Origin: Streptomyces sp. NBC_01235
GTDB lineage: Bacteria; Actinomycetota; Actinomycetes; Streptomycetales; Streptomycetaceae
Assembly: GCF_035989285.1 (NCBI RefSeq)
Contig: NZ_CP108513.1
Location: forward strand, 310,001-374,000
Length of the DNA: 64,000 bases
Direction of reading: 5' to 3'
Part shown: piece after piece, positions 1 to 64,000 of the stretch
Numbering within the stretch: the stretch's first letter is position 1
Layout: every line of letters begins with the position of its first letter
Position numbers and translations under genes: made by a program
Notes under the pieces: model-generated
Told to the model about the DNA's origin: nothing
Seen by the model: only the letters and a program-made list of their open reading frames with translations
Database searches by the model: none

Positions 1-1
1 G

Positions 2-916
2 GACATGCAGTCCCCGGCGGACCGGTTCACCCCGGTTCCCGAGCAGGAACGGGACGTGCTGAGCCTGAGGATCCCTGGAGTGCTTGCCCTGGTGCCGCAG
101 CAGCGGACGGCGCCTGTGGTGGTCCCGGATCCGGCCGAAGCGGTGCCTGTTCCCGCCCCTCCCGAGGTGGTGCCGGCGGACGAGGGCGGGCCGGTGGAGT
201 TCGAGCGGGTGGTGCCTGCGAGTGGGAATCTGCAGGTGGCGGGCAAGCAGTTCTGGCTCAGTCCGGCCCGCTCGGGGCTGACGGTGACGTTCTGGGCCGA
301 CACCTCGGTGATCCATGTGCTGGTCGCGGGGACGCGGATCAAGACCGTGCGCTCGCACCTGTCCGTCTCTGATCTGGCGGTGCTGGCGGCCCGGGGAGGA
401 CGTGCGGCCGGCCCGGCACCGCTGCCTGTCGGCGACGGGGCGGCGTTCGAGGTGGACCGGGTGGTGAACAACAGCGGGCTGGTGGGCCTGGGCGGGCACC
501 AGGTGCTGGCCGCGGAGATTCTCGGCGGCCGCCAGGTGGGCATCCGGATAGACGGTGAGACGCTGTCGTTCTTCGACCTGTCCTCGCGGGAGCTGCTGCG
601 GGTGCGGCCCAACCCGCTCAGCTCCGACGAAGTCCAGCGTCTGCGCGGTCTGCGGCCCGCAGGCCCGCCGCCCAGGCCGAGCGTGGAGCCGGTGCGGGTG
701 CAGCGGCGGATCAGCGCTGTGGGCACGATCATGGTCTGCCGCCAGAGCGTCTCCCTCGGCCGCCCCTACGCAGGCCAGACGGTGACCGTGCACGTGTCGG
801 ACGCGACCCTCACCGTCCACCTGGACGGCCAGGTCCGCGTCATCCAGCGCACCACCGACATTCCCGTCCGCCACGTGAAGGCGAACAAACCCCGTGAAGT
901 TTCCGATGTTGTCTAG
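2..916 (+). CDS. IS481-family transposase, C-terminal part (5' end outside window)
   Basis: The frame is open from base 2, so the start lies upstream. The product begins DMQSPADRFTPVP, which matches the stretch following the DDE catalytic core of Streptomyces IS481-type transposases (typically RPHQ.LGM..PADRF). The remaining 300 residues hold three similar modules, each with a pattern like ..VVPASGNLQVAGKQFWL.. or VDRVVNNSGLVGLGGHQV, which look like SH3-like beta-barrel repeats seen at the C terminus of this transposase group. The catalytic DDE residues are not in the window. The gene ends 57 bases before the presumed IS terminus. Confidence 0.8.
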   Translation, partial: DMQSPADRFTPVPEQERDVLSLRIPGVLALVPQQRTAPVVVPDPAEAVPVPAPPEVVPADEGGPVEFERVVPASGNLQVAGKQFWLSPARSGLTVTFWADTSVIHVLVAGTRIKTVRSHLSVSDLAVLAARGGRAAGPAPLPVGDGAAFEVDRVVNNSGLVGLGGHQVLAAEILGGRQVGIRIDGETLSFFDLSSRELLRVRPNPLSSDEVQRLRGLRPAGPPPRPSVEPVRVQRRISAVGTIMVCRQSVSLGRPYAGQTVTVHVSDATLTVHLDGQVRVIQRTTDIPVRHVKANKPREVSDVV

Positions 917-929
917 GCCCACCGTCAAG

Positions 930-967
930 CATCACCTGGGACCAGAACGTCAGCCATCACCTGGGAC
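930..967. repeat. Subterminal direct repeats of the IS end
   Basis: The 13-mer CATCACCTGGGAC occurs at 930-942 and again at 955-967, 25 bases apart, followed by CAGA and TAGA respectively. Repeated motifs next to the tip are typical transposase-binding sites. The outer copy is part of the terminal repeat itself. Confidence 0.7.
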
Positions 968-2031
968 TAGACAATCCGGGCCAGGAGTCGCGTCATCAGG
1001 ATGGCGCCGGAGCCGCCGAGCGGGTGACCGACCCCGATCGCCCCGCCGAGCGGGTTGAGCCGCTCGGGATCGGCGCCGGTCTCGGCCAGCCAGGCCAACG
1101 GCACTGGTGCGAACGCCTCGTTGACCTCGTACACACCGATGTCGTCGATGGACAGTCCGGAGCGGCGCAGCACCTTCTGGGTCGCGGGGATCGGGCCGAG
1201 CAGCATCGTGATCGGGTCCGCGCCGCTGACCGCTCCGCAGTGGTAGCGGGCGATGGGAGTCAGGCCCAGTTCACGGGCCCGCTCCGGGGTGGTGACGAGC
1301 AGGGCGGCCGCGCCGTCGGAGATCTGCGAGGAGTTCCCGGCGTGGATCACGCCGTCCTCCTTGAACGACGGCTTGAGGCCGGCGAGCTTCTCCACCGAGG
1401 TTCCGCGTCGCAGCCCCTCGTCCACGCGGAACTTGGTGCCGTCGGCCTCGATCGGCACGGTGTGGTCGTCGAAGACGCCCGCGTCGGTCGCGGCGGCGGC
1501 CTTGGCGTGCGACTCGGAGGCGAACTCGTCGAGGCGGGTGCGGGTGAATCCCCAGCGTTCGGCGATGAGTTCGGCGCCGATGCCCTGGCTGAACCCGGAT
1601 CCGTCGTAGCGGGCGATCGCGGCGGGGCCGTACGGCTGTCCCGTGGTCCGGTGCGAGCCGAGCGGCACCCGGCTCATGGTCTCGACGCCGCCCGCGACCA
1701 CGAGGTCGTACTGGCCCGCCATGACGGCGTGCGCGGCCTGGTCGACCGCCTGCTGGCTGGAGCCGCAGGCCCGGTTGACCGTGACGGCCGGGACGTGTTC
1801 GGGCCAGCCGGCGGCGAGTACGGCGAACCGGCCCACATTGCTGGACTGGTCGCCGATCTGGGTCACACAGCCCCAGACCACGTCGTCCACCGTGCCGGGG
1901 TCGATGCCGGTGCGCTCGACGAGGGCCTTGAGCACCTCGGCCGACAGATCCGCCGCGTGCACCGAGGCGAGCGAACCGTTGCGCTTGCCGATCGGGGTGC
2001 GTACGGCGTCGACGATGACGGCGTCTCGCAT
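967..2031 (-). CDS. Acetyl-CoA acetyltransferase (thiolase), C-terminus lost to IS insertion
   Basis: Degradative thiolase family, which cleaves 3-ketoacyl-CoA with CoA to release a shortened acyl-CoA. The product is 354 residues, against about 385-395 for the family. The nucleophile is visible in NRACGSSQQ (Cys89), and the GVGHPLGGSG motif carries His336. The reading frame then runs into the IS terminus: the last codon and the TAG stop at 967-969 are IS sequence. The usual final 30-40 residues, with the CxG motif that supplies the second catalytic cysteine, are missing, so the protein is probably inactive. ATG at 2031 has AAGGAG 6 bases upstream. It is the last gene of a nine-gene minus-strand operon. 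Confidence 0.9.
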   Translation of the reverse strand: MRDAVIVDAVRTPIGKRNGSLASVHAADLSAEVLKALVERTGIDPGTVDDVVWGCVTQIGDQSSNVGRFAVLAAGWPEHVPAVTVNRACGSSQQAVDQAAHAVMAGQYDLVVAGGVETMSRVPLGSHRTTGQPYGPAAIARYDGSGFSQGIGAELIAERWGFTRTRLDEFASESHAKAAAATDAGVFDDHTVPIEADGTKFRVDEGLRRGTSVEKLAGLKPSFKEDGVIHAGNSSQISDGAAALLVTTPERARELGLTPIARYHCGAVSGADPITMLLGPIPATQKVLRRSGLSIDDIGVYEVNEAFAPVPLAWLAETGADPERLNPLGGAIGVGHPLGGSGAILMTRLLARIV

Positions 2032-2044
2032 GGCAACTCCTTCG

Positions 2045-3163
2045 TCAGGTCAATTCGGGGAACCGCACGCCCCAGTCCCGGAACACGGCTTGGGTGTCGG
2101 CGCCGACAGTCGGTGCCACACGGCCCGCGCTCGACGGGGTCGCCGAGAACCGGGGCGCGGCGGCGGGCTGGACCACTCCGTCGCGGGCGAACAGGCTGCC
2201 GCGTGCGGCGAGATGCGGGTGGGCGGCCGCCTCCGTGAGGCTCAGGACGGGCGCCACGCAGGCGTCGGTGCCCTCGAAGAGCTCCGCCCACTCGTCCCGG
2301 GTGCGCTCCGCGAAGCGTGTCGCCAGCAGCTTCCGCAGCCGCGGCCAGGTCGAGCGGTCGTGCTGCCGGTCCGGGTCCACGTCCAGGTCGAGCAGTTCGA
2401 CCAGGCGTCGGTAGAACTTGCGCTCCAGCGCGCCGACGGCCACATGTCGGCCGTCCTTGGTCTCGTAGACGGCGTAGAAGGGCCAGCCGCCGTCGAAGCG
2501 GTTGACACCCCGTTCGTCGCTCCACTCCTCGCGTGCGAGTTTGGCGAAGGTGCTGGCGAGGAGGTGTGCGGTGCCGTCGACGATGGCCGCGTCGACGACC
2601 TGGCCGCGGCCGGTGCGGGCGGCGGCGTGCAGGGCGGCCAGGACGCCGATGACGAGGTAGCAGCCGCCGCCCCCGAAGTCGCCGACGAGGTTCAGCGGAA
2701 TCTGCGGCGGGCCGTCCGCGTCCCCGACGGCGCCGAGCGCGCCCGTCAGCGCGATGTAGGTGATGTCATGTCCGGCCGCGGCTGCGAGGGGTCCTTCCTG
2801 GCCCCAGCCGGTCATCCGGCCGTAGACCAGGCGGGGGTTGCGGGCCAGGCAGTCGTGCGGGCCGATGCCCAGCCGTTCGGTGACGCCGGGGCGGAACCCC
2901 TCGATCAACACGTCCGCGCGCTCGACGAGTTGGAGGAGCGCGGTGGTCGCGGCCGGGGCCTTCAGGTCGAGTACGACCGACCGCTTGCCCCGGTTGAGCA
3001 CGTCCGCCGGGCCGCCCGCGTCCGGTTCGTCCGCCCGCCCGGGCCGGTCCACCCGGACGACCTCCGCCCCGAGGTCGGCCAGGAGCATCCCGGCGAACGG
3101 CCCCGGTCCGATGCCGCCGAGTTCGACGACCCGGCAGCCGGCCAGCGGGCCTGTCCCCGGCAC
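2045..3163 (-). CDS. Alpha-methylacyl-CoA racemase-like CoA transferase family III protein
   Basis: CaiB/BaiF fold protein of 372 residues. The segment AGHDITYIALTGALGAVG and then NLVGDFGGGG match the His- and Asp-bearing motifs of alpha-methylacyl-CoA racemases (Mcr/AMACR), which invert the 2-methyl stereocentre of branched acyl-CoAs before beta-oxidation. The N-terminal Rossmann motif reads GPFAGMLLADLGAEVVRVDRPG. GTG at 3163 is chosen because it lies 2 bases after the enoyl-CoA hydratase stop and the alignable sequence begins right there; a longer open frame upstream overlaps the hydratase gene and is spurious. A methyl-branched substrate such as a steroid or isoprenoid side chain is suggested, not proven. 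Confidence 0.8.
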   Translation of the reverse strand: MPGTGPLAGCRVVELGGIGPGPFAGMLLADLGAEVVRVDRPGRADEPDAGGPADVLNRGKRSVVLDLKAPAATTALLQLVERADVLIEGFRPGVTERLGIGPHDCLARNPRLVYGRMTGWGQEGPLAAAAGHDITYIALTGALGAVGDADGPPQIPLNLVGDFGGGGCYLVIGVLAALHAAARTGRGQVVDAAIVDGTAHLLASTFAKLAREEWSDERGVNRFDGGWPFYAVYETKDGRHVAVGALERKFYRRLVELLDLDVDPDRQHDRSTWPRLRKLLATRFAERTRDEWAELFEGTDACVAPVLSLTEAAAHPHLAARGSLFARDGVVQPAAAPRFSATPSSAGRVAPTVGADTQAVFRDWGVRFPELT

Positions 3164-3165
3164 CG

Positions 3166-3930
3166 TCAGCGTCCCTTCCAGACCGGCGCCCGCTTCTCGG
3201 CGAACGCGGTGGCCCCCTCGCTCGCGTCCTCGGACCGGAACACGGGCTCGGCGATGTCGAAGGACTCGGCCCATCCCTCCTCGAGGGTCCAGTCGGCGGC
3301 GGAGCGTGCGATGCGTTTGGTCGCCTCGACGGCGAGGGGGCCGTTCGCCGCGATGGTCCGCGCGAGTTCCAGCGCGCCCTCCAGCGCGCCGCCCTCGTCG
3401 GTGAGCCGGTTGACCAGGCCGACCTCGGCGGCCCGGACCGCGCTGATCGGTTCGCCGGTCAGCAGCAGCTCCAGCGCGATCGCGTACGGGATCCGGCGGG
3501 GCAGTTGCAACGCCGCGCCCGCGCGGGCGACCAGCGACCGCTTCACCTCCGGCACCCCCAGCCGCGCCGAGCGGGACGCGACGACGAGGTCGCAGGCCAG
3601 CAGCAGTTCGAAGCCGCCGGCCAGCGCCCAGCCCTCGACCGCGGCGATCAGCGGTTTGCGCGGTGGGGTCATGCTGATCCCGCACAGGCCGCGGCCCGGG
3701 ATCGCCGGGGTCTCGCCGCGCAGCCACGCCTTGAGGTCCATTCCCGCCGAGAACGTGCCGCCGGCGCCCGTGAGCACACCGGCCCACAGTCCGTCCGTCT
3801 CGTCGAGTTCGTCCACCGCTGCCGCCACACCGGAGGCGACCCCGGCGTCCAGGGCGTTCTTCACCGCCGGGCGGTTGATCGTGATGACCTGGACCGGGCC
3901 GCGCCGCTCCACCAGTACCTCGTCCGACAC
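3166..3930 (-). CDS. Enoyl-CoA hydratase/isomerase family protein
   Basis: Crotonase fold, 254 residues, the usual length. The first oxyanion-hole loop is GAGGTFSAGMDLKAW and the second is WALAGGFELLLACD. A glutamate follows in LGVPEVKRSLVA, the position of the first catalytic acid, but the second acid position carries ARAGA, so isomerase or hydrolase activity cannot be excluded. The GTG start at 3930 has a strong AGGAGGAG ribosome site 6-8 bases upstream. The gene sits between the MaoC-type hydratase (22 bases upstream) and the racemase-like gene (2 bases downstream) in the same operon. Confidence 0.85.
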   Translation of the reverse strand: MSDEVLVERRGPVQVITINRPAVKNALDAGVASGVAAAVDELDETDGLWAGVLTGAGGTFSAGMDLKAWLRGETPAIPGRGLCGISMTPPRKPLIAAVEGWALAGGFELLLACDLVVASRSARLGVPEVKRSLVARAGAALQLPRRIPYAIALELLLTGEPISAVRAAEVGLVNRLTDEGGALEGALELARTIAANGPLAVEATKRIARSAADWTLEEGWAESFDIAEPVFRSEDASEGATAFAEKRAPVWKGR

Positions 3931-3952
3931 CTTGTCTCCTCCTGTGTTGTTC

Positions 3953-5203
3953 TCAGTCGCCGGTCACCGCGAACCGGGCCAGTTCATGGGCGACCATGCC
4001 GTCCAGGTCGTTCGCGGGCGGTGCCGGGAGCTCGACGGCGTGGTCGCGGGTCGGCAGCAGGACGACGGCCGTGCCGGGGGTGGTGACCTCTCCCCGCTGG
4101 TTCTCGCAGCGCACCTCGATGTGCACCTCGGCCCGCCCGTCCGCCTGGCGCTTGTCGACGACCGTGCCGCGCACCCAGGTGGTGTCGCCTAGGTAGTTGA
4201 ACCGGCGGTGCTCGCAGCGCAGTTTCCACAGCCAGCCGTCGTCCCCGATCCAGTCGGTGAGCAGATGGCACAGCCAGGTCTCGCGCATGCCGCCGTAGTC
4301 GTAGGGGTTCGGCAGCCCGAGTTCCTTGGCCCGCTCGGGCTCCCAGTGCAGGCGCTGCACGGTGTCCGGTACGTTCAGCGCGTTGGGCGGGTAGAGCCCG
4401 GGGGCCTTGCGCCGGACGCGCGCGGCGATCCCGAAGGTCCCGGGCGGGGTGAGCTGCATGCCCCAGCCCAGATGCCAGACGACCACGTCCGTGGTGGTGA
4501 GCGGCCCTTTCACCCGGGGCTGCAGTTCCTCGCCGATCTCGACGTCCTCCCAGTGGCGCGGCTCGGCGCCGCGCCGGGTCTCCGCCGCGTACGCCGCGTC
4601 GATCTCGGCGAGTTGCCCGGCCGTGTAGGGCTGCTGCGCGAGCTGTTCCTTGGCGCGCTTCCTCGACGTGTGCCGCTCGGCGTTGATCCAGGTGCCGCGC
4701 CGCAGGGCGTGCATCTCGCCACGGCCGTTGGCATAGAGGTAGTCGCGCACGACGTGTGCGGTGCGCCCGCCGAAGCTGCTGCGCTTGAGCCGTACGCCGA
4801 CCTGGGTCTGCAACACCCGGCAGCGGTCGCCGAGTTGGAGGGGACGCCACCATTCGAACTCCATCACCGCCTGGTAGGAGCCCAGTCCGGCGAACGGGTC
4901 GCCCTTGAGCAGCGCCTTGGTCCGCGGGTCCGGGGCGGGCGCGGCGTCCTGGCCCATCGTGTAGAGGAAGGCGGGCGGGGCGACGAGGGATCCCCAGCGG
5001 GTCTTCGCCGCGTACTCGGGGTCGCAGTAGAGCGGGTTGTCGTCGCCGTAGCCGTACGCGAAGTGCCGTGTCCCGTCCCAGGTCACCTCGTAGTTGTGCG
5101 GGGGGTTGCGCTGCGGCTCGGGTACGCCGAGGCGGCGGCGGGAGCGCTCGACCGCCTCCTCGGTCAGGACGCCGAACCCCTTCTCCTCCTGCGTGCTCGT
5201 CAT
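3953..5203 (-). CDS. MaoC-family dehydratase with N-terminal FAS1-like hot-dog domain
   Basis: The 416-residue product looks like a double hot-dog protein. The N-terminal half resembles the FAS1-like dehydratase domain (NYEVTWDGTRHFAYGYGDDNPLYCD; WGSLVAPPAFLYTMG). The C-terminal half is MaoC-like (PLTTTDVVVWHLGWG; LLTDWIGDDGWL). Such proteins hydrate trans-2-enoyl-CoAs to 3-hydroxyacyl-CoAs, often with bulky substrates. The start ATG at 5203 overlaps the TGA of the upstream ligase gene (ATGA), implying translational coupling. A longer frame upstream is only the shadow of the ligase. Confidence 0.8.
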   Translation of the reverse strand: MTSTQEEKGFGVLTEEAVERSRRRLGVPEPQRNPPHNYEVTWDGTRHFAYGYGDDNPLYCDPEYAAKTRWGSLVAPPAFLYTMGQDAAPAPDPRTKALLKGDPFAGLGSYQAVMEFEWWRPLQLGDRCRVLQTQVGVRLKRSSFGGRTAHVVRDYLYANGRGEMHALRRGTWINAERHTSRKRAKEQLAQQPYTAGQLAEIDAAYAAETRRGAEPRHWEDVEIGEELQPRVKGPLTTTDVVVWHLGWGMQLTPPGTFGIAARVRRKAPGLYPPNALNVPDTVQRLHWEPERAKELGLPNPYDYGGMRETWLCHLLTDWIGDDGWLWKLRCEHRRFNYLGDTTWVRGTVVDKRQADGRAEVHIEVRCENQRGEVTTPGTAVVLLPTRDHAVELPAPPANDLDGMVAHELARFAVTGD

Positions 5204-6717
5204 CGCAGATCCTCCTTGACACGTTCGGGCTCCGCGAGCGCGAGCCGGGCCCGGACCAGCTCCAGCAACTCCACGCGGCTCACCTTGCTCGAGGGGGTCC
5301 GCGGCAGTGCGTCGAGGACGACGATGTGGGACGGCACTTCGTAGGGGGTGAGCCGGGTCCGGCAGAGTTCGATGAGTTCGGCGGTGGTGGGCGCGGTGCG
5401 CCCCGGCTCGGCCACGACCGCCGCGACGGGCACCTCGCCGAGCCGCGGGTCGGGCAGCCCTGCCACGGCCGCCTCCCGCACCGCCGGATGCGTCTCCAGG
5501 ACGCGTTTGACCGTCTCCGGCTGCACCTTGAAGCCGCCGCGGATGATGGCGTCGTCGGCACGCCCCTCGATCCACACGAACCGGTCGGCGTCCAGCCGGG
5601 CCAGATCGCTGGTGCGCACCCATGCCCGGGCGCCGCCCGGGCTCTGCTCGGTGCGGACCTCCAGCCGGCCGGTCGTCCCGACGGGCAGTTCGACGCCGTC
5701 CTCACCGGTGACCCTCAAGTCGACGCCGGGGAAGGCGCGTCCGGCGCTGCCGGCCTTGCGCTCCCACCAACGCTCGTGCAGCGGCAGCGTCCATCCGGCG
5801 ACCGCTCCGGCGAACTCGGTGGCCCCGTAGGTCATCAGAACGGGGATGCCGTAGGTGCGGTGGAACGCGTCGGCGAGTTCGGGCGGACAGGGGGCCGTGC
5901 CCGAGGTGACGACCTCGAGACTCGCCAGCCGCTCCTTCGGCACGTCCGCGTCGAGCACGGCGCGGATCGCGGCGGGTACCAGGCTCGTCGCCCGCAGCCG
6001 GTGCCGTTCCACGGAGCTCGCCCAAGGTTCGACGGCGAACTTGGGCAGCAGGAGCATGCGGCGCCCGGTGGCGAGGCAGGCGAGCGCCCGCCACAGCCCT
6101 CCGATGTGCACGAGAGGGCTGGCGACCAGCGACGCCGACCGCGAGAGCAGCCTGCCGGACTTCGGGGTCTGGCCGCCGGAGACGAGCGCCTGGTCCAGCT
6201 GGCCGATGCGCAGGTGCACCCGTTTCGGGGGGCCGGTGGTGCCGGAGGTGAGCATCTCCACGGCGACGCCCGGGTTGGCCGGTGCGTCGGCGGGCGCGGT
6301 GCCGCCCGCAGGGCGCAGTGCGCCGTCGGTGTCCAGCGCCAGGGCCGCGCCGTGGGCCGTCATGGCGGCGAGGACGCCCTCGCGGGCGAGGGGCTCGGGA
6401 CCGGAGACGACGACGGGAGGCGCGGAGCGGTCGATGTCGGCGGCCAGTCGCGCGGCGGGCTGGAGCGGGCTGAGCATCACCAGGCAGCGCCCGGAGGCGA
6501 TCACCGCGGCGACGACGGCGACGTGCTCGGGCCGGTTCTCCAGGACCAGACCGACACGGGCGCCGGTGCGCAGACCGGCCGCGTCGAGCGCGTCGACGAC
6601 CGTCCGTGCGATCTCCTGGACCTGCCCCCAGGTCCACCAGTCCCCGTGGTGCTCGATCGCCTCGGCGTCGGCGGGCGCTTCGGCCAGCAGGCGGGTCAGG
6701 CGGTCACGAATTCCCAC
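5200..6717 (-). CDS. AMP-dependent acyl-CoA ligase
   Basis: ANL-superfamily acyl-CoA synthetase of 505 residues, activating a carboxylic acid with ATP and CoA. The P-loop-like motif is EMLTSGTTGPPKR, the hinge motif is GRADDAIIRGGFKVQPETV, and the catalytic C-terminal lysine lies in PRTPSSKVSR. The first gene after a 105-base gap holding short repeats, it overlaps the downstream MaoC gene by 4 bases. It presumably activates the acid form of the pathway substrate or an intermediate; a second, different ligase is encoded at 14188-15699. Confidence 0.85.
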   Translation of the reverse strand: MGIRDRLTRLLAEAPADAEAIEHHGDWWTWGQVQEIARTVVDALDAAGLRTGARVGLVLENRPEHVAVVAAVIASGRCLVMLSPLQPAARLAADIDRSAPPVVVSGPEPLAREGVLAAMTAHGAALALDTDGALRPAGGTAPADAPANPGVAVEMLTSGTTGPPKRVHLRIGQLDQALVSGGQTPKSGRLLSRSASLVASPLVHIGGLWRALACLATGRRMLLLPKFAVEPWASSVERHRLRATSLVPAAIRAVLDADVPKERLASLEVVTSGTAPCPPELADAFHRTYGIPVLMTYGATEFAGAVAGWTLPLHERWWERKAGSAGRAFPGVDLRVTGEDGVELPVGTTGRLEVRTEQSPGGARAWVRTSDLARLDADRFVWIEGRADDAIIRGGFKVQPETVKRVLETHPAVREAAVAGLPDPRLGEVPVAAVVAEPGRTAPTTAELIELCRTRLTPYEVPSHIVVLDALPRTPSSKVSRVELLELVRARLALAEPERVKEDLR

Positions 6718-6822
6718 GTGATCAGCCTCTCGATCATGATCAGCCTTTCGGCAGGACGGTCAGGACAGTGCGGTCAGGACAGCCAGGAGAATCAGAGGGT
6801 CGGGAGGGTCGGGAGGGTCGGG
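6718..6822. repeat. Short repeats in the gap between ligase and dehydrogenase genes
   Basis: Three exact tandem copies of AGGGTCGGG fill 6796-6822 and abut the dehydrogenase stop codon. Close by, ATCAGCCTCTCG/ATCAGCCTTTCG and CGGTCAGGACAG (twice) are also near-direct repeats. In an operon with mostly overlapping genes this 105-base gap is unusual. It may be replication slippage or a leftover of rearrangement; no gene is visible in it. Confidence 0.6.
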
Positions 6823-7974
6823 TCAGCGGTGTCGGATTCCGACCAGGTCGGCCAGCCGGGCCCGGTGCGCCGCCGGGTTCCCGAACAGCTGCTCCGACGA
6901 CTTCGCACGCTTCAGGTACAGATGCGCGTCGTGCTCCCACGTGTAGCCGATGCCGCCGTGGATCTGGATGTTCTCCTTGGCGGCGTGGGTGAAGGCGTCC
7001 GCGCAGTACGCCGCCGCGAGGGCCGCGGACACCGCCAGTCCGGACACCGGCGGCCCGGATCCGCCCTCGGCGGCCACGGACGCCGCGTGGTAGGCCGCCG
7101 ACCGGGCGGCCTCCACCTTGACCAGGGTGTCGGCGCACTTGTGCTTGATCGCCTGGAACGATCCGATGGGGCGGCCGAACTGGGTCCGGACCTTCGCGTA
7201 CTCCACCGCGCCGTCCAGACACGCCTGGGCCCCGCCGACCTGCTCGGCGGCCAGCGCGACGACCGCGAGGTCGAGCACGGTGAGCAGATACGCCGACGCG
7301 TCCCCGTCCGGCCCGACCCGCAGCGCCGGCGCGCCGTCGAGGTCGACGCGCCCCAGGTGCCGGGTCGGATCGAGCGTCTCCAGCCTGGTGCGGGTCACTC
7401 CGGGCGCCGCGGCGTCGACGGCGAACAGCGCGGGTCCGGTGTCGGCGCGTGCCACGACGAGCAGCAGGTCGGCGGTGTGGCCGTCGACGACGAACATCTT
7501 GGTGCCGGACACCGTCCAGCCGTCCCGGCCGTCGTCGCCACCGGGTGCCGCCCGGGCCGTGACGTCCGCCGGCAGCCAGGATCCGCTCGCCTCGGCGAGC
7601 GCGAGAGTGGCGGTGAGCGAGCCGTCGGCGATCGCGGGCAGCCAGCGTGCCTTCGCCGCGGCGTCTTCGGAGACCGCGAGGGCCTGTCCCGCGAGGGCCA
7701 CGGTCGCGAAGTACGGCGACGGCAGCAGTGCCCGTCCCGTCTCCTCCAGCACGATCCCCAACTCGACCGGGCCGCCGCCGGATCCGCCGTACTCCTCGGG
7801 CAACGCCAGCCCGTGCAGCCCGAGTTGTCCGGCCATCTGCCGCCACAGCTGCGGATCGTGCCCCTCGTCGGACTCCATCCAGCGGCGCACCGCCGCGCTC
7901 GGCGCCTTGTCCGCCAGGAAGCGGCGCAGGGTCGTGCGGAGCTCCTCCTGCTCCTCGGTGAACGTCAGTCCCAC
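6823..7974 (-). CDS. Acyl-CoA dehydrogenase
   Basis: FAD-dependent acyl-CoA dehydrogenase fold, 383 residues. Visible are LHGLALPEEYGGSGGG near residue 50, the FAD/substrate region ALAEASGSW, KVRTQFGRPIGSFQAIKHKCAD, and the C-terminal QIHGGIGYTWEHDAHLYLKRA. The last pattern is common in FadE subunits of actinobacterial steroid catabolism, many of which work as heterotetramers. GTG at 7974 is chosen because the family N-terminus (GLTFTEEQEELR) begins there; it overlaps the VOC gene stop by 10 bases. Longer open frame upstream is a shadow of the VOC and P450 genes. Confidence 0.85.
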   Translation of the reverse strand: MGLTFTEEQEELRTTLRRFLADKAPSAAVRRWMESDEGHDPQLWRQMAGQLGLHGLALPEEYGGSGGGPVELGIVLEETGRALLPSPYFATVALAGQALAVSEDAAAKARWLPAIADGSLTATLALAEASGSWLPADVTARAAPGGDDGRDGWTVSGTKMFVVDGHTADLLLVVARADTGPALFAVDAAAPGVTRTRLETLDPTRHLGRVDLDGAPALRVGPDGDASAYLLTVLDLAVVALAAEQVGGAQACLDGAVEYAKVRTQFGRPIGSFQAIKHKCADTLVKVEAARSAAYHAASVAAEGGSGPPVSGLAVSAALAAAYCADAFTHAAKENIQIHGGIGYTWEHDAHLYLKRAKSSEQLFGNPAAHRARLADLVGIRHR

Positions 7975-8426
7975 GTCGGCGCCTTCGAGCGCAGGTAGGC
8001 GTCGAAGTCCGGCATCCGGGACCGTTCGACGATCTCGATCCGTACGCCGGAGGGATCCAGGTGGTAGGCGAAGATCGACGGCGCACCGTCGACCAGCGCA
8101 CAGGCCTCCAGCGCGAACCCCGCCTCCTCCAGCCGCTTCGACGTCGTCGGGACGTCGTCGCAGAAGTAGCCGAGGTGATGTTCGGCCGCGGTCCAGGGCG
8201 TCCCCGGGATCTCCTGCACGAGTTCGATGTACGGGGCGTCCAGCGAGTACGCGTACCGCAGCGGGAGCACGCGGTCGCCGTCCGCCAGTCGGACCGGCAG
8301 TTCGGCGGACATGGTCTCGGTCCACCGACAGCCCGCGACCTCGCTCATCCGGGTCTTCGCCGCCTCGATGTCCGGGACGACGATTCCGGTGTGGTAGAGG
8401 TCCGTTGCCCTGAGGGGGTGCGTCAT
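7965..8426 (-). CDS. VOC (glyoxalase-fold) family protein
   Basis: A 153-residue vicinal-oxygen-chelate protein with two beta-alpha-beta-beta-beta modules. Candidate metal ligands are the His in LYHTGIVVPDIEAA, the Glu in PYIELVQEIPG, the His in HHLGYFCDDVP and the Glu in VRIEIVERS. The set resembles methylmalonyl-CoA epimerase-type proteins, but dioxygenase or isomerase roles are equally possible. ATG at 8426 overlaps the P450 stop (ATGA), so it is coupled to the P450. Its position between a P450 and an acyl-CoA dehydrogenase suggests it acts on a pathway intermediate. Confidence 0.75.
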   Translation of the reverse strand: MTHPLRATDLYHTGIVVPDIEAAKTRMSEVAGCRWTETMSAELPVRLADGDRVLPLRYAYSLDAPYIELVQEIPGTPWTAAEHHLGYFCDDVPTTSKRLEEAGFALEACALVDGAPSIFAYHLDPSGVRIEIVERSRMPDFDAYLRSKAPTWD

Positions 8427-9637
8427 GGCGTCTGTCCCCACTCCAGCCGGAGCTGCTTGATTCCGTACATGTTCCCGTGCTGTTCGAGGTCCTGACCGGG
8501 TGTGATCCGGTAGTCGGGGACCCGCCGGTGCCACTCCTCGACAGCCACGTTCAGTTCGAGGCGGGCGAGGTGCGAGCCGAGACAGCGGTGCGGGCCCGAG
8601 CCGAACGCGATGTGGTTGGTGGCCTTGCGGTGCAGGTCCACCTCCAGCGCGTCGTCGAAACGGCCGGGGTCGCGGTTGGTGACCGCGAGCGGGAGCATCA
8701 CCATTTCGCCGGCCGTGACCGGGCAGCCGCCGATCTCGACGTCCCGCATCGCCTTGCGCGCCGGGACGACGAACGAGTAGACGCGGAGGATCTCCTCCAC
8801 CGCGGTCGCGACGAGCGACGGGTTGGCGACGATCGCCTTGCGCTGATCGGGATGCGCGGCGAAGTGGTACAGCGCCCAGCCGATCGAGATCGGGACGGTG
8901 TCGAAGCCGGCCTGGAACAGCAGGATGCAAAAGGCGTGCATGTCCCGGTCGCCGATCGGCTCGCCGTCGATCGTCCAGGTCATCGCCCTCGACAGCAGGT
9001 CGTCGCGGGGAGACTCGCGGCGCAGGGCGATCTGCTCCTCGAAGTAGTCCGACACGGCGTTCATGGCGCTCATCTGCCGGTTGCCGTCGGGATCCTCGCC
9101 GTAGGAGAGGTGCAGCAGGTCGTGCACCCAGTCGAGGAAGCGAGGCAGGTCCTCCTCGGGCAGGCCCATCAGGCGCATGAAGATGAGCGTCGGGAAGCGG
9201 CGGGCGAACGCGTCGAGGACGTCGGTGCCGCCGCTGTCCTTCAGCTCGTCGATCAGAGCGGACGCGACCTGCCGGATCTCCGGCTCACGGGCGGCGACGG
9301 TCTTCGGCGAGAAGGCGCTGCCCAACAGGCGCCGCCAGGTGGTGTGCAGGGGCGGGTCCAGCATCTCGGGGATCCACAGGAACCTCGGGTTCGGCTCCAG
9401 CGCGGTCACGGACGTGTTCGAGAACGTCCGCCAGTCCTGCAGCGCCTTCTGTACGGCCTCGCCCTCGGTGACGACCCAGTAGCCCCGCGCGATGGTGCTG
9501 CGGAACCCGGAGTGGGTGCGGGCCATCTCGTCCCATCGGTGCTGGTGGCTCAGCACCGGGCCGCCGAGCCGGTTGTCGAAGTGGTACGCGGGTACGCCCG
9601 CGTGGGTCCCGTCGGGTTCGAGTGTCGCGCTCATCAC
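8423..9637 (-). CDS. Cytochrome P450
   Basis: Soluble bacterial P450 of 404 residues with all usual landmarks: I-helix QAGFDTVP, K-helix ExxR in EEILRVYSF, and heme loop FGSGPHRCLGSHLARLEL with the cysteine ligand at residue 352. It probably hydroxylates the pathway substrate or an intermediate. Ferredoxin and reductase partners are not adjacent. It lies 51 bases downstream of the CoA transferase gene and overlaps the VOC gene by 4 bases. The operon context suggests action on an alkyl chain or ring of the catabolic substrate. Confidence 0.9.
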   Translation of the reverse strand: MMSATLEPDGTHAGVPAYHFDNRLGGPVLSHQHRWDEMARTHSGFRSTIARGYWVVTEGEAVQKALQDWRTFSNTSVTALEPNPRFLWIPEMLDPPLHTTWRRLLGSAFSPKTVAAREPEIRQVASALIDELKDSGGTDVLDAFARRFPTLIFMRLMGLPEEDLPRFLDWVHDLLHLSYGEDPDGNRQMSAMNAVSDYFEEQIALRRESPRDDLLSRAMTWTIDGEPIGDRDMHAFCILLFQAGFDTVPISIGWALYHFAAHPDQRKAIVANPSLVATAVEEILRVYSFVVPARKAMRDVEIGGCPVTAGEMVMLPLAVTNRDPGRFDDALEVDLHRKATNHIAFGSGPHRCLGSHLARLELNVAVEEWHRRVPDYRITPGQDLEQHGNMYGIKQLRLEWGQTP

Positions 9638-9650
9638 GGCTCCTCTCTTG

Positions 9651-9709
9651 CGGTCTTCACATCGCCGCGCCGTCGATGCGTACGGTCTTCACGTCGCCGC
9701 GCCTTCGAT
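9651..9709. repeat. 27-bp imperfect tandem duplication at the end of the CoA transferase gene
   Basis: Positions 9651-9677 and 9683-9709 share 25 of 27 bases (CGGTCTTCAC.TCGCCGCGCC.TCGAT), separated by GCGTA. The second unit contains the last codons and stop of the CoA transferase gene read on the minus strand. The first is therefore a duplicated copy of that gene end lying in the gap before the P450 gene. Confidence 0.75.
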
Positions 9710-10921
9710 CTTCAGCGCGATCAGCTCCTCGTCGCCGAGGCCGAGCGAGCGCAGGACCTCGTCGGTGTGTTCCGCGAACTGCGGTGCGCGGGTCAGGGTG
9801 ACCGGCGTCTCGTCGAACTGGACCGGGCTGGCCACGAGTTCACGGTCGACTCCGTCCGCGTCCACGACCGGTGCGACGAGGCCGTTGGCGCGCAACGCGG
9901 GGTCCTGGCCGACCTCCCACGCGTTCTGGACGGCCGCCCACTGCCCCTCCCCGCGCGCGAGGATCTCGGTCCACTCCGCGAAGGGCCGGGCCGCCATGAG
10001 GTCGGCGACGATCTGCGCGGCCTCCCTCGCGTTGGCCATCAGCTTCTCGGTGCTGTCGAAGCGTTCGTCGGCGCTCAGCTCCTCGCGGCCGGCGAGCTTG
10101 CAGAACTCCGCCCAGTACCGGCCGGGTTGGAGCATCGACAGTTCGATCCACCGTCCGTCCGAGGTGCGGTAGGCGCCGATCAGCGGGTTGGTGGCCGAGC
10201 CGTGTCGTGGCGGGGTGTTCACCGGGAGCGGGCCGCCGGTCAGCAGCGCGAGGTTGACCGTGAACTGGGTCGCCCAGGCGCCGACGCCGAGCAACGACAC
10301 GTCCACGACGGACGGTCGGCCGGTCATGGCACGGGAGTAGAGGGCGGCGGCGATGCCACCGGCGATCGTCATGCCGCCCATCGCGTCACCGTAGGCGCCG
10401 GCGGGCATTCGCGTCATACGGTCCGCGCCGGGCGGGGTGACTCCGGCGGCGCTGCCGCCGCGCGCCCAGAAGGCCGTGCTGTCGTAACCGCCCTTGCCGG
10501 CTTCCTCGCCGCGCGTGCCGAAGCCGCTGCCCCGCACATAGATGATGTCCGGGTTGACCGCCCGTACGTCGTCGAGGTCGATCCGCAGCTTGGCGCGCGC
10601 CTCGGGCAGGAAGTTCGTGAGGAAGACGTCGCTCTCACGGATCGGCTCGTCGAGCACCTTGCGGGCGGACGGCTTCTCCAGCGCGAGCCCGACGCTGCGT
10701 TTCCCCCGGTTGGGACCCTCCATGATCGGGAAGAAGGACGACCCCTCGCTGGCGGCCTCGTAGCCGAGCACCCGGACCAACCCCCGCTGGGCGTCGCCCC
10801 GTTCGGCGTGCTCGATCTTGATCACGTCGGCGCCCCAGTCCGCGAGCACGGCGCCCGCCGCCGGGACGAAGGTGAACTGCGCGACTTCGAGGACGCGAAC
10901 GCCCTCCATGGGCCTCTGCAT
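9689..10921 (-). CDS. CaiB/BaiF-type CoA transferase (family III)
   Basis: Family III CoA transferase of 410 residues. It begins MEGVRVLEVAQFTFVPAAG with the Rossmann element LADWGADVIKIEHAERGD. The likely catalytic aspartate is in GGYDSTAFWARGG, and GDAMGGMTIAGGIAAAL follows. It should move CoA from one acyl-CoA to another acid and so activate substrate without ATP. ATG at 10921 is preferred over upstream starts because AGGAG lies 7 bases before it. First gene of the nine-gene minus-strand operon, it faces the dehydrogenase gene at 11029 across a promoter region containing a palindrome. Confidence 0.85.
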   Translation of the reverse strand: MQRPMEGVRVLEVAQFTFVPAAGAVLADWGADVIKIEHAERGDAQRGLVRVLGYEAASEGSSFFPIMEGPNRGKRSVGLALEKPSARKVLDEPIRESDVFLTNFLPEARAKLRIDLDDVRAVNPDIIYVRGSGFGTRGEEAGKGGYDSTAFWARGGSAAGVTPPGADRMTRMPAGAYGDAMGGMTIAGGIAAALYSRAMTGRPSVVDVSLLGVGAWATQFTVNLALLTGGPLPVNTPPRHGSATNPLIGAYRTSDGRWIELSMLQPGRYWAEFCKLAGREELSADERFDSTEKLMANAREAAQIVADLMAARPFAEWTEILARGEGQWAAVQNAWEVGQDPALRANGLVAPVVDADGVDRELVASPVQFDETPVTLTRAPQFAEHTDEVLRSLGLGDEELIALKIEGAAT

Positions 10922-10980
10922 CGACCAACTCCTCATACTCAATATGCCGTCACGCGCTCCGAGTATGGACCGACCCCCGC

Positions 10981-10998
10981 TAAAAAGTATACTGTTTT
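10981..10998. promoter_or_regulatory. Putative operator, site 1 of the AGTATACT family
   Basis: TAAAAAGTATACTGTTTT, centred on the perfect palindrome AGTATACT (10986-10993), lies in the divergent promoter region between the genes starting at 10921 (minus) and 11029 (plus). Its 17-base core AAAAAGTATACTGTTTT recurs exactly, inverted, before the LLM oxidoreductase gene. A TetR- or GntR-type repressor would suit the spacing, but none is encoded nearby. Confidence 0.7.
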
Positions 10999-11028
10999 GC
11001 CGTCACTCACCAACCTTCCGGAGAGCCG

Positions 11029-12348
11029 ATGCTGGACTTCTCGACCGAACCCGAGTTCCAGGCCAAGCTGGACTGGGCGGCAGCCTTCGTACGGCAGGAG
11101 GTCGAACCGCTCGACCTCCTCTTCCCCCACGGCGGCGATCCGTACGACACGCGCAACGAGAAGGCCCGCGCGATCCTGAGGCCGCTGCAGGAGCAGGTCC
11201 GCCGGCAGGGACTGTGGGCCTGCCACCTCGCCTCCGAACTGGGCGGGGCGGGGTACGGACAGGTGAAGCTCGCCCTCCTCAACGAGATCCTCGGCCGCTC
11301 CTACTGGGCCCCGACGGCGTTCGGCACCGCCGCCCCGGACACCGGGAACGCCGAGATACTCGCCATGTTCGGCACCGACGAACAGAAGGCCCGCTATCTG
11401 CGGCCGCTGCTCGACGGCGAGATCGTGTCCACCTTCTCGATGACGGAACCGCAGGCCGGGGCCGATCCGAAGGAGTTCACCTGCCGCGCCCGGCGCGACG
11501 GGGACACGTGGGTGATCGACGGGGAGAAGTGGTTCTCCTCCAACGCCCGGTACGCGGCGTTCCTCATCGTCATGGCCGTCACGGATCCGGACGCGCCGCC
11601 GCACGCCCGGATGTCGATGTTCGTCGTGCCGGCCGAGACACCCGGCATCGAGATCAAGCGCAACGTCGGCACGATGGACGAGCGGGACTCCCTCGAGGAG
11701 GGCATCCACGCCTACATCCGCTACCACCAGGTCCGGGTCCCGCTCGACGCCATGCTGGGCGGGCCCGGCGAGGGCTTCAAGGTCGCTCAGGCCCGCCTCG
11801 GCGGCGGCCGGGTCCACCACGCCATGCGCACGGTGGGCAAGTGCACCCGGGCCTTCGACATGATGTGCGAGCGCGCGCTGTCCCGGCGAACACAGGGCAC
11901 TCTTCTCGCCGACAAGCAGGCCGTGCAGCAGTTCATCGCGGACTCGTGGGTGGAGCTGCAGCAGTTCCGGCTGCTCGTGCTGCACACCGCCTGGATCATC
12001 GACACCCAGCCGCACGGCGCGGCCCGCACGCAGATCGCCATGTGCAAGGTCCAGACGGCGAAGGTGCTGCACGACGTCATCCAGCGCGCCCTGCATCTGC
12101 ACGGCTCGCTGGGCACCACCAACGAGCTGCCGCTCGCGAAGTGGTGGATGGCCGCGCCGAACCTCGCCCTCGCCGACGGCCCGACCGAGGTGCACCGCAC
12201 CACGATCGCCAAACAGCTCCTGAAGAACTACCAGTCGGCCGAGGGGCTGTTCCCCAGCGAGCACATCCCGCCGAAGCTGGATGCCGCCCGCAAGCGGTAC
12301 GCACACATCCTGGGGGACGACAGCCTCACCGGCCGGGTGGACGCATGA
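11029..12348 (+). CDS. Acyl-CoA dehydrogenase
   Basis: A 439-residue acyl-CoA dehydrogenase family protein, longer than the other two dehydrogenases of the cluster and related to the ACAD10/11-like or FadE group often found with phosphotransferase and SDR genes. Motifs: FSMTEPQAGADPKEFTCR (FAD/substrate loop), GEGFKVAQARLGGGRVHH, LHGSLGTTNELPLAKW and GPTEVHRTTIAKQLL. GGAGAG lies just before the ATG. It is coupled by an ATGA overlap to the SDR gene. An operator-like palindrome lies 30 bases upstream of the start, so expression is probably controlled with the divergent operon. Confidence 0.85.
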   Translation: MLDFSTEPEFQAKLDWAAAFVRQEVEPLDLLFPHGGDPYDTRNEKARAILRPLQEQVRRQGLWACHLASELGGAGYGQVKLALLNEILGRSYWAPTAFGTAAPDTGNAEILAMFGTDEQKARYLRPLLDGEIVSTFSMTEPQAGADPKEFTCRARRDGDTWVIDGEKWFSSNARYAAFLIVMAVTDPDAPPHARMSMFVVPAETPGIEIKRNVGTMDERDSLEEGIHAYIRYHQVRVPLDAMLGGPGEGFKVAQARLGGGRVHHAMRTVGKCTRAFDMMCERALSRRTQGTLLADKQAVQQFIADSWVELQQFRLLVLHTAWIIDTQPHGAARTQIAMCKVQTAKVLHDVIQRALHLHGSLGTTNELPLAKWWMAAPNLALADGPTEVHRTTIAKQLLKNYQSAEGLFPSEHIPPKLDAARKRYAHILGDDSLTGRVDA

Positions 12349-13151
12349 ACGCCGGGCCTGAGACGCGGGGGCGTGGGACGGGCGGGCGTGACGCCAAGTC
12401 CATCGCGCCGGCGGACCTGTTCGACCTGTCCGGCAAGGTCGCGCTGGTCACCGGCGGCAGCCGGGGCCTGGGCCTGGAGATGGTGCGGGCCTTCGCCACG
12501 GCGGGCGCGGACGTGGTGATCGCCAGCCGCAAGCTCGACGCCTGTGAGACGGTCGCCGCGGAGGTTCGCGCGCTGGGCCGACGAGCGTTGCCGGTCACCG
12601 CCCACGTGGGTCACTGGGACGACCTCGGCCGCCTCGCCGACACCGCGTACGAGGAGTTCGGACAGGTCGATATTTTGGTCAACAACGCGGGTATGTCGCC
12701 GCTGGCGCCGTCGTCGGCGGAGACCGGCGAAGAGCTGTTCGACAAGGTGATCGGGGTCAACTTCAAGGGCCCGTTCCGGCTCGCCTCACTGGTCGGGCAG
12801 CGGATGGCCGACGGGGGCGGGGGTTCGATCATCAACGTCTCCTCCTCGGGAGCGCTGCTGCCCCAGCCGCGGTTCGGCCCGTACGCCGGGGCCAAGGCCG
12901 CGCTCAACACGCTGACGACCGTCTTCGCCCTGGAGTTCGGTCCGACGGTGCGGGTCAACACCATCTCGGCGGGTCCCTTCCTCACCGACATCTCCAAGTC
13001 CTGGTCGCCGGAGAAGCGGCAGAACACGCGCAGCGCGATCGGCCGGCCCGGGCGCCCGCAGGAGATCATCAGCACCGCGCTGTACCTGGCCAGTGACGCC
13101 TCCAGCTACACCACGGGGTCGCTGATCCGGGTGGACGGCGGGCTGTACTAG
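12345..13151 (+). CDS. Short-chain dehydrogenase/reductase
   Basis: Classical SDR, 268 residues, with an N-terminal extension of about 25 residues before LSGKVALVTGGSRGLG (TGxxxGxG cofactor motif). NNAG is present in ILVNNAGMSP, the catalytic Ser in NVSSSGALL and YxxxK in PYAGAKAAL. Probably an NAD(P)-dependent 3-hydroxyacyl-CoA or ring-alcohol dehydrogenase. It overlaps the dehydrogenase gene by 4 bases and ends 14 bases from the convergent phosphotransferase-like gene. Confidence 0.85.
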   Translation: MNAGPETRGRGTGGRDAKSIAPADLFDLSGKVALVTGGSRGLGLEMVRAFATAGADVVIASRKLDACETVAAEVRALGRRALPVTAHVGHWDDLGRLADTAYEEFGQVDILVNNAGMSPLAPSSAETGEELFDKVIGVNFKGPFRLASLVGQRMADGGGGSIINVSSSGALLPQPRFGPYAGAKAALNTLTTVFALEFGPTVRVNTISAGPFLTDISKSWSPEKRQNTRSAIGRPGRPQEIISTALYLASDASSYTTGSLIRVDGGLY

Positions 13152-13165
13152 ACAGCTGTACCGGA

Positions 13166-14191
13166 TCAGGTGAGCAACTCCGTCGCCTCGGCCATCAGCA
13201 CCGGCAGCGCGGGCAGCATGCGCCGGTGCATGTCGGTCAGCCGCCCCGCCTTGCGGCCTCGTTTGATCAGCAGCGCGGTCGCGGCGGACTCCTTGTACTT
13301 GGTCAGCGCCTCGAACCACGGCAGATCGCGCAGCGGTTCGCCCCGCGCCTGCTGGTAGGCGTCGATGAGTTCGGCCTTGCCGGGCATCCCGGTCGGCTCG
13401 TCCGACGGGGATGCCGGGTGCCGCGCCTCATCGGTGAAGAAGGTCAGCCAGGTCATGTCGACCCGGGGATCGCCGAGCGACCAGATCTCCCAGTCGATGA
13501 TCGCCGTGACCGATTCCGCCTCGCACAGCGTGTTCCCGAGCCGGTAGTCGCCGTGTGTGAAGACGGGCGTCAGCGCGGCGGGCATCGTGGCGTGCAGCCG
13601 CCGCGCGAGCGCCTCGTGACCGTTGCGCAGGTCCTCGGGGACGGTCGTGAACGCCCGTGTCCAGCGGTCGATCTCGGCGCCGAGCGTGACGACCGGCTCC
13701 GCCGCCAGCGGCGTCCGCAGCGGATCCACGCGGTGCAGGTCGGCGAGCATCCGGGCCGCGTCCAGGGCACGGGAGCGCACCTGGCCGGCGGGCAGGGTGC
13801 CGCGCGGCACGAGGACCGGTTCCACGCACTGTCCCGGCACCAGTTCCATCGCCACGAACGGCTGGATCGCCACAGGCGCCCCCGCGTCGTGGAAGAGCAC
13901 CCGCGGCACCCGCACCCCGGGCTGCCCCGCCAAGGCCGCCATGAGCCGGGCCTGACGCAGCACGTCCCGGTTGCGGACCGGTTCGAGGCCGGGCGGGGCG
14001 ACCTTGAGGACGACGCGCTCGTGGCCGTCCGGGACACCCGACAGTGCGGCGACGTACGTCAGGCTCGACGTGCCGCCGGCGAGCGGCTCGACGCCGTCGA
14101 CCGTGGCCCCGGGGGTCCACTCCCGCACGGCGCGGGCCGTGCGTTGCGTCAGCTCCCGCACCAGCTCCTGGTCGTTGGCGACGACGCTCAT
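13166..14191 (-). CDS. Aminoglycoside phosphotransferase-fold protein (ACAD10/11-type)
   Basis: A 341-residue kinase-fold protein with the APH catalytic loop THGDYRLGNTL and metal-binding segment AIIDWEIWSLGDPRVD. In acyl-CoA catabolic clusters such proteins are related to the kinase domain of eukaryotic ACAD10/11, which phosphorylates 4-hydroxyacyl-CoA before removal of the hydroxyl. A similar role is plausible here; antibiotic resistance is unlikely given the neighbours. ATG at 14191 overlaps the stop of the upstream ligase gene (ATGA). Confidence 0.75.
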   Translation of the reverse strand: MSVVANDQELVRELTQRTARAVREWTPGATVDGVEPLAGGTSSLTYVAALSGVPDGHERVVLKVAPPGLEPVRNRDVLRQARLMAALAGQPGVRVPRVLFHDAGAPVAIQPFVAMELVPGQCVEPVLVPRGTLPAGQVRSRALDAARMLADLHRVDPLRTPLAAEPVVTLGAEIDRWTRAFTTVPEDLRNGHEALARRLHATMPAALTPVFTHGDYRLGNTLCEAESVTAIIDWEIWSLGDPRVDMTWLTFFTDEARHPASPSDEPTGMPGKAELIDAYQQARGEPLRDLPWFEALTKYKESAATALLIKRGRKAGRLTDMHRRMLPALPVLMAEATELLT

Positions 14192-15699
14192 GCCTGTCCT
14201 TCCGTGCCGCTCTCGGGTGCGGTGAGCGCCGCCACGATGTCGCGGCGCACCAGTTTGCCGGTCACCGTGCGCGGGAGTTCGGTCCAGTACGTGATGCGGT
14301 CCGGGGTCTTCGAGCCGCGCAGGGTGCCGCGCACCGCCGCCCGCAGCGCCCCGGCGTCGACCCGCGCACCGTCGCGGGGCACCACGACGGCCTCGATCCG
14401 CTGGCCCCACTCCTCGTCCGGGACGCCGACGACCACGGCGTCCAGTACGTCCGGATGGCGCAGCAGGACGTCCTCGATCTCGGCGGGCGCGATGTTCTCC
14501 GCCCCGCGGATGATCGTGTCGTCGGCCCTGCCCTCGAGGTAGAGGTAGCCGTCGTGGTCGAGGCGGCCCTGGTCGCGGGTGTGGAAGTAGCCCCGCTCGT
14601 CGACCGCCGAACCCTGCCCCGCGTACTCGCCCGAGACCTGCTCGCCCCGCACCCAGATCTGCCCCCTCTCCCCCGCGCCGACGACCTCCCCGCACGCATC
14701 ACGTATCTCCAACTCGACGCCGGGCAGGGGCAGTCCGGCCGAGCCGAGACGGGCGCGTACCGCGGGATCGTCGCTCGAGACGGCCGCCCGGTGCTCCCTT
14801 GGGCCGAGGACGGAGATCGTGGAGGAGGTCTCCGTCAGCCCGTAGGCGTTGACGAAGCCGACGTGCGGCCACGCGCGCAGCGCGGTCTCGATCACCCGCA
14901 CCGGCATCCGGGCCCCGCCGTAGGCGAGCGCGCGCAGCGAGGGCACGGAGCGGTCCAGTCCGTCGGCGTCCATGAGGCGGGCCAGCATCGTCGGCACGAC
15001 CATCGCGTTGGTGACCCGCTGCTCCCGCACCATGCCGAGCCAGCCCTCCGGGGTGAACTGGTCGAGGGTGAGGGTCCGGCGGCCCGCGTACAGGTTCGTC
15101 AACACGTTGGACACGGCGGCGATGTGGTAGGGCGGCACGCTCATGAGCGCGGCCTCGTCGGCGCCGGCTCCGGCGAACTCCACCGTGCCGAGGACGTACG
15201 ACACCAGGTTGTGGTGGCGCAGGACCACGCCCTTGGGGGCGGACGTCGTGCCACTGGTGTAGATCAGCACGGCGGGGGCTTCGGACGGTTCCGGATCGAG
15301 GTCGTCGCCGGTGTCCGCCGCGGCATCGGTCAGCCACTCGGCCGGCGCGCGCACCGGCAGTCCGGCGCGGCGCAGCGCCCCGGCCTGTTCCGGTTCGGCG
15401 ATGCCGAGGGCGCGGGGGTGGTTGGCCAGCAGGGCGTCGAGCTGTTCGCCGCCCAGCCGGTAGTTCACCGGGACGAGGGGCACTCCGGCCCGGGCGGCGG
15501 CGAACTGCGCGACCGTGAAGGCGGGGCCGTTCGTGGCCAGGTACACGAGGGCGTCGGCGCCGCTCGCGCGGACCACCCGAGCCCCGCCCACCGACAGCCC
15601 ACGAAGCCGCGACGGGGTCAGCCCGTCCTCCGCGCGCCCGATCACGACGCGGTCGCCGAAGCCCTCGGCGGCCATGTCCAGGAGCATCGATATGTTCAT
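14188..15699 (-). CDS. AMP-dependent acyl-CoA ligase
   Basis: Second ANL-type acyl-CoA synthetase of the cluster, 503 residues. Motifs: LIYTSGTTSAPKGVVL, YGLTETSS, the hinge GRADDTIIRGAENIAPAEI and the catalytic lysine in PRTVTGKLVRR. ATG at 15699 is chosen because the family-like N-terminus (NISMLLDMAAEGFGDR) starts there; upstream frame is the shadow of the 102-residue gene. It lies between that small gene (17-base gap) and the phosphotransferase-like gene, forming a three-gene minus-strand unit driven from about 16030-16100. Confidence 0.85.
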   Translation of the reverse strand: MNISMLLDMAAEGFGDRVVIGRAEDGLTPSRLRGLSVGGARVVRASGADALVYLATNGPAFTVAQFAAARAGVPLVPVNYRLGGEQLDALLANHPRALGIAEPEQAGALRRAGLPVRAPAEWLTDAAADTGDDLDPEPSEAPAVLIYTSGTTSAPKGVVLRHHNLVSYVLGTVEFAGAGADEAALMSVPPYHIAAVSNVLTNLYAGRRTLTLDQFTPEGWLGMVREQRVTNAMVVPTMLARLMDADGLDRSVPSLRALAYGGARMPVRVIETALRAWPHVGFVNAYGLTETSSTISVLGPREHRAAVSSDDPAVRARLGSAGLPLPGVELEIRDACGEVVGAGERGQIWVRGEQVSGEYAGQGSAVDERGYFHTRDQGRLDHDGYLYLEGRADDTIIRGAENIAPAEIEDVLLRHPDVLDAVVVGVPDEEWGQRIEAVVVPRDGARVDAGALRAAVRGTLRGSKTPDRITYWTELPRTVTGKLVRRDIVAALTAPESGTEGQA

Positions 15700-15716
15700 C
15701 GGCCCGCTCCCGCCGC

Positions 15717-16025
15717 TCAGTCCGAGGCCGGCAGCGGCTTGGGGCTCTTCATCGGCAGCGGCACACCGTTCACCGCCAGGGTGCCCGGCCCCGGCTTGGT
15801 GCACAGCAGCTCCAGACCGAGTTCCTCGTCCGCGTAGCGCTTGCCGAGCAGCGAACCGCCCGACAGCTGCGGGTCCACGGTGCCGGTGGCCGGCCCCGGC
15901 GGGTTCTCCTCGGTCATCGCGGCACCGCCGCAGGTGATGTCCACTTCATGTTCAGGGCACCGGACGACGATCACGGTCGTCGTGTCGACGGTACTGGCGA
16001 GCATCTGCCCCACACGTGGCCTCAT
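15717..16025 (-). CDS. Small cysteine-containing protein of unknown function
   Basis: I do not recognise a named family. The 102-residue product has Cys23 in RCPEHEVDITCGG, Cys32 and Cys75 (LELLCTKPGPG), with His26 near the first cysteine, a spacing that could bind a metal. It starts the three-gene unit with the acyl-CoA ligase and phosphotransferase-like genes and has GGAGG before its ATG. An operator-like AGTATACT palindrome lies 55 bases upstream. A role tied to the ligase is likely from context but not shown by sequence. Confidence 0.7.
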   Translation of the reverse strand: MRPRVGQMLASTVDTTTVIVVRCPEHEVDITCGGAAMTEENPPGPATGTVDPQLSGGSLLGKRYADEELGLELLCTKPGPGTLAVNGVPLPMKSPKPLPASD

Positions 16026-16075
16026 CGGTGCTTCCTCCGCGGATGTCGTTCCGTTCCGGGCGCTCCAAGACCAGG

Positions 16076-16093
16076 AAAAAGTATACTACTTAC
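16076..16093. promoter_or_regulatory. Putative operator, site 2 of the AGTATACT family
   Basis: AAAAAGTATACTACTTAC with the AGTATACT core at 16080-16087 lies between the divergent genes starting at 16025 (minus) and 16149 (plus). The left half matches sites 1 and 3 exactly; the right half is weaker. The position would let one regulator control both directions. Confidence 0.65.
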
Positions 16094-16148
16094 CTGGATC
16101 ACGTCGAGATGACGGAGCGATGCGCCGACTCACGAACGGAGTTGCCGG

Positions 16149-16922
16149 ATGGACCTCAGGACCGTTCTTTTCGAGGTGACCGACCACGTCGCCACGATCA
16201 CACTGAACCGGCCGCAGGCCATGAACAGCTTCAACCAGGCGATGCTGGAGGACTTCTCCCTCATCTGGGACACGGCCAAGGCCGACGACGATGTGCACGT
16301 GGTGGTGTTGCGCGGTGCCGGCGAGCGCGCGTTCTGCACCGGCATGGACGTGAAGGAGGGGATCGACCGCCACCCCAACGTCTGGTCGCAGACCGACCCC
16401 GGGGAGTACCTGTCGCCGAAGCTGAACCAGGTGTGGAAACCCCTGGTGTGCGCGGTGCACGGGATGGCCGCCGGCGGGGCCTTCTACTGGCTCAACGAGG
16501 CCGACATCGTCATCTGTTCGGACGACGCGACGTTCTTCGACCCGCACGTCAGCTACGGACTCACCGCGGCGCTCGAACCGATCGGGCTCGCTCGGCGCAT
16601 CCCTCTCGGCGAGGCGCTGCGCATCGCCCTGCTGGGCCTGGACGAGCGCGTGTCGGCCGCGCGCGCCCTGCAGATCGGCCTGGTCAGCGAGGTGCTCCCG
16701 GGCGAGCGGCTGTGGGATCGCGCCGACGACATCGCGCGCGTCATCGCGGCCAAGCCGCCCGCGGCGATCCAGGGCACGGTCCGCGCGATCTGGGAGTCCC
16801 TCGACTCCACCCGCACCCAGGCGTTGCGCACCGGGCTGTCCTACACCCAGATCGGCAACCCGATCGGGAAGGCCCAGGTGGACCGATCGGCGGTTCCCCG
16901 CGGGCGCTGGACACTGCGCTGA
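16149..16922 (+). CDS. Enoyl-CoA hydratase/isomerase family protein
   Basis: Crotonase-fold protein of 257 residues. The first oxyanion loop is GAGERAFCTGMDVKEG and the second VHGMAAGGAFYWLNEAD; acidic residues lie in the following segment FFDPHVSYGLTAALEP. The replacement of the usual PE..G motif by DPHVSYG suggests it may not be a simple hydratase; members with this arrangement include hydrolase and lyase types. It stands alone between two operator-like sites and is followed by the LLM oxidoreductase gene 59 bases later. Confidence 0.8.
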   Translation: MDLRTVLFEVTDHVATITLNRPQAMNSFNQAMLEDFSLIWDTAKADDDVHVVVLRGAGERAFCTGMDVKEGIDRHPNVWSQTDPGEYLSPKLNQVWKPLVCAVHGMAAGGAFYWLNEADIVICSDDATFFDPHVSYGLTAALEPIGLARRIPLGEALRIALLGLDERVSAARALQIGLVSEVLPGERLWDRADDIARVIAAKPPAAIQGTVRAIWESLDSTRTQALRTGLSYTQIGNPIGKAQVDRSAVPRGRWTLR

Positions 16923-16948
16923 CCCTCCCGTACGGTACGGTCCGACCG

Positions 16949-16968
16949 TAAAACAGTATACTTTTTTC
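16949..16968. promoter_or_regulatory. Putative operator, site 3 of the AGTATACT family
   Basis: On the plus strand TAAAACAGTATACTTTTTTC, core AGTATACT at 16955-16962. Read on the other strand it contains AAAAAGTATACTGTTTT, identical over 17 bases to site 1 at 10981. It lies 14 bases before the ATG of the LLM oxidoreductase gene, so the transcript leader must be very short or the site must overlap the promoter. Confidence 0.7.
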
Positions 16969-16981
16969 ACGGGAGGCTCCC

Positions 16982-18004
16982 ATGCGGTTCGGCATGCCCT
17001 GGCCGGGGCGGGACGTCGGGCGCGAGGCCGAGCAGGCCGGTGTCGAGGCCTTCTGCGCCGGGGAGTTCGTCGACCACGACGCCTACCTCACCCTGGCCGA
17101 GATCGTCGCAAACACCGAACACGCCTTGGCGGGCCCGGCCATCGCCTACGCGTTCTCGCGTACCCCGTACGCGCACGCCACCGCCATGCGCCAGCTGCAC
17201 GCCCAGGCGCCGGGCCGGCTGTTCCTGGGTCTGGGCAGCGCCGCGTTCCGGATCAACCGCGACTGGCTGGGCGTACCCGCCGACCGTCCCGTGGCCCGGA
17301 TCGCGGAGACGGTCGAGGCGGCACGCGCCTGGCTGCACGCGGAGAACGGCGAACGGGTCCGGCACCGCGGCGAGTTCCAGTCGATCGACGCCGACGTCCG
17401 CGCCCCGGTGCTGGGCCGGCTCGACATCCCCGTCCTGCTCGCCGGGTTCAACTCGAGGATGGCCGCCACCGCGGGCCGGGTCGCCGACGGTGTCATCGGG
17501 CACGGCCTGTTCACCGACTCCTGGTGGAACGACGTCGTACGGCCCGCCGTCGAGCAGGGAACCGCCGAGGGCGACTCCGCCGGCAACGACCGCGCCGCAC
17601 GGCCGCTCGAACACGGCTGGATCATCACGGCGGTCGACGACGCCGCCCCCGAACGCGCCCTCGCCGACGCCCGCCGGATGATCGCCTTCTACCTCACCGT
17701 GAAGACGTACGACCCGTTCGTGGCCCACCACGGCTGGGACGAGCCCGTCGAGCGGCTGCGCGCGGCGTTCCGCAGCGGGGACACCGACGGCATGGCGGCC
17801 GCGGTCACCGACGAGATGCTCACCGAGATCGCCGTCTGCGGGACGACCGCCGACGCGAAGGACGCGCTCGCCCGGCGCGCCGGCTCCCTCCCCCGCGACG
17901 TCGGCTACTTCGCGCCCCCGAGCTTCCTGGTCGGCCGTAAGCGCCGGGCCGCGTACGCCCGGGCCGGCCTCGCCCTGATCGGCGCCGTACCGGATCGGGG
18001 CTGA
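16982..18004 (+). CDS. LLM-class flavin (F420)-dependent oxidoreductase
   Basis: Luciferase-like monooxygenase fold, 340 residues. Typical segments are MRFGMPWPGRDVGREAEQAG at the start, GRLFLGLGSAAFRINRDW in the middle, ARIAETVEAARAWL, and a C-terminal IAVCGTTADAKDALARR. In actinobacteria such proteins usually use F420 and act as dehydrogenases or reductases in degradation pathways. GGGAGG lies 4 bases before the ATG. The gene ends in a strong bidirectional terminator facing the amidohydrolase gene. Confidence 0.8.
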   Translation: MRFGMPWPGRDVGREAEQAGVEAFCAGEFVDHDAYLTLAEIVANTEHALAGPAIAYAFSRTPYAHATAMRQLHAQAPGRLFLGLGSAAFRINRDWLGVPADRPVARIAETVEAARAWLHAENGERVRHRGEFQSIDADVRAPVLGRLDIPVLLAGFNSRMAATAGRVADGVIGHGLFTDSWWNDVVRPAVEQGTAEGDSAGNDRAARPLEHGWIITAVDDAAPERALADARRMIAFYLTVKTYDPFVAHHGWDEPVERLRAAFRSGDTDGMAAAVTDEMLTEIAVCGTTADAKDALARRAGSLPRDVGYFAPPSFLVGRKRRAAYARAGLALIGAVPDRG

Positions 18005-18024
18005 ACCGGATCGGGGCTGAACCT

Positions 18025-18078
18025 CGAACCGCGGGCCGGCTCCGGAGCGATGTCGCTCCGCAGCCGGCCCGCGGTTCG
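18025..18078. terminator. Bidirectional terminator hairpin
   Basis: A long GC-rich inverted repeat begins CGAACCGCGGGCCGGCT at 18025 and is completed by AGCCGGCCCGCGGTTCG ending at 18078; an inner CGGAGCGA/TCGCTCCG pair extends it. It lies between the convergent LLM and amidohydrolase genes and should terminate both. Confidence 0.8.
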
Positions 18079-18086
18079 GGCGTGGA

Positions 18087-19373
18087 TCAGACGTCCTCGG
18101 TGACGGGGGCCGTGACGGGGGCCAGCTTCCGGGACCTGTCGAAGTGGACGACGTCGGCCAGCGTGCCGCCCAGGATGGCCGCGCGGTCGTCGTCGGACAC
18201 CGACTCGTCGAAGTTGTACGCGATGCAGTCGGCGCTGCTGCGGAAGGTGCCTTCGGCATGGGGGTAGTCGTTGCCCCACATGATCGTCGACAGGCCGGTG
18301 ATGTGGCGGGCCTTGACGGCCGTGGGGTCGTCCGCGAACTGCACGTGGATCTGGCGCTGGATGTACTCGCTGGGCTTGAGGGGGTAGGGCCATTTCTCGT
18401 TGACGGTGAACAGCCGCCCCATGGCCGGCTGGTCCTTCGGCGAGCGGCTGTCGTCCCAGAATCCGAGCCACCAGTCGGGGTCCTGGCCGATGCCGGTCCT
18501 GAAGGACTTGTCCATGAAGCCCATGTAGGAGACCAGCCATCCGGCGCTGAACTCGATCAGGTTGAAGTGAAGGTTCGGGAACCGTTCGCAGACGCCGCCA
18601 CCGACGAGGTCGGCGATGATGCGCTGCGGATTGGCGAACCCGGCCGCGGAGTTCTGCAGCCGGCCCGACACCATGTCGTCGGTCAACTGGCCCTTGCCCA
18701 TGTTGACGGCCGTCATCATGCTCCGGACGGTCATCGCGGTGTCCGACGTGTCTTCCTTGGTCTTCACCCCGCCGGTGGCGACGTGGATGAACACCGGCAT
18801 CCCGTTCGCCTGGGCGGCCGTCCACACCGGGTCGTACAGGCGCGAGGCATAGGGCACGGGCGGGGTCTCCGGGATCAGGATCGCCCCCAGCCCGAGGCGT
18901 GCGCACCGCTCGATCTCGGCGACGGCCTCGGGGATGTCCGTGACGGGGATCGCCGCTGTCGGGCGCAGCCGGTCCTTGTACGGGAGGAACCGCTCGGCGA
19001 TGTAGTCGTTCCACACACGTGCGTGCGCCATCGACAGTTCGTGGTCGTCGGTGAACAGCACGAACAGCGACAGGTTGGGGAACATCACCGAGGCGTCGAC
19101 ACCGTCGAGGTTCATGTCCCGGATGATGTGCTCCGGCTCGCCGTCCGGGGTCTCCCCGCCGAACTGCCGGTACTTGGAGATGGTCCAGCCGTCGTACCCG
19201 ATGGTGTGCAGCTTCTTGAACTCGGTGTGCCCGCCCGCCACGATCGGCTCCTCGAGCGTGAACTCCTCTTCCCAGAGGGCCCGTTCGCGAAGGTGCCCGG
19301 GCAGCCGGGTCTTGAACAGATCGACCGGCTCGATGATGTGCGAGTCGCCGGACACGACAAATTCCTTGAACAC
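18087..19373 (-). CDS. Amidohydrolase family 2 protein (ACMSD-like)
   Basis: TIM-barrel metal-dependent hydrolase/decarboxylase of 428 residues. The N-terminal motif is VSGDSHIIEPVDL, where D-S-H takes the place of the common D-x-H metal site; a His occurs in PVFIHVATGG and the C-terminal acid in MWGNDYPHAEG. Homologues near CoA-ring catabolic genes hydrolyse or decarboxylate cyclic acids. It is the only gene between the terminator at 18025 and the divergent aldehyde dehydrogenase promoter, which carries several palindromes. Confidence 0.8.
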   Translation of the reverse strand: MFKEFVVSGDSHIIEPVDLFKTRLPGHLRERALWEEEFTLEEPIVAGGHTEFKKLHTIGYDGWTISKYRQFGGETPDGEPEHIIRDMNLDGVDASVMFPNLSLFVLFTDDHELSMAHARVWNDYIAERFLPYKDRLRPTAAIPVTDIPEAVAEIERCARLGLGAILIPETPPVPYASRLYDPVWTAAQANGMPVFIHVATGGVKTKEDTSDTAMTVRSMMTAVNMGKGQLTDDMVSGRLQNSAAGFANPQRIIADLVGGGVCERFPNLHFNLIEFSAGWLVSYMGFMDKSFRTGIGQDPDWWLGFWDDSRSPKDQPAMGRLFTVNEKWPYPLKPSEYIQRQIHVQFADDPTAVKARHITGLSTIMWGNDYPHAEGTFRSSADCIAYNFDESVSDDDRAAILGGTLADVVHFDRSRKLAPVTAPVTEDV

Positions 19374-19444
19374 AGGCGGTACCTCTTTCCGAACATCGTC
19401 GTTCGCTTGGGCGCCTCCCCCGAGTGATGGTCGAAGTTACCTGT

Positions 19445-19454
19445 ACCGATCGGT
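19445..19454. promoter_or_regulatory. Palindrome ACCGATCGGT in divergent promoter
   Basis: Perfect 10-base palindrome in the 200-base region between the divergent amidohydrolase and aldehyde dehydrogenase genes. It may bind a regulator; a 10-base palindrome alone in GC-rich DNA is weak evidence. Confidence 0.35.
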
Positions 19455-19481
19455 CCAGTCAACGATTCAGTACACCCCGCT

Positions 19482-19499
19482 CCTGACATTCCTGTCAGG
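19482..19499. promoter_or_regulatory. Inverted repeat CCTGACA-TTCC-TGTCAGG
   Basis: Perfect 7-base arms with a 4-base spacer in the same divergent promoter, 30-50 bases upstream of the next palindrome. Operator-like; no long U-run follows, so a terminator role is less likely. Confidence 0.45.
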
Positions 19500-19525
19500 T
19501 GGCGAGCTACTTCCCCGCCATTGGC

Positions 19526-19541
19526 AATTCAGTACACTGAA
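19526..19541. promoter_or_regulatory. Operator-like palindrome AATTCAGTACACTGAA
   Basis: TTCAGTACACTGAA is a 14-base near-palindrome 33 bases upstream of the aldehyde dehydrogenase ATG. A half copy, ATTCAGTACAC, lies at 19465-19475. The core AGTACACTG differs by one base from AGTATACTG of the sites at 10986 and 16955, so it may be bound by the same regulator. A related sequence, AATTCAGAGTACTCAA, stands before the thiolase gene at 22421. Confidence 0.55.
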
Positions 19542-19573
19542 CACCGGGAACCACGGCGATCAGGAGACGGCAC

Positions 19574-21052
19574 ATGACGACGGCGTACTCGTTCTCTTCG
19601 CAGCTCTACATAGACGGACGCCGCACCGACGGCGGGTCTGACGCGCGGATCGTCGTACGCAATCCGGCGACCGAGGAGACGATCGCGGAGGTCCCCGAGG
19701 CCTCGCTCACTGATGTGCGCGCTGCCGTCGGCGCGGCCCGCCGGGCCTTCGACGAGGGCCCCTGGCCACGGATGAGGCCCGCCGCGCGGGCCGCGGTGCT
19801 GCTGTGCATGGCCGAGGAGATGGAGCGCCGGCTCCCTGACCTAGTCGCCGTCAACATGGCCGAGGCGGGGTCCGTCCGCGCCCTCGCGGAGAGCCTGCAG
19901 ACCCGCGTCCCGGTGGCGCATCTGCGCGACATGGCGGAGCGGGTGATGCCGACGTTCGGGTGGGAGCGCCCGATGGAGCCCACGATCGCGCCGGGCATCG
20001 GCATCTCCCAAGGGGTGCTGCGCCGGGAGGCCTTCGGGGTGTGTGCCCTGATCTCGGCCTACAACTTCCCGTTCTTCCTCAGCATGATGAAGGTGATCCC
20101 CGCTCTCGCGGCGGGCTGCACCGTCGTCCTGAAGCCGGCGCCGCAGACTCCCCTGGACTCCCTGTTGATCGGCGACTTCGCGGACGCGGCGGGTCTGCCA
20201 CCGGGCGTGCTGAACATCGTCACCGGTGACGTGGAGGCCGGCCGGGAACTGACCACCCACCCCATGGTGGACCTCGTCAGCTTCACCGGGTCGGACACGG
20301 TCGGGCGCATGGTCTACGCCCAGGCCGCCGCCTCCATGAAGAAGGCGGTCCTCGAACTGGGCGGGAAGTCGGCCAACATCGTCCGCGCCGACGCCGACCT
20401 CGACGGCGCCGTCCGCTCCGCGCTCGCGGGCATCACGACCCACGCCGGCCAGGGCTGTTCGCTGCTCACCCGCACGCTTGTGCACGAGTCCGTCCACGAC
20501 GAACTGGTCGCCCGGCTGAGCGCGGGCCTCGCCGGGGTGAGGGTGGGCGATCCCGCCGACGCGGCCACCACGATGGGTCCGCTGATCAGCGAGGCCCAGC
20601 GGGACAAGGTCGAGAAGCTGATCCGCGCCGGTGAGGAGGAGGGCGCCCGGGTCGTCTTCGGCGGCGGGCGCCCGGTCGGCCTGGACCGGGGCCACTTCGT
20701 GGAACCCACGCTCTTCGTCGGCGTCGACAACGCGATGACCGTCGCGCGGACCGAGTTCTTCGGACCGGTCGGTGTCGTCATCCCGTTCCGCACCGACGAG
20801 GAGGCGGTGGGCATCGCGAACGACAGCCCGTACGGCCTGGGCGGCGCGGTCTGGAGCGCCGACACGGTGACGGCGTACGAGATCGCGGGCCGGATCCGGG
20901 CCGGCGGTGTCACGATCAACGGCGGCAGCGCCGGTGTGAACCCGCGGGCCGCCTTCGGCGGTTACAAACAGAGTGGACTCGGCAGGGAATGGGGCGAGTT
21001 CGGCCTCGACGAGTACCTGCAGACGAAGACGGTGAGCTGGGCGGCACGCTGA
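19574..21052 (+). CDS. Aldehyde dehydrogenase
   Basis: NAD(P)-dependent aldehyde dehydrogenase, 492 residues. The catalytic pair is visible: Glu261 in LELGGKSAN and Cys295 in AGQGCSLLTR; the cofactor region SFTGSDTVGR and the C-terminal FGGYKQSGLGREWG are also present. It probably oxidises an aldehyde formed during side-chain or ring cleavage. AGGAGACGGCAC precedes the ATG. It is transcribed alone from the palindrome-rich region shared with the amidohydrolase gene; the downstream thiolase gene is convergent. Confidence 0.9.
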   Translation: MTTAYSFSSQLYIDGRRTDGGSDARIVVRNPATEETIAEVPEASLTDVRAAVGAARRAFDEGPWPRMRPAARAAVLLCMAEEMERRLPDLVAVNMAEAGSVRALAESLQTRVPVAHLRDMAERVMPTFGWERPMEPTIAPGIGISQGVLRREAFGVCALISAYNFPFFLSMMKVIPALAAGCTVVLKPAPQTPLDSLLIGDFADAAGLPPGVLNIVTGDVEAGRELTTHPMVDLVSFTGSDTVGRMVYAQAAASMKKAVLELGGKSANIVRADADLDGAVRSALAGITTHAGQGCSLLTRTLVHESVHDELVARLSAGLAGVRVGDPADAATTMGPLISEAQRDKVEKLIRAGEEEGARVVFGGGRPVGLDRGHFVEPTLFVGVDNAMTVARTEFFGPVGVVIPFRTDEEAVGIANDSPYGLGGAVWSADTVTAYEIAGRIRAGGVTINGGSAGVNPRAAFGGYKQSGLGREWGEFGLDEYLQTKTVSWAAR

Positions 21053-21245
21053 CCGGCGTACCACCCGAGGCATGCGAGGGGCCGACGCCTCGCACTCGAC
21101 GGCCGTGACCTCACAGGGAAGACGCCCGACCGGATCCGCCGGGCCGGTCTCGTCCATCTTCCCGAGGGCCGCGGCGTGTTCCCCACCCTCACAGCCGGAG
21201 CACACCGTCCGACCGCCGGGCGTCCAGTTGCTCGACCATGGTGGG

Positions 21246-22421
21246 CTACGCCGTCAGGACCACGGCCGACCCCATGCCGCCGCCCGCGCACATGGCCGCG
21301 ACCGCCGTCCCCCTACCCCGGCGCCGCAGTTCGTGCGCCAGGGTGACGATCATGCGGGTGCCGGTGGTGGCGATCGGGTGGCCGAGGCTGCAACCGCTGC
21401 CGAACGGGTTGACCCGCTCCGGGTCTAGGCCCAGCTCACGGGTGGTGGCCACCGCCACGGCCGCGAACGCCTCGTTGACCTCGAACAGGTCGACCTCGTC
21501 GATGCCGAGCCCGGCGCGGTCGAGGGCCTTGCGGATCGCGCGGATCGGCGCGAGGCCGGTCTCCACGGGATCGACGCCCACACTCGCCCAGGCACGCACC
21601 GTCGCGAGCGGGGTGAGTCCGTGGGCGGCGGCGACGTCGGATCCGGCGACGACGACCGCGGCGGCACCGTCGTTCACGCCGCTGGAGTTTCCGGCCGTGA
21701 TGGAGAAGCCCTCGATCTCGGGGTGCAGCACCTTCAGGGCGGCCAGCTTCTCCAGGCTGGTGTCGCGCCGCGGATGCTCGTCGACGTCGAACACGGACAC
21801 CTGGCCGCCGCGGTCGGTGACCTTCACGGGGACGATCTCGTCGGCGAAACGGCCCTCGTCGACGGCGCGCACGGCCCGCCGATGGGAGCGCAGCGCCCAG
21901 GCGTCCATCTCCTGCCGGGTGAGGCCGGCCAGCCGGGCCGTGTTCCAGCCGACGAGCACCCCCATGTCGTTGTTGGGCGCCTCGGGCGTCGGGACGTGGG
22001 AGGGCGACATCCAGGGGTCCTGCCAGTCGTCGTCCGTGCCCGGGATCCGCCGCCGGGACACCGGTGCCGTCGACGAGGACTGCGTCCCGCCCGCGACGAC
22101 CACACGGTCCATTCCGGCGCGCACGCTCCCGGCGGCGGTCGCCACGCTGGCCAGTCCCGAGGCGCAGTGCCGGTTGTGCGCCAGGCCCGGGACATGCGTC
22201 AGCCCGGCCTGAAGGGCGGCGTAGCGGGCGATGTCCCCGCCGCCGGCCAGGGATTCACCGAGCACGACGTCGTCGATCGTCTCCGGCGGCAACCCGCAGC
22301 GCTGTGCGGCTTCGCGGACGACGACGGTGGCGAGGTCGAAGGCGCTGGTGTCCCGCAGGGTTCCCCTGCGGGCGGTTCCGATCGCGGTGCGGCAGGCGGC
22401 GAGAACTACGGCATCAACCAT
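21246..22421 (-). CDS. Acetyl-CoA acetyltransferase (thiolase), intact
   Basis: Full-length 391-residue degradative thiolase. Catalytic residues are in place: Cys86 in HNRHCASGL, His348 in GCSLGHPIATTG and Cys378 in AAMCAGGGMG. It may cover for the IS-truncated thiolase at 967-2031, although the two share limited similarity and may have different substrates. ATG at 22421 is chosen because family sequence (MVDAVVLAACRTAIG) begins there; no Shine-Dalgarno is visible, and an operator-like palindrome immediately precedes it, suggesting a leaderless transcript. Confidence 0.9.
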   Translation of the reverse strand: MVDAVVLAACRTAIGTARRGTLRDTSAFDLATVVVREAAQRCGLPPETIDDVVLGESLAGGGDIARYAALQAGLTHVPGLAHNRHCASGLASVATAAGSVRAGMDRVVVAGGTQSSSTAPVSRRRIPGTDDDWQDPWMSPSHVPTPEAPNNDMGVLVGWNTARLAGLTRQEMDAWALRSHRRAVRAVDEGRFADEIVPVKVTDRGGQVSVFDVDEHPRRDTSLEKLAALKVLHPEIEGFSITAGNSSGVNDGAAAVVVAGSDVAAAHGLTPLATVRAWASVGVDPVETGLAPIRAIRKALDRAGLGIDEVDLFEVNEAFAAVAVATTRELGLDPERVNPFGSGCSLGHPIATTGTRMIVTLAHELRRRGRGTAVAAMCAGGGMGSAVVLTA

Positions 22422-22437
22422 GCAATTCAGAGTACTC
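22422..22437. promoter_or_regulatory. Operator-like palindrome AATTCAGAGTACTCAA region
   Basis: The sequence AATTCAGAGTACTCAA, with core GAGTACTC, directly abuts the thiolase ATG on the minus strand. It resembles the site before the aldehyde dehydrogenase gene (AATTCAGTACACTGAA). Confidence 0.5.
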
Positions 22438-22497
22438 AACTCGGAAGCCGCCCGTAAGCTCTCCCGTCAAGTGCGCTGCAGTTCTCGACCGGTCGAT

Positions 22498-22513
22498 TAA
22501 AAGAGGATACCTT
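22498..22513. promoter_or_regulatory. Degenerate AGTATACT-family site before dehydrogenase gene
   Basis: Read on the minus strand it is AAGGTATCCTCTTTTA, matching AAAGTATACTGTTTTA (site 1) at 13 of 16 positions. It ends 6 bases before the GTG start of the acyl-CoA dehydrogenase gene. Weaker than sites 1-3 but in an equivalent position. Confidence 0.45.
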
Positions 22514-22519
22514 GCTCTG

Positions 22520-23644
22520 GTGAACTTCGAGCTCAGCGAGGAGCAGATCCTCCTGCGCGAGGCATCGCGCGACCTGTTGTCGGATCTGGCCCCGATCGAA
22601 CGTGTGCGGGCCTGGATGGACGGCGACGAAGACGTCGACCCGGAGGTGTGGAGCCTGACGTCCGACCTCGGGTGGCCCGGGCTGGCCCTGCCCGAGGAGT
22701 ACGGCGGTGCCGGCCAGGGGCTTGTGGAACTCGTGCTGGTCGCGGAGGAGACAGGACGGGCGCTCGGGCGGGGCCCGTTCACGTCCACCGCGCTTGTCGG
22801 CCGGGCGCTCGCCGCCGCCGGTCCGCCTCGACTGCGTACCGAAGTGCTCCCCGAACTCGCAGCCGGATCGCGCTGGGCCACGTGGGCCTTCGCGGAACCG
22901 CACGCGCCATGGACCCTCGACGGCATCCGCGCCACCGCCCGCACCGAGGCGGACGTCGTCGTCCTCGACGGGGTCAAGACCGCGGTGCAGGACGCCGGCG
23001 GCGCCCGCCTGCTGCTCGTCACGGCACTCCACGACGGGATCCCGGCGTCGTTCCTCGTCGACCGCCACGCGCCGGGGGTCACCGTCCGGCGCCGGCGGGT
23101 CCTCGATCCGACCCGCTCGTTCTACGAGGTCCGGTTCGAGAACGTACGGGTCCCCTACGGCCACCGCCTGGACGACGGGCCGGACGGCATCCAGCGGCTG
23201 CTCGACGAGGCGTCGCTGCTGCGGTGCGCCGACGCGCTCGGAGTGATGGAGCGCATGCTGGAACTCACCGTCGAACACGTGAAGACCCGGGTGCAGTTCG
23301 GGCGGCCGATCGGCGCCTTCCAGGCCGTCAAGCACGCGTGCGCCGACATGGCGCTGCTCGTGCACGGCACCCGGGCCGCAACGTTCCACGCGGCGATGGC
23401 CGTCGACGCCGGAGCGGACGACGCCGCCCGGGCGGCCTGCGCCGCCGCCGCGCACGCCTCGGCCGCCGCCGGCGAGGTGGCGGGCCGTGCCCTGCAACTG
23501 CATGGGGGTGTCGGTTTCACCTGGGAGCATGATCTGCACCTCCACCTGCGCCGCGCCAGGGCCGACAGCGTGCTGTACGGCGACAGCGCCGTCCACCGGG
23601 ACCGGCTGTGCACCCTGCTGCGGCGGCCCCCCGTGTCCGCCTGA
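22520..23644 (+). CDS. Acyl-CoA dehydrogenase
   Basis: A 374-residue acyl-CoA dehydrogenase fold. Landmarks: LALPEEYGGAGQG, KTRVQFGRPIGAFQAVKHACAD and LQLHGGVGFTWEHDLHLHLRRA. It resembles the dehydrogenase at 6823-7974 in size and C-terminal pattern, and the two could be subunits of one heteromer, as in some steroid-degrading FadE pairs; that is inference. GTG at 22520 is chosen because the family start (NFELSEEQILLREA) follows at once; only a weak AGAGG lies upstream. First of three co-directional genes. Confidence 0.85.
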   Translation: MNFELSEEQILLREASRDLLSDLAPIERVRAWMDGDEDVDPEVWSLTSDLGWPGLALPEEYGGAGQGLVELVLVAEETGRALGRGPFTSTALVGRALAAAGPPRLRTEVLPELAAGSRWATWAFAEPHAPWTLDGIRATARTEADVVVLDGVKTAVQDAGGARLLLVTALHDGIPASFLVDRHAPGVTVRRRRVLDPTRSFYEVRFENVRVPYGHRLDDGPDGIQRLLDEASLLRCADALGVMERMLELTVEHVKTRVQFGRPIGAFQAVKHACADMALLVHGTRAATFHAAMAVDAGADDAARAACAAAAHASAAAGEVAGRALQLHGGVGFTWEHDLHLHLRRARADSVLYGDSAVHRDRLCTLLRRPPVSA

Positions 23645-23674
23645 GCGTGTATCCGCCTGAGCGAAAGGTGTCCG

Positions 23675-24454
23675 ATGGAGATCAAGGGCAAGAAGGCCGT
23701 GGTGTTCGGCGGCGCCTCCGGCATGGGCCGGGCCAGCGCCGAGCTGCTCGCGGCCCGCGGCGCCGAGGTCGCCGTCCTCGACCGTCCCGAGTCGGCGGGC
23801 GCCGAGGTCGCCGCCGCGTTCGGCGGGAGCTTCCATCCCGTCGACGTCACCGACTTCGAGGCGACGGAGGGCGCCCTGGACGCCGCCGTCGACGCGCTCG
23901 GCGGGCTGCATGTCTCGATCACCACCGCGGGCGGCGGCACGGTGAAGCGCACCCTCGGCCGGGGCGGCCCCCACGACCTGGAGACCTTCCGTCGGGTCCT
24001 CGACCTGAACGCGGTCGCCACCTTCAACATCAGCCGCCTCGCCGCCGCGCACATGAGCCGCAACGAGCCCGAGGACCCCGAGGACCCCGAGACCACCGGC
24101 GAACGCGGCGTCATCATCACCACCTCGTCGATCGCCGCCTTCGAAGGGCAGGTCGGACAGGTCGCCTACTCCGCGGCCAAGGCCGCCATCGCCGGGATGT
24201 GCCTCACCATGGCGCGCGATCTCGGCTCGCTCGGCATCCGCGTCCTCGCCATCGCGCCCAGCCTGTTCGAGACGGGCGCCACGGACCGGATCCCGGCCGA
24301 GACGCGGGCCGCGCTGGTGAAGGGCGCCGCGTTCCCCCGCCGCCTCGGCCGGCCCGAGGAGTACGCCAAGCTCGCCCTGGCCGTCGTCGACAACCCCATG
24401 CTCAACGGCCAGTGCCTGCGGCTGGACGCCGGGCAGCGGTTCGGGCCCAAGTGA
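23675..24454 (+). CDS. Short-chain dehydrogenase (HSD10-like)
   Basis: A 259-residue SDR resembling type-II 3-hydroxyacyl-CoA dehydrogenases (HSD17B10 group): MEIKGKKAVVFGGASGMG, then TSSIAAFEGQVGQVAYSAAKAAI with Ser and YxxxK. The usual NNAG motif is replaced by ITTAGGG. The insertion EPEDPEDPETTGER before the catalytic strand is also typical of this group. It follows the dehydrogenase gene by 30 bases with GAAAGG before the ATG. Likely oxidises the 3-hydroxyacyl-CoA made by one of the hydratases. Confidence 0.85.
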   Translation: MEIKGKKAVVFGGASGMGRASAELLAARGAEVAVLDRPESAGAEVAAAFGGSFHPVDVTDFEATEGALDAAVDALGGLHVSITTAGGGTVKRTLGRGGPHDLETFRRVLDLNAVATFNISRLAAAHMSRNEPEDPEDPETTGERGVIITTSSIAAFEGQVGQVAYSAAKAAIAGMCLTMARDLGSLGIRVLAIAPSLFETGATDRIPAETRAALVKGAAFPRRLGRPEEYAKLALAVVDNPMLNGQCLRLDAGQRFGPK

Positions 24455-24478
24455 CGGACGTCGAGGGGAGATCGAGGG

Positions 24479-25234
24479 ATGTCGAACACCGAACACCAGG
24501 GCAAGGTCGCACTCGTCACCGGCGGCGGCCGGGGCTTCGGCAAGGCGTTCGGCGCCGCGCTGACCGCCCGGGGCGCGCATGTCGTCCTCGCCGACATCGA
24601 CGGCGAGGCCGCGAAGGCGGCGGCCGCCGAACTCACCGACCACGGGGGCAGCGCGACCGGCGTGACCTTCGACGTGGCCGACGAGGCCGCCGTCGACGCG
24701 GCCGTGCACGAGATCACCGACCGCCACGGCGGCCTCGACATCCTCGTCAACAACGCAGGTCTGCACGCCGCCTACAACAAACCGTTCACGGAACTCGGCC
24801 TCACCAAGGTGCGGCGGGTGCTGGACGTGAACGTCATGGGAGTCGTCATCTGCTCGCTCGCCGCGCGGGAGGCCATGAAGGGCCGCGCGGGCGCCTCCAT
24901 CGTCAACATCTCGTCGTCGGCGGCCTACGCGAACCGGAGCATCTACGGCGTCTCCAAGCTCGCCGTGCGGGGCCTGACGGTGTCGTTCGCGCGCGAGTTC
25001 GCCGCCGACGGCATCCGGGTCAACGCCATCGCGCCGGGCCTGATCTTCACCGACACCGTCCGGGCCGACCTGTCGAGCGCGGAGGCCGAGCGGGTCCTCG
25101 GCGAGCAGATCCTCCGGCGGGAGGGAACGGAGCAGGACGTCGTCGAGGCGCTGCTCCACCTGGTCTCGTCGAAGTCGGCGTTCGTCACCGGCGAGACGCT
25201 GCGCGTGACGGGCGGGTTCGCGCTCTCCGTCTGA
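24479..25234 (+). CDS. Short-chain dehydrogenase/reductase
   Basis: Classical SDR of 251 residues: VALVTGGGRGFGKAF cofactor motif, LVNNAGLHAA, catalytic NISSSAAYANRSIYGVSKLAV and IAPGLIFTDT. Third SDR of the cluster and last gene of the plus-strand unit 22520-25234; GAGGGG precedes the ATG. It ends 8 bases before a strong hairpin. Confidence 0.85.
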   Translation: MSNTEHQGKVALVTGGGRGFGKAFGAALTARGAHVVLADIDGEAAKAAAAELTDHGGSATGVTFDVADEAAVDAAVHEITDRHGGLDILVNNAGLHAAYNKPFTELGLTKVRRVLDVNVMGVVICSLAAREAMKGRAGASIVNISSSAAYANRSIYGVSKLAVRGLTVSFAREFAADGIRVNAIAPGLIFTDTVRADLSSAEAERVLGEQILRREGTEQDVVEALLHLVSSKSAFVTGETLRVTGGFALSV

Positions 25235-25242
25235 GAACGCGT

Positions 25243-25285
25243 CTGTGGCCGTGCCCCGCGCTGGAGTCGCGGGCACGGGCCACAG
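25243..25285. terminator. Terminator hairpin between convergent genes
   Basis: Near-perfect inverted repeat, left arm CTGTGGCCGTGCCCCGCG and right arm CGCGGGCACGGGCCACAG, with one bulged base. It separates the SDR gene from the convergent membrane protein gene. Confidence 0.75.
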
Positions 25286-25299
25286 GCCTTGCGGCTGTC

Positions 25300-26040
25300 C
25301 TATACGGTCGCCGGTTCGGCCTCCGGTCGCTCGGCCAGCTCCTTCTCCTCGGACGTGATCGCCTTCAGCAGCACGTACGGCGTGGCGATCTTCCAGAAGA
25401 CGTAGGCGATCGAGGGGATCAGGTACGCGAGGAGTCCGTTCCAGGCGAGCGGTCCGGTCTTGTTGAGGTAGACGAAGGCGCCCGGAATGAGCAGCACCCC
25501 CAGCGCCATGCTGAGCCAGCCGTACCAGCGCGGGAAGACCGGCTTGGCGCGGCGGTGGTCGATGAACGCGACGTACCCGATCGACCAGACCTGCAGCACG
25601 AAGATGCAGGCGTTGCCCACGAACATGAGCCAGAAGGTGTCGGTCATCGCGGACAGGACGTCGGCGGAGTGGGCCTCCGGCCGCCAGGCCGCGGCGGCGA
25701 GGATCGCGAGCGGGAAGAAGAACCCGAGCGGGGCCACCACACCCGTGGTGAGCTGGATCATGGAGAGCAGACCCCAGCCGCCCTCGACCCGGCGCATTTG
25801 CATGCTCGTCACGACGACGTACGGGTATTCGAACGGGACGAGCAGGACCATCAGGGCGACACAGGTGAGGATCCCCGTGCGGTGGTCCTTGAGGAACGTG
25901 ACGATGTCGTCGGGGCTCTCCGTCGGACTCATCGGCGGGGTGAGGTGCCCCACGGCGAATGCGGCGAAGAATCCCACGAACAGGATGACTCCGCACCACG
26001 CAGATACGCGTTGCAGTCTGATGTGGAGGTCTTTCTTCAT
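25300..26040 (-). CDS. Multi-span membrane protein of unknown function
   Basis: I cannot name the family. The 246-residue product has about six hydrophobic segments, the first at residues 13-33 (SAWCGVILFVGFFAAFAVG) and the last near 205-225, then a charged cytosolic tail EEKELAERPEAEP. It is the last gene of a three-gene minus-strand unit with the flavin monooxygenase pair, suggesting uptake or sensing of the substrate. AGGGGAG precedes its ATG at 26040. Confidence 0.75.
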   Translation of the reverse strand: MKKDLHIRLQRVSAWCGVILFVGFFAAFAVGHLTPPMSPTESPDDIVTFLKDHRTGILTCVALMVLLVPFEYPYVVVTSMQMRRVEGGWGLLSMIQLTTGVVAPLGFFFPLAILAAAAWRPEAHSADVLSAMTDTFWLMFVGNACIFVLQVWSIGYVAFIDHRRAKPVFPRWYGWLSMALGVLLIPGAFVYLNKTGPLAWNGLLAYLIPSIAYVFWKIATPYVLLKAITSEEKELAERPEAEPATV

Positions 26041-26062
26041 CTGCGGCTCCCCTTTGAGCTGA

Positions 26063-26584
26063 TTACCATCCGACAAGCCTGTCCAGCACGAGCGCCGAGT
26101 TCGAGAGATAGTCGCCGTAGCCGCCCCGGAAGAAGAGCAGCGGTGTTTTCGGCGACTCGACGCGCAGCTCGCGGACACGACCGACGACCAAGAGGTGATC
26201 GCCGATCTCGACGATCTGCTCCACCGTGCAGTCGACCCAGGCGACGATTCCGTCCAGAACCGGGTTGCCGAGGGACGACGCCGTCCAGGCCGTGCCCTCG
26301 AACCGCTGCCGGGCCGGGCCTGTCGAAATCTTTCGCGACAGCCGCTCCTGGTTGCCGGCGAGCGCGTTGGCGCAGAAGCGTCCGGCGGAGCGGATCGTGC
26401 GCAGGGTCGTGGAGGAGCTGTCCACGAGGAACGACACCAGCGGCGGGTCCAGGGACACGGACGCGAAGGTCCCGACGACCAGTCCGTGCGGCCGCTGTTC
26501 GGCGTCCGTCGTGGTGACGGCGACCACGCTCGTGGGGAAGTTTCCCAGCACGTCCCGGAACCGCCGCCCGTCGATGTCACTCAT
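26063..26584 (-). CDS. Flavin reductase (HsaB/HpaC-like)
   Basis: A 173-residue flavin reductase-like protein: RFRDVLGNFPTSVVAVTT, GLVVGTFASVSLDPPLVSFLVD, FCANALAGNQ and the C-terminal PLLFFRGGYGDY. It would supply reduced FMN/FAD to the monooxygenase encoded just upstream (gap 40 bases). ATG at 26584 has GGAGG 5 bases before it; a longer frame to 26620 exists but lacks such a site. The pair resembles HsaA/HsaB of the steroid A-ring pathway, but similar pairs act on many phenols, so no gene symbol is given. Confidence 0.85.
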   Translation of the reverse strand: MSDIDGRRFRDVLGNFPTSVVAVTTTDAEQRPHGLVVGTFASVSLDPPLVSFLVDSSSTTLRTIRSAGRFCANALAGNQERLSRKISTGPARQRFEGTAWTASSLGNPVLDGIVAWVDCTVEQIVEIGDHLLVVGRVRELRVESPKTPLLFFRGGYGDYLSNSALVLDRLVGW

Positions 26585-26624
26585 CCGGCCTCCACCCCGA
26601 CTTTGAACCCTTCTTGACATGACG

Positions 26625-27806
26625 TCAGATCAGCACGCGCATCGACTCGGGCAGCTCCAGGCCCATCTGGGCCAGGGCGTTGGCGTGATACGCCGAGCCG
26701 GGCACATGGATCATGTGCTGGAGGCCCACGTGGGCGTCCCGCCAGAACCGCTGGATCGGGTTGCCCCGCCGGCTCGCGTTCCCGCCGGACCGCGCGAAGA
26801 TCTCGTCCAGTGCGGAGACGGCCCGCCACGCGCAGCGGACCTGGTTGCGCCGGACATTCGCCCGGTCCTCGATGGTGATGGGCTTTCCGGCCTCGGCCTG
26901 GTCGTACAACCTGCTGATGCCGTCGATGAGTTGGACCCGGGAGGCGGCGATCTCCGCCGCGGCCTCCCCTGCCGCGTACAGCACGTACGGGTCGTCTCGC
27001 ACCTGCACGCCCGTCACGGCGACCCGGTCGCGCTGCTGGCTCAGGTGGACGGCGAGGGCGCCCTCGCAGATCCCGACGACCGCCGCGGTGATGCCCAGCG
27101 GGAACATCGAGCTGAAGGGCAGCTTGTAGAGGATCTCGGTGAGCCCCACCTCCTCGGCGGCGGTCCCTTCCTGGACCTTCTCCTGGCGGATGGTCCGGTA
27201 CTCCGGGATGAACGCCTTGTCGACGACGACGTCCTTGCTGCCGGTGCCCGCGAGGCCGACCACGTCCCAGGTGCCGTCGATGATCTCGTAGTCCGACCGG
27301 GGCAGCACGACGTGCAGCACGCTGATCGGCCCGGCAGGCCTGCCCTTCCCGTCGCCGACGAGCGCGCCGAGGAAGTCCCAGCCGCAGTGGTCGCTGCCCG
27401 AGGAGAACGGCCAGCGCCCGCTGAGGACGTAACCGCCGTCCACCGGATCGGCGATGCCGTTCGGCATGTAGGGGGAGGCGATCCAGGTGTCCGGGTTCTC
27501 GTCCCACACCTCGTGCGCGAGGCGGGGGTCCAGCTGGGCGAGTTCCCACGGGTGGACGCCGACGACTCCGCTCACCCAGCCCGCGGCCCCGTCGTGCCGG
27601 GCGACGGCCATCACCGCTTCCGCGAAATCCCGGGGGTGGGCGCAGTAGCCGCCGAACTCCTTGGGCTGCAAAAGCCGGATCACTCCCGCCGAACGCAGAA
27701 GTTCGACGGTCCGGTCGCTCAACTTGCCGAGTTTCTCGTTCTCATCGGCGAGTGCGGCCAGTTCGGAGCCCATTTCCTCCACACGGTCGACCACTTCATG
27801 CGTCAC
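26625..27806 (-). CDS. Flavin-dependent monooxygenase, HsaA-like (acyl-CoA dehydrogenase fold)
   Basis: A 393-residue group-D flavin monooxygenase, the length of HsaA, the oxygenase that hydroxylates 3-HSA in cholesterol A-ring degradation. Seen: LSDRTVELLRSAGVIRLLQPKEFGG in two parts, VARHDGAAGWVSGV, LSGRWPFSSGSDHCGW and a C-terminal FWRDAHVGLQHMIH. The GTG at 27806 has GGAGG 8 bases upstream and gives the family length; the open frame extends further but without support. Reductase partner follows. Extradiol dioxygenase and hydrolase partners (HsaC/HsaD) are absent from the window, so the substrate remains open. Confidence 0.85.
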   Translation of the reverse strand: MTHEVVDRVEEMGSELAALADENEKLGKLSDRTVELLRSAGVIRLLQPKEFGGYCAHPRDFAEAVMAVARHDGAAGWVSGVVGVHPWELAQLDPRLAHEVWDENPDTWIASPYMPNGIADPVDGGYVLSGRWPFSSGSDHCGWDFLGALVGDGKGRPAGPISVLHVVLPRSDYEIIDGTWDVVGLAGTGSKDVVVDKAFIPEYRTIRQEKVQEGTAAEEVGLTEILYKLPFSSMFPLGITAAVVGICEGALAVHLSQQRDRVAVTGVQVRDDPYVLYAAGEAAAEIAASRVQLIDGISRLYDQAEAGKPITIEDRANVRRNQVRCAWRAVSALDEIFARSGGNASRRGNPIQRFWRDAHVGLQHMIHVPGSAYHANALAQMGLELPESMRVLI

Positions 27807-28091
27807 TCCGCACACCTCCTGCACCAGCGGCTGCCTCACCTGTGCCGCGCGTAGCGGCGGGACGCGCTCATTGTCATTTCGGGGCTCAATGGACCGCTTG
27901 GTACTTTCCGCTGACCGGGACAGGGCACTTCTCCCCCGCGGACGCAGGAGCCTCACCGGCCGACGACGCCCCGACGGGTGGACCCCCGGGTCGGCGCGTT
28001 CGCGCCATACCGAGGCGCAAAACCGTACAACCTATGGGCCAATCAGGTTGTCTCTGTTGATGTCCGACACGCATACCCTTCCGGGGAGATC

Positions 28092-28664
28092 ATGGTGCGA
28101 AACAGAACCATTTGGGCCACCGCAGCCCTCCTGACCGCCACACTGGGCGTGGCCGCAGCCCCGGCCGAGGCCTCGCCGGTCACCGCGACCCGGGCCGCCA
28201 CCGCCTGTCCCACCGGCTGGGGCAGCCTGGACAAGACGTACCTCGCCGGCACGTCGACACCGGTGACGAACGTACGGACCGGCCGCCACGACTGCTACGA
28301 CAGGTTCGTCATCGACGTCCCCGGCGCGGGCGCCGGCCAACTCGGCTTCTCGGTGGGGTACGTCGACCAGCTCGAACAGGACGCATCCGGCCGCCCCATC
28401 CCCGTCGGTGGCGGTGCCATCCTGGACGTCCGGGTCAACGCGCCCGCCTACGACCCCGAGACCGGCGCCTCCACCTACCCCGGACGGGTCGCGCAACCAC
28501 TGCCGGGCGTGAACCTCACCGGGTACAGCACCTTCCGTGACACCCGGTACGCCGGGAGCTTCGAGGGGGTGACACAGTTCGGGCTCGGCGTGCGCGCACG
28601 CCTCCCCTTCCGGGTGCTGCGCCTGGCCGGCGCCCTCGTGGTGGACGTCGCACACACCTGGTGA
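28092..28664 (+). CDS. Secreted AMIN-like domain protein
   Basis: A 190-residue protein with a clear Sec signal peptide (MVRNRTIWATAALLTATLG..., cleavage likely after AEA near residue 28). The mature part, with CPTGWGSLDKTYL, HDCYDRFVIDV and the end FRVLRLAGALVVDVAHTW, resembles AMIN-like beta-sandwich domains found in secreted actinobacterial proteins; two cysteines may pair. Function unknown, possibly cell-wall binding. GGGGAG precedes the ATG. It is divergent from the monooxygenase gene, separated by 285 bases in which I see no gene. Confidence 0.7.
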   Translation: MVRNRTIWATAALLTATLGVAAAPAEASPVTATRAATACPTGWGSLDKTYLAGTSTPVTNVRTGRHDCYDRFVIDVPGAGAGQLGFSVGYVDQLEQDASGRPIPVGGGAILDVRVNAPAYDPETGASTYPGRVAQPLPGVNLTGYSTFRDTRYAGSFEGVTQFGLGVRARLPFRVLRLAGALVVDVAHTW

Positions 28665-28964
28665 CCTCCACGGGCATTGCTCACCTGCGCGGCGCACGGA
28701 CGCCCGGGCTCATCGAGCCGGCGCCGGGCGCCGCGCGTCCGTGGGCCGGCAGTCGCCGCTCGCGCCCCCCTTCCCCCGCGCACCCCGCAGAGGACCGGAT
28801 GCAGACCTTCGATTTGTCAAGTACCTGACAGTACTGGTCACGGTTCTCACCCTCCAGACCCCGCACCGGCCGCGGTCGCCGCCGCCCAGCCCCCGCCGCC
28901 CCCGGGCCCCTCGCCCGGGCCCCTCGCCCGGCGGCCCCGACGGCCCCCGACGGTCTGCGGCTGA
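28665..28964. other. Non-coding stretch with no recognised gene
   Basis: Three hundred bases between the AMIN-like gene and a decayed gene. Open frames here are proline/arginine-rich artefacts of GC-rich DNA (runs of CCGCCGCCC). No promoter, RNA or hairpin was convincing. Confidence 0.5.
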
Positions 28965-29372
28965 TCGGCCTCAGCCACACGGTGCGGGCGATGCCTGTGC
29001 ACCGACACGAACGGCGACGATCTGCGCGCCGCGGGCAACACCCGGACGGTCGTCACCGACGAACGCCATGTCCCGGCAGGCCGATACCGGGCCGGTGGCC
29101 ACACCAAACTCCAGTGCCCCACCGACCAGTTCCTCATCGGCTACAGCCGCCGTGGTGACCGTATGTCGGCGGCGCTGTGCGTACCCGCCCGCACCGCGCT
29201 GGACGGCACCGGACGGACCGTCTGGTTCGACCGGTCCAACAACCGGCCCTCCCGTGGCCCCGGCCTGCGAATTCGCCCAGGGCCACAACAAGGGCCAGTA
29301 CGCCGCCGGTATCGCGCTCACCACCCGCGTCGGCAGCACGCCGGGCCCCGCGGCCCTGTTGCGCAGCCCGTT
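28965..29372 (+). pseudogene. Remnant of a secreted-protein C-terminal domain, frameshifted
   Basis: From 28992 one frame reads CLCTDTNGDDLRAAGN..., LQCPTDQFLIGYSRRGDRM, SAALCVPARTAL and TVWFDRSNNRP. At about 29245 the similarity moves to another frame, reading CEFAQGHNKGQYAAGIAL and TTRVGSTPGPAALL. Together they resemble a C-terminal module I recall in Streptomyces secreted hydrolases (pattern CTD...FLVGYSVRG...WFDR.DNR...FA.GHYKGQ...AAGIA). No start, no upstream catalytic domain and at least one frameshift are visible. The parent enzyme is unknown. Confidence 0.5.
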
Positions 29373-29523
29373 GCGGCCCCGAACACCGTCCCGTGCGCGC
29401 GCTCTTGCGTCCCGGAATCCTCGCGGAACTGTCCGTGATCGGTAACAGAGGGATCCCGCGGTGCCCTTTCCCCGTCCTCACTGCTGCTGGGGCTTCCACC
29501 AACAAGACGAGGACAGGGCAGAC

Positions 29524-30312
29524 ATGGCGCGGCATGGCGGGCGGGGATGGTACGGCCGGGTACTCGCGGCGGCGGTCGGAGTGACGGCGGTGGCGGCGGC
29601 CACCTCGGTATGGACGGCGCAGGCCGGCCAGGCCGACGGCCGCCGGGCGGAGGCAGGCGTCTCGGCGAGCCCCTCGGCAGCGGGCGCCGCGGACCGCGCG
29701 CCGGCGGCGGTGGCGGTGGACATCGCCCACGCGTCGGATGCCGGTGCCCGGGGCGTCAACATCACCATCGACGACGGGCCGGACCCGGTCTGGACCCCGC
29801 AGGTCCTCCAGGTGCTGGAGGAGAACGGGGTGAAGGCGACCTTCTGCATGGTGGGCACGCAGGCCCAGGCCCACCCGGACCTGGTCAAGGCGGTGGTGGC
29901 GGCCGGGCACCGGCTGTGCGACCACTCGGTGTCGCACGACACCACGATGGACACCAAGCCCGAGTCCTACCAGTCGCAGCAGATCCTGGACGCCGAGCGC
30001 ATGATCACCGAAGCCTCTGGGGGCGTGCGACCCCTGTACTACCGGGCCCCCGGCGGTGCCTTCACCCCCTACAGCCGTACCCTCGCCGCCTCCCACGGGA
30101 TGCGGCCGCTGGGCTGGAACGTCGACACCAAGGACTTCGAGCACCCCGGCGCCGCCGCGATCGTCGCCACCGTCAAGAGCGAGATCTCCAACGGCCCGAC
30201 CATCCTCTTCCACGACGCCGGCGGGGACCGCTCCCAGACGGTCGCCGCCCTGCGCGAGGTCCTGCCCTGGCTGAAGCAGCAGGGGTATTCCTTCGGCTTC
30301 CCGGTGCGCTGA
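29524..30312 (+). CDS. Secreted polysaccharide deacetylase (NodB domain)
   Basis: A 262-residue protein with an N-terminal signal or anchor segment (GRVLAAAVGVTAVAAATS) and a NodB deacetylase domain from about residue 78. Motif 1 is ITIDDGPDPVW (catalytic Asp), motif 2 is HSVSHDTTMD (zinc histidines), motif 3 RAPGGAF, and the last ILFHDAGGDRS. It should remove acetyl groups from chitin oligomers or peptidoglycan. ATG at 29524 is preferred to the upstream ATG at 29461 because the signal peptide begins there. A chitosanase gene at 55.4 kb could act on its product. Confidence 0.85.
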   Translation: MARHGGRGWYGRVLAAAVGVTAVAAATSVWTAQAGQADGRRAEAGVSASPSAAGAADRAPAAVAVDIAHASDAGARGVNITIDDGPDPVWTPQVLQVLEENGVKATFCMVGTQAQAHPDLVKAVVAAGHRLCDHSVSHDTTMDTKPESYQSQQILDAERMITEASGGVRPLYYRAPGGAFTPYSRTLAASHGMRPLGWNVDTKDFEHPGAAAIVATVKSEISNGPTILFHDAGGDRSQTVAALREVLPWLKQQGYSFGFPVR

Positions 30313-30371
30313 GCGGCGGCCCCGTCCCCACCGGCGCGAGCCGCCGGTGGGCCCTCCTTCGGGCGGGTGGC

Positions 30372-30570
30372 GCTGCCGAGCCCAACCTCGCGCTCGACCC
30401 CGAACACCCGGAGGAGGCGGTCGCGACCGCGTTCGCCACCGGCCCCAAGGGAGGTCCCTTCGCTCCGATCTGCGTCTCGACCGACGGCGGGGCGACCCGG
30501 GTCCTCAGAAGCATCGTCCCCGGCGGATCAGCCGGGACCGGCACCGGGGACATCACCATCAGTTTCGCGC
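30372..30570 (+). pseudogene. Fragment of a sialidase/BNR-repeat type protein
   Basis: A 66-codon piece reads EPNLALDPEHPEEAVATAF, then FAPICVSTDGGATRVLRSIV and GTGTGDITISFA. This resembles the first BNR/Asp-box region of secreted sialidase-like proteins (EP.LAVDP..P...A, APIFVSTDGG.TW, SIVPG). It has no start of its own, and the similarity stops where another fragment on the opposite strand begins. Confidence 0.4.
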
Positions 30571-31065
30571 CGCCTGACCAGCCATGGCGTCGACATCGAG
30601 GACGATCTGCTTCATCTCCGGCCACGGCGGGTGGAAGCTCTTGCCCCACCGTGGAGCTGAGGACCTTGCCCTTGCGCAACTCCACCAGACGGCGCGCAAA
30701 GGCGTAGTCGTCGCTGGTTCCGCAGGTCGGGCAGGGGGGCCGGGACGCCGGGCCACCGGTACGGAGAGCGGGCGCGTGGCCACCGCGGACAGGATTTCGG
30801 GGTGGGCGTGCACCACCGAGGCGAAGGCGCGCGCGATCCCGCGCAGTTCGGCGCGCCAGGGCCGGTCGGAGGACTCGGTGTCCCGGGCCGGCCGGATCTC
30901 CTCGGACGTGGCGCGCAACCGGTCGTCGACCTCGTCGAAGAAGGCCTCGACCAGGCCGTCGACCAGCGCTTCCCTGCCGGCGGGGTGGCCGCGGGCCCAC
31001 CCATTGCGGAACGCGCTCTGGGCCCACGCCGTGCCTTGCGCAACCATGGAAGGCGAAACAGGCAT
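30571..31065 (-). pseudogene. Decayed gene, possibly a TetR C-terminal domain plus a fused fragment
   Basis: On the minus strand an ATG at 31065 opens a frame whose middle (ALVDGLVEAFFDEVDDRL, DRPWRAELRGIARAFASVVH, AHPEILSAVATRPLS) looks like a TetR ligand-binding domain without its DNA-binding domain. Near 30740 sense switches to another frame reading CPTCGTSDDYAFARRLVEL and RKGKVLSSTVG, then back to EMKQIVLDVDAMA. These shifts argue for decay. The identification as TetR is tentative. Confidence 0.35.
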
Positions 31066-31088
31066 CGCACCAGGGGGAGGGGCGGTCG

Positions 31089-32258
31089 ATGAGCGGTGGA
31101 TGGCGAGGATGGGGGCGGCGGAAGGCGGGGCGGCGCCCCGGGCCCGTGGAGCCGGAAGGTGGCGCGAGCGGCGAGTTGGCCGAGGGCGTCTCGTACAGCA
31201 TCACGACGCGGGACGGTGCCGACGGCCTCCCGGTCGTGAACGTCAAGCTCACGATGACACCGGAGGCGAAGGCGCGCTGGACGCTGAGTGCCGCTTACGA
31301 GGGCAAGGGCGAGACGCACCCCGACACGCTCACCGCGGCCTACGAGTTGGCCGAGGTGCTGTGGCGGCAGGGTTCCGCGGACGAGGCGGTCGAACTGTTC
31401 CGCTACGTCGTCGCCGGCCGCCGGACGGTGATCGGCCACGGGCACCCCGACACGCTGGCGGCCACGTCGTCTCTGGCACGGGCGCTGGAGGAGCTCGGCG
31501 AACTGGGCGAGGCGGAGCAACTGACCCGGATGGTGTGGGGCGAACAGGTCCACGCGTCCGGTGAGGCTGATCCGGAGGCCCTGAGGAGCCTGGCCCGGCT
31601 CGCTCGCCTCACGCTCGCGCAGAACCGGCCCGCCGAGGCGGAGCAACTGGTCCGGCGGGCGCTGGCCGGCCGCGAGCGATCCCTGGGCCAGGACCACCGG
31701 GACACCCTGCGCAGCCGCAACGACCTGGCGGGGGCCCTGCGGGCGCAGGGCCGGCTGGAGGATGCCGAGCGGCTGTACCGGCAGGTGGCGGACGACGCCG
31801 GACGGCTGCTCGGCCCGGCCGACTCGCTCAGTTCGGACGCGCGGGCCAACCAGGCTGCCGTCCTCGCCCACCAGGGCCGGTGGGCCGAGGCGGAACTGCA
31901 CTACCGCACGGTGGTCGACCTCCGCGTACGGAACGCGGGCGTGGGCCACGTGGACACGCTGTCGACGCAGAGCAACCTGGCGTCGGTGCTGCACGGGGCG
32001 GGCAAGGTGGGCGAGGCCGAGGCGCTGATGCGCACGGTGGTGGAGGGGTACTCCGGGCTCTTCGGGGCCGACCACCCCCGAACGGTCTCCGCCATGAGCA
32101 ATCTGGCCGCGATGGCGCACCGCCGGGGCGACCGGGCCGAGGCGGAGGCGCTGTGCCGCAAGGTCGTCGCCGCGTACGAGCGCCGGTTCGGGCCGGGTGA
32201 CCCGCGCACCGCCGAAGCCCGGGCGAACCTGCGGCTGGTCATGGAGACCGGCCGCTGA
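31089..32258 (+). CDS. Tetratricopeptide repeat protein (kinesin light chain-like)
   Basis: A 389-residue protein made mostly of TPRs of about 42 residues from residue 65 on, each with the pattern HPDTL.A...LA..L...G...EAE.L.R: for example HPDTLTAAYELAEVLWRQG, HPDTLAATSSLARALEELG, DTLSTQSNLASVLHGAGK and HPRTVSAMSNLAAMAHRRG. No enzymatic domain is visible. AGGGGGAGGGG precedes the ATG. It is convergent with the TPR-CHAT protease gene (14-base gap), so it may be a partner or regulator in that locus, but it is transcribed separately. Confidence 0.8.
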   Translation: MSGGWRGWGRRKAGRRPGPVEPEGGASGELAEGVSYSITTRDGADGLPVVNVKLTMTPEAKARWTLSAAYEGKGETHPDTLTAAYELAEVLWRQGSADEAVELFRYVVAGRRTVIGHGHPDTLAATSSLARALEELGELGEAEQLTRMVWGEQVHASGEADPEALRSLARLARLTLAQNRPAEAEQLVRRALAGRERSLGQDHRDTLRSRNDLAGALRAQGRLEDAERLYRQVADDAGRLLGPADSLSSDARANQAAVLAHQGRWAEAELHYRTVVDLRVRNAGVGHVDTLSTQSNLASVLHGAGKVGEAEALMRTVVEGYSGLFGADHPRTVSAMSNLAAMAHRRGDRAEAEALCRKVVAAYERRFGPGDPRTAEARANLRLVMETGR

Positions 32259-32272
32259 ACGGTGCGGGCCGG

Positions 32273-35200
32273 TCAGACGCCCACGTGGATGTGCGAGGCC
32301 CACAACGAGGGGAACCAGGCGTACCGGGCACGCAGATCGGCCACCGTGGCGTGCAGGGCGAGTGCCACCTGGTCGTCCTGCGCCAGGGGATCCGTCCCGC
32401 TGGCCCCTGGGTGCGTCGGCCCGCGCCGGGCGAGCGCCGCGTAGAAGGCCGTGGCCATCTCCGGCGCGAGTTCGTCCCCGACCGGCCACAGGGTGCCCAC
32501 CACGTGCCGGAAGCCGGCCAGTTGGAAGGCGCCGGTGATGTGGATGGCCTCGTCCACCAGCTCCCGCCGGGTGGAGGACGTCGCGCAGGCGGACAGGTAG
32601 GCCAGGTGTGCGCCCTCGAGTCGAAGCCCGGCGACGTCGGTGACGGTGAGAGGACGTGTCTCGTGGTCGTGGGTGAGGATGCGGCATGCCGAGGGGTCCT
32701 GTGTGTCGGCCACGGCGTGGCAGGCGAAATGCACGGACCGCGTGTGACGCAACGCCTCCAGCACGCCGTCCCTGGTCGCCCTCTCGCCGACGAGGACGAC
32801 GGGTTCTCGATGGTCGGTCAGGTGCCGGCCCACCGCCCGGGCTTCGGCGTCCGCGTGCGGCAGGTCCCCCGCCCCCGGAGTGCGCGACATGCTGACGATC
32901 AGCTGCCGCGAGCCGTCCGCGGGGGTACCCGTGCGCCGCGTGCGCGCGTGGTGCAGCGCGCCGACGGTGGACGTGTACGAGGACACCACCCACGCAAGGA
33001 CGCACCGCCGGTCGTCCGCGGCGGCCCGGGGGCCGTGATAGCCGGCCGCGTGCAGCGGCAGGAAGGCCAACGATCCCTGGGGGCACCACCACACGCGCGC
33101 GGGCGCGCCGTCGGGTCCTGACGGTGTGGGGAGGGCGAGCCGTTCCAGGACCGGTCCGGTGATCGTGTCCCACAGCCACTCCAGCGTGTCCGCGACCGTC
33201 TCCTGGCGGGCCAGCCGCTGGTCGAGGCCTTCCGGGCCGCCTGCGGTTGCGTTGACGGCGGAGAGGAAGTCGGCGACCCTGCGCTGGACCTCCTCGGCGG
33301 TGGTCCCCAGCGGAACGACGTCGAGTGCTCCGTCGGCCACGATCAGCGCATCGCAGCGGACGCTGATATTGATCAACACGACCGGTCCCTTCCCGGCCCG
33401 CCGGATGATCTCCGTCGCGGACGGCGGGCGCAGGAAGTCCGTCATGCCGGGCAGGGACCGGATCTCGGCCACGAGTTCGTCCCACTCGGCCTCGCGGGTC
33501 CGCAGCCGTTCGACGGCCTGCTGTTCCTGTGCCGCGGAGGACACGACGGCGCGGGGAGGCGCGGGATCCTCCGCGTCACGCAGCCGTACGAATCGCTCGG
33601 CCAGCTCCGGCGCGCGTTCCCGCAGTCGGCCCATGTCGGTCTCCCGGGATCGCAGGAGACGGCCGAGCAGCACGCCGCGCCCGTGCTCCAGTACCTCCAG
33701 GGCCTGTTCGGGCCGGCCGGCCTGGAGCGCGTACGCGGCGGCCTCGGCCGCAAGGCCGTGCTCGCGGGCCAGCACATGCTGCTGGTCCGTGCGGTCCAGG
33801 TCGCGGGCGGCCAGCCGCGGCAGGAGCCGTACCGCCTCCGTCAGCCAGTGGCGGGCCGCCTCCCAGTCGTGTCGCGTGCCGCACACCTGTCCGAGGGTGA
33901 CACGGGCGCGCAGGCGCGCATGGACCGGCGCGGTGCGCACCTCGACCGAGCCCCGTGCCACGTCGTGGGCCTCCGCCAGGAGACGATCGTCGTCCGTCGC
34001 CAGGAACAGTTTGTGCAGGGCCTCGGCGAGCGCGTTGCGCGAGGAGATCTGTGCCGGGTGATCGGCCGGGTAGCTGTCGACGAGCGCGCGCAGCAACTCG
34101 ACGCATTCCACGAGATCGGCGTCGTTGCCCAGGGCCTCGGCACGGGACCGCAGGGCCTCGGCGAGCTGCAAGAGGGTGATCCGGCCGGCTGCGGAGTTGG
34201 CCGGCCGCAGGGCCAGTACCTGGCGCAGCAGGCCCACCGCCTCGTCGACATCGGCGGTGCCGACGCCGACGGCGTCATGACGCAGTCGCAGCAGGAGAGC
34301 GAGATTGCCCAGCAGGGAGGGACGTTGGACCTCGCCGGCCGGGCAGGCGGCGAGCGCCGCGCGCTGGGTCTCGATGGCCTCGTGCAGGTGAGGGCGGTGG
34401 CCGGTGTGCTCGTAGCGGGCGAGCTGGGCGCTGCCGAGGGTGGACAGCACGGCGGGACGGTCCGAGGCGTGCGGCGACAGCGCGGCGAGGGCGCGGTGGA
34501 GGTGTTCGTCGCACCGGTCGAGGTCGCCGAGGTCGTGGCGGGACTGGAACCGTTGCAGCAGGTTCTGGCCGAGGGACGCGTGCAGCGCCGCGAGGTTGAG
34601 GCTGTCCGGCGGGGCGTGTCGGACGGCGTCCCACTGGAGTTCGATGGCCTGGTCCAGGTCGGCCACGGAGCCGGTCCGGTCGTGACGGTGGGCCAGTTGC
34701 ACGGCGAGGACGGAGGCGGCGGCCCTGGCGTTCTCCGCGGAGTCCTCGTCGGAGCGGAACTCCTCGAGGGCGGTGCGCAGCCGGCCGATGGCCGACTCGA
34801 GATCGGCCGGATCGTCCGTGAGGCCGTACCGGCGCGCGTGCGCCTCGCCCAGCTCGAACAGCGCCACCCCGCGGTTCGGGTCCTCGTGGGACATCGTCCG
34901 TGCGGTCTCCCCCAGTGCCCCCAGGGCCCAGTCCGCCCACCGCGCCTGCCCGGTGAGTTCGGCCCGTCCCAACGACAGATGCGCCGCCCGCACGGTCACC
35001 AGCAGGCGTTCGACACTGTCGAGGGAGTGGTCCGTGTCCAGGACGTGCCGCAGGAGCGCGACGGCCTCGTCCAGTTCTCCGAGACGGCCGTCCAGCCGGA
35101 ACCGGTCGGCCAGGCGCACGGCGAGTTCGACGGTCAGCTGCCACGGCTGCTCCCCGCCGGTTCTGAGCATCTCGTCGCGTGCCCTGCGCAGGCCCTCCAC

Positions 35201-35866
35201 CGCCTCGTCGAGAGTTGCCCGCTCCTGCGTCAGGTTGTACCAACTACCCAGGAATATGGCCAGGTTGACCTGCCTGGCCGCCCAATCCGGGCTTCCGCGG
35301 GGGGTTTCGGCCAGGGCCCGGCGTTGCGCCGTGGCGGCCTGGAGCAGGTGCTCGCGGTCCCCGCCGAGGTCGTACAGCTCCCCCAGCACCTCGGCGAGAG
35401 CGCTGAGCTGGGCGGCCCGTTCGCCGGGCATCGCGGGCGGCAGCGCCACGCTACGGCGCAGCAGCTCGGCGGCTTCCTCGAGTGCGCGACGCTCGCCGGT
35501 GCGGTGGTACAGCAGTCGCAGGGCGCGGCCGAGGCCGTAGAGGTAGACCTCCCGGTACCGGTGGCCTTCGGGGGCCACGTCGAGGGCGCGCCGGTAGGAG
35601 TGGATCGCACGCTGGAGGGTGGGCAGATCGCGGGTGTGCTCGTACACCTGCGCCTCGGCGTAGGCGAGGTTCCTCAGGTGCACGTCCCGGCCGGGGCTGT
35701 CGTCGGTGGTGGCGTCGACGACCTGACGGTTGAGGTCACGAGCCCGCCGCAGCGCGGCGACGTCCCCCGTGCGGTGGTAGACCTCCAACTCCCGCAAGCC
35801 CTGCCGGTGCATCTCGTCGACGGACGACCCGGCCGACCTTCCCGAGCGAGGAACACCGTTGTCCAT
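32273..35866 (-). CDS. TPR-rich CHAT-domain protease
   Basis: A 1197-residue protein with TPR-like helical repeats over about the first 760 residues (patterns like LEEAAELLRRSVALPP, LDEAVALLRHVLDTD, VDEAVGLLRQVLALRP) and a C-terminal CHAT (caspase HetF-associated with TPRs) domain. The protease dyad is visible: His1050 in VHFACHAVADTQ and Cys1094 in LAYLSACATSST, followed by FRHVVGTLWPVGDE. CHAT proteases are clan CD cysteine peptidases, some of which act in bacterial immunity after activation through their repeats. ATG at 35866 is chosen as the first start after the membrane gene; GGTGGTGG lies upstream. Last gene of a three-gene unit. Confidence 0.85.
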   Translation of the reverse strand: MDNGVPRSGRSAGSSVDEMHRQGLRELEVYHRTGDVAALRRARDLNRQVVDATTDDSPGRDVHLRNLAYAEAQVYEHTRDLPTLQRAIHSYRRALDVAPEGHRYREVYLYGLGRALRLLYHRTGERRALEEAAELLRRSVALPPAMPGERAAQLSALAEVLGELYDLGGDREHLLQAATAQRRALAETPRGSPDWAARQVNLAIFLGSWYNLTQERATLDEAVEGLRRARDEMLRTGGEQPWQLTVELAVRLADRFRLDGRLGELDEAVALLRHVLDTDHSLDSVERLLVTVRAAHLSLGRAELTGQARWADWALGALGETARTMSHEDPNRGVALFELGEAHARRYGLTDDPADLESAIGRLRTALEEFRSDEDSAENARAAASVLAVQLAHRHDRTGSVADLDQAIELQWDAVRHAPPDSLNLAALHASLGQNLLQRFQSRHDLGDLDRCDEHLHRALAALSPHASDRPAVLSTLGSAQLARYEHTGHRPHLHEAIETQRAALAACPAGEVQRPSLLGNLALLLRLRHDAVGVGTADVDEAVGLLRQVLALRPANSAAGRITLLQLAEALRSRAEALGNDADLVECVELLRALVDSYPADHPAQISSRNALAEALHKLFLATDDDRLLAEAHDVARGSVEVRTAPVHARLRARVTLGQVCGTRHDWEAARHWLTEAVRLLPRLAARDLDRTDQQHVLAREHGLAAEAAAYALQAGRPEQALEVLEHGRGVLLGRLLRSRETDMGRLRERAPELAERFVRLRDAEDPAPPRAVVSSAAQEQQAVERLRTREAEWDELVAEIRSLPGMTDFLRPPSATEIIRRAGKGPVVLINISVRCDALIVADGALDVVPLGTTAEEVQRRVADFLSAVNATAGGPEGLDQRLARQETVADTLEWLWDTITGPVLERLALPTPSGPDGAPARVWWCPQGSLAFLPLHAAGYHGPRAAADDRRCVLAWVVSSYTSTVGALHHARTRRTGTPADGSRQLIVSMSRTPGAGDLPHADAEARAVGRHLTDHREPVVLVGERATRDGVLEALRHTRSVHFACHAVADTQDPSACRILTHDHETRPLTVTDVAGLRLEGAHLAYLSACATSSTRRELVDEAIHITGAFQLAGFRHVVGTLWPVGDELAPEMATAFYAALARRGPTHPGASGTDPLAQDDQVALALHATVADLRARYAWFPSLWASHIHVGV

Positions 35867-35913
35867 TCCACCACCATACGGTCGCAGGCCGCCCCGTTCG
35901 TAGGTCTCGGCTC

Positions 35914-36870
35914 TCAAGTCCCGGGCGTGGGCGAGGAGTCGAGGGGGTCGATCGGGTGGATGTAGCGGGACGGAGGCGGCAGGCCCTGACGCCAGTGCAG
36001 GCACAGTGCCTCCGCCAGTGTCCGTTCCTCCTGGAGGCTGTCGGGGAGCGGCAGGTGCAGGGCCGCCAGCAGGTGGAAGCGGTGCAGCTCGAACGCCGCG
36101 CGGACGGCGTCGCCGTAGGTGAGCGCCGCCTGTACGGCTCCGTGGTACGCGAGCACGGCCACGGCGGCGGGAGCCAGGGCGAGCAGCAGCCACCAGCCCG
36201 AGCGGAGCAGCAGCGCAGTGCTGACCAGCGCGGTCGCCGCGTTGGTGACGCACAGTCGGGCCGCCGCGTCGAGGGAGTCGCGGCAGTCGTCGACCACGGC
36301 CCGGGCACGGTCTCCGAGCACCGGGTACAGCCGGGGCCAGGCGACCGCGGCGTCCCAGCCGTGCTCCCGGCCGGCCGTGTCCCGCAGCGCCGCCAGCACG
36401 TTGCCCAGCGCCGTCGGCCGGACGAGGTGGTCCGGGAGCGGATACCGCCGCCGCAGCGCGGCCGCCGCGGCGCCCGCCCGCTGCACCCTTTCGGGCGACG
36501 GGTCCCCCGCCGATGCTTCCAGCTCGGCGCGCGCCGCCCACCTCGCCTTGCGCCGACGTTGCAGCGCCCGCCCCGGTCCGGCGCCGAGCGCCTCGGGCCA
36601 TCCGCCCTCCAACAGCCGCATGACGGCTAGCTGGAAGGGCTGAAAGACAACGGCGACCACTGTGGTCCCGACGACGATCCACACCGCCTCCCCGGCCCCC
36701 ACGCCGGTTGCGGTGCGCCAGGCCCGCCGCAGGGAGACGTCGGCCCCGGGCGCTCCCGCCCAGACCAGGAGCAGCACGAACACGGTCGCCACGTACGTCG
36801 GCAGATAGGCCACCGAGAAGAACCTGACCGAGCCGTCGAGCGGCTTGGGGACGACGGGCCCGAGGCTCAC
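35914..36870 (-). CDS. Membrane protein of the CHAT locus
   Basis: A 318-residue protein with four to five hydrophobic segments: about residues 20-40 (VAYLPTYVATVFVLLLVW), 63-85 (VWIVVGTTVVAVVFQPF) and a double segment near 210-245 (ATALVSTALLL; WWLLLALAPAAVAVLAYHG). A basic cytosolic loop lies between (RALQRRRKARWAARAELE). No known catalytic motif seen. It starts 7 bases after the zinc-ribbon gene and ends 47 bases before the CHAT gene, so the three are likely co-transcribed. A role as membrane anchor, sensor or target of the protease is possible. Confidence 0.7.
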   Translation of the reverse strand: MSLGPVVPKPLDGSVRFFSVAYLPTYVATVFVLLLVWAGAPGADVSLRRAWRTATGVGAGEAVWIVVGTTVVAVVFQPFQLAVMRLLEGGWPEALGAGPGRALQRRRKARWAARAELEASAGDPSPERVQRAGAAAAALRRRYPLPDHLVRPTALGNVLAALRDTAGREHGWDAAVAWPRLYPVLGDRARAVVDDCRDSLDAAARLCVTNAATALVSTALLLRSGWWLLLALAPAAVAVLAYHGAVQAALTYGDAVRAAFELHRFHLLAALHLPLPDSLQEERTLAEALCLHWRQGLPPPSRYIHPIDPLDSSPTPGT

Positions 36871-36877
36871 GCCGGGC

Positions 36878-37297
36878 TCACCTCAACTCCATCGGTCCGT
36901 GGTCGCCGGTCCGGCACTCCGGCCGGAACCGGTCGTCGTAGAACGCGGTGTAGGCGGAACTCCCGCACACCGCACAGCGGAACGCGATGACGCTGAACCG
37001 GGTCGACTCTCCTGGAGCCGCGGCGCGCACCTCGTCGCCGGGGCCGCGGTTCGGCTGCATTCCGAGGACGGTACGCAGGTACCCACTCGACGTGGCACCG
37101 ACCCGCTCGTCGCCCACGACCAGCAGGATCCGGTCCGGATGCTCCTCCGCCGCGAGCAACCGCCCCAACACCTCCGCGACGTCGTTCAGTGCGGTACCGG
37201 CGGGAAACAACAGCCAGGAGGCGCCCTCGCCTTGCGCCCTCGGATCCACCAACATCGCATACCTCATACGCTGTTGCAGCCTCCGCATCTCCCGCAC
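36878..37297 (-). CDS. Small protein with C-terminal zinc ribbon, CHAT locus
   Basis: A 139-residue protein. The N-terminal half is predicted alpha/beta (WLLFPAGTALNDVAEVLGRL, RILLVVGDERVG). The last 34 residues look like a zinc ribbon, with Cys108, Cys111, Cys128 and His133 in FRCAVCG, RPEC and GDHGPMEL. First gene of the unit leading to the CHAT protease; the promoter should lie just upstream of 37297. No known function; I infer only that it belongs to the same system. Confidence 0.7.
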   Translation of the reverse strand: MREMRRLQQRMRYAMLVDPRAQGEGASWLLFPAGTALNDVAEVLGRLLAAEEHPDRILLVVGDERVGATSSGYLRTVLGMQPNRGPGDEVRAAAPGESTRFSVIAFRCAVCGSSAYTAFYDDRFRPECRTGDHGPMELR

Positions 37298-37777
37298 CCG
37301 CCCGTCCGCATGCAGTCCAGACTCTACCCACGAGCAAGCGGTGCATGAGATTCACCGGTCAGGCCGGGTGCCGGCGGTCGGCCATGAAGGCTGCGAGGCC
37401 CGTCACCGGATCTTAGCCCCGGCGCGAGGGGTGCGAGCGGAGCGAACGCCGAGGCCACCGGCCCCCGCGAGACCCAGTCAGCCGAGCCGTCGCGCGGCAG
37501 CGCGCGGAAGACGCAGTTCATGACGCCGGACTCTGGCAGATCCGCCGGGAGTCCGCCGGCCGCCCCCGCTGGTCCAGTAGTGTGCGTCGGGTGATGAGCC
37601 CTGAGTCGGACAGAGCCGAGCCGCCGGTCGATCGGCGGCGGGTTGGCTGACCGGTCGACGACCGGTTGGTGATCGACCCTGTTTCCGGCGGCCGGACACG
37701 TGCTCCGTGTGTCTCGTCCGGTTTCTGCCATCGCCTCGGTCGGTCGCAGGTGACGTAGGTCGACGTGTGACGCGCGG
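37298..37777. other. Intergenic region with no supported gene
   Basis: This stretch should hold the promoter of the CHAT operon at its left edge. Near 37370-37420 the minus strand reads DPVTGLAAFMADRRHPA and stop, which resembles an enzyme C-terminus and may be a relic. The remainder has short GC-rich inverted repeats (for example CGCGCGGCAGCGCGCG near 37489) but no coherent reading frame. Confidence 0.4.
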
Positions 37778-38995
37778 ATGCTCCTGACCACGCATTCCGA
37801 CGCGGGAGTCGATCCCTTGCCTGTGTTCATCCACGTCCTCGGCCTTGCCGTTTTCGCCCAAGGAACCTCCGAGTTCATGCTCTCCGGTCTCGTACCGGGA
37901 ATCGCCCACGACCTGTCCGTGTCGGTGGGCGCCGCCGCGAGTCTGACGTCCGCGTACGCCATCGGGATGGTCGTGGGCGCACCCCTGATGGCCGCGCTGA
38001 GTGCCCGTTGGCCACGCCGTCGCGCGCTCGCGGCGTTCCTGGCCGCGTTCGTCGTCGTGCATGTCGTCGGCGCCGTCACGACGAACTTCCCCGTGCTGTT
38101 CGCGACCCGGGTCGTCGCCGCGATCGTCAACGCCGGTTTCCTGGCGGTCGCCATGTCCGTGGCGACCGCTCTGGCGCAGCCCGCGCGGCAGACCAGGGCC
38201 ACCGCCGTCCTGTTGTCGGGCGTGACGCTGTCGTGCGTCGTCGGCGTGCCCGCGGGCGCGCTGCTCGGCGGCTGGTCCGGCTGGCGTGCGGCCTTCTGGG
38301 CGGTCGCCGCGCTGTGCCTGCCCGCGTTGACGCTCGTCTTCCGGTCCGCGCCCGCCGACGCGGCCCGGCCGCGGGATGTGTCGATCAGGGAGGAGGCGCG
38401 AGCGCTGAGGTCACGGCCGGTGCGGTCGACGCTGCTGCAGGCGGCTCTGGTCAACGGGGCGACCTTCGCGACGTACGCCTACCTCGCCGTCATCGCCACG
38501 GACGTCGCCCGCCTCCCCTACGGTGCTGTTCCCGGGCTGCTCGCCGCGTTCGGTGCCGGGGCCTTCGTCGGAGTGACCGCGGCCGGACGGGTGGGCGACG
38601 GACGGCTGGGGCGCGGCCTGGTCCGCGCCCTGTGCGCGCTGCCGGTCGGTTGGGCGGCGCTGGCCATCACCGGCGCGTGCGCGGGCCCGCTGTTCGTACT
38701 GGCGGTCGTCCAGGGCGGGCTCTCGTTCGGTGTCGGATCGGCCCTCGTCGCCCGCGTCATGCGCGTCGCGTCCCACGCGCCCTCCCTGAGCGGGGCGTTC
38801 GCCACCGTCGCGTTGAACGTCGGCGCCTTCCTGGGGCCTCTGCTCGCCGGCGTCGCGACGGGCGCCGCCGACGACTACCGGGGCGCCGCGTGGGTCAGCG
38901 CCGGCCTGGCCGCGGCGGCGACGGCGATCACCGTCACCGCCGCTTCCCGTGCCCGCACACGCGCACGCGCACGCACACAGGAGCAGCCGCTGTAG
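37778..38995 (+). CDS. MFS exporter, chloramphenicol-efflux (Cmx/CmlR) type
   Basis: A 12-span major facilitator of the DHA1 drug:proton antiporter group, 405 residues. Its N-terminal part closely recalls Cmx/CmlR chloramphenicol exporters: LGLAVFAQGTSEFMLSGLVP, then AYAIGMVVGAPLMAALSARWPRR in two parts and LLSGVTLSCVVGVPAGALLG. Chloramphenicol or related amphenicols are possible substrates. Several starts are possible: the ATG at 37778 adds about 17 residues to the family start, and TTG at 37817 would match Cmx better; no ribosome site decides it. The C-terminus is arginine-rich. Confidence 0.8.
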   Translation: MLLTTHSDAGVDPLPVFIHVLGLAVFAQGTSEFMLSGLVPGIAHDLSVSVGAAASLTSAYAIGMVVGAPLMAALSARWPRRRALAAFLAAFVVVHVVGAVTTNFPVLFATRVVAAIVNAGFLAVAMSVATALAQPARQTRATAVLLSGVTLSCVVGVPAGALLGGWSGWRAAFWAVAALCLPALTLVFRSAPADAARPRDVSIREEARALRSRPVRSTLLQAALVNGATFATYAYLAVIATDVARLPYGAVPGLLAAFGAGAFVGVTAAGRVGDGRLGRGLVRALCALPVGWAALAITGACAGPLFVLAVVQGGLSFGVGSALVARVMRVASHAPSLSGAFATVALNVGAFLGPLLAGVATGAADDYRGAAWVSAGLAAAATAITVTAASRARTRARARTQEQPL

Positions 38996-39003
38996 ACACC
39001 GGT

Positions 39004-40134
39004 TCAGCGCGGGGTGCCCGAGGCGCGATCGGCGTAGTGGCGGGCCAGGGCGTGGAAGGCCTGCTTCGGTTCCCAGTGCCAGCCCGCCTCCGGGTGCCCC
39101 GGGCGCTTCTGGACGGTCTTGGTGATGGCGTAGGAAGCCAGGTCGAGGTCGTAGCGGGGGTTGTCCGCACGGTGCGGGGCGTCCGGGGTGACGAACTCGA
39201 AGGCCATCGCCGCGTACAGTCCCATCGCCTCGAAGACCTGGAGGAGTGCGGTGACGAAGTCGGCCTGGGTGCGTTCGCTGCGGACCAGGTGGCCCTTGAT
39301 CTCCTCGGGGTCCTTGTCGTAGTCGACCACGTCCCAGCCCATGCCGTCCGTCTCCGGGGCGCCCACGTAGGCGCACGTACCGAACTCGGTGATGGCCAGG
39401 GGCTTGCCCCGGCCCAGGTGGCGGCGCAGTTCCCGCACGTGGTCGGCGGGTCGGGGGAAGGAGGAGTAGTAGTCGATGCCGACGACGTCGAACAGGGACC
39501 AGTCGACCTGGTCGTCCTGTGCGGCGGCGTAGCTGAGCCGGCCGTCGAAGACCGAGCGGCCTGTCCTGGCGGCGCGGGCCGTGAAGGCGTCGAGGCGGCG
39601 CTGGACGACCACGGGGTCGTAGGTGCCGTTCAAGCGGTTCTGTACGCGCTCCAGCACCGTCTCCCCCGGCAGGATGCCGGGCACGAACAGCCAGAACTCG
39701 CAGCCCACGCTGAAGTCGACGCTCGCGCCCTGCCTGCGCAGCCGCTGCGCGAACCGGCCCGTCTCCGCGAGGTGTTCGAGGATGTCCCGCTGCGGGACGT
39801 CCCCCAGTGTGGGTTGCAGCCATACGTGCAGGCCGTGTTCGGCCGCCTCGGTCGCGGTCGCCGCGAGGCGTTCCACTCCGTCGCCGGTGACGTCGACCGT
39901 GTCGGCGTGCAGGTCGTGGCGGACGGCCCGCAGGTCGGCCCGCATCCGCTCGACGTTCCAGCCCGTGGCCGGGGTCTCACCCTCCCCCACCGTGTAGACG
40001 ACCCCCCGGTGCCTGAGGCCGCGCCGCCGTCCCGTGGCCTGTGCCCGCCCCGCCGGCCCGAGCGCACCCGCGGCGCCGACCGCCGCCATCCCGGCCAGGA
40101 AGCCGGCCCGACTGATCCGATTCGTTTCCGCCAT
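39004..40134 (-). CDS. Secreted TIM-barrel protein, clan-A glycosidase-like
   Basis: A 376-residue protein with an export signal (ISRAGFLAGMAAVGAAGAL), so probably secreted. The barrel shows features of clan GH-A glycosidases: a glutamate in VGCEFWLFVPG at the acid/base position, FDVVGIDYYSSFPR, and a second glutamate in LAITEFGTCAY at the nucleophile position. The exact family and substrate are not recognised. It ends 8 bases from the convergent MFS gene. The neighbouring rhamnosidase-like gene suggests a role in plant polysaccharide or glycoside breakdown. Confidence 0.6.
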   Translation of the reverse strand: MAETNRISRAGFLAGMAAVGAAGALGPAGRAQATGRRRGLRHRGVVYTVGEGETPATGWNVERMRADLRAVRHDLHADTVDVTGDGVERLAATATEAAEHGLHVWLQPTLGDVPQRDILEHLAETGRFAQRLRRQGASVDFSVGCEFWLFVPGILPGETVLERVQNRLNGTYDPVVVQRRLDAFTARAARTGRSVFDGRLSYAAAQDDQVDWSLFDVVGIDYYSSFPRPADHVRELRRHLGRGKPLAITEFGTCAYVGAPETDGMGWDVVDYDKDPEEIKGHLVRSERTQADFVTALLQVFEAMGLYAAMAFEFVTPDAPHRADNPRYDLDLASYAITKTVQKRPGHPEAGWHWEPKQAFHALARHYADRASGTPR

Positions 40135-40314
40135 GCCCCTACCGTGCTGGAGCCGGACGCGAGGCGCAGTCGGCCGATGGTCTGCATCGGTGCGACGAAG
40201 GTGGGTGGAGGGTGCCGGGCGTCCGGTCGTTTCGTCGGCCGGGACGGGTCCGAAAGGCGGCGCGCGCCACCGGCTCCCCTGCTCCGAGTCTTCTTCGCGC
40301 CCCCGCCTCCCCTC

Positions 40315-43300
40315 TCAGCCGACCACGGCCTGCCCGTACGGGACCAGTCGTACGGGGCCCATGAGGCCGTGGTCCTGGCGGGCGACGGCTGCGAAGACCG
40401 TCGGCTGGGCGACCCGGAGCCGGTTGACGAGGGGGGTCGCCACCTCCACCTCGATCACGTTGCGGCCGCGCCGGAGCAGCGGGCCGACGTCGACGACCGG
40501 CTGGAGACGGTCGAGGGGTGGCGCGCAGGTGCCGTTGACGGTGACGCGTGCGGTGTCGGAGACCTGGCCGAGTTCCAGGCGGGCGCCGTGGGACGAGTCC
40601 CAGTCCGGCGGCAGGTCGATCGTGGTCCGGTATCGGCCGATGCCCGAGGAGTCGGCGAGTTCCGGGATCCGTGACCAGGGCATCAGGGTGTCGAGGGTCA
40701 GCGTGCGGTGGACACGCTCGGTGCGGGTCGGGGTGGATCCGGGGCGCCAGTCCTCGACGTCCAGCCGCCACTGGCCGGGGGTGATCGGGGCGGGAACGGA
40801 CGGGACGGTCGTGGTGACCGTACGGCCTGAGGACAGCCGTGTCGTGTACGTGCCGGCCGTGGTCGAACGGATCGTCAGTTCCCGTGCGCCGAAGTGCATT
40901 TCGGGCGCGTCCGTGGCGATGGCGTGCGGTCGTGCGCCGTTGCGGTCGCCGAAGAGTCCCGGACGTCCCAGTGCGACGATCATCACCTGTCCGGGCTGGA
41001 GGGTGACCCGCACGGTGACATCGCCGTCGTCCTCGGTGTACCGGGCGATCCGCGTGGCCTCGCCCGTCCAGGGATCCAGCAGGTACGCGATCGTCATCCC
41101 GCCCCGCGTGCGGCGGGTGTGGCGCAGCGTCACCTCGTGGTCGATTGCGGCCACGGGCGGTTTGACGGTCTCCGCGTGCTTGCCGTTGCACAGGTAGTAG
41201 AAGTCGGCGTCGCGGGTGACGCGGTGGGCGTTCAGGAGCGTGGACGCGGTGGCGTGGCGTACGTCGGGGGTGACTCCCAGCCGGGTGAGTGCGTCCCCCA
41301 CGGCGGCCTTGTCGGTGATCCGGGTGACGTGGGGCAGGCTGAGCAGGCGGGTGAGGAGCTCGTGCAGCCGGTCGGTGTCGCCGTCGTCCGGGACCCCCGG
41401 GGTGAGCGGCTGGTCGAAGGCGCCGAGAAGGACGATCGGCAGCCCGTCCTCGGCCAGCCTCAGCAGGTGGCGGGCGTCGGCCGGGGCGAGGGTGGGGGTG
41501 GAGCCGTAGAAGAAGTCGCCCTCGACGAACAGGGCCTTGTATGCGGGTCCGTTCGGGGCGAGCCGACCGCCGGAGACGGTGGCGCTCGGCAGGTCGAGGA
41601 GCGGACCGCTGAGGAACTGGTGGGTCCAGCCGAGCGGGACACCGGTCGCGGTGAACCAGGAGGCCCCGATGCCGGTGGCGGCGTAGCCGGTCTGTCGGAA
41701 GACGGCGACGTCGGCGCGGGCGGTGCCGGACTGGAGTACTCCGTGCACGCGGCCGAGGTAGGCGGAGATGTCCGCCATGTGCTGCCAGGTGGGCTGCCGG
41801 GGTCCCCATGATTCGCCGTAGCCGGGGCCGCCGTTGTACGGGCTGAAGGCGGCGAAGCCGGGCCAGCTCGCGCCGGGGGCGGTGGCGTAGGAGAAGCCGT
41901 GGACGACGGTCTGGTTGACGCCCGCCGCGTAGGCGCCGCCCATGGTGCGCAGGAAACGGTCCCAGGTGGTGCTGTAGGCGGTGCCGTTGTAGGCGCCCGC
42001 CTCGCAGGACAGGACCGTGTGGCCTGCCATGTCCCGGCCGCCGGCGAGGCAGCGGAAGTCGTCGAGGTTCTTGAAGCCGAGGGACTCGCCCTCGGGGAGG
42101 TCGAGGATCGCCGCCGAGGCGATCGCGTCGGTCTGCAGTCCGTAGGGCTGGACGCGCAGGGTCATGCCGAGGGAGTGGGCCCAGTCCCGCAGCGCGCGGA
42201 CGTGGTGACGGTTGAACAGTTCCGAGAAGGTCTCCCAGAAATCGTGCCGGATCTGCCGGGTCAGCTGCGCCTCGAAGGCGAACACCTGGTTGCCGCTGTT
42301 CAGGATCAGGGCCGGCAGGTACGGCAGCAGGGGCCGGCCGGTGTGCTTCTCGAAGGCGTCCGGCAGCGACGTCGTCCAGGTCAGGCCGTCCGTCTCCAGC
42401 TCCACGGAGTCCTCGAAGAAGGCGCCGCCCGCCGCCTTCAACAGGCCTCGCAGCGTGGGCGTCAGCAGGTTCCGCTCCCAGAAGTCGGTGACGGCGGCGG
42501 TGCCGGCCGGGTCGAGATGGTCGACGACGTAGGCGGCAGGCGCGGAGTGCGGGCCGGACTCGGGCTGCTGACCGCAGCCGCGGATCCAGTAGGAGATGAG
42601 CACCCAGTCGCCGGTCTCGGGCGCCGTCCACGTGAGGGTGCCGTCCTCGTCGACGGTGGAGGTGAGGTCGTGGACGCTGGAGAGGTCGAGCCCGGTCTCC
42701 TTGCGCGTGGAGTGCGCGGGGTCGACGCGGGCGGCCTGCACGGCGAGGAGCCGCCGGCGGGTCACTCCGGCGGCCGGCGCGTGCACAGGTGGCGGCACCG
42801 GACCCCGGTAGGTGGCCCCGCCGCTCAACGAGGCCCGGCCGTGGACGAGTTCCTTGGCGGCCGCCGCGTCGTCCGGGGTGACGCCGGGGACCGCGACGGG
42901 CCAGCTCGGGCCGAGGGTGAGGTCCAGGGTGAGTCCGCGTCTCGCGGCGCGGCGCAGGGCGGCCTCGACGCCGTCGCGCCATGGTCTGCTGCCCCAGCCG
43001 TGGTGCGCGGGGTCCAGGAGCGACTTGTCCTTGACGCTGTGGTGGACGGCAGCGATCTCCGCGCCGCCGAATCCCGCGTCCGCGATCTGGTCGACCTCGC
43101 GGGCGATCTCGTCGGCGTTCACCAGACCGTCCGGCCACCACCAGCGGAACCTGGGGCGCACCGGGCGGGTGGGGTTCGCGAACCAGTCGGCGGCCGGTCC
43201 GCCGGGTCCGGCGAGTGCCGGAGCCGCCGCGGCGGGTGCCCCGGGCCCCAGGGTCGCGGCGATCCCGGCCGCGATGCCCACCGTGGCCCCGGCGGCGAGG

Positions 43301-43347
43301 ACCGCTCGTCGTGACATGCCGTCGCCCTGCGCGACCGGATCCTGCAT
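40315..43347 (-). CDS. Glycosyl hydrolase, GH106-like (alpha-L-rhamnosidase)
   Basis: A 1010-residue secreted enzyme. The Tat signal is MSRRAVLAAGATVGIAAG. The mature part starts ADWFANPTRPVRPRFRWWWPDG, a pattern of GH106-type rhamnosidases (PR.RWWWP.G), followed by DEIAREVDQIADAGFGGAEI, SCEAGAYNG and a C-terminal jelly-roll region (LELGQVSDTARVTVNG, GRNVIEVEVATPLVNRL). It should release rhamnose from pectic or plant glycosides. ATG at 43347 is chosen because GGGGGAG lies 5 bases upstream; the longer frame to 43389 overlaps a LacI-type operator and has no ribosome site. Confidence 0.8.
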   Translation of the reverse strand: MQDPVAQGDGMSRRAVLAAGATVGIAAGIAATLGPGAPAAAAPALAGPGGPAADWFANPTRPVRPRFRWWWPDGLVNADEIAREVDQIADAGFGGAEIAAVHHSVKDKSLLDPAHHGWGSRPWRDGVEAALRRAARRGLTLDLTLGPSWPVAVPGVTPDDAAAAKELVHGRASLSGGATYRGPVPPPVHAPAAGVTRRRLLAVQAARVDPAHSTRKETGLDLSSVHDLTSTVDEDGTLTWTAPETGDWVLISYWIRGCGQQPESGPHSAPAAYVVDHLDPAGTAAVTDFWERNLLTPTLRGLLKAAGGAFFEDSVELETDGLTWTTSLPDAFEKHTGRPLLPYLPALILNSGNQVFAFEAQLTRQIRHDFWETFSELFNRHHVRALRDWAHSLGMTLRVQPYGLQTDAIASAAILDLPEGESLGFKNLDDFRCLAGGRDMAGHTVLSCEAGAYNGTAYSTTWDRFLRTMGGAYAAGVNQTVVHGFSYATAPGASWPGFAAFSPYNGGPGYGESWGPRQPTWQHMADISAYLGRVHGVLQSGTARADVAVFRQTGYAATGIGASWFTATGVPLGWTHQFLSGPLLDLPSATVSGGRLAPNGPAYKALFVEGDFFYGSTPTLAPADARHLLRLAEDGLPIVLLGAFDQPLTPGVPDDGDTDRLHELLTRLLSLPHVTRITDKAAVGDALTRLGVTPDVRHATASTLLNAHRVTRDADFYYLCNGKHAETVKPPVAAIDHEVTLRHTRRTRGGMTIAYLLDPWTGEATRIARYTEDDGDVTVRVTLQPGQVMIVALGRPGLFGDRNGARPHAIATDAPEMHFGARELTIRSTTAGTYTTRLSSGRTVTTTVPSVPAPITPGQWRLDVEDWRPGSTPTRTERVHRTLTLDTLMPWSRIPELADSSGIGRYRTTIDLPPDWDSSHGARLELGQVSDTARVTVNGTCAPPLDRLQPVVDVGPLLRRGRNVIEVEVATPLVNRLRVAQPTVFAAVARQDHGLMGPVRLVPYGQAVVG

Positions 43348-43375
43348 GAGCTCCCCCAGGTGATCGTCCATGGTT

Positions 43376-43389
43376 TTGAATCGTTTCAA
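43376..43389. promoter_or_regulatory. LacI-family-type operator before the GH106 gene
   Basis: TTGAATCGTTTCAA, a 14-base near-palindrome with central CG, has the layout of LacI/GalR operators (TGAAACG.TTCA type). It lies 29-42 bases upstream of the chosen start of the rhamnosidase gene, where it could block the promoter. No LacI-family gene is in the window. Confidence 0.65.
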
Positions 43390-44442
43390 TCACTCTCGAC
43401 GCGGGAACGCTAAGCCCCGTTTCCGACCAGGGTCAAGATCTACGACACGCTCGGACCGAGGCCACGCTCGGCCGCTCCCCCCGCAGGTGCAGGTACAGGG
43501 CGGACAAACCCGTCTGGGCAAGGGGCAGGGTGAAAGGGCGGACAGCAGGACGGCGAGCGCGCCCGGAGTGAGCAGCCCCGCCGCATGGGCCACGTAGGTG
43601 TTGGGGGTGACGTGGGCGAGTACCGCCGAGTGGACGACGGAGTCCAGGGGTCCGGCCAGGTGCCGGATCAGCAGATGCACCGGCAGCCAGTAACAGGTCG
43701 TCAGGAGCAGCGCCCCCGCGGTGAGCGGCCAGGCGCGACGCGACCAGACCAGCGACCAGGACCGTCGTAGGGCGACCCACACGCCCGTTCCGTCGAGGGC
43801 GGCGCAGGACGGCGCCAGGGCGAACCCGAGCCGGATCAGGAGTGCGCCGGGCGCGATCATCGCCACGAGGTGGGACAGGCTGTCGAAGGGACCGTCGAAC
43901 CGGAACGGGTCGGCCCAGGACAGGGCGGCCGACGCGGCGGCCAATCCCACGCAGGCCGCGAAGCTCAGCGCGGCGGCCGCCGCGACCGCGAGTCCCCGCA
44001 CCAGGTGGACGGCGAACACCGTGCCCAGCCCGGCGCGTATCCGGCGCCCCAGTCTCCGAGCCGTGAACCGGCCTGCGGAGTCGGCCGCGCCGGCCACGGC
44101 GGCGGCACCGGCCAGTCCTGTCGCGGCGCACCCCAGCGCGAGCACGGCCAGCAGGACCGGTGCGGCGCCCAGGGCGACGAGGAGCAGGGGCCAGGTGTCC
44201 GTGGACACCGGGTCCTCCGCGCTCCTGGCCCACAGGAGGTTCTCCCGCATCTTTGTGAACTCGGGCCGTGCGACGGCGAAGGCGGCCGCGGTCGCCAGGA
44301 GGCCGAGCAGACCGGAGAGCGCGACGACGCACAGGATGACCCCGGCCAGCGACCGGCCGCCCCGGCTCAGTGCCCGCGCCGCCGTGGCCGCGACGGCACC
44401 GCCACGTGACTCGACGCCCTCCGCGCGCGCCGACGCGACCAT
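43390..44442 (-). CDS. Multi-span membrane protein, probably frameshifted near its end
   Basis: A 350-residue product with about six membrane segments (AGVILCVVALSGLLGLLATAA; LLLVALGAAPVLLAVLALG; LAVAAAAALSFAACVGL; WPLTAGALLLTTCYWLPVH). Family unknown. The last 45 residues (PRRVCPPCTCTCGGSG...) are unlike a membrane protein tail. The neighbouring frame reads PFTLPLAQTGLSALYLHLRG, a natural ending, so a one-base shift near 43540 is likely, real or from sequencing. ATG at 44442 has GAGGGGG upstream. The gene ends at the edge of the LacI-type operator. Confidence 0.65.
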   Translation of the reverse strand: MVASARAEGVESRGGAVAATAARALSRGGRSLAGVILCVVALSGLLGLLATAAAFAVARPEFTKMRENLLWARSAEDPVSTDTWPLLLVALGAAPVLLAVLALGCAATGLAGAAAVAGAADSAGRFTARRLGRRIRAGLGTVFAVHLVRGLAVAAAAALSFAACVGLAAASAALSWADPFRFDGPFDSLSHLVAMIAPGALLIRLGFALAPSCAALDGTGVWVALRRSWSLVWSRRAWPLTAGALLLTTCYWLPVHLLIRHLAGPLDSVVHSAVLAHVTPNTYVAHAAGLLTPGALAVLLSALSPCPLPRRVCPPCTCTCGGSGRAWPRSERVVDLDPGRKRGLAFPRRE

Positions 44443-44551
44443 CGACCGTCCCCCCTCGCTCGCCCTCAAGTCGGCACCGTGCCCGTCCGGTTCCGTGAGG
44501 GACGCCCGGTGGCGGACGCAGGTTCCCGGCGGAGACGATCACCTCAATGTG

Positions 44552-44998
44552 TCAGATCCGGCCGCCGGTGAGCCGGGTGAGGGGGCCGTGCGGGTGGCGG
44601 GCGGCACGACGTCCGGCCGCGTACGAGGCGGCGGTCAGCGCGGACAGGCCGGCGCCGACTCCGGCGGCGACCAGCTTGCGGTGCGCGATGACCGTCCACG
44701 CCGTCCTGACGGTCGCGGCGACCTGCCCCGAGGTCGCGACGATCGCCTGGCGGCCCGCCTCGACACCCCGCGCGGCGCCGTGTGCCGCGCTCTGCACGGC
44801 TCCGGTCGTCGCCTCGGCAGAGCGCTCGACGCCGTTCCTGGTGGCCGAGGCGGCGTCGTCCGTCTTCGTCGCGGCGCTCCTCGCGGCCCGGGCGGCCGGA
44901 GCGGTCGCCTTGCCGACGGTACGCCGGGCCTTGGCCGCGGTCTCCCGCTCCGCCGCGGACTCTTCGTTCGTCTTCTTGTTCGGTTCACTCATGGACAT
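44552..44998 (-). CDS. Alanine-rich basic protein with C-terminal hydrophobic segment
   Basis: A 148-residue protein, rich in Ala, Lys, Arg, Glu and Thr (KARRTVGKATAPAARAARSA), likely one long helix like phasin or histone H1-like proteins, followed by a hydrophobic stretch LVAAGVGAGLSALTAASYA and a basic end. Function unknown. Starts at 44998 (ATG), 44992 (ATG) and 45013 (GTG) are all possible; none has a clear ribosome site except GGAG touching the GTG. Confidence 0.6.
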   Translation of the reverse strand: MSMSEPNKKTNEESAAERETAAKARRTVGKATAPAARAARSAATKTDDAASATRNGVERSAEATTGAVQSAAHGAARGVEAGRQAIVATSGQVAATVRTAWTVIAHRKLVAAGVGAGLSALTAASYAAGRRAARHPHGPLTRLTGGRI

Positions 44999-45067
44999 CG
45001 CGTTGCCGCTCACTCCGGCGGCAAACCGTTGCCAGGCATGTTGGCGCCGATGGTGGCGCCGATGTCG

Positions 45068-45754
45068 TCACAGATCACCATGAAACGGATCGAACATGGT
45101 CCGGTGACCTTCCGAACGGTCTTGGAGGTCGGGGAACAGAGCGAGCTGGTCACCACGGCACGGTCGGGGCTTGCCGCCTCTGCGGACGGCAGCGCGCAGC
45201 CGGCCGTCCCGGGTGGCCGTGGGGCCGGTCGGATCCCACGGGATCGTGAGGGGTTCGCCGACCGGGTTGGCGTGCGGGTCGAGGACATGGGCGGCGAGGT
45301 GGTCGGCGATCAGGTCGACGCGAGCAACCGCGAGCCCAAGGCCCTGATCCCCCGTCCGAGCTCGGCGACACCGCGGTGTCGAACGACCAACAGGCATCCA
45401 GGTACCAGCGGTCACGGACCGGATCGTGGGCGATGTCGTGGCGGACGGCACGGTCGGCGGTCACGCTCCAGCCACTCCTCGCGACGACGGGACAAGCGCA
45501 CGGTGCGGTCCGGCCGGTAGTGGCCTGTGGGGGCGTCGGCCAGGTGTCGCAACGGATCGGGCAGCACCAGAGACACACTGCCGTCGAACGGGGTCGTCGG
45601 CGATGGTGCAGTTGCCGTGCGGGGCGCCGGACTCGCCGTCGGCAGCGAGGAACAGCCGCTCGGCCTGCCATCGTCGACGCCCCTCCGCGTCGGTCGGGTG
45701 GGCGTCGGTGAGATGGTGCCGAAGCCGGGCCAGGCGGCGGCCGCCGACCGTCAC
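45068..45754 (-). pseudogene. Decayed TnpB-related (IS200/IS605-type accessory) gene
   Basis: On the minus strand pieces of a TnpB-related protein appear in different frames. From 45754 one reads ARLRHHLTDAHPTDAEGRRR and ERLFLAADGESGAPHGN; next come RAVRHDIAHDPVRDRWYLDA; then in a third frame RVDLIADHLAAHVLDPHANP and VGEPLTIPWDPTGPTATRD. The order and spacing match the middle of Streptomyces TnpB-related proteins (DP.RGRWYLD.SW; GVDLN.DHLA...D..GNPVG...). The 5' end and catalytic C-terminus are absent and frames shift at least twice. Confidence 0.55.
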
Positions 45755-45815
45755 CGAGGACGCCCGGCGGCGATCCGCGCCTCCACCACGGCGGGCCGGG
45801 CCTGCGCCCCCGGGG

Positions 45816-47366
45816 TCAGCCGCCGCCCGGGACCGTGCCGCCCTTGAGGCGTTCCAGGTCCGAGGGACGGACCTGGATCACCACGAGGGCGATCAGAGCG
45901 GCCAGGACGGCGAAGATCGCCGCCATGACGAAGGCGGCCGAGACGCCGGCGGTGAGGATCTCGTCGGACCAGGGGGCGGGGAGCTGCCCGGTGCGCTGGA
46001 AACGCAGGCGTTCGGCCGGGGTCGCCTGGGCCAGGTAGTCGGGGACCTGCTTCTCCGCCTCGTTGCGGCTGGCCGTCCCGTACATCGTGACCAGGATGGA
46101 CAGACCGAGCGAACCGCCCACCTGCTGGGTGGCGTTGAGGAGTCCGGAGGCCGCGCCGGTCTCCTGCGGGGTCACGTTGGAGAGCGCCATCAGGGTCAGG
46201 GAGACGAACTCCATGCCCATGCCGAGGCTGAAGACCAGGATCGGGCCGAGGACGCTGCCCGCGTACGTCGAGTGGACGTCGGTCAGGGTCAGCCAGGACA
46301 GGCCTCCCGCCGCGAGGATCGCGCCCACCACCATGAAGGGCTTGGGGCCGAACCGGGGCAGGAACCGCGAGGCCAGCCCGGCGCCGAACGCGATGACCGC
46401 GCTGACCGGCAGGAAGGCGAACCCGGTCGCCAGCGGGCTGAAGTCGAGCACGTTCTGCACGAAGAGCGTGAGGAAGAAGAACATGCCGAAGATCGCGGCG
46501 GCGAGGCACAGCATGATCCCGTACGTGCCCGCCCGGTTGCGGTCGGCGAACATGTGCAGCGGCGTGATCGGCTGCCTGGACCGCCGCTCGACCAGGACGA
46601 ACACCGCGAGGACGACGACGGCCGCGCCGAACGAGGCCAGCGTGAACGCGTCCCGCCACCCTTCCTGCGCGGCCCTGATGAACCCGTACACCAGAAGGAC
46701 CATGCCCACGGTGGAGGTCAGTGCGCCGGCGATGTCGAAGTGGCCGGGGTGACGTTCGGATTCCTTGATCCAGCGGGGGGTGGCGAGGGCGATGAGCAGC
46801 CCGATGGGGACGTTGACGAAGAGCACCCACCGCCAGTTCAGCCACTCGACGAGGATTCCGCCCGCGAGCAGGCCGATGGCGCCGCCACCCGCCGAGACCG
46901 CGGCGAAGACCCCGAAGGCCCGGTTGCGCTCGGGGCCTTCGCGGAACGTCGTACTGACCAGGGAGAGCGCGGTCGGGGAGGCGATGGCGCCGCCGACGCC
47001 CTGGAGGGCGCGTGCGGCGAGGAGTTGGGCCTCGTTCTGGGCGAGTCCGCCGAGCAGGGAGGCGAGCACGAACAGCAGGACGCCGAAGACGAACATGCGC
47101 CGTCTGCCGAGGATGTCGCCGGTCCGGCCGCCGAGCAGCAGCAGGCCGCCGAAGGTGAGGGTGTAGGCGTTGACCACCCACGCCAGGCTCGTGGTGGAGA
47201 AGTCCAGGGAGCGCTGGATGTCCGGCAGCGCGATGTTCACGATGGTGATGTCCAGGACCACCATCAGCTGGCACGACGCGATGACCAGCAGCGCCATCGC
47301 GTTACCGCCACCGTCCTGCCGGGCGGTGGCCTGGGGCGCTGAGGTCGGCCGCGGAACGCTGCTCAT
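45816..47366 (-). CDS. MFS exporter, DHA2 (EmrB/QacA) family
   Basis: A 14-span drug:proton antiporter, 516 residues. Typical: LMVVLDITIVNIALPDIQ, WVVNAYTLTFGGLLLLGGR, GDILGRRRMFVFG, ARALQGVGGAIASPTALSL and GAASGLLNATQQVGGSLGL. It probably exports toxic compounds or a natural product. A second long frame on the same strand is a shadow. The gene lies 320 bases downstream of the AraC-type regulator gene on the same strand with a hairpin between, so it is probably a separate unit; an inverted repeat GCCCGC-TCGGAG-GCGGGC stands just upstream of the ATG. Confidence 0.85.
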   Translation of the reverse strand: MSSVPRPTSAPQATARQDGGGNAMALLVIASCQLMVVLDITIVNIALPDIQRSLDFSTTSLAWVVNAYTLTFGGLLLLGGRTGDILGRRRMFVFGVLLFVLASLLGGLAQNEAQLLAARALQGVGGAIASPTALSLVSTTFREGPERNRAFGVFAAVSAGGGAIGLLAGGILVEWLNWRWVLFVNVPIGLLIALATPRWIKESERHPGHFDIAGALTSTVGMVLLVYGFIRAAQEGWRDAFTLASFGAAVVVLAVFVLVERRSRQPITPLHMFADRNRAGTYGIMLCLAAAIFGMFFFLTLFVQNVLDFSPLATGFAFLPVSAVIAFGAGLASRFLPRFGPKPFMVVGAILAAGGLSWLTLTDVHSTYAGSVLGPILVFSLGMGMEFVSLTLMALSNVTPQETGAASGLLNATQQVGGSLGLSILVTMYGTASRNEAEKQVPDYLAQATPAERLRFQRTGQLPAPWSDEILTAGVSAAFVMAAIFAVLAALIALVVIQVRPSDLERLKGGTVPGGG

Positions 47367-47686
47367 GACGTGTCGCCCGCTCGGAGGCGGGCCCCGGGGG
47401 AGAGGTCAGCGGACGGGGAGATCCACTGTCGGGTCCACCGTTCGACGGTACGCCCGCGCCCGGGCCGTCACCACTCGATCATCCACGGCCGGACGGGGCG
47501 CCGTCGTGTCCGCCCGTGCCGTGCCAGGACTCCCCTGTTGTCCTGGCACGGCCTCGGCTGTCGCGGGTTGTCCGCCGCGGTGATCACCAGGATGCGCGAG
47601 AGGTACCCGGTGTGTCGTTGGCGGACCGTCCACGTCTGCTTGGCGGAGCGTCCACCCTTGACGCCGAGGACGGGAGGCCGGAACGC
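47367..47686. other. Intergenic region between AraC and MFS genes
   Basis: It holds the terminator hairpin at 47518-47552 and a GCCCGC/GCGGGC inverted repeat at about 47377-47394, just before the MFS start. No reading frame with a credible product is seen. Confidence 0.5.
47518..47552. terminator. Hairpin downstream of the AraC gene
   Basis: Perfect 13-base arms GCCGTGCCAGGAC and GTCCTGGCACGGC with a 9-base loop TCCCCTGTT. Probably ends transcription of the AraC-type gene on the minus strand. Confidence 0.7.
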
Positions 47687-48685
47687 CTATGTCTCCCACG
47701 CCCCGGTCAGCGCCTGTTCGCGCAGTTCGCTGGGCGGGAGGCCGTACGCGGTGCGGAACGCCCGGGTGAACTCGGCGGCGCGGGGGAAGCCCCAGCGGGC
47801 GGCGACGGCGTGGACGGGCAGCCCGCGCAGCCGGGGATCGGTGAGGTCGCGGCGGGCGTTCTCCAGGCGCTGGTCCCGGATGTAGGAGGCGACGGTGAGG
47901 CCTTCGGCCTGGAAGAGGCGGTACAGGTAGCTGCGGGAGATGTGGTGCGCGGCGGCGACGCCGGCGGGGGTCAGGTCCGGGTCGCCGAGGTGCCGGCGGA
48001 TGAACGCCTTGACATGGAGGGTGAGTGTGCGGCTGTGGGTCTCCGGTGGCAGCCGCGAGTCGGCGTCCACGGTGTGCGCGAAGAGGGCCGTGACCAGGTC
48101 GGCGACGACCGTGCCCAGCCGGGGTGCGTCGGATGGCTGGTAGGGGGAGGTGTCCGCGACGAGTTGGCGGAGCAACTGCGAGAGCAGTGCGCCGATCCCT
48201 TCCCGGCCCGACAGGAGGCTCCCCAGGACCTGGTCCGCTCGGTTCCCGGGCACGGCCACCAGGGCACGCGGGACCTCCAGGCCGACGATGGTGACGGAGT
48301 CGGAGCCGGTGAGTACCTCCCACGACCGCGAGGAAGAGTTGATGTGGAAGTCGTTCATCCGGTAGGCCGCCTGTTGTCTGCCCCAGTCGGCCGCTCCCTC
48401 GCCCTTCAGCAGGAGGGACAGGTGGTAGGTCTCGGGATCGGACTGGCGGATGAGTTTCGGCGTCCGACGGAAGACCAGGTGGTCGAAGGTGGCCGGCCAC
48501 ACCGTCACGTCGCCCAGCCCGATCACGCGTTGGTGGCCGTGGTAGTCGGCGGTGCGGTCGCTGGTGAGGTGCATGGGCGCATGGGTATTGCCCATGCGCT
48601 CCGCCCACGCCTCGAACCGGTCGGCCACCGGCAGGTCCGTGGTGCGGAAGACCGACTCGTGCAACACGAAGGTAGTCAACCACAC
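47687..48685 (-). CDS. AraC/XylS-family transcriptional regulator
   Basis: A 332-residue regulator with an N-terminal sensor of the AraC-binding-like type (TTDLPVADRFEAWAERM, FRRTPKLIRQ, INSSSRSWEVL) and a C-terminal double helix-turn-helix (LTPAGVAAAHHISRSYLYRL; VHAVAARWGFPRAAEFTRAF and YGLPPSELRE). It may control the MFS gene downstream or the gene upstream (30-base gap). The GTG at 48685 gives the longest credible N-terminus, but a later GTG is possible. The opposite-strand long frame is a shadow. Confidence 0.85.
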   Translation of the reverse strand: MWLTTFVLHESVFRTTDLPVADRFEAWAERMGNTHAPMHLTSDRTADYHGHQRVIGLGDVTVWPATFDHLVFRRTPKLIRQSDPETYHLSLLLKGEGAADWGRQQAAYRMNDFHINSSSRSWEVLTGSDSVTIVGLEVPRALVAVPGNRADQVLGSLLSGREGIGALLSQLLRQLVADTSPYQPSDAPRLGTVVADLVTALFAHTVDADSRLPPETHSRTLTLHVKAFIRRHLGDPDLTPAGVAAAHHISRSYLYRLFQAEGLTVASYIRDQRLENARRDLTDPRLRGLPVHAVAARWGFPRAAEFTRAFRTAYGLPPSELREQALTGAWET

Positions 48686-48715
48686 CGCGTCACGGGCCTG
48701 TTGGTGGCGGTCGGG

Positions 48716-49357
48716 TCAGTTCAGGTGGGCGGTGTCGACGGTGATGGAGTCGTTGTCCGTGGCGGTGACGGAGATGTAGCCCGGGTCGCCGTTGCGGTCG
48801 AGGTAGCACACCACGTACGAGACGCCGACGGTGGTCTGACGTACAGGGTGCTCGGTCACGGCCTCCCGGCAGCCTTCCGCCGTGGGGACCACGGACGAAC
48901 TCCAGGCGGCCATCTTGCCGTTGGTGGAGTACAGGTAGCCGCCTTGAAGGTAGATGGCGTCGGTGCCGGCGTCGGCGATCACGGGCGGCGTGTGGGTGAA
49001 GTCGTATCCCGGGGGCGCCTTCTCGCTGTCCGTCTTCATGACGAAGCCGCGTACCAGCGCGGTTGACGGCGAGGACGTCGAGTCGGGCAGGGTCGCGACC
49101 GCCGCGCCGCCGCCTCCGATGACGGCCACGGCCGTGAGGCCGGCGATCAGCGGGTGGGCGTACGCCATGCTGAGCAGGGGCCCGACGACCGGGATCGAGA
49201 ACTTCAGCTGGGTGTTCTTCTGCGTGACCCTGGCGTTGCCACCCGCGGTCACCGTCTGCGCCTGGGACTGATGGGTGCCCGGCCGGGGTGGCACGGAGGG
49301 GTCGCTCTGTGGGGCGTGGTCGCCGAGTTGTGCGCCGCGCATGCGGTCGGTGTTCAT
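48716..49357 (-). CDS. Membrane-anchored protein of unknown function
   Basis: A 213-residue protein with a cytosolic N-terminus (about 75 residues), one or two hydrophobic segments around residues 55-85 (IPVVGPLLSMAYAHPLIAGL and TAVAVIGGGGAAVATL), and an extracellular part with two cysteines (EGCREAV; YVVCYLDRNGD) that may form a disulfide. No family recognised. ATG at 49357 is chosen since upstream codons lack support. It precedes the AraC gene by 30 bases on the same strand and may share its transcript. Confidence 0.65.
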   Translation of the reverse strand: MNTDRMRGAQLGDHAPQSDPSVPPRPGTHQSQAQTVTAGGNARVTQKNTQLKFSIPVVGPLLSMAYAHPLIAGLTAVAVIGGGGAAVATLPDSTSSPSTALVRGFVMKTDSEKAPPGYDFTHTPPVIADAGTDAIYLQGGYLYSTNGKMAAWSSSVVPTAEGCREAVTEHPVRQTTVGVSYVVCYLDRNGDPGYISVTATDNDSITVDTAHLN

Positions 49358-49698
49358 GGCACGGGACGCTAGCGACAGGCGACCCCGCGGTCTTGTTTTG
49401 CCACAGATTGTCGCTATTGGGCATCTTATGGGCGCCAATTGCGATGAAAGTGATCGCCGAGGTGAGAACTTCGGACTTGCTACTCGCCAGTCATATTACT
49501 GAACCGTAACCTACCGACTGCTACCCGAGGTAACCCGACCCTCGCTACGGTCCTGACAGTTCATCTAAGAGCGGTACGGACAGCGGTGGGCGACCGCGGC
49601 CTCGTGCCGCTCGGTCGTCACGGTCCGCACCCCACCGGACCGTCCGCCACCCGAGCCGCAGACGAAGGCTCGGCCTCCCCTTCCCCGGAGGTCCGACC
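49358..49698. other. Divergent promoter region, relatively AT-rich
   Basis: It separates the membrane-anchored protein gene and the lipase gene. Around 49430-49560 the DNA is markedly less GC-rich than its surroundings (GTCATATTACTGAACCGTAA), and GTAACC occurs near 49505 and again as GGTAACCC near 49531. These are likely promoter and regulator sites for the lipase; I cannot assign them. No short gene with a ribosome site was seen. Confidence 0.5.
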
Positions 49699-51024
49699 AT
49701 GCCCACCCCCACCCGCCTGCTGGCCGCAGCCGTCACCGCTGCCGCCTGCCTCGGCGTCACCGCCGTACCCGCCGACGCGACAGCACAGTCGGACGCCGTG
49801 GTCTCGCGCGGCGTCACCATCCCCACCTTCTACAACCCGCCCGCCACGCTCCCGGCGGCCGACGGCACCCTGGTCCGCTCCGAACCGCTCCCCCTCGCGC
49901 TGAGCCTGCCGGGCGTCGACGGACCGCTGCCCGGCACGGCGACCCGCCTGATGTACAAGTCCACGGACTCCGCCGGCCGGCCCATGGCGGTCACCGGCGC
50001 CTACCTCGAACCGACGGCCCGCTGGACGGGCAGCGGTGCGCGGCCTCTGGTCGCCGTGGCGCCCGGCACCATGGGCCAGGGCGACCAGTGCGCCGCCTCC
50101 CTCGGCCTCGAACACCCGCTCCTGGTCAACGGCCAGACCCTGTCCGTCGGTTACGAGGACCTGGCGATCTACCGTCTCCTCGCCCGGGGCATCGCCGTGG
50201 TGGTCACGGACTACACCGGGCTGGGCGCGACGGACCGGCTGCACACCTATGTCAACCGGGTCGACGAGGCGCACGCCGTCCTGGACGCCGTCCGCGCGGC
50301 CCGCTCCCTCGACGGCACGTCGCTCACAGCCGGCTCCCGGGTGGCGCTGTTCGGCTACAGCCAGGGCGGCGGGGCCACGGCGGCCGCCGCCGAACTACAG
50401 CCCTCCTACGCCCCCGACGTCGCCCTCGCCGGGACCTACACCGGCGCTCCGCCCGCCGACCTGGTCGCCGTCACCAAGGCCATCGACGGAAGCGACCTGG
50501 CCGGCGCTCTGGGCTGGTCGGTGAACGGGTTCCTGGAGTCCGACCCCGCTCTCAAGCCGATCGCCGAGGCACACCTGAACGCGGCCGGCCGCGCCGCGCT
50601 CGAGGACCTGTCGACGATGTGCGTGGGTGACGCCCTCCTCGCCTACAACTCGGCGCGCAGCGCCGCCTGGACCACGGACGGGCGTTCCATCAGCGACGTC
50701 GTCGCCTCGGAGCCGGCACTGAAGGCCTTCCTGGCCGACCAGCGCATCGGCGCCCTCGAGCCGACGTCCCCGGTGCGGGTGGCGACCGGCACCGCCGACG
50801 ACCTGGTGCCGCACGCGCAGGCGCGCTCGCTCGCCGCGGCCTGGTGCGCCAAAGGTGCCGACGTCACGTACAAGCCGGTGATCCTGCCGAGCGTCGGCCG
50901 GGCCCTGATCAACCACTTCACGCCGCTGCTCGTCGACCAGGGCGACGCGATCTCCTGGCTGACCGACCGGCTCGACGGCAGGGCCGCCACGTCCAACTGC
51001 GCCGCCCTGCCCCTGCTGCCCTGA
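49699..51024 (+). CDS. Secreted lipase/esterase (LIP family)
   Basis: A 441-residue secreted alpha/beta-hydrolase. Signal peptide MPTPTRLLAAAVTAAACLGV with likely cleavage after ADA. Catalytic Ser221 lies in the nucleophile elbow FGYSQGGGAT; the acid is probably in GTADDLVPHAQA and the histidine in LINHFTPLLVD. The pattern matches secretory lipases of the LIP family. GGAGG lies 6 bases before the ATG. Monocistronic, with the MOSC gene 88 bases downstream. Confidence 0.85.
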   Translation: MPTPTRLLAAAVTAAACLGVTAVPADATAQSDAVVSRGVTIPTFYNPPATLPAADGTLVRSEPLPLALSLPGVDGPLPGTATRLMYKSTDSAGRPMAVTGAYLEPTARWTGSGARPLVAVAPGTMGQGDQCAASLGLEHPLLVNGQTLSVGYEDLAIYRLLARGIAVVVTDYTGLGATDRLHTYVNRVDEAHAVLDAVRAARSLDGTSLTAGSRVALFGYSQGGGATAAAAELQPSYAPDVALAGTYTGAPPADLVAVTKAIDGSDLAGALGWSVNGFLESDPALKPIAEAHLNAAGRAALEDLSTMCVGDALLAYNSARSAAWTTDGRSISDVVASEPALKAFLADQRIGALEPTSPVRVATGTADDLVPHAQARSLAAAWCAKGADVTYKPVILPSVGRALINHFTPLLVDQGDAISWLTDRLDGRAATSNCAALPLLP

Positions 51025-51112
51025 CCCACTCGCGAGGCGGTGGCGGTCGGTGCGTGCCTGCGCGAGGCACCGGCCGCCGCCGGGTCGCCGGCACCGCACC
51101 TAGGCTGGGTCC

Positions 51113-51622
51113 ATGACGGAGATCGAGGTGGTGGAGCTGCTGGTGTCGGCGTCGCACCGGTTCGCCGGGCGGCCCGCGGACGGGCCGTCGGACGGCCCGG
51201 ACGACGAGCTCGTGCGGCAGGTCCAGGTCCGTCGCGGTCTCGGACTGGTCGGTGACCGCTACTTCGGCCGCCCGGCCCACAAGGACGCGTCGGTGACGCT
51301 CATGGCCACGGAGAACCTGCCCCGGCACATCGACGCGGCCGTCGGTCTCCCGCAGACGCGCCGCAACATCCTGCTGCGCGGCGTCGACATCGACGCGTAC
51401 GTCGGCTCGACCATCGTGCTCGACGGCGCGGCCGGTCCCGTGGCGTTCGCCGTGAACCGCCCGGCACGGCCCTGCGCGTGGATGGACGTCACCATCGGCC
51501 CCGGCGCCCAGCGCGCACTGCGCGGCAGAGGGGGCGTGCGGTGCACTCCTCTGTCGGACGGTGTGCTCGTCCTGGGCCGGGCGACGTTCGGCGTCGTCGA
51601 CGCGTCCGCCGTGCGGGCCTGA
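51113..51622 (+). CDS. MOSC-domain protein
   Basis: A 169-residue protein matching the MOSC beta-barrel: GLVGDRYFG, RRNILLRGVDIDAYVG, the conserved cysteine in NRPARPCAWMD and GVRCTPLSDG. MOSC domains bind sulfur or molybdenum cofactor and occur in sulfur-carrier proteins; the role of stand-alone members is mostly unknown. The gene is convergent with the ATPase-type gene at 51647. Confidence 0.75.
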   Translation: MTEIEVVELLVSASHRFAGRPADGPSDGPDDELVRQVQVRRGLGLVGDRYFGRPAHKDASVTLMATENLPRHIDAAVGLPQTRRNILLRGVDIDAYVGSTIVLDGAAGPVAFAVNRPARPCAWMDVTIGPGAQRALRGRGGVRCTPLSDGVLVLGRATFGVVDASAVRA

Positions 51623-51646
51623 GGCCGGCCCTGACGGAACGTCTCA

Positions 51647-52120
51647 TCATGCGTCGGTCAGGCTCAGGCGGGCGACGATCCGTTTGCCCACCGGCGCCCG
51701 TACGACGTCGAGGTCCTCCGCCACGGCCCGCACGATCTCCAGGCCGTGCTGGCCCACCCGCGTCGGATCCGGTGCGCGCGGCGCCGGCAGCACCGGATCG
51801 CTGTCCCAGACGGCGATCTCCACCGCGGAACCGCTGATGCGCAGCTGCAGCAGGACCGGCCCGGGCGCGTATCTGAGCGCGTTGGTGACCAGCTCGCTCA
51901 CCACGAGCTGGGACAGGTCCACGGCCCGCGCCGACACGGGCGGGCCGCCCGGGCGCCGGACGCGGGTGAGGAAGTCGCCCGTGAGCTGTCGCGCCCGGGC
52001 GATACAACCGTCCTTGCCGTCCAATGCCACCGTCGTCTCGGCAGGGGTCCCGTCGGGTGCGGAAAAACCCTGGTCGGGCGGGACAGGTGCCATCCGGACC
52101 GCCTTCACTACCCCGTTCAT
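51647..52120 (-). CDS. ATP-binding protein, RsbW/SpoIIAB-like anti-sigma type
   Basis: A 157-residue GHKL ATPase domain: N-box ELVTNALRYAPG, G1 AVWDSDP and G2 VGQHGLEIVRAV. Streptomycetes encode many such stand-alone serine kinase/anti-sigma-like proteins that act on anti-sigma antagonists. The start at 52120 gives the usual length; the long frame upstream is out of context. The ECF sigma gene lies 700 bases away on the other strand, but direct interaction is not implied because GHKL proteins usually pair with SigB-type factors. Confidence 0.8.
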   Translation of the reverse strand: MNGVVKAVRMAPVPPDQGFSAPDGTPAETTVALDGKDGCIARARQLTGDFLTRVRRPGGPPVSARAVDLSQLVVSELVTNALRYAPGPVLLQLRISGSAVEIAVWDSDPVLPAPRAPDPTRVGQHGLEIVRAVAEDLDVVRAPVGKRIVARLSLTDA

Positions 52121-52149
52121 ATCCGCGCGCCTACCCGCGAACCCACCTC

Positions 52150-52701
52150 CTACGCCCCAGGCGCACCACTCACGCGCACACCGTCCCGGCTGCCGTCCGG
52201 GCTGTGGTCCGCGCTGTCGTCCGGACCTGCCGCGGACTGTGCTCGTGCTCTGCGCGCCGCCACGAACCTGGCCGACACGCCAAGGGTGCCGGCCGCGGCG
52301 GCGAAGACGACGGTGAGCGCGTTCGTCATGTCGTAGGTGCCGCTGCTCTCGTAGGTGGTTCCGTCGTCGAGGACGCAGTCGAAGGCCGGCGGGAAGTAGG
52401 AGGCCCGGTGGGTGACGAGGTGCCGGACGGTGTCCCGCGGGACCTCCTCCCCTCGGCAGGCGGGCGCGGGAGACGAGTCGGCGCCGGACTGCGACTCGTG
52501 CACGGAGAGCGCCACCGCGCCGGCGCCCAGCAGGTAGCAGCCGACCGTCGCCGCGATCGCCATCCCGGCCGACCAGCGCAGCAGGTGCACGGCCTGGTCC
52601 GGCCGCCTTCCGGGCAGGGCGACGGAGACGAGCTTGACCACGATCGCGATGCACCAGAGGGGGCTTGCGAACAGAGTCGCCATTCCTGACAGGGCCAACA
52701 C
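52150..52701 (-). CDS. Membrane protein of unknown function
   Basis: A 183-residue protein with three hydrophobic segments (LFASPLWCIAIVVKLVSVAL; AGMAIAATVGCYLLGAGAVAL; ALTVVFAAAAGTLGVSARF). The loop between the second and third contains two cysteines (PACRGEEV; FDCVLDDG). Family not recognised. GTG at 52701 has GAAGGTGAG upstream; an ATG at 52683 is an alternative. Located upstream of the ATPase-type gene on the same strand with a 29-base gap, so possibly co-transcribed. Confidence 0.65.
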   Translation of the reverse strand: MLALSGMATLFASPLWCIAIVVKLVSVALPGRRPDQAVHLLRWSAGMAIAATVGCYLLGAGAVALSVHESQSGADSSPAPACRGEEVPRDTVRHLVTHRASYFPPAFDCVLDDGTTYESSGTYDMTNALTVVFAAAAGTLGVSARFVAARRARAQSAAGPDDSADHSPDGSRDGVRVSGAPGA

Positions 52702-52804
52702 GGCTGGGGGCTCACCTTCTGTCGTGTACGTCTGTAACGCTTTTCGCGCCTCATTCCAAGAACAGGTGTAGGGCCTTTGACGAACCCGGCGGAAGGAGAT
52801 GCCT

Positions 52805-53449
52805 GTGGATGGCGCGGAACGGTTACGGAGTGGGCCCGCCGCCGCGGTACGTGACCCACGGCTGTTCGAGGAGTTCTATCGGCGCCACGTGGACGCGGTG
52901 ATGCGTTTCGTGGCCCGGCGTGTCGACGACCCGCACACGGCGGCCGATCTGACGGCCGAGATCTTCCTCGCCGTCCTGCACTCGGCCCACACCCACCGGC
53001 CGCACCTCGGCAGCGAGACGGCCTGGCTGTTCGGCATCGCACGCAACGTGGTGTCGTCGGAGCGCCGCCGGGTCGCCCGGGAGGCCGAACGCGATCTGCG
53101 TTTCTCCGGGCGGAGGCTGCTGGAGGCCGACGACATCGTCCGGATCGAGGACAGACTCGACGCGGAGAGCCCGGGGCGACGTGCCCTGGCCGCGCTGGCA
53201 AGGCTTCCCGAGGGCGAGCGGGCCGTCATGGAGTTGATCGCGGTGGACCAGCTGACGGTCACCGAGGCGGCGGCCGCACTGGGCATTCGCCAGGTCACGG
53301 CCCGCGTACGACTGCACCGGGCGCGCAAGGCGCTGCGGAAGGAGGCGGACGTCGAGGCTGCGGAGGCTCCTGCCGCCGCAGGAACGAGCTTCACGGAAGC
53401 CACGACGCCGGACGCATCGATGCTGTACATCGCAAGGGGGGAAGCGTGA
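52805..53449 (+). CDS. ECF-type RNA polymerase sigma factor
   Basis: A 214-residue ECF sigma factor. Region 2: LFEEFYRRHVDAVMRFVARR and TAADLTAEIFLAVL, with AWLFGIARNVVSSERRR. Region 4: LARLPEGERAVMELIAVDQL and VTEAAAALGIRQVTARVRLH. AAGGAG sits directly before the ATG at 52799, too close for initiation; GTG at 52805 has the right 6-base spacing and is chosen. It overlaps the following membrane-anchored protein gene by 4 bases (GTGA). Confidence 0.85.
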   Translation: MDGAERLRSGPAAAVRDPRLFEEFYRRHVDAVMRFVARRVDDPHTAADLTAEIFLAVLHSAHTHRPHLGSETAWLFGIARNVVSSERRRVAREAERDLRFSGRRLLEADDIVRIEDRLDAESPGRRALAALARLPEGERAVMELIAVDQLTVTEAAAALGIRQVTARVRLHRARKALRKEADVEAAEAPAAAGTSFTEATTPDASMLYIARGEA

Positions 53450-54063
53450 GCACCAGGCCGACGTTCGAGGACCGGCTCCTGGACGAACTCAAGAAGGAGA
53501 TCGAGCTGCGCGAGGCCGGAACGTGCCGGACCGGGCCGTCCGAGGTCGGATCGGGCCGGGGCAGGAAGAGGGCTTCCGTGCGTCGTCTGCTCGTTCCACG
53601 CCGGATCGCCTTCGTCGCGGCCGCCTGTGCGGTGGCCTGGCTCGGCGTGGCGGTGGTACCTGGCTCTCCGGGCGACTCGGCGGCGTACGCGGTGGAGCGG
53701 CACGGGGACGGCACCGTCGAGCTCACCGTCAAGGACCAGACCATCGGGATCGAGGCCCAGCGCGAACTCGCGACGAAGGTGCGTCCGTGGGGCATCGAGG
53801 TGACCATTGACGTGTTGGCTCCCGGCTATGTCTGCGAGCGCAGCAAGTTCACCCCGTTCCCAGGGGTGGCGATCGATCAGCAGGGCGACCCTGTACCCAT
53901 CATCCCCATCAAGGCCAGCTGGGACTTCACCCTGCGCCGGGGCAACGTGCTGGCCTTCGAGAACATGGAAGGCATGTCGCGGCCACGCGCGGTCGAGCTC
54001 TACGCGACCAGGAGCGAGGCCAAACCCTGCGTTCCGCTGAAGGTCACGCTGCCCGACAAGTAG
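53446..54063 (+). CDS. Single-span membrane protein coupled to the ECF sigma factor
   Basis: A 205-residue protein: cytosolic basic N-terminus (FEDRLLDELKKEIELREAG), one membrane segment near residues 50-70 (PRRIAFVAAACAVAWLGVAV) and an extracellular part. The topology and 4-base overlap with the sigma gene recall a sigma-regulating partner, but no ZAS-type His-x3-Cys-x2-Cys anti-sigma motif is present. In streptomycetes this arrangement (sigma gene plus small membrane protein) is common and little studied. Confidence 0.7.
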   Translation: MSTRPTFEDRLLDELKKEIELREAGTCRTGPSEVGSGRGRKRASVRRLLVPRRIAFVAAACAVAWLGVAVVPGSPGDSAAYAVERHGDGTVELTVKDQTIGIEAQRELATKVRPWGIEVTIDVLAPGYVCERSKFTPFPGVAIDQQGDPVPIIPIKASWDFTLRRGNVLAFENMEGMSRPRAVELYATRSEAKPCVPLKVTLPDK

Positions 54064-54112
54064 GCCTGTCCCAGCCCGACGAACGCCTCACTGCACAGAA
54101 CTCGGTCCACAT

Positions 54113-55393
54113 ATGGAACCCCCAACCCTCGTCCGTCCATCGCCAGAGCCGTCACCCTCCGCGACCGCACGATCACCCATCCCACGCCTGGGGTGGCTCG
54201 ACGCGTCGCGCGGCATCGCCGCACTCGCCGTGGTGTTCGACCACTCGTCGTACGCGTTCATGCCGGAGTTGCGGCAGGAGCTGATGCCGCAGTTCAACTT
54301 CGGCCGGTACGGCATCATGGTGTTCTTCCTGGTGAGCGGCTACATCGTCCCCGCGTCACTGGAGCGCCGGGGCTGCGTCCGGACGTTCTGGATCGGACGC
54401 ATTTTCCGCGTGTACCCCCTGTGGGCGGCCGCCGTCTCCGCGGTCCTCACCCTGAATCTGCTGGGCATCTCCGAGCTGCGCGGCGGCCTCGACCGGCAGA
54501 GCCTCGCCACCGCGGCCGCCGCCCATGTCACGCTGCTCCAAGAGCTGCTGGGAACACCCAGCCTCCTGCTCGTCCTGTGGACGCTCTCCTACGAGATGGC
54601 TTTCTACCTGCTGGTCGTCGCCCTCTTCACGGTCCGTCTGCACCAGCGGTCGGCGTCGATCGCCGTCACTCTGGCCGTACTCGCCGCCGTGAGCGCGACG
54701 GCGGGGGGCGTGCTGCCGGGCTCCGCCCTCTCCGGCGCGGTCGGCACCGGTCGGCTGGTCGCCCTCGCCTCGATCGCCATGGTGCTCGCCATCTGCTGTG
54801 CGAGCGCCGGACCACCCGCGCTGCGCGTGGCCGGGGGCGTGCTGGGCGGGGTGTCGGCGCTCGTCCTCGTCGCTTTCAACGGCACGGTCCCCCTGTGGGA
54901 GGGCCTGGTGATCCTCTCCGTGATGTTCGTCGGCACCGCCGTCCACCGAGCCCGGAGCGGACAGAGCAGCCGGCGGTGCGCGGCCCGCGCAGCCGTCGTG
55001 GTACTCGTCTGCGCCGTGGGCAGCGCGTACTGGTACGGCGACGGCTCCCACTTCACACGGCGCGGCTGGATCCTTGCATTCCTGCTGGCCGCGCTCACCT
55101 TTGGAGCCGCACTGTCCTGCCACCACCGGCGCATACCGCGCCGGCTGATCGGACTGGGAACGATCAGCTACTCGGTCTACCTGGTGCATCCCGTGCTGCT
55201 GGCGGTGACCGACGGCACGATCGGCCGGTGGCGGCAGGACAGTCCCGTGCTCGAAGTGGCATTCGTCGCCGTGCTGCTGGCGCTGTGCGTACTGACCCAC
55301 CGTTACATCGAACTGCCGGGTCAGGCATGGGGCCGCAGGCTGGCACACCGCTTGCGGCCCGGCTCGCGGAGAGCCACTCAGCCGATGTGGTAA
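54113..55393 (+). CDS. Acyltransferase family 3 membrane protein
   Basis: A 426-residue integral membrane acyltransferase of the OafA/YrhL type: LDASRGIAALAVVFDHSSYA with the catalytic-type His, FGRYGIMVFFLVSGYIVPAS, FWIGRIFRVYPLW and a C-terminal GTISYSVYLVHPVLL. Such enzymes O-acylate cell-surface glycans or natural products. About ten membrane segments. The gene starts 50 bases after the sigma-partner gene and overlaps the convergent chitosanase gene by 16 bases. Confidence 0.85.
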   Translation: MEPPTLVRPSPEPSPSATARSPIPRLGWLDASRGIAALAVVFDHSSYAFMPELRQELMPQFNFGRYGIMVFFLVSGYIVPASLERRGCVRTFWIGRIFRVYPLWAAAVSAVLTLNLLGISELRGGLDRQSLATAAAAHVTLLQELLGTPSLLLVLWTLSYEMAFYLLVVALFTVRLHQRSASIAVTLAVLAAVSATAGGVLPGSALSGAVGTGRLVALASIAMVLAICCASAGPPALRVAGGVLGGVSALVLVAFNGTVPLWEGLVILSVMFVGTAVHRARSGQSSRRCAARAAVVVLVCAVGSAYWYGDGSHFTRRGWILAFLLAALTFGAALSCHHRRIPRRLIGLGTISYSVYLVHPVLLAVTDGTIGRWRQDSPVLEVAFVAVLLALCVLTHRYIELPGQAWGRRLAHRLRPGSRRATQPMW

Positions 55394-56214
55394 CTGTCGC
55401 CGTACACCTTCCAGTCCAGGGGCGGTTCGAGGTCGAGGTTGCCCTTGCGCAGGAAGACGCGTTGGGCGGTGTCGACGCGACTGGTGTCGCTGTGCGCCTC
55501 CTCCTGCTTCATGGCCCAGACCCGGGCATCGAGGAACGCGTTCAGATACGCCGTCTCGTCGCCGCCCTGCGCCGGCGGCTTCGCCTTGGTCAGCGCGCGC
55601 TTGCGGATGTTGCGGAAACTGGTGGGGTCGGTGCCGTCGCCGTGCATGACGATGGCGTCGTAGTAGGCGAACTGACCCAGGACGCGCAGACCGTCCGTCT
55701 TCCCCTGCCGGACGGCAGGGTTGAAGTAGACGCGGTCGCGTTCGTCGTTCTGGGCCTGCTGGAACGCCGTGTCCTGGGCGGCCTTGCGCCAGTCCTTGGG
55801 GTAGTTCGGGTCGAGGCCCGTGTGCGCGTCGGTGCCGTCGACCGCCCGCAGGGCGGGCAGGTACTTGGCGAGGACGTTGCCGGGCTTGCGGTCGGTGTAG
55901 AGCTGTACGAGGTCGAGCATGTCGCCGGTGCCGGAGCAGAAGCCGATGATGCCTGCGGTGTAGCCACGGCCGTCGCCGATGTCCTCGATGTACTGGTACT
56001 GGGCCTTCCAGTCGAGCGAGGAGTTCTCCGCGCTCGACACCAGTTTCATGGCGATCTCCTTCTTCGCCGGGTCGTCGAGGCCTGTGGCGGTGGTGGCCGC
56101 GGTCGCCGGGTGGGCGTCGAGGAGCGGGGCGGTGGCCAGGGCGGCGGTGAGGGCGAGGAAGAAGCGGCGGGAGGTGGGGGTGAGGCCGTCGACCGGCCGG
56201 GACATGTGCACCAC
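55378..56214 (-). CDS. Chitosanase, GH46, Tat-secreted
   Basis: Endo-chitosanase of 278 residues hydrolysing beta-1,4 links in chitosan. The sequence follows the Streptomyces CsnA/CsnN174 pattern closely: GLDDPAKKEIAMKLVSSAEN (catalytic Glu63), then IEDIGDGRGYT (Asp81), FCSGTGDML, QAQNDERDRVYF and GQFAYYDAIVMHG. The signal peptide has a Tat motif, TSRRFFLALTAALA. GTG at 56214 has TGGAG 5 bases upstream and is chosen over the ATG three codons later. A palindromic operator lies about 50 bases upstream. Confidence 0.92.
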   Translation of the reverse strand: MVHMSRPVDGLTPTSRRFFLALTAALATAPLLDAHPATAATTATGLDDPAKKEIAMKLVSSAENSSLDWKAQYQYIEDIGDGRGYTAGIIGFCSGTGDMLDLVQLYTDRKPGNVLAKYLPALRAVDGTDAHTGLDPNYPKDWRKAAQDTAFQQAQNDERDRVYFNPAVRQGKTDGLRVLGQFAYYDAIVMHGDGTDPTSFRNIRKRALTKAKPPAQGGDETAYLNAFLDARVWAMKQEEAHSDTSRVDTAQRVFLRKGNLDLEPPLDWKVYGDSYHIG

Positions 56215-56263
56215 AGTGGCTCCAGGTGAGGTGTGGGGGTGGGGGACTCTGCGTGCAACTGAC

Positions 56264-56276
56264 AGGAAAGTTTCCT
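56264..56276. promoter_or_regulatory. Palindromic operator of the chitosanase gene
   Basis: AGGAAAGTTTCCT, a 13-base palindrome, lies in the chitosanase promoter. Streptomyces chitosanase genes are known to be repressed through a similar palindrome by a ROK-family regulator (CsnR); I recall the motif as very similar but did not check it. No ROK gene is present in the window. Confidence 0.65.
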
Positions 56277-56360
56277 ATCAGGACTACCCGACAGAAGTAA
56301 CCCCATCGAAGCCATGTTCGTGCGATCGAACAAACCGACCCGACGTCACCCGCCCGAGGG

Positions 56361-56693
56361 CTAGAGCAGTTGGATCACGAGGGCGGCCAGGAACCCGATG
56401 AGGCCGACGTGAAAGATGACCATGCAGATCCATTGCGACACGGGCATGCGCCAGGACGTCGCCTGGAGGATCTCCCACTCACTGACCGCGAAGGCGGCCA
56501 GGACCAGGGCGAGCACCTCCCACAGCACGTTCCACCAGCCCGACGGGCTCGACCCCGACATGCCGTCCATCGCGGCCGGGATACGGGTCGCGCGCCCCAG
56601 CAGGACGAGCCCGATGAGCAGCTTGTGCCAGCCATGCCGGACCGCCGGCACGGCGGTCACCGCCCGAGTGGCGGATGTGGATCCTGTAGACAT
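56361..56693 (-). CDS. Small membrane protein, three spans
   Basis: A 110-residue product with three hydrophobic segments: about residues 22-36 (WHKLLIGLVLLGRATRI), 52-72 (NVLWEVLALVLAAFAVSEW) and 85-107 (MVIFHVGLIGFLAALVIQLL). No family recognised. ATG at 56693 is chosen; a GTG two codons upstream is possible. It stands alone between the chitosanase gene (same strand) and the amylase pseudogene (opposite strand). Confidence 0.6.
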   Translation of the reverse strand: MSTGSTSATRAVTAVPAVRHGWHKLLIGLVLLGRATRIPAAMDGMSGSSPSGWWNVLWEVLALVLAAFAVSEWEILQATSWRMPVSQWICMVIFHVGLIGFLAALVIQLL

Positions 56694-56902
56694 TCGCACA
56701 TTTGATCACCCTCCCGCGATGGAAGCCACCGTTCCGGTCGTCCGGGACCAGGCCACCCGCGCCACTCCCCCTCCTGCGAGATCTCTCTACGCCTGGGTGT
56801 CATGTCCCTGTAACTTCCGTTCGCAAGACCCTTCAGGAAGTTGCCGGTTCTTCTTTCGGCACAGGTGACTCCCTCCCCTTCGCCGCCTGTACCGGAAGAG
56901 CC

Positions 56903-58211
56903 ATGAGGCGCGCGCCGAAGACGTCCCGCAGACACCCGCCGCCACGTCCGCTCGCCGTCGCCATGGCGACGGCCGGGTTGTTCGGACTGCTCGCGGGGCC
57001 GTCCGATTCCGATCCCGTCCCGCTGCGGACAACCGCTGCCACATCGAACACCGCGACCGTCTTCTCCTGCACGAAGACGAAGGACTGCGCCGCCACGTAC
57101 CTCCACCACGCGCCCGACGGCGGCGCCTGGACAGTGTCCCCGGTGTGCGGATGGAGGCCGCCTGCACCGACTGGGTGAAACGATCCGTCGATCTCGGCTC
57201 GACCGCGGGACTGCAGGCCACGTTCAACAACGGCAACGGCGTCTGGGACAACAACAGCGCGGACTACACGATCCCGCTCGGCACCACGGCCGTGAAGGAC
57301 CGGACCGTCGCCTCCGGAGCCGCGGAGCCCTGCGCGAGCGAGGACTCCGGCACATGGACGTCGACGGCTTCCGGATCGACACGGCCGTCCATATCCCGCG
57401 TGTCACGTCCGAACCGCCGCTTCCTGCCCGCCATCTACGACCGGGTCACCTCACCCAGAGGTTCGGTACGGACGCGGCGCAAAGCTTCTTCGTCCTCGGC
57501 GAGGCCGGCGCCTTCCTCAACGACAAGTGGAACCGCGGGTCCGTGAACCACTCGGCGCAGTCCTTCACTTGGAAGGAGCGCAAGGAGTACAGCGCGGACG
57601 ACGAGACGGCGGCCATCGAGCAGTTCACCTACGAGAACAACCTCGGCACCGGCAACCAGCCGACATCTCGGTGAGACCTTCCGCGGCATTCCGACGCAGT
57701 ATTACGGCTCGGAGATCGAGTTCCAGAAGGCCCGGCAGATCGACTGCGGGCCGACCTGCCCGCCGGGGTCCACCGGGCGGGCGTGCTTCGGCGACCATCT
57801 GGCCGGTCCGTCACGGCCTCGGACTTCGGCACAGTCGCGAGTGCGAGCGGTGCGGTCGCCACCGCTCTGGCGCAGCCGCTGGTCAGACACCTCCAGCGGC
57901 TCAACCAGATCCGCCGGGCGGTCCCGGCCCTGCAGATGGGCCATTTCCAGACCGACGGGATCAGCGGCGGGATGGCGTTCAAGCGCCATTGCACCAACGG
58001 GAGGACGGAGGGTTTCGCGCTGGTCACGGTCACCGGTGCGGCGGGCTTCACCGGCATCCCGAACGGCACGTACAAAGACGCCGTCACCGGTGACGGGAAG
58101 ACCGTCTCCAACGTCTCCCTGTCGGTGGCCGCGCCCGGCAAGGGCAACCTGCGGGTGTACGTACTGAACGGACCCGGCAAGGTCGGCGCCGACGAGCATA
58201 ATCTGAACTAG
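56903..58211 (+). pseudogene. Shattered secreted alpha-amylase (GH13 with starch-binding module)
   Basis: Pieces of a Streptomyces alpha-amylase occur in order but in changing frames. 56903-57140: signal peptide and SNTATVFSCTKTKDCAATYL with HHAPDGGAW (CBM25-like). 57151-57340: VDLGSTAGLQATFNNGNGVW. 57354: MDVDGFRIDTAVHIPRV (GH13 catalytic region). 57400-57670: RRFLPAIYDRVT, FFVLGEAGAFLNDKWNRG and TAAIEQFTYENNLGTGNQPT. 57676: FRGIPTQYYGSEIEFQKARQ. 57807-58211: VTASDFGTVASASGAVATAL through GKGNLRVYVLNGPGKVG. At least five frame changes and one deletion of roughly 80 residues (before FRGIPT) are needed, and most of the catalytic barrel's first half is gone. Confidence 0.8.
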
Positions 58212-58236
58212 CACCGAATACGGCTCCCTATTTCTC

Positions 58237-58274
58237 CGAGAGTGCCCTGCTTATTGCCCGGCAGTGCACTCTCG
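58237..58274. terminator. Terminator after the amylase pseudogene
   Basis: Arms CGAGAGTGC (58237-58245) and GCACTCTCG (58266-58274), with inner CTGC/GCAG pairing, followed by TTTTC. A plausible intrinsic terminator insulating the following RiPP gene. Confidence 0.7.
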
Positions 58275-58403
58275 TTTTCACACCTGCGACGGAAATTCTG
58301 GCGTGATCACCTCGCGTGTTTCCCGTCACCGTTGACGCCTCGCCGACCCGGCGGTCTACTCGTTCCGATTCCGCGTCAATTCCCCCTGCAGTGGAGGTAA
58401 TCC

Positions 58404-58484
58404 ATGAAGATGTTCGGAGCCCTGAAGAGGAAGATCGCCGGCGAGAAGAGCCTCAAGGCCTACGCCTGGTACATCTGGTACTGA
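58404..58484 (+). CDS. Atropopeptide (tryptorubin-type) precursor peptide
   Basis: A 26-codon gene. The product has a basic 20-residue leader (starts MKMFGALKRK, ends EKSLKAY) and a C-terminal hexapeptide AWYIWY before TGA. AWYIWY is the amino acid sequence of tryptorubin A, and atropopeptide precursors are known to be short with the core at the very C-terminus and GEKSLKAY-like leaders. GGAGG at 58393-58397 sits 6 bases before the ATG. A cytochrome P450 gene follows at 58586, as in described tryptorubin clusters, where the P450 makes the Trp-Tyr/Trp-Trp carbon-carbon and carbon-nitrogen crosslinks. The leader must be removed by proteases from outside the cluster. Confidence 0.9.
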   Translation: MKMFGALKRKIAGEKSLKAYAWYIWY

Positions 58485-58508
58485 GCCGCCGGTGAGTGAG
58501 TGACAAAC

Positions 58509-58552
58509 GCGTGCGCCCGCCATCACCGGTGACGGAAATGGCGGGCGCACGC
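58509..58552 (+). terminator. Strong hairpin between precursor and P450 genes
   Basis: Perfect 15-base arms GCGTGCGCCCGCCAT (58509-58523) and ATGGCGGGCGCACGC (58538-58552) around a 14-base loop. There is no U-run, so it may act as a partial terminator or an RNA-stability element, giving more precursor than enzyme transcript, a common layout in RiPP clusters. Confidence 0.65.
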
Positions 58553-58585
58553 CACTCCGGTCCGTCGCTCCGATGTGGAGATGCC

Positions 58586-59635
58586 ATGCCATCGTCGCCC
58601 TCTCTTACGCAGCAACGCAGGGTCGAATTCGCCCCGCGGATCCGTTCACTGCTGGACGAACACCTCGGGGACGAGGTGTTCCGGCTCGATCCCGGCACGG
58701 TGGGCGTCGGTTCCGCCGGACTCATCGAGCAGGTCATGGCAAGCCGGCCGGCGAACGACTTCGAGCGGCCCACCTTCAAGCCTCTGCTCGGTCGTGCGAT
58801 TCCGAGGACCGAGGCCTCGGCCGTGATGCGAGCCGTGGGCCAGGACGTGCGCGCCGCGCTCGCCGAACCCACCGATCTGTCCGCCGACCTCGCCGGAAGC
58901 TGGCCTCGGGTGGCGCACACCTATCTGCGGGACACCGTCTTCGGCCAGGACCCCCGTCGACTCAAGGTCCTCGTCGACCGGCGGTTGGAGTGGACGCCCA
59001 AGCTGACCTGGACGGTCATCGGCGTGGGGGCCGGTCTGCCGGGGCGCGGCGGGGCGCTCGCGCGTACCTCACGGCTCGGCGCCGGGACGGCCGAGGCGTC
59101 GACGTACGGAGAACGACGGCACGCCATGGGCATGTACCGCCGGGCGGCGGCTCCGGTGTGCTTCACGGTCTCGGCGCTGGTCGCCAACGCACTGTGGCTC
59201 GGCGCTCCCTTCGCGCCCGGCACGCCGAACCGGCACATCATCCACGAGTCGCTGCGGCTGCTGCCGGTGTCGTGGAACGTACTGCGGGTCGCCTCCCCCG
59301 AGTTCACCGCCCTCGACGAACGCGTCGGCCCCACGGACGACGTCCTGATGCTGCCGCTGCTGTCCCACCGCGACCCCGCGCTGTGGGACGACCCCCATGT
59401 GTTCCGCCCCGAGCGGTGGAACGAACTCGACCCGGAGACGGCGCCCGGGTACCTCCCCTTCGGGCACGCCAACGAACGCTGCTGGGGACGCCACATGGTC
59501 CTGCCGCTGGCGGAGCGACTGCTCGACATCGCCCGCCACAACGGCCTCGCACCCGACCCCCGGCAGACGGCGGCCAGGGTTCCGTTGGCCGGCCTGATGA
59601 GCGTGGTCGACGTACGCATGCGCTCCACGCGGTGA
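58586..59635 (+). CDS. Cytochrome P450 of the atropopeptide cluster
   Basis: A 349-residue P450, about 50 shorter than usual. The K-helix ExxR is in HESLRLLP, the PERW motif is in FRPERWNEL and the heme loop is FGHANERCWGRHMVLP with Cys299. The I-helix lacks the usual AGxET: the aligned stretch reads APVCFTVSALVANALWLG, so the acid-alcohol pair is missing. That suits an enzyme making peptide crosslinks by radical coupling rather than hydroxylation. ATG at 58586 has GGAG 5 bases upstream; a GTG at 58496 in frame would run through the hairpin and is less likely. Confidence 0.88.
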   Translation: MPSSPSLTQQRRVEFAPRIRSLLDEHLGDEVFRLDPGTVGVGSAGLIEQVMASRPANDFERPTFKPLLGRAIPRTEASAVMRAVGQDVRAALAEPTDLSADLAGSWPRVAHTYLRDTVFGQDPRRLKVLVDRRLEWTPKLTWTVIGVGAGLPGRGGALARTSRLGAGTAEASTYGERRHAMGMYRRAAAPVCFTVSALVANALWLGAPFAPGTPNRHIIHESLRLLPVSWNVLRVASPEFTALDERVGPTDDVLMLPLLSHRDPALWDDPHVFRPERWNELDPETAPGYLPFGHANERCWGRHMVLPLAERLLDIARHNGLAPDPRQTAARVPLAGLMSVVDVRMRSTR

Positions 59636-59665
59636 AGGCAGAGGGAGTCCCCTCGGCGGGGTCGT

Positions 59666-59938
59666 TCAGGGAGTGCCCGGGGCATCGCCCCGCCAGTCGA
59701 ACCGGCGGTCGGCGGTGCCGCGCCGCCCGTACAGGGCGCGGCCGCCGGGCCCGTAGCGGCCTATCTCCGTGGTCAGCGCCACCTCGCGCAGTTCATGGTC
59801 GGAGCGGTCCGTGATGTCCAGCAGCAGCCCGTCCAGCGGGCCGCCCACCAGATGCGCGTACACGCGGTCCGGGCGGGGGCCGGCGTCGTCGTGGTCGGCG
59901 CCGTAGACCCGGCCCCGCAAGAACTCAACCTCGTCCAT
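59666..59938 (-). CDS. Small conserved-looking hypothetical protein
   Basis: A 90-residue acidic protein (MDEVEFLRGRVYGAD, VYAHLVGGPLDGLLLDITDR, GRALYGRRGTADRRFDWRGD). Not recognised; resembles small proteins common in streptomycetes of no known role. The ATG at 59938 is chosen since upstream in-frame starts (TTG/GTG) lack ribosome sites. It is convergent with the P450 gene (30-base gap), so it is probably not part of the atropopeptide cluster. Confidence 0.5.
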   Translation of the reverse strand: MDEVEFLRGRVYGADHDDAGPRPDRVYAHLVGGPLDGLLLDITDRSDHELREVALTTEIGRYGPGGRALYGRRGTADRRFDWRGDAPGTP

Positions 59939-60107
59939 GACCAGCAGCTTGTCATCCACCACTGACAACGGCCCGCCGTCGGCCTCGTTCGCCGTTTCCC
60001 GCCGTTCTTCGGCCAAGACGGTGGCGGAAACGTGGTGTCCGGGGGCATGCCCCGGCTCAGCGGGTATCCACCCCTTACACGTTGTCGTGTGAGGGGTGGG
60101 GGCCCTG

Positions 60108-60818
60108 ATGGCACGCAGGCGGGAGCGGGCGAACGCCGGTGAGTCGGCCCGTGCCCGGCGCCGGCGGACCGTGCGTGAGCTGCGTGCGTCGGGCCGCTAC
60201 GGGCCACGGCTGCGCGAGGTGTTGCCGGCCCTCGCCACGCTGGTCGCCGTCGCGTGCGGCGCGGTCGGGGGTCTCGCGCTGCTCTCCCGCACGTTCGGCG
60301 GCCCGGCCTGCGCGCTGCTCCTCGTGCCGCTCACGGTCGTCGCCTGCGTCGTACGGCGTCGGTCCCGGCGGCCGGCCCGACGGCGCGGCGGGTACTACAC
60401 CGCCGAGGAGCTGGCCGAGCTGGACATGCCCGCACTGGTGGTCGCCGTGGCCCGGATGCTCCGGCGGGACGGCTGGAGGGTGCTGCCGCTCCCTCGGCAC
60501 GACACCCTCCATCTCGCCGCCCGCGACGGCCGGGGGCTCCTGCTCGACGTGGCGTTCCGCCCGGTGGCCGAGCCGCTGCCCGACGAGGAGTCGGCCTGCT
60601 CCTGCCGGGCACGGATACGGGCGCGGGCCCGGGCCCGGGCCAGTCCCCCGCTGCGGCTCGTCGTGCACCGGGGCACGTTCACGCACCGGGACGAGGTGTG
60701 GGCCGCGCGCGAGGGCCGCACGTATCTGATCGACGGACCCCGGCTTCGGCTGTGGGCGCGCGGCACGCCCTTGGCCCAGGTCGCGGACGGTGTCGTCCCA
60801 GCGCCTCGGCGTACCTGA
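60108..60818 (+). CDS. Membrane protein with restriction-endonuclease-like domain (possible)
   Basis: A 236-residue protein. After a basic N-terminus come two membrane segments (LPALATLVAVACGAVGGLAL; ALLLVPLTVVACVV). The C-terminal part (TAEELAELDMPALVVAVARM, LRRDGWRVLPLPRHDTLHLA, ARDGRGLLLDVAFRP) recalls Mrr-type restriction-like folds found in membrane-anchored streptomycete proteins, but the D-(E/Q)xK catalytic motif is not clear and may be degenerate. GTG at 60096 is an alternative start. Function unknown. Confidence 0.5.
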   Translation: MARRRERANAGESARARRRRTVRELRASGRYGPRLREVLPALATLVAVACGAVGGLALLSRTFGGPACALLLVPLTVVACVVRRRSRRPARRRGGYYTAEELAELDMPALVVAVARMLRRDGWRVLPLPRHDTLHLAARDGRGLLLDVAFRPVAEPLPDEESACSCRARIRARARARASPPLRLVVHRGTFTHRDEVWAAREGRTYLIDGPRLRLWARGTPLAQVADGVVPAPRRT

Positions 60819-61095
60819 GGCCCGCCGGGTCGCGGGAGCTGTCCACCAGGTCCACGTGGTCGAGGACGAAGATCCGGCGGTTCTTGACGGCCGACACGCC
60901 TCGCAGCCGGGCATGGGAGAGGAGGAAGTCCTTCTCCTGCCGATCGTTCACGTCGCCATGGTCGCGGATCACGACGACGTCCGGGTCGCGGGCGAGGGCG
61001 CTCTCCCGGCCGACGGTGGTCCAGGAGTCCTGCACGTCGTCGTGGAGGAGGTTGGTGCCGCAGGTGTAGGGCTTGGCGGCGGTGACGGGTTGCCG
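60800..61095 (-). pseudogene. Fragment of an ABC transporter substrate-binding protein
   Basis: The minus strand reads VTAAKPYTCGTNLLHDDVQD, SWTTVGRESALARDPDVVVI, RDHGDVNDRQEKDFLLSHAR and LRGVSAVKNRRIFVLDHVDL. This is the C-terminal lobe of siderophore- or cobalamin-type periplasmic binding proteins (BtuF/FecB group). The first lobe, signal peptide and lipobox are missing, and no start is present, so this is a relic. Confidence 0.6.
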
Positions 61096-61137
61096 CACTC
61101 CTCCCCGCGGGTGGCGCCCCTGAACGCCCTTTGGACG

Positions 61138-61175
61138 CACCGCCGCCCGGGCCTCGAAGGACCCGGGCGGCGGTG
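61138..61175. terminator. Terminator of the metalloprotease gene
   Basis: Perfect 14-base arms CACCGCCGCCCGGG and CCCGGGCGGCGGTG with loop CCTCGAAGGA, located 15 bases beyond the protease stop on the minus strand. Confidence 0.8.
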
Positions 61176-61189
61176 TGGGGCGTCTTGGG

Positions 61190-63460
61190 TCAGGGAGTGA
61201 GCTGCCAGCGCTGGATGTACCCCACGTCGATCGACGCGCGGTCCTGGACGCGCAGCTTCCATGTGCCGTCGACGGGCTGGGCGGAGGCGTCGACCGTGAA
61301 GGTCTGGTCGACGTCGTCGGCGGAGCTGCCGCTGCGGTTGAGCAGGGAGTAGACGGTGCCGTTGGGGCCGACGAGGTCGACGGTCAGGTCACCGCGGTAG
61401 GTGTGTACGATGTTGACGTAGACCGAGGTGGTGGCGGAGGCGTTGCCGTCGCGGCCCGCGATGGTGACCGGGGACTCCACGGCGGCGCCGTTGTCCGGGA
61501 TGTCGACGCGGGTGGCGTTGGCGTAGATGTACGCGACCCGCCAGGTGAAGGTGTCCGAGACGGACGCGCCGGTGCTGTCGGTGACCTTGACGGTGACGTC
61601 ACCGCTGCCGAGGGTGGTCGGCGTGCCCGAGATCAGGCCGCTCGGGCTGATGCTCAGACCGTCGGGCAGCCCGCTCGCCTCGTAGGTGAGGCCGGCGCCG
61701 GTGTTGGTGGTGTAGGCGTCGACCTGCAGGCTGACGGCCTGGCCGATGCCGCTGGTCTGGTCGGCGATCGGGGCGACGTTGACGCCGAGGGCTATGCGGC
61801 TGCCGACGTTGATGCCGGCCCAGGCGTCGGCGACGGCGAGGTAGGTGGGGCTGTAGGCACCGAACAGGTCGGTTGCGGCCTGGAGGGTGGCGGTGCGGGC
61901 GCCCGCGTAGTTGGTCGACGAGGTCATGTACGTCGTCAGCGCCCGGTACCAGATGGCGGCGGCGTTCTCGATGCCGATGCCGGTGACTGCCTGGCCGTCG
62001 TAGGTCGGGCTGTCGTAGGCGACGCCGTTGACGGTCTTGGCGCCGCTGCCCTCGGAGAGCAGGTAGAAGAAGTGGTTCGCGGGGCCCGAGGAGTAGTGGA
62101 CGTCGACGCTGCCCAGGGTGGAGCTCCAACTGTCGCGGGAGGAGCCGTCCTTGGAGGGCTTGTCCATGTAACGCAGCGGAGTGCCGTCGCCGTTGATGTC
62201 GATCTTCTCGCCGACGAGGTAGTCACCGGGGTCGGCGGCGAGGTTCGAGTGGAACTCGACGGCGGCGGCGAAGATGTCCGAGGTCGCCTCGTTGAGGCCG
62301 CCGGACTCGCCCGAGTAGGTCAGGTTGGCGGTGGCCGCGGTGACGCCGTGGCTCATCTCGTGGGCGGCCACGTCGAGGGCGGTCAGCGGGTGGGTGTTGC
62401 CCGAGCCGTCGCCGTAGGTCATGCAGAAGCAGCTGTCCTGCCAGAAGGCGTTGACGTAGCTGCTGCCGTAGTGGGCCCGGCTGTAGGCGGCGACGCCGTC
62501 GTTGCGGATGCCGTTGCGGCCGTACACGTCCTTGTAGTAGTCCCAGGTGGCGGCGGCGCCGTAGGCCACGTCGACACCGGCGGTCTGGCGGTTGGACGGG
62601 GTGCCGTCGCCCCAGACATCGTTGTCGTCCGTAAAGAGGGTGCCGGTGCCGGAGGTGCCCTGGTTCAGGTCGTACGTCTTGTGCCCGGCGCGCTCGCCGT
62701 CGGTGAGCTGGTACGTCGATCCCGACAGGGTCGTGCCGAGCGGGACCGTGCCGCTGTACTGGCCGGTGCCGGTACCGGTGTGCACCTTCTCGGCGGCCAG
62801 GATCTGCTTGCCGGTCGTCGCGTCGGTGACCACCTGGAGCTCGCTGGGCGTGCCGTCCTGCTGGACGCCCTCGACGAGCGTCTCCCAGGCCAGGACGGGC
62901 TTGCCGGTGCCGGCCCAGACGACGAGACGGGGCGCGTTCTCGGCTTCGGAACCCTTGACCCGGGCGCTCTTCGCGGCCGCGAGGGCCTTGCCGGTGGCGT
63001 TCGACGCGGAGAGCTTCGGAGTGAGGGACGGCAGCGTGAGGGTCGCCCCGCTCGCCTTGGAGACGGTGGTGCGGCCGCTCTTGACGTGGACGACCAGGTC
63101 GCCGCCGAGGACGGGCAGCCCGGCGTAGGTGCGTTCGTAGCGGGTGTGGGTGGTGCCGTCGGCGTCCTGGACGACGTCCTTGACGACGAGCTTCCCCTGG
63201 GCACCGAGGGCGAGTTGGCGGGCCGTGGTGCCGGCCACGGTCTGCGCGCTCTTGATCAGTGAGGCGCGGCGGGCCGGCGACAGGGGCGTCGCGGCGGCTC
63301 CCGCACGGGGCGTGGCGGTGATCTTGGACGGGCCCGGGTCGGCCGGGGCCGCACCGGCGGTGCCGGCGGGGGCACCCAGGGCCAGCAGGGTCCCGATGGT
63401 CGTCAGCGCGAGGGCGGTGGCGCGTCTGCGCGGGAGGGTGGGGCGGTGTCGCCGGGGCAA
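61190..63460 (-). CDS. Secreted neutral metalloprotease, M4 (thermolysin) family, with C-terminal Ig-like and P domains
   Basis: A 756-residue secreted zinc protease. Order: signal peptide (residues 1-38), FTP/PepSY propeptide (about 50-220), M4 catalytic domain (about 230-550) with the zinc motif HEMSH at 367-371 and third ligand Glu391 in GGLNEATSD, a He_PIG-type Ig-like domain (VNVAPIADQTSGIGQAVSLQ; GLTYEASGLPDGLSISPSGL) and a P/homoB domain (YANATRVDIPDNGAAVESPV to the end). The TTG at 63460 is chosen: AAGGAG lies 7-8 bases upstream and the signal peptide begins there. Ends before a strong terminator. Large opposite-strand frames are shadows. Confidence 0.88.
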   Translation of the reverse strand: MPRRHRPTLPRRRATALALTTIGTLLALGAPAGTAGAAPADPGPSKITATPRAGAAATPLSPARRASLIKSAQTVAGTTARQLALGAQGKLVVKDVVQDADGTTHTRYERTYAGLPVLGGDLVVHVKSGRTTVSKASGATLTLPSLTPKLSASNATGKALAAAKSARVKGSEAENAPRLVVWAGTGKPVLAWETLVEGVQQDGTPSELQVVTDATTGKQILAAEKVHTGTGTGQYSGTVPLGTTLSGSTYQLTDGERAGHKTYDLNQGTSGTGTLFTDDNDVWGDGTPSNRQTAGVDVAYGAAATWDYYKDVYGRNGIRNDGVAAYSRAHYGSSYVNAFWQDSCFCMTYGDGSGNTHPLTALDVAAHEMSHGVTAATANLTYSGESGGLNEATSDIFAAAVEFHSNLAADPGDYLVGEKIDINGDGTPLRYMDKPSKDGSSRDSWSSTLGSVDVHYSSGPANHFFYLLSEGSGAKTVNGVAYDSPTYDGQAVTGIGIENAAAIWYRALTTYMTSSTNYAGARTATLQAATDLFGAYSPTYLAVADAWAGINVGSRIALGVNVAPIADQTSGIGQAVSLQVDAYTTNTGAGLTYEASGLPDGLSISPSGLISGTPTTLGSGDVTVKVTDSTGASVSDTFTWRVAYIYANATRVDIPDNGAAVESPVTIAGRDGNASATTSVYVNIVHTYRGDLTVDLVGPNGTVYSLLNRSGSSADDVDQTFTVDASAQPVDGTWKLRVQDRASIDVGYIQRWQLTP

Positions 63461-63865
63461 CGGGTTCTCCTTCGGTGCGACGGTCGGCCGGTGATGGAGG
63501 CCGAGGTGGGACGGGCCGGCGGGGTTGGTGCCGGTCCGGAGCGCTGCACGACAGGCGGGTGGAAGGAGGTGGGGGGTGGGGGGTGATGCGCCGCATGATG
63601 CGGGTGTGAAGGAATGGTGAACTTCGGCAGCAGAGTGGCACTGCGTGCACAGCTTTGTCATGGGAATGCCAAAACAACGGCTTGAATTGACCATGACGTT
63701 CTGGGGATTCGGCCTGCTCGGCACACGTTTTCAGCCGCGGGCGCGCGACACCCCTTCCCCGAAAGGATGAATGCGAGTACCACGACGGCGTGTCGCGGCA
63801 CCGCGGGCCGCACCCTGCGAGTTCAGGTCATGACGGGAGTCGGCGGCGGGGCACGGGAGGCGTGT
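63461..63865. other. Divergent promoter region
   Basis: Contains the promoters of the protease gene (leftward) and of the channel gene (rightward). It is partly less GC-rich (around 63640-63700: CAAAACAACGGCTTGAATTG). No open frame with a ribosome site and no convincing hairpin was found; the leader of the protease transcript may extend over the first 100 bases. Confidence 0.5.
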
Positions 63866-64000
63866 GTGGAGGGACAGCGGCGAAGGCCGGTTTCGCTACG
63901 GGACCGGATGCGCTACCGATTCGACAGCACACTGGCCCGCAGCACCGGCAGGCTGGTCGGGTGGATGGCCCTGACCTGCCTCGGCATCGTCGTGCCGGCG
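63866..64000 (+). CDS. CASTOR/POLLUX-like putative ion channel, N-terminal start (partial)
   Basis: From the GTG at 63866 the frame is open to the window end. The start reads VEGQRRRPVSLRDRMRYRFD and then STLARSTGRLVGWMALTCLG before a hydrophobic segment. This is the characteristic beginning of actinobacterial CASTOR/POLLUX-related putative ion channels (RYRFDN..ARGT..LVGW). GGGAGG precedes the start by 5 bases. The rest of the gene is beyond the window. Confidence 0.65.
   Translation, partial: MEGQRRRPVSLRDRMRYRFDSTLARSTGRLVGWMALTCLGIVVPA

Follow-up and report, generated by a model that had tools for sequence, protein, structure and literature searches.

A predicted tryptorubin-type atropopeptide cassette with an intercistronic hairpin in Streptomyces sp. 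NBC_01235

Positions 58332 to 59635 of the window, by which we mean the whole 64,000-nucleotide stretch of Streptomyces sp. NBC_01235 DNA analysed here, hold a two-gene cassette in which a cytochrome P450 likely crosslinks the hexapeptide core AWYIWY of a small precursor, giving tryptorubin A or a close variant of it. We put the probability of this reading at roughly 0.8. The hexapeptide has what we take to be the sequence of tryptorubin A. Besides the two genes, the cassette contains a predicted hairpin in the intercistronic gap and a promoter-like box upstream of the precursor gene (Table 1).

Table 1. Features of the cassette, in window coordinates
Feature	Position	Strand	Details and basis
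Promoter-like element, TTGACG (58332-58337), 17 nt, TCTACT (58355-58360)	58332..58360	+	Motif count; activity predicted
GGAGG, ribosome-binding site of precursor gene	58393..58397	+	Direct reading
Precursor gene, 26 aa	58404..58484	+	Leader 1-20, KSLK 15-18, core AWYIWY 21-26
Core peptide AWYIWY	58464..58481	+	Translation; boundary by analogy with tryptorubin A, given as a hexapeptide in PMC11450843
Hairpin, 14-nt loop closed by a perfect stem of 15 bp (58509-58523 paired to 58538-58552)	58509..58552	+	Folding; covariation in other clades
GGAG, ribosome-binding site of P450 gene	58577..58580	+	Direct reading; also present in L006 and L035
Atropopeptide-modifying cytochrome P450, 349 aa	58586..59635	+	Pfam, homologs, alignment, tree

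The precursor-P450 gene pair and its relatives

Translation of the short gene gave MKMFGALKRKIAGEKSLKAYAWYIWY followed by a stop codon (26 residues), with the ATG lying 6 nt beyond the GGAGG. The core directly abuts the TGA stop, has Trp at its second position and carries consecutive aromatic residues. The peptide matched the NCBIfam tryptorubin_fam model NF038372 with 52.9 bits (E 3.3e-14; cut-off 33). Comparison with L006, a locus of the window's own group, revealed mostly synonymous change (pS 0.28, pN 0.08 over 26 codons). Because of the family match and this synonymous bias, the ORF is far beyond what chance would be expected to produce.

The P450 gene lies on the same strand, 101 nt downstream of the precursor gene, and its stop ends at 59635. 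Its product matched the Pfam p450 model (E 5e-13), and the ExxR residues E221 and R224 as well as the heme-loop residues F292, G293, C299 and G301 were invariant in a 16-row alignment (A1). GTG 58496 would give the longest frame, and ATG 58586 is preceded by GGAG 5 bases upstream. We assigned the start to ATG 58586, because the homologs are about 348 aa long among the matches listed and this ATG is conserved in L006 and L035; the GTG start was also rejected because it would place the hairpin inside the coding region. Compared with L006 and L035, the P450 gene had dN/dS ratios of 0.17 and 0.18, respectively. The first-pass annotation had described a 26-codon gene with a perfect ribosome site, encoding a basic leader and the C-terminal core AWYIWY, followed on the same strand by a gene with P450 landmarks. 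The translation, the GGAGG and the NF038372 match bore out the small gene, the core was read at the C-terminus, at residues 21-26, and the Pfam match, the ExxR motif and the heme Cys established the P450.

The genome is a single 11.09-Mb contig and contains one P450 of the atropopeptide type; the other four P450 matches had E values of 2e-8 or weaker, the nearest lying about 243 kb away. A search of the PDB matched 202 distinct sequences, and among the best 60 no name pointed to an atropopeptide enzyme; the top one, 9ulw, bears the plain name cytochrome P450.

Atropopeptide clusters are described in PMC11450843 as two-gene clusters with a KSLK motif, Trp at core position 2 and a single P450 that installs the crosslinks, and 683 putative clusters are given there. 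A protein search with the window P450, in which 7997 candidates were scored, yielded 452 homologs at E <= 0.001; the best among the matches listed (93%, 89% and 84% identical) were all in Streptomyces. At a threshold of E <= 1e-60, a P450 match was present in 48 of 392 Streptomyces genomes examined. Two of these genomes, G241 and G303, carry just a 40% identical sister family, leaving an atropopeptide-type P450 in 46/392, the window genome included. Two further draws, which overlap with the first and with each other, gave matches in 12 of 120 relatives and in 66 of 394 genomes at family level, 14 of the 66 having the sister type alone. Named genomes yielded 128 loci, and the 80 best of these included loci from Streptomyces, Amycolatopsis, Kutzneria, Collimonas, Dyella, Luteibacter and Xanthomonas.

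A precursor gene lay directly upstream of the P450 in all atropopeptide-type loci examined. Our first precursor rule missed L008, L038 and L100 together with three sister loci, and a looser look found all six; KSLK is replaced by KNLK in L008 and L038 and by TSLK in L100. We counted the cores beside 109 distinct P450 rows, after dropping the truncated L091 and L096, which has a stop: 29 were AWYIWY, 20 AWYLWY, 17 AWYGWI and 15 AWYFWY, and six rows, three of them sister rows, had no core assigned in this count. The L100 precursor of Kutzneria sp. 744, MKVARFLMSKISGRTSLKDNAWALWY, starts 149 nt upstream of the P450 match, has TSLK and the core AWALWY, and at 22.5 bits falls short of the cut-off of 33 set by NCBIfam. 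The string AWYIWY had no occurrence in the literature searched. On sequence criteria, the window pair is a further copy of the known atropopeptide family, with a common core.

The sister P450 family is 37-42% identical to the window P450 and was represented by 23 distinct loci (L132-L134, encountered again as L139, L141 and L142; L140/L189; and L170-L188). In L134:3269-4285, for example, the precursor starts 207 nt upstream. Sister precursors resemble MKMIKAIVKKFKQDEDLANHAWVLHVI; they are without KSLK and carry a WxxH core ([AS]W..H[VL]I), which suggests a predicted Trp-His crosslink. Two sister peptides gave no match to the tryptorubin model in NCBIfam, and literature searches for the sister core strings and for P450s with Trp-His found nothing relevant in the literature searched, the survey of Nam et al. 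(cited in PMC13417212) aside from it. The sister family is possibly an undescribed RiPP class.

Phylogeny, named clusters and the predicted product

In a tree of 115 rows, built with a short IQ-TREE search, a 112-row atropopeptide clade was separated from the sister family with an SH-aLRT of 100. The first-pass annotation had named a P450 position outside this clade as a refutation of its reading, and the tree placed the enzyme inside. There the window P450 belongs to an eight-row group (support 99) with B21-108, NBC_01275 (AWYIWF) and Streptacidiphilus ASG 303 (AWYIWY), which is one among several groups at an unresolved basal fork. The enzymes of Tu6071, SID11385 and G010 fell in a 74-row clade (100) without the window P450, and those of SID11385 and G010 stand beside AWYIWY as well. 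Forcing the window group and the Tu6071/SID11385 group together cost 49 log units, with a p-AU of 0.017 from a test whose groups we had defined with the tree already in view.

We compared the window with named clusters. The tryptorubin A cluster (trp/try BGC), whose P450 is WP_007820080.1 (PMC11450843), is like the window in its tryptorubin core, its KSLK motif and its layout of a precursor and one P450. L025 (G010) and L044 (SID11385), which group with the Tu6071 enzyme, have AWYIWY, the promoter box and a stem like the window, the stems being 12-13 bp long, whereas their leader, MRLLFSLKNK[ML]SQQKSLKAH, differs from that of the window. The Tu6071 P450 itself (P0080, presumably the trp enzyme or a near-copy of it) is 62% identical to the window P450 and lies on a different branch. 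The amyxirubin cluster of Amycolatopsis xylanica (L066) has the same two-gene layout and promoter box, a P450 64% identical to that of the window and a 17-bp stem, but differs in its core, AWYIWW, and in its shorter leader. L208 encodes the ScaA core TWFIWYS and is like the window in its KSLK leader, adjacent P450 and promoter box, but its P450 is 58% identical and its stem 7 bp long. The scabrirubin cluster of Embleya scabrispora (ScaA/ScaB), as described in PMC11450843, has a heptapeptide core and a monocyclic product, unlike the core and the predicted product of the window. The lau cluster of Streptomyces laurentii (LauA, LauB1, LauB2) has the core WYIWY, like the window, and a second P450 that adds an ether bridge (PMC11450843), whereas the next P450 match in the window genome is the one about 243 kb off.

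Parsimony on the cores was carried out over a 143-row tree with 140 ingroup rows, of which six had an unknown core, with one miscut core left in. It placed W, Y and W at positions 2, 3 and 5 of the root, with Ile best at position 4; Tyr was preferred over Trp at position 6 by one change, and Ala and Thr tied at position 1. As whole cores, AWYIWY, AWYIWW, TWYIWYS and TWFIWYS tied at the root. Repeated independent origin of AWYIWY is raised as a possibility in PMC11450843. Because the root states match the W, Y, Ile and W of the window core, retention of an old core would explain it at least as well as repeated invention.

According to the logic set out in PMC11450843 and PMC12352619, bond formation falls to the P450, and release of the hexapeptide to a protease from outside the cluster; LauA together with LauB1 leads to tryptorubin B (PMC11450843). 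If the window pair works like the clusters trp, jum, sva and lau, its precursor would dock by the leader and the KSLK motif on the P450, which would join Trp22, Tyr23 and Trp25 by C-C and C-N bonds, with a loss of four hydrogens by analogy with varsorubin B1. A protease encoded elsewhere would then cut the leader off behind Tyr20, and the same protease may also trim Ala21. The first-pass annotation had suggested that the strain can make tryptorubin A or a differently crosslinked variant, and this holds as a prediction, supported by the clade, the KSLK precursor and the hexapeptide core; tryptorubin A or B is predicted to be the likelier product.

The alternative that survives best is that the same cassette yields a different product, its P450 installing fewer or other bonds, such as a single C-N Trp-Trp bridge like that of ScaB. 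LauA combined with ScaB gives monocyclic WYIW and WYIWY, with m/z of 665.308 and 828.372 (PMC12352619). An identical core thus does not prove an identical product, as the monocycle formed by ScaB on this very core shows, and with the window P450 set apart in the tree from the Tu6071/SID11385 branch, the earlier caution about a variant was justified. By path length, the window P450 is also somewhat nearer to the ScaB-like L208 (1.16) than to P0080 (1.42). By identity, however, it is nearer to the Tu6071 enzyme than to L208, and the jum and amyxirubin P450s, which are 59% identical, share one product (PMC11450843). Taken strictly, a tryptorubin A producer would have its P450 on the Tu6071/SID11385 branch; the window P450 lies off that branch, and its core is identical. 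This position would lower the probability that the window holds the trp cluster, not the probability that it makes tryptorubin. We consider a different set of bonds rather unlikely, and favor tryptorubin A or a close variant as the product.

The intercistronic hairpin and the promoter-like box

The hairpin in the window gap had a z-score of -4.8 against 200 shuffles. Of 102 distinct precursor-P450 gaps, 58 contained a perfect stem with 10 bp or more, as compared to 1 of 102 shuffled gaps; such a stem was also present in 18 of 28 further gaps and in 16 of the 23 sister gaps. Control gaps from the same loci, restricted to loci of at least 62% GC and delimited with a naive gene caller, had such stems in 18 of 120 same-strand and 20 of 51 convergent cases; the Fisher p of 6e-11 for gaps versus controls is not a true probability, as the loci are related. 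The stems in the 58 stem-bearing gaps start a median of 22.5 nt after the stop and end a median of 41 nt before the P450 match, the gap ends being set by protein match, so that a short piece of the P450 reading frame is counted in some gaps. Among the three loci of the window's own group that have DNA here, the stem is 15 bp long in the window, 13 bp in L006 and 7 bp in L035.

Paired changes were observed in other clades. Among the 17 sequences of the AWYGWI clade, both partners vary in 7 of 9 pairs; among 16 sequences of the AWYLWY/AWYIWY clade (18 earlier, before L020 and L034 were left out), they do so in 5 of 14 pairs. The paired cells amounted to 90% and 98%, respectively, as compared to 67% and 90% when shuffled and to at most 47% and 58% when slid, a control in which the structures are favored, since they were predicted from the same alignments as were tested. 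Three smaller clades, taken without controls, had two-sided change in 5/21, 5/38 and 3/13 pairs. The stem sequences differ between clades, and the pairing is kept. Direct reading found no T-run after the window's stem that would mark a classical terminator, and a search of Rfam over 58000-59000 gave a single match (E 0.4), far under the gathering score.

The likely role of the hairpin is in dosage: most transcripts would stop behind the precursor gene, or be shielded from decay up to there, giving much peptide per enzyme. In the sva cluster, a ribosome site added before svaB led to a 100-fold gain (PMC11450843), which by analogy fits P450 supply being limiting. In contrast, 44 of the 102 gaps are without a perfect 10-bp stem, as is L035. 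The window group comprises only three loci with DNA, covariation being seen solely in the other clades, and the stems in ordinary same-strand gaps as well as the missing T-run also speak against a dosage role. It is possible that the hairpin is instead an ordinary terminator of the precursor gene, with a separate promoter for the P450, or an inverted DNA repeat bound by a regulator. Stems are also found in convergent gaps, where terminators are expected, and inverted repeats in DNA can give paired changes too. However, a regulator site is at odds with a stem whose sequence varies between clades while its pairing is kept, and the short distance from stem end to P450 match leaves little room for a promoter. 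We consider both forms of this alternative unlikely and retain the dosage role as the probable one.

The promoter-like box was first seen by eye in six upstream regions, as TTGAC-N17/18-TTCACT or close to it. Of 105 precursors, 47 had the pattern TTGACN-N16..18-TNNACT within 250 nt upstream, the six discovery regions included, as compared to a mean of 0.08 and a maximum of 1 in 50 shuffled sets. TTCACT was present at 33 of the 47 sites. The box was also found in 15 of 28 loci fetched later and in 0 of 23 sister loci. The usual housekeeping -10 element is TAnnnT, from which TTCACT departs; TTGAC with TAnnnT at the box spacing was found in 0 of the 105 upstream regions. The box is likely the promoter of the cassette, and transcription would start at TTGACG/TCTACT, although 58 of the 105 loci are without it and its -10 half departs from the consensus. 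Across the 11.09-Mb genome, TTGACN{18,19}TTCACT had 3 matches versus 4 for the reversed control, and TTGACN{18,19}TCTACT had 3, one of them that of the window, versus 1. No regulon of the box is visible, because these counts are close to those of the reversed controls.

Promoter, terminator, stem-loop and intergenic are terms absent from the main texts of PMC11450843 and PMC12352619, and the hairpin and box were not found described in the literature searched, supplements and the 2022 Angewandte founding paper apart. The broader picture would be that of a self-contained cassette, with its own promoter of odd -10 sequence (TTGACR-N17/18-TTCACT) and a ratio-setting hairpin that may predate the split from the sister family; we see the odds on it as even.

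Chromosomal surroundings and significance

The chromosome is collinear with Streptomyces genome G262 from 45838 to 63743. Three segments, each longer than 1 kb, are missing from this block in G262: 51030-52222, 52725-55377, which encodes an ECF sigma factor, an unassigned 205-aa protein and an acyltransferase, and 56727-58237, directly upstream of the cassette. In the last segment, ORFs of several frames gave a CBM25 match (E 3.9e-18) and a weak one to amylase, well short of the cut-off at E 0.04; the segment is likely a CBM25/amylase-like remnant. An inverted repeat at 58237-58278, read by eye as CGAGAGTGC...GCACTCTCG and followed by TTTT, is likely a terminator that isolates the cassette from this remnant.

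None of ten neighbouring proteins compared with Pfam resembles a peptide-tailoring enzyme. At 61190-63724 (- strand), 1.5 kb from the P450, lies the gene for an M4 metallopeptidase of thermolysin type, likely secreted, which carries an FTP propeptide together with Ig-like and P domains. A role of this enzyme as the leader protease is not supported: the gene is collinear in G262, yet no other locus in L006-L134, with flanks of about 1.5 to 6 kb, had an M4 match at E 1e-15.

The remnant has a bearing on whether the cassette is active. Since it adjoins the cassette and has no counterpart at this place in G262, the locus could be intact yet silent in this strain, a relic of recent descent. However, both frames are intact with few non-synonymous changes, the ribosome sites are conserved, and the promoter box and hairpin are kept in L006, and we regard silence as improbable. 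The weakest alternative, that the small ORF arose by chance next to a P450 with which it has nothing to do, has in its favor that short ORFs are common in the region, but it is ruled out by the NF038372 match, the recurrent pairing with the P450 and the synonymous-biased change, and we give it practically no weight.

The cassette adds a strain to the cases in which AWYIWY stands beside P450s of separate branches, a natural experiment on whether the number of bonds is set by the core or by the enzyme. If the hairpin and the box work as proposed, they would offer handles for raising yield, as well as a DNA signature for clusters whose precursor ORF is unannotated.
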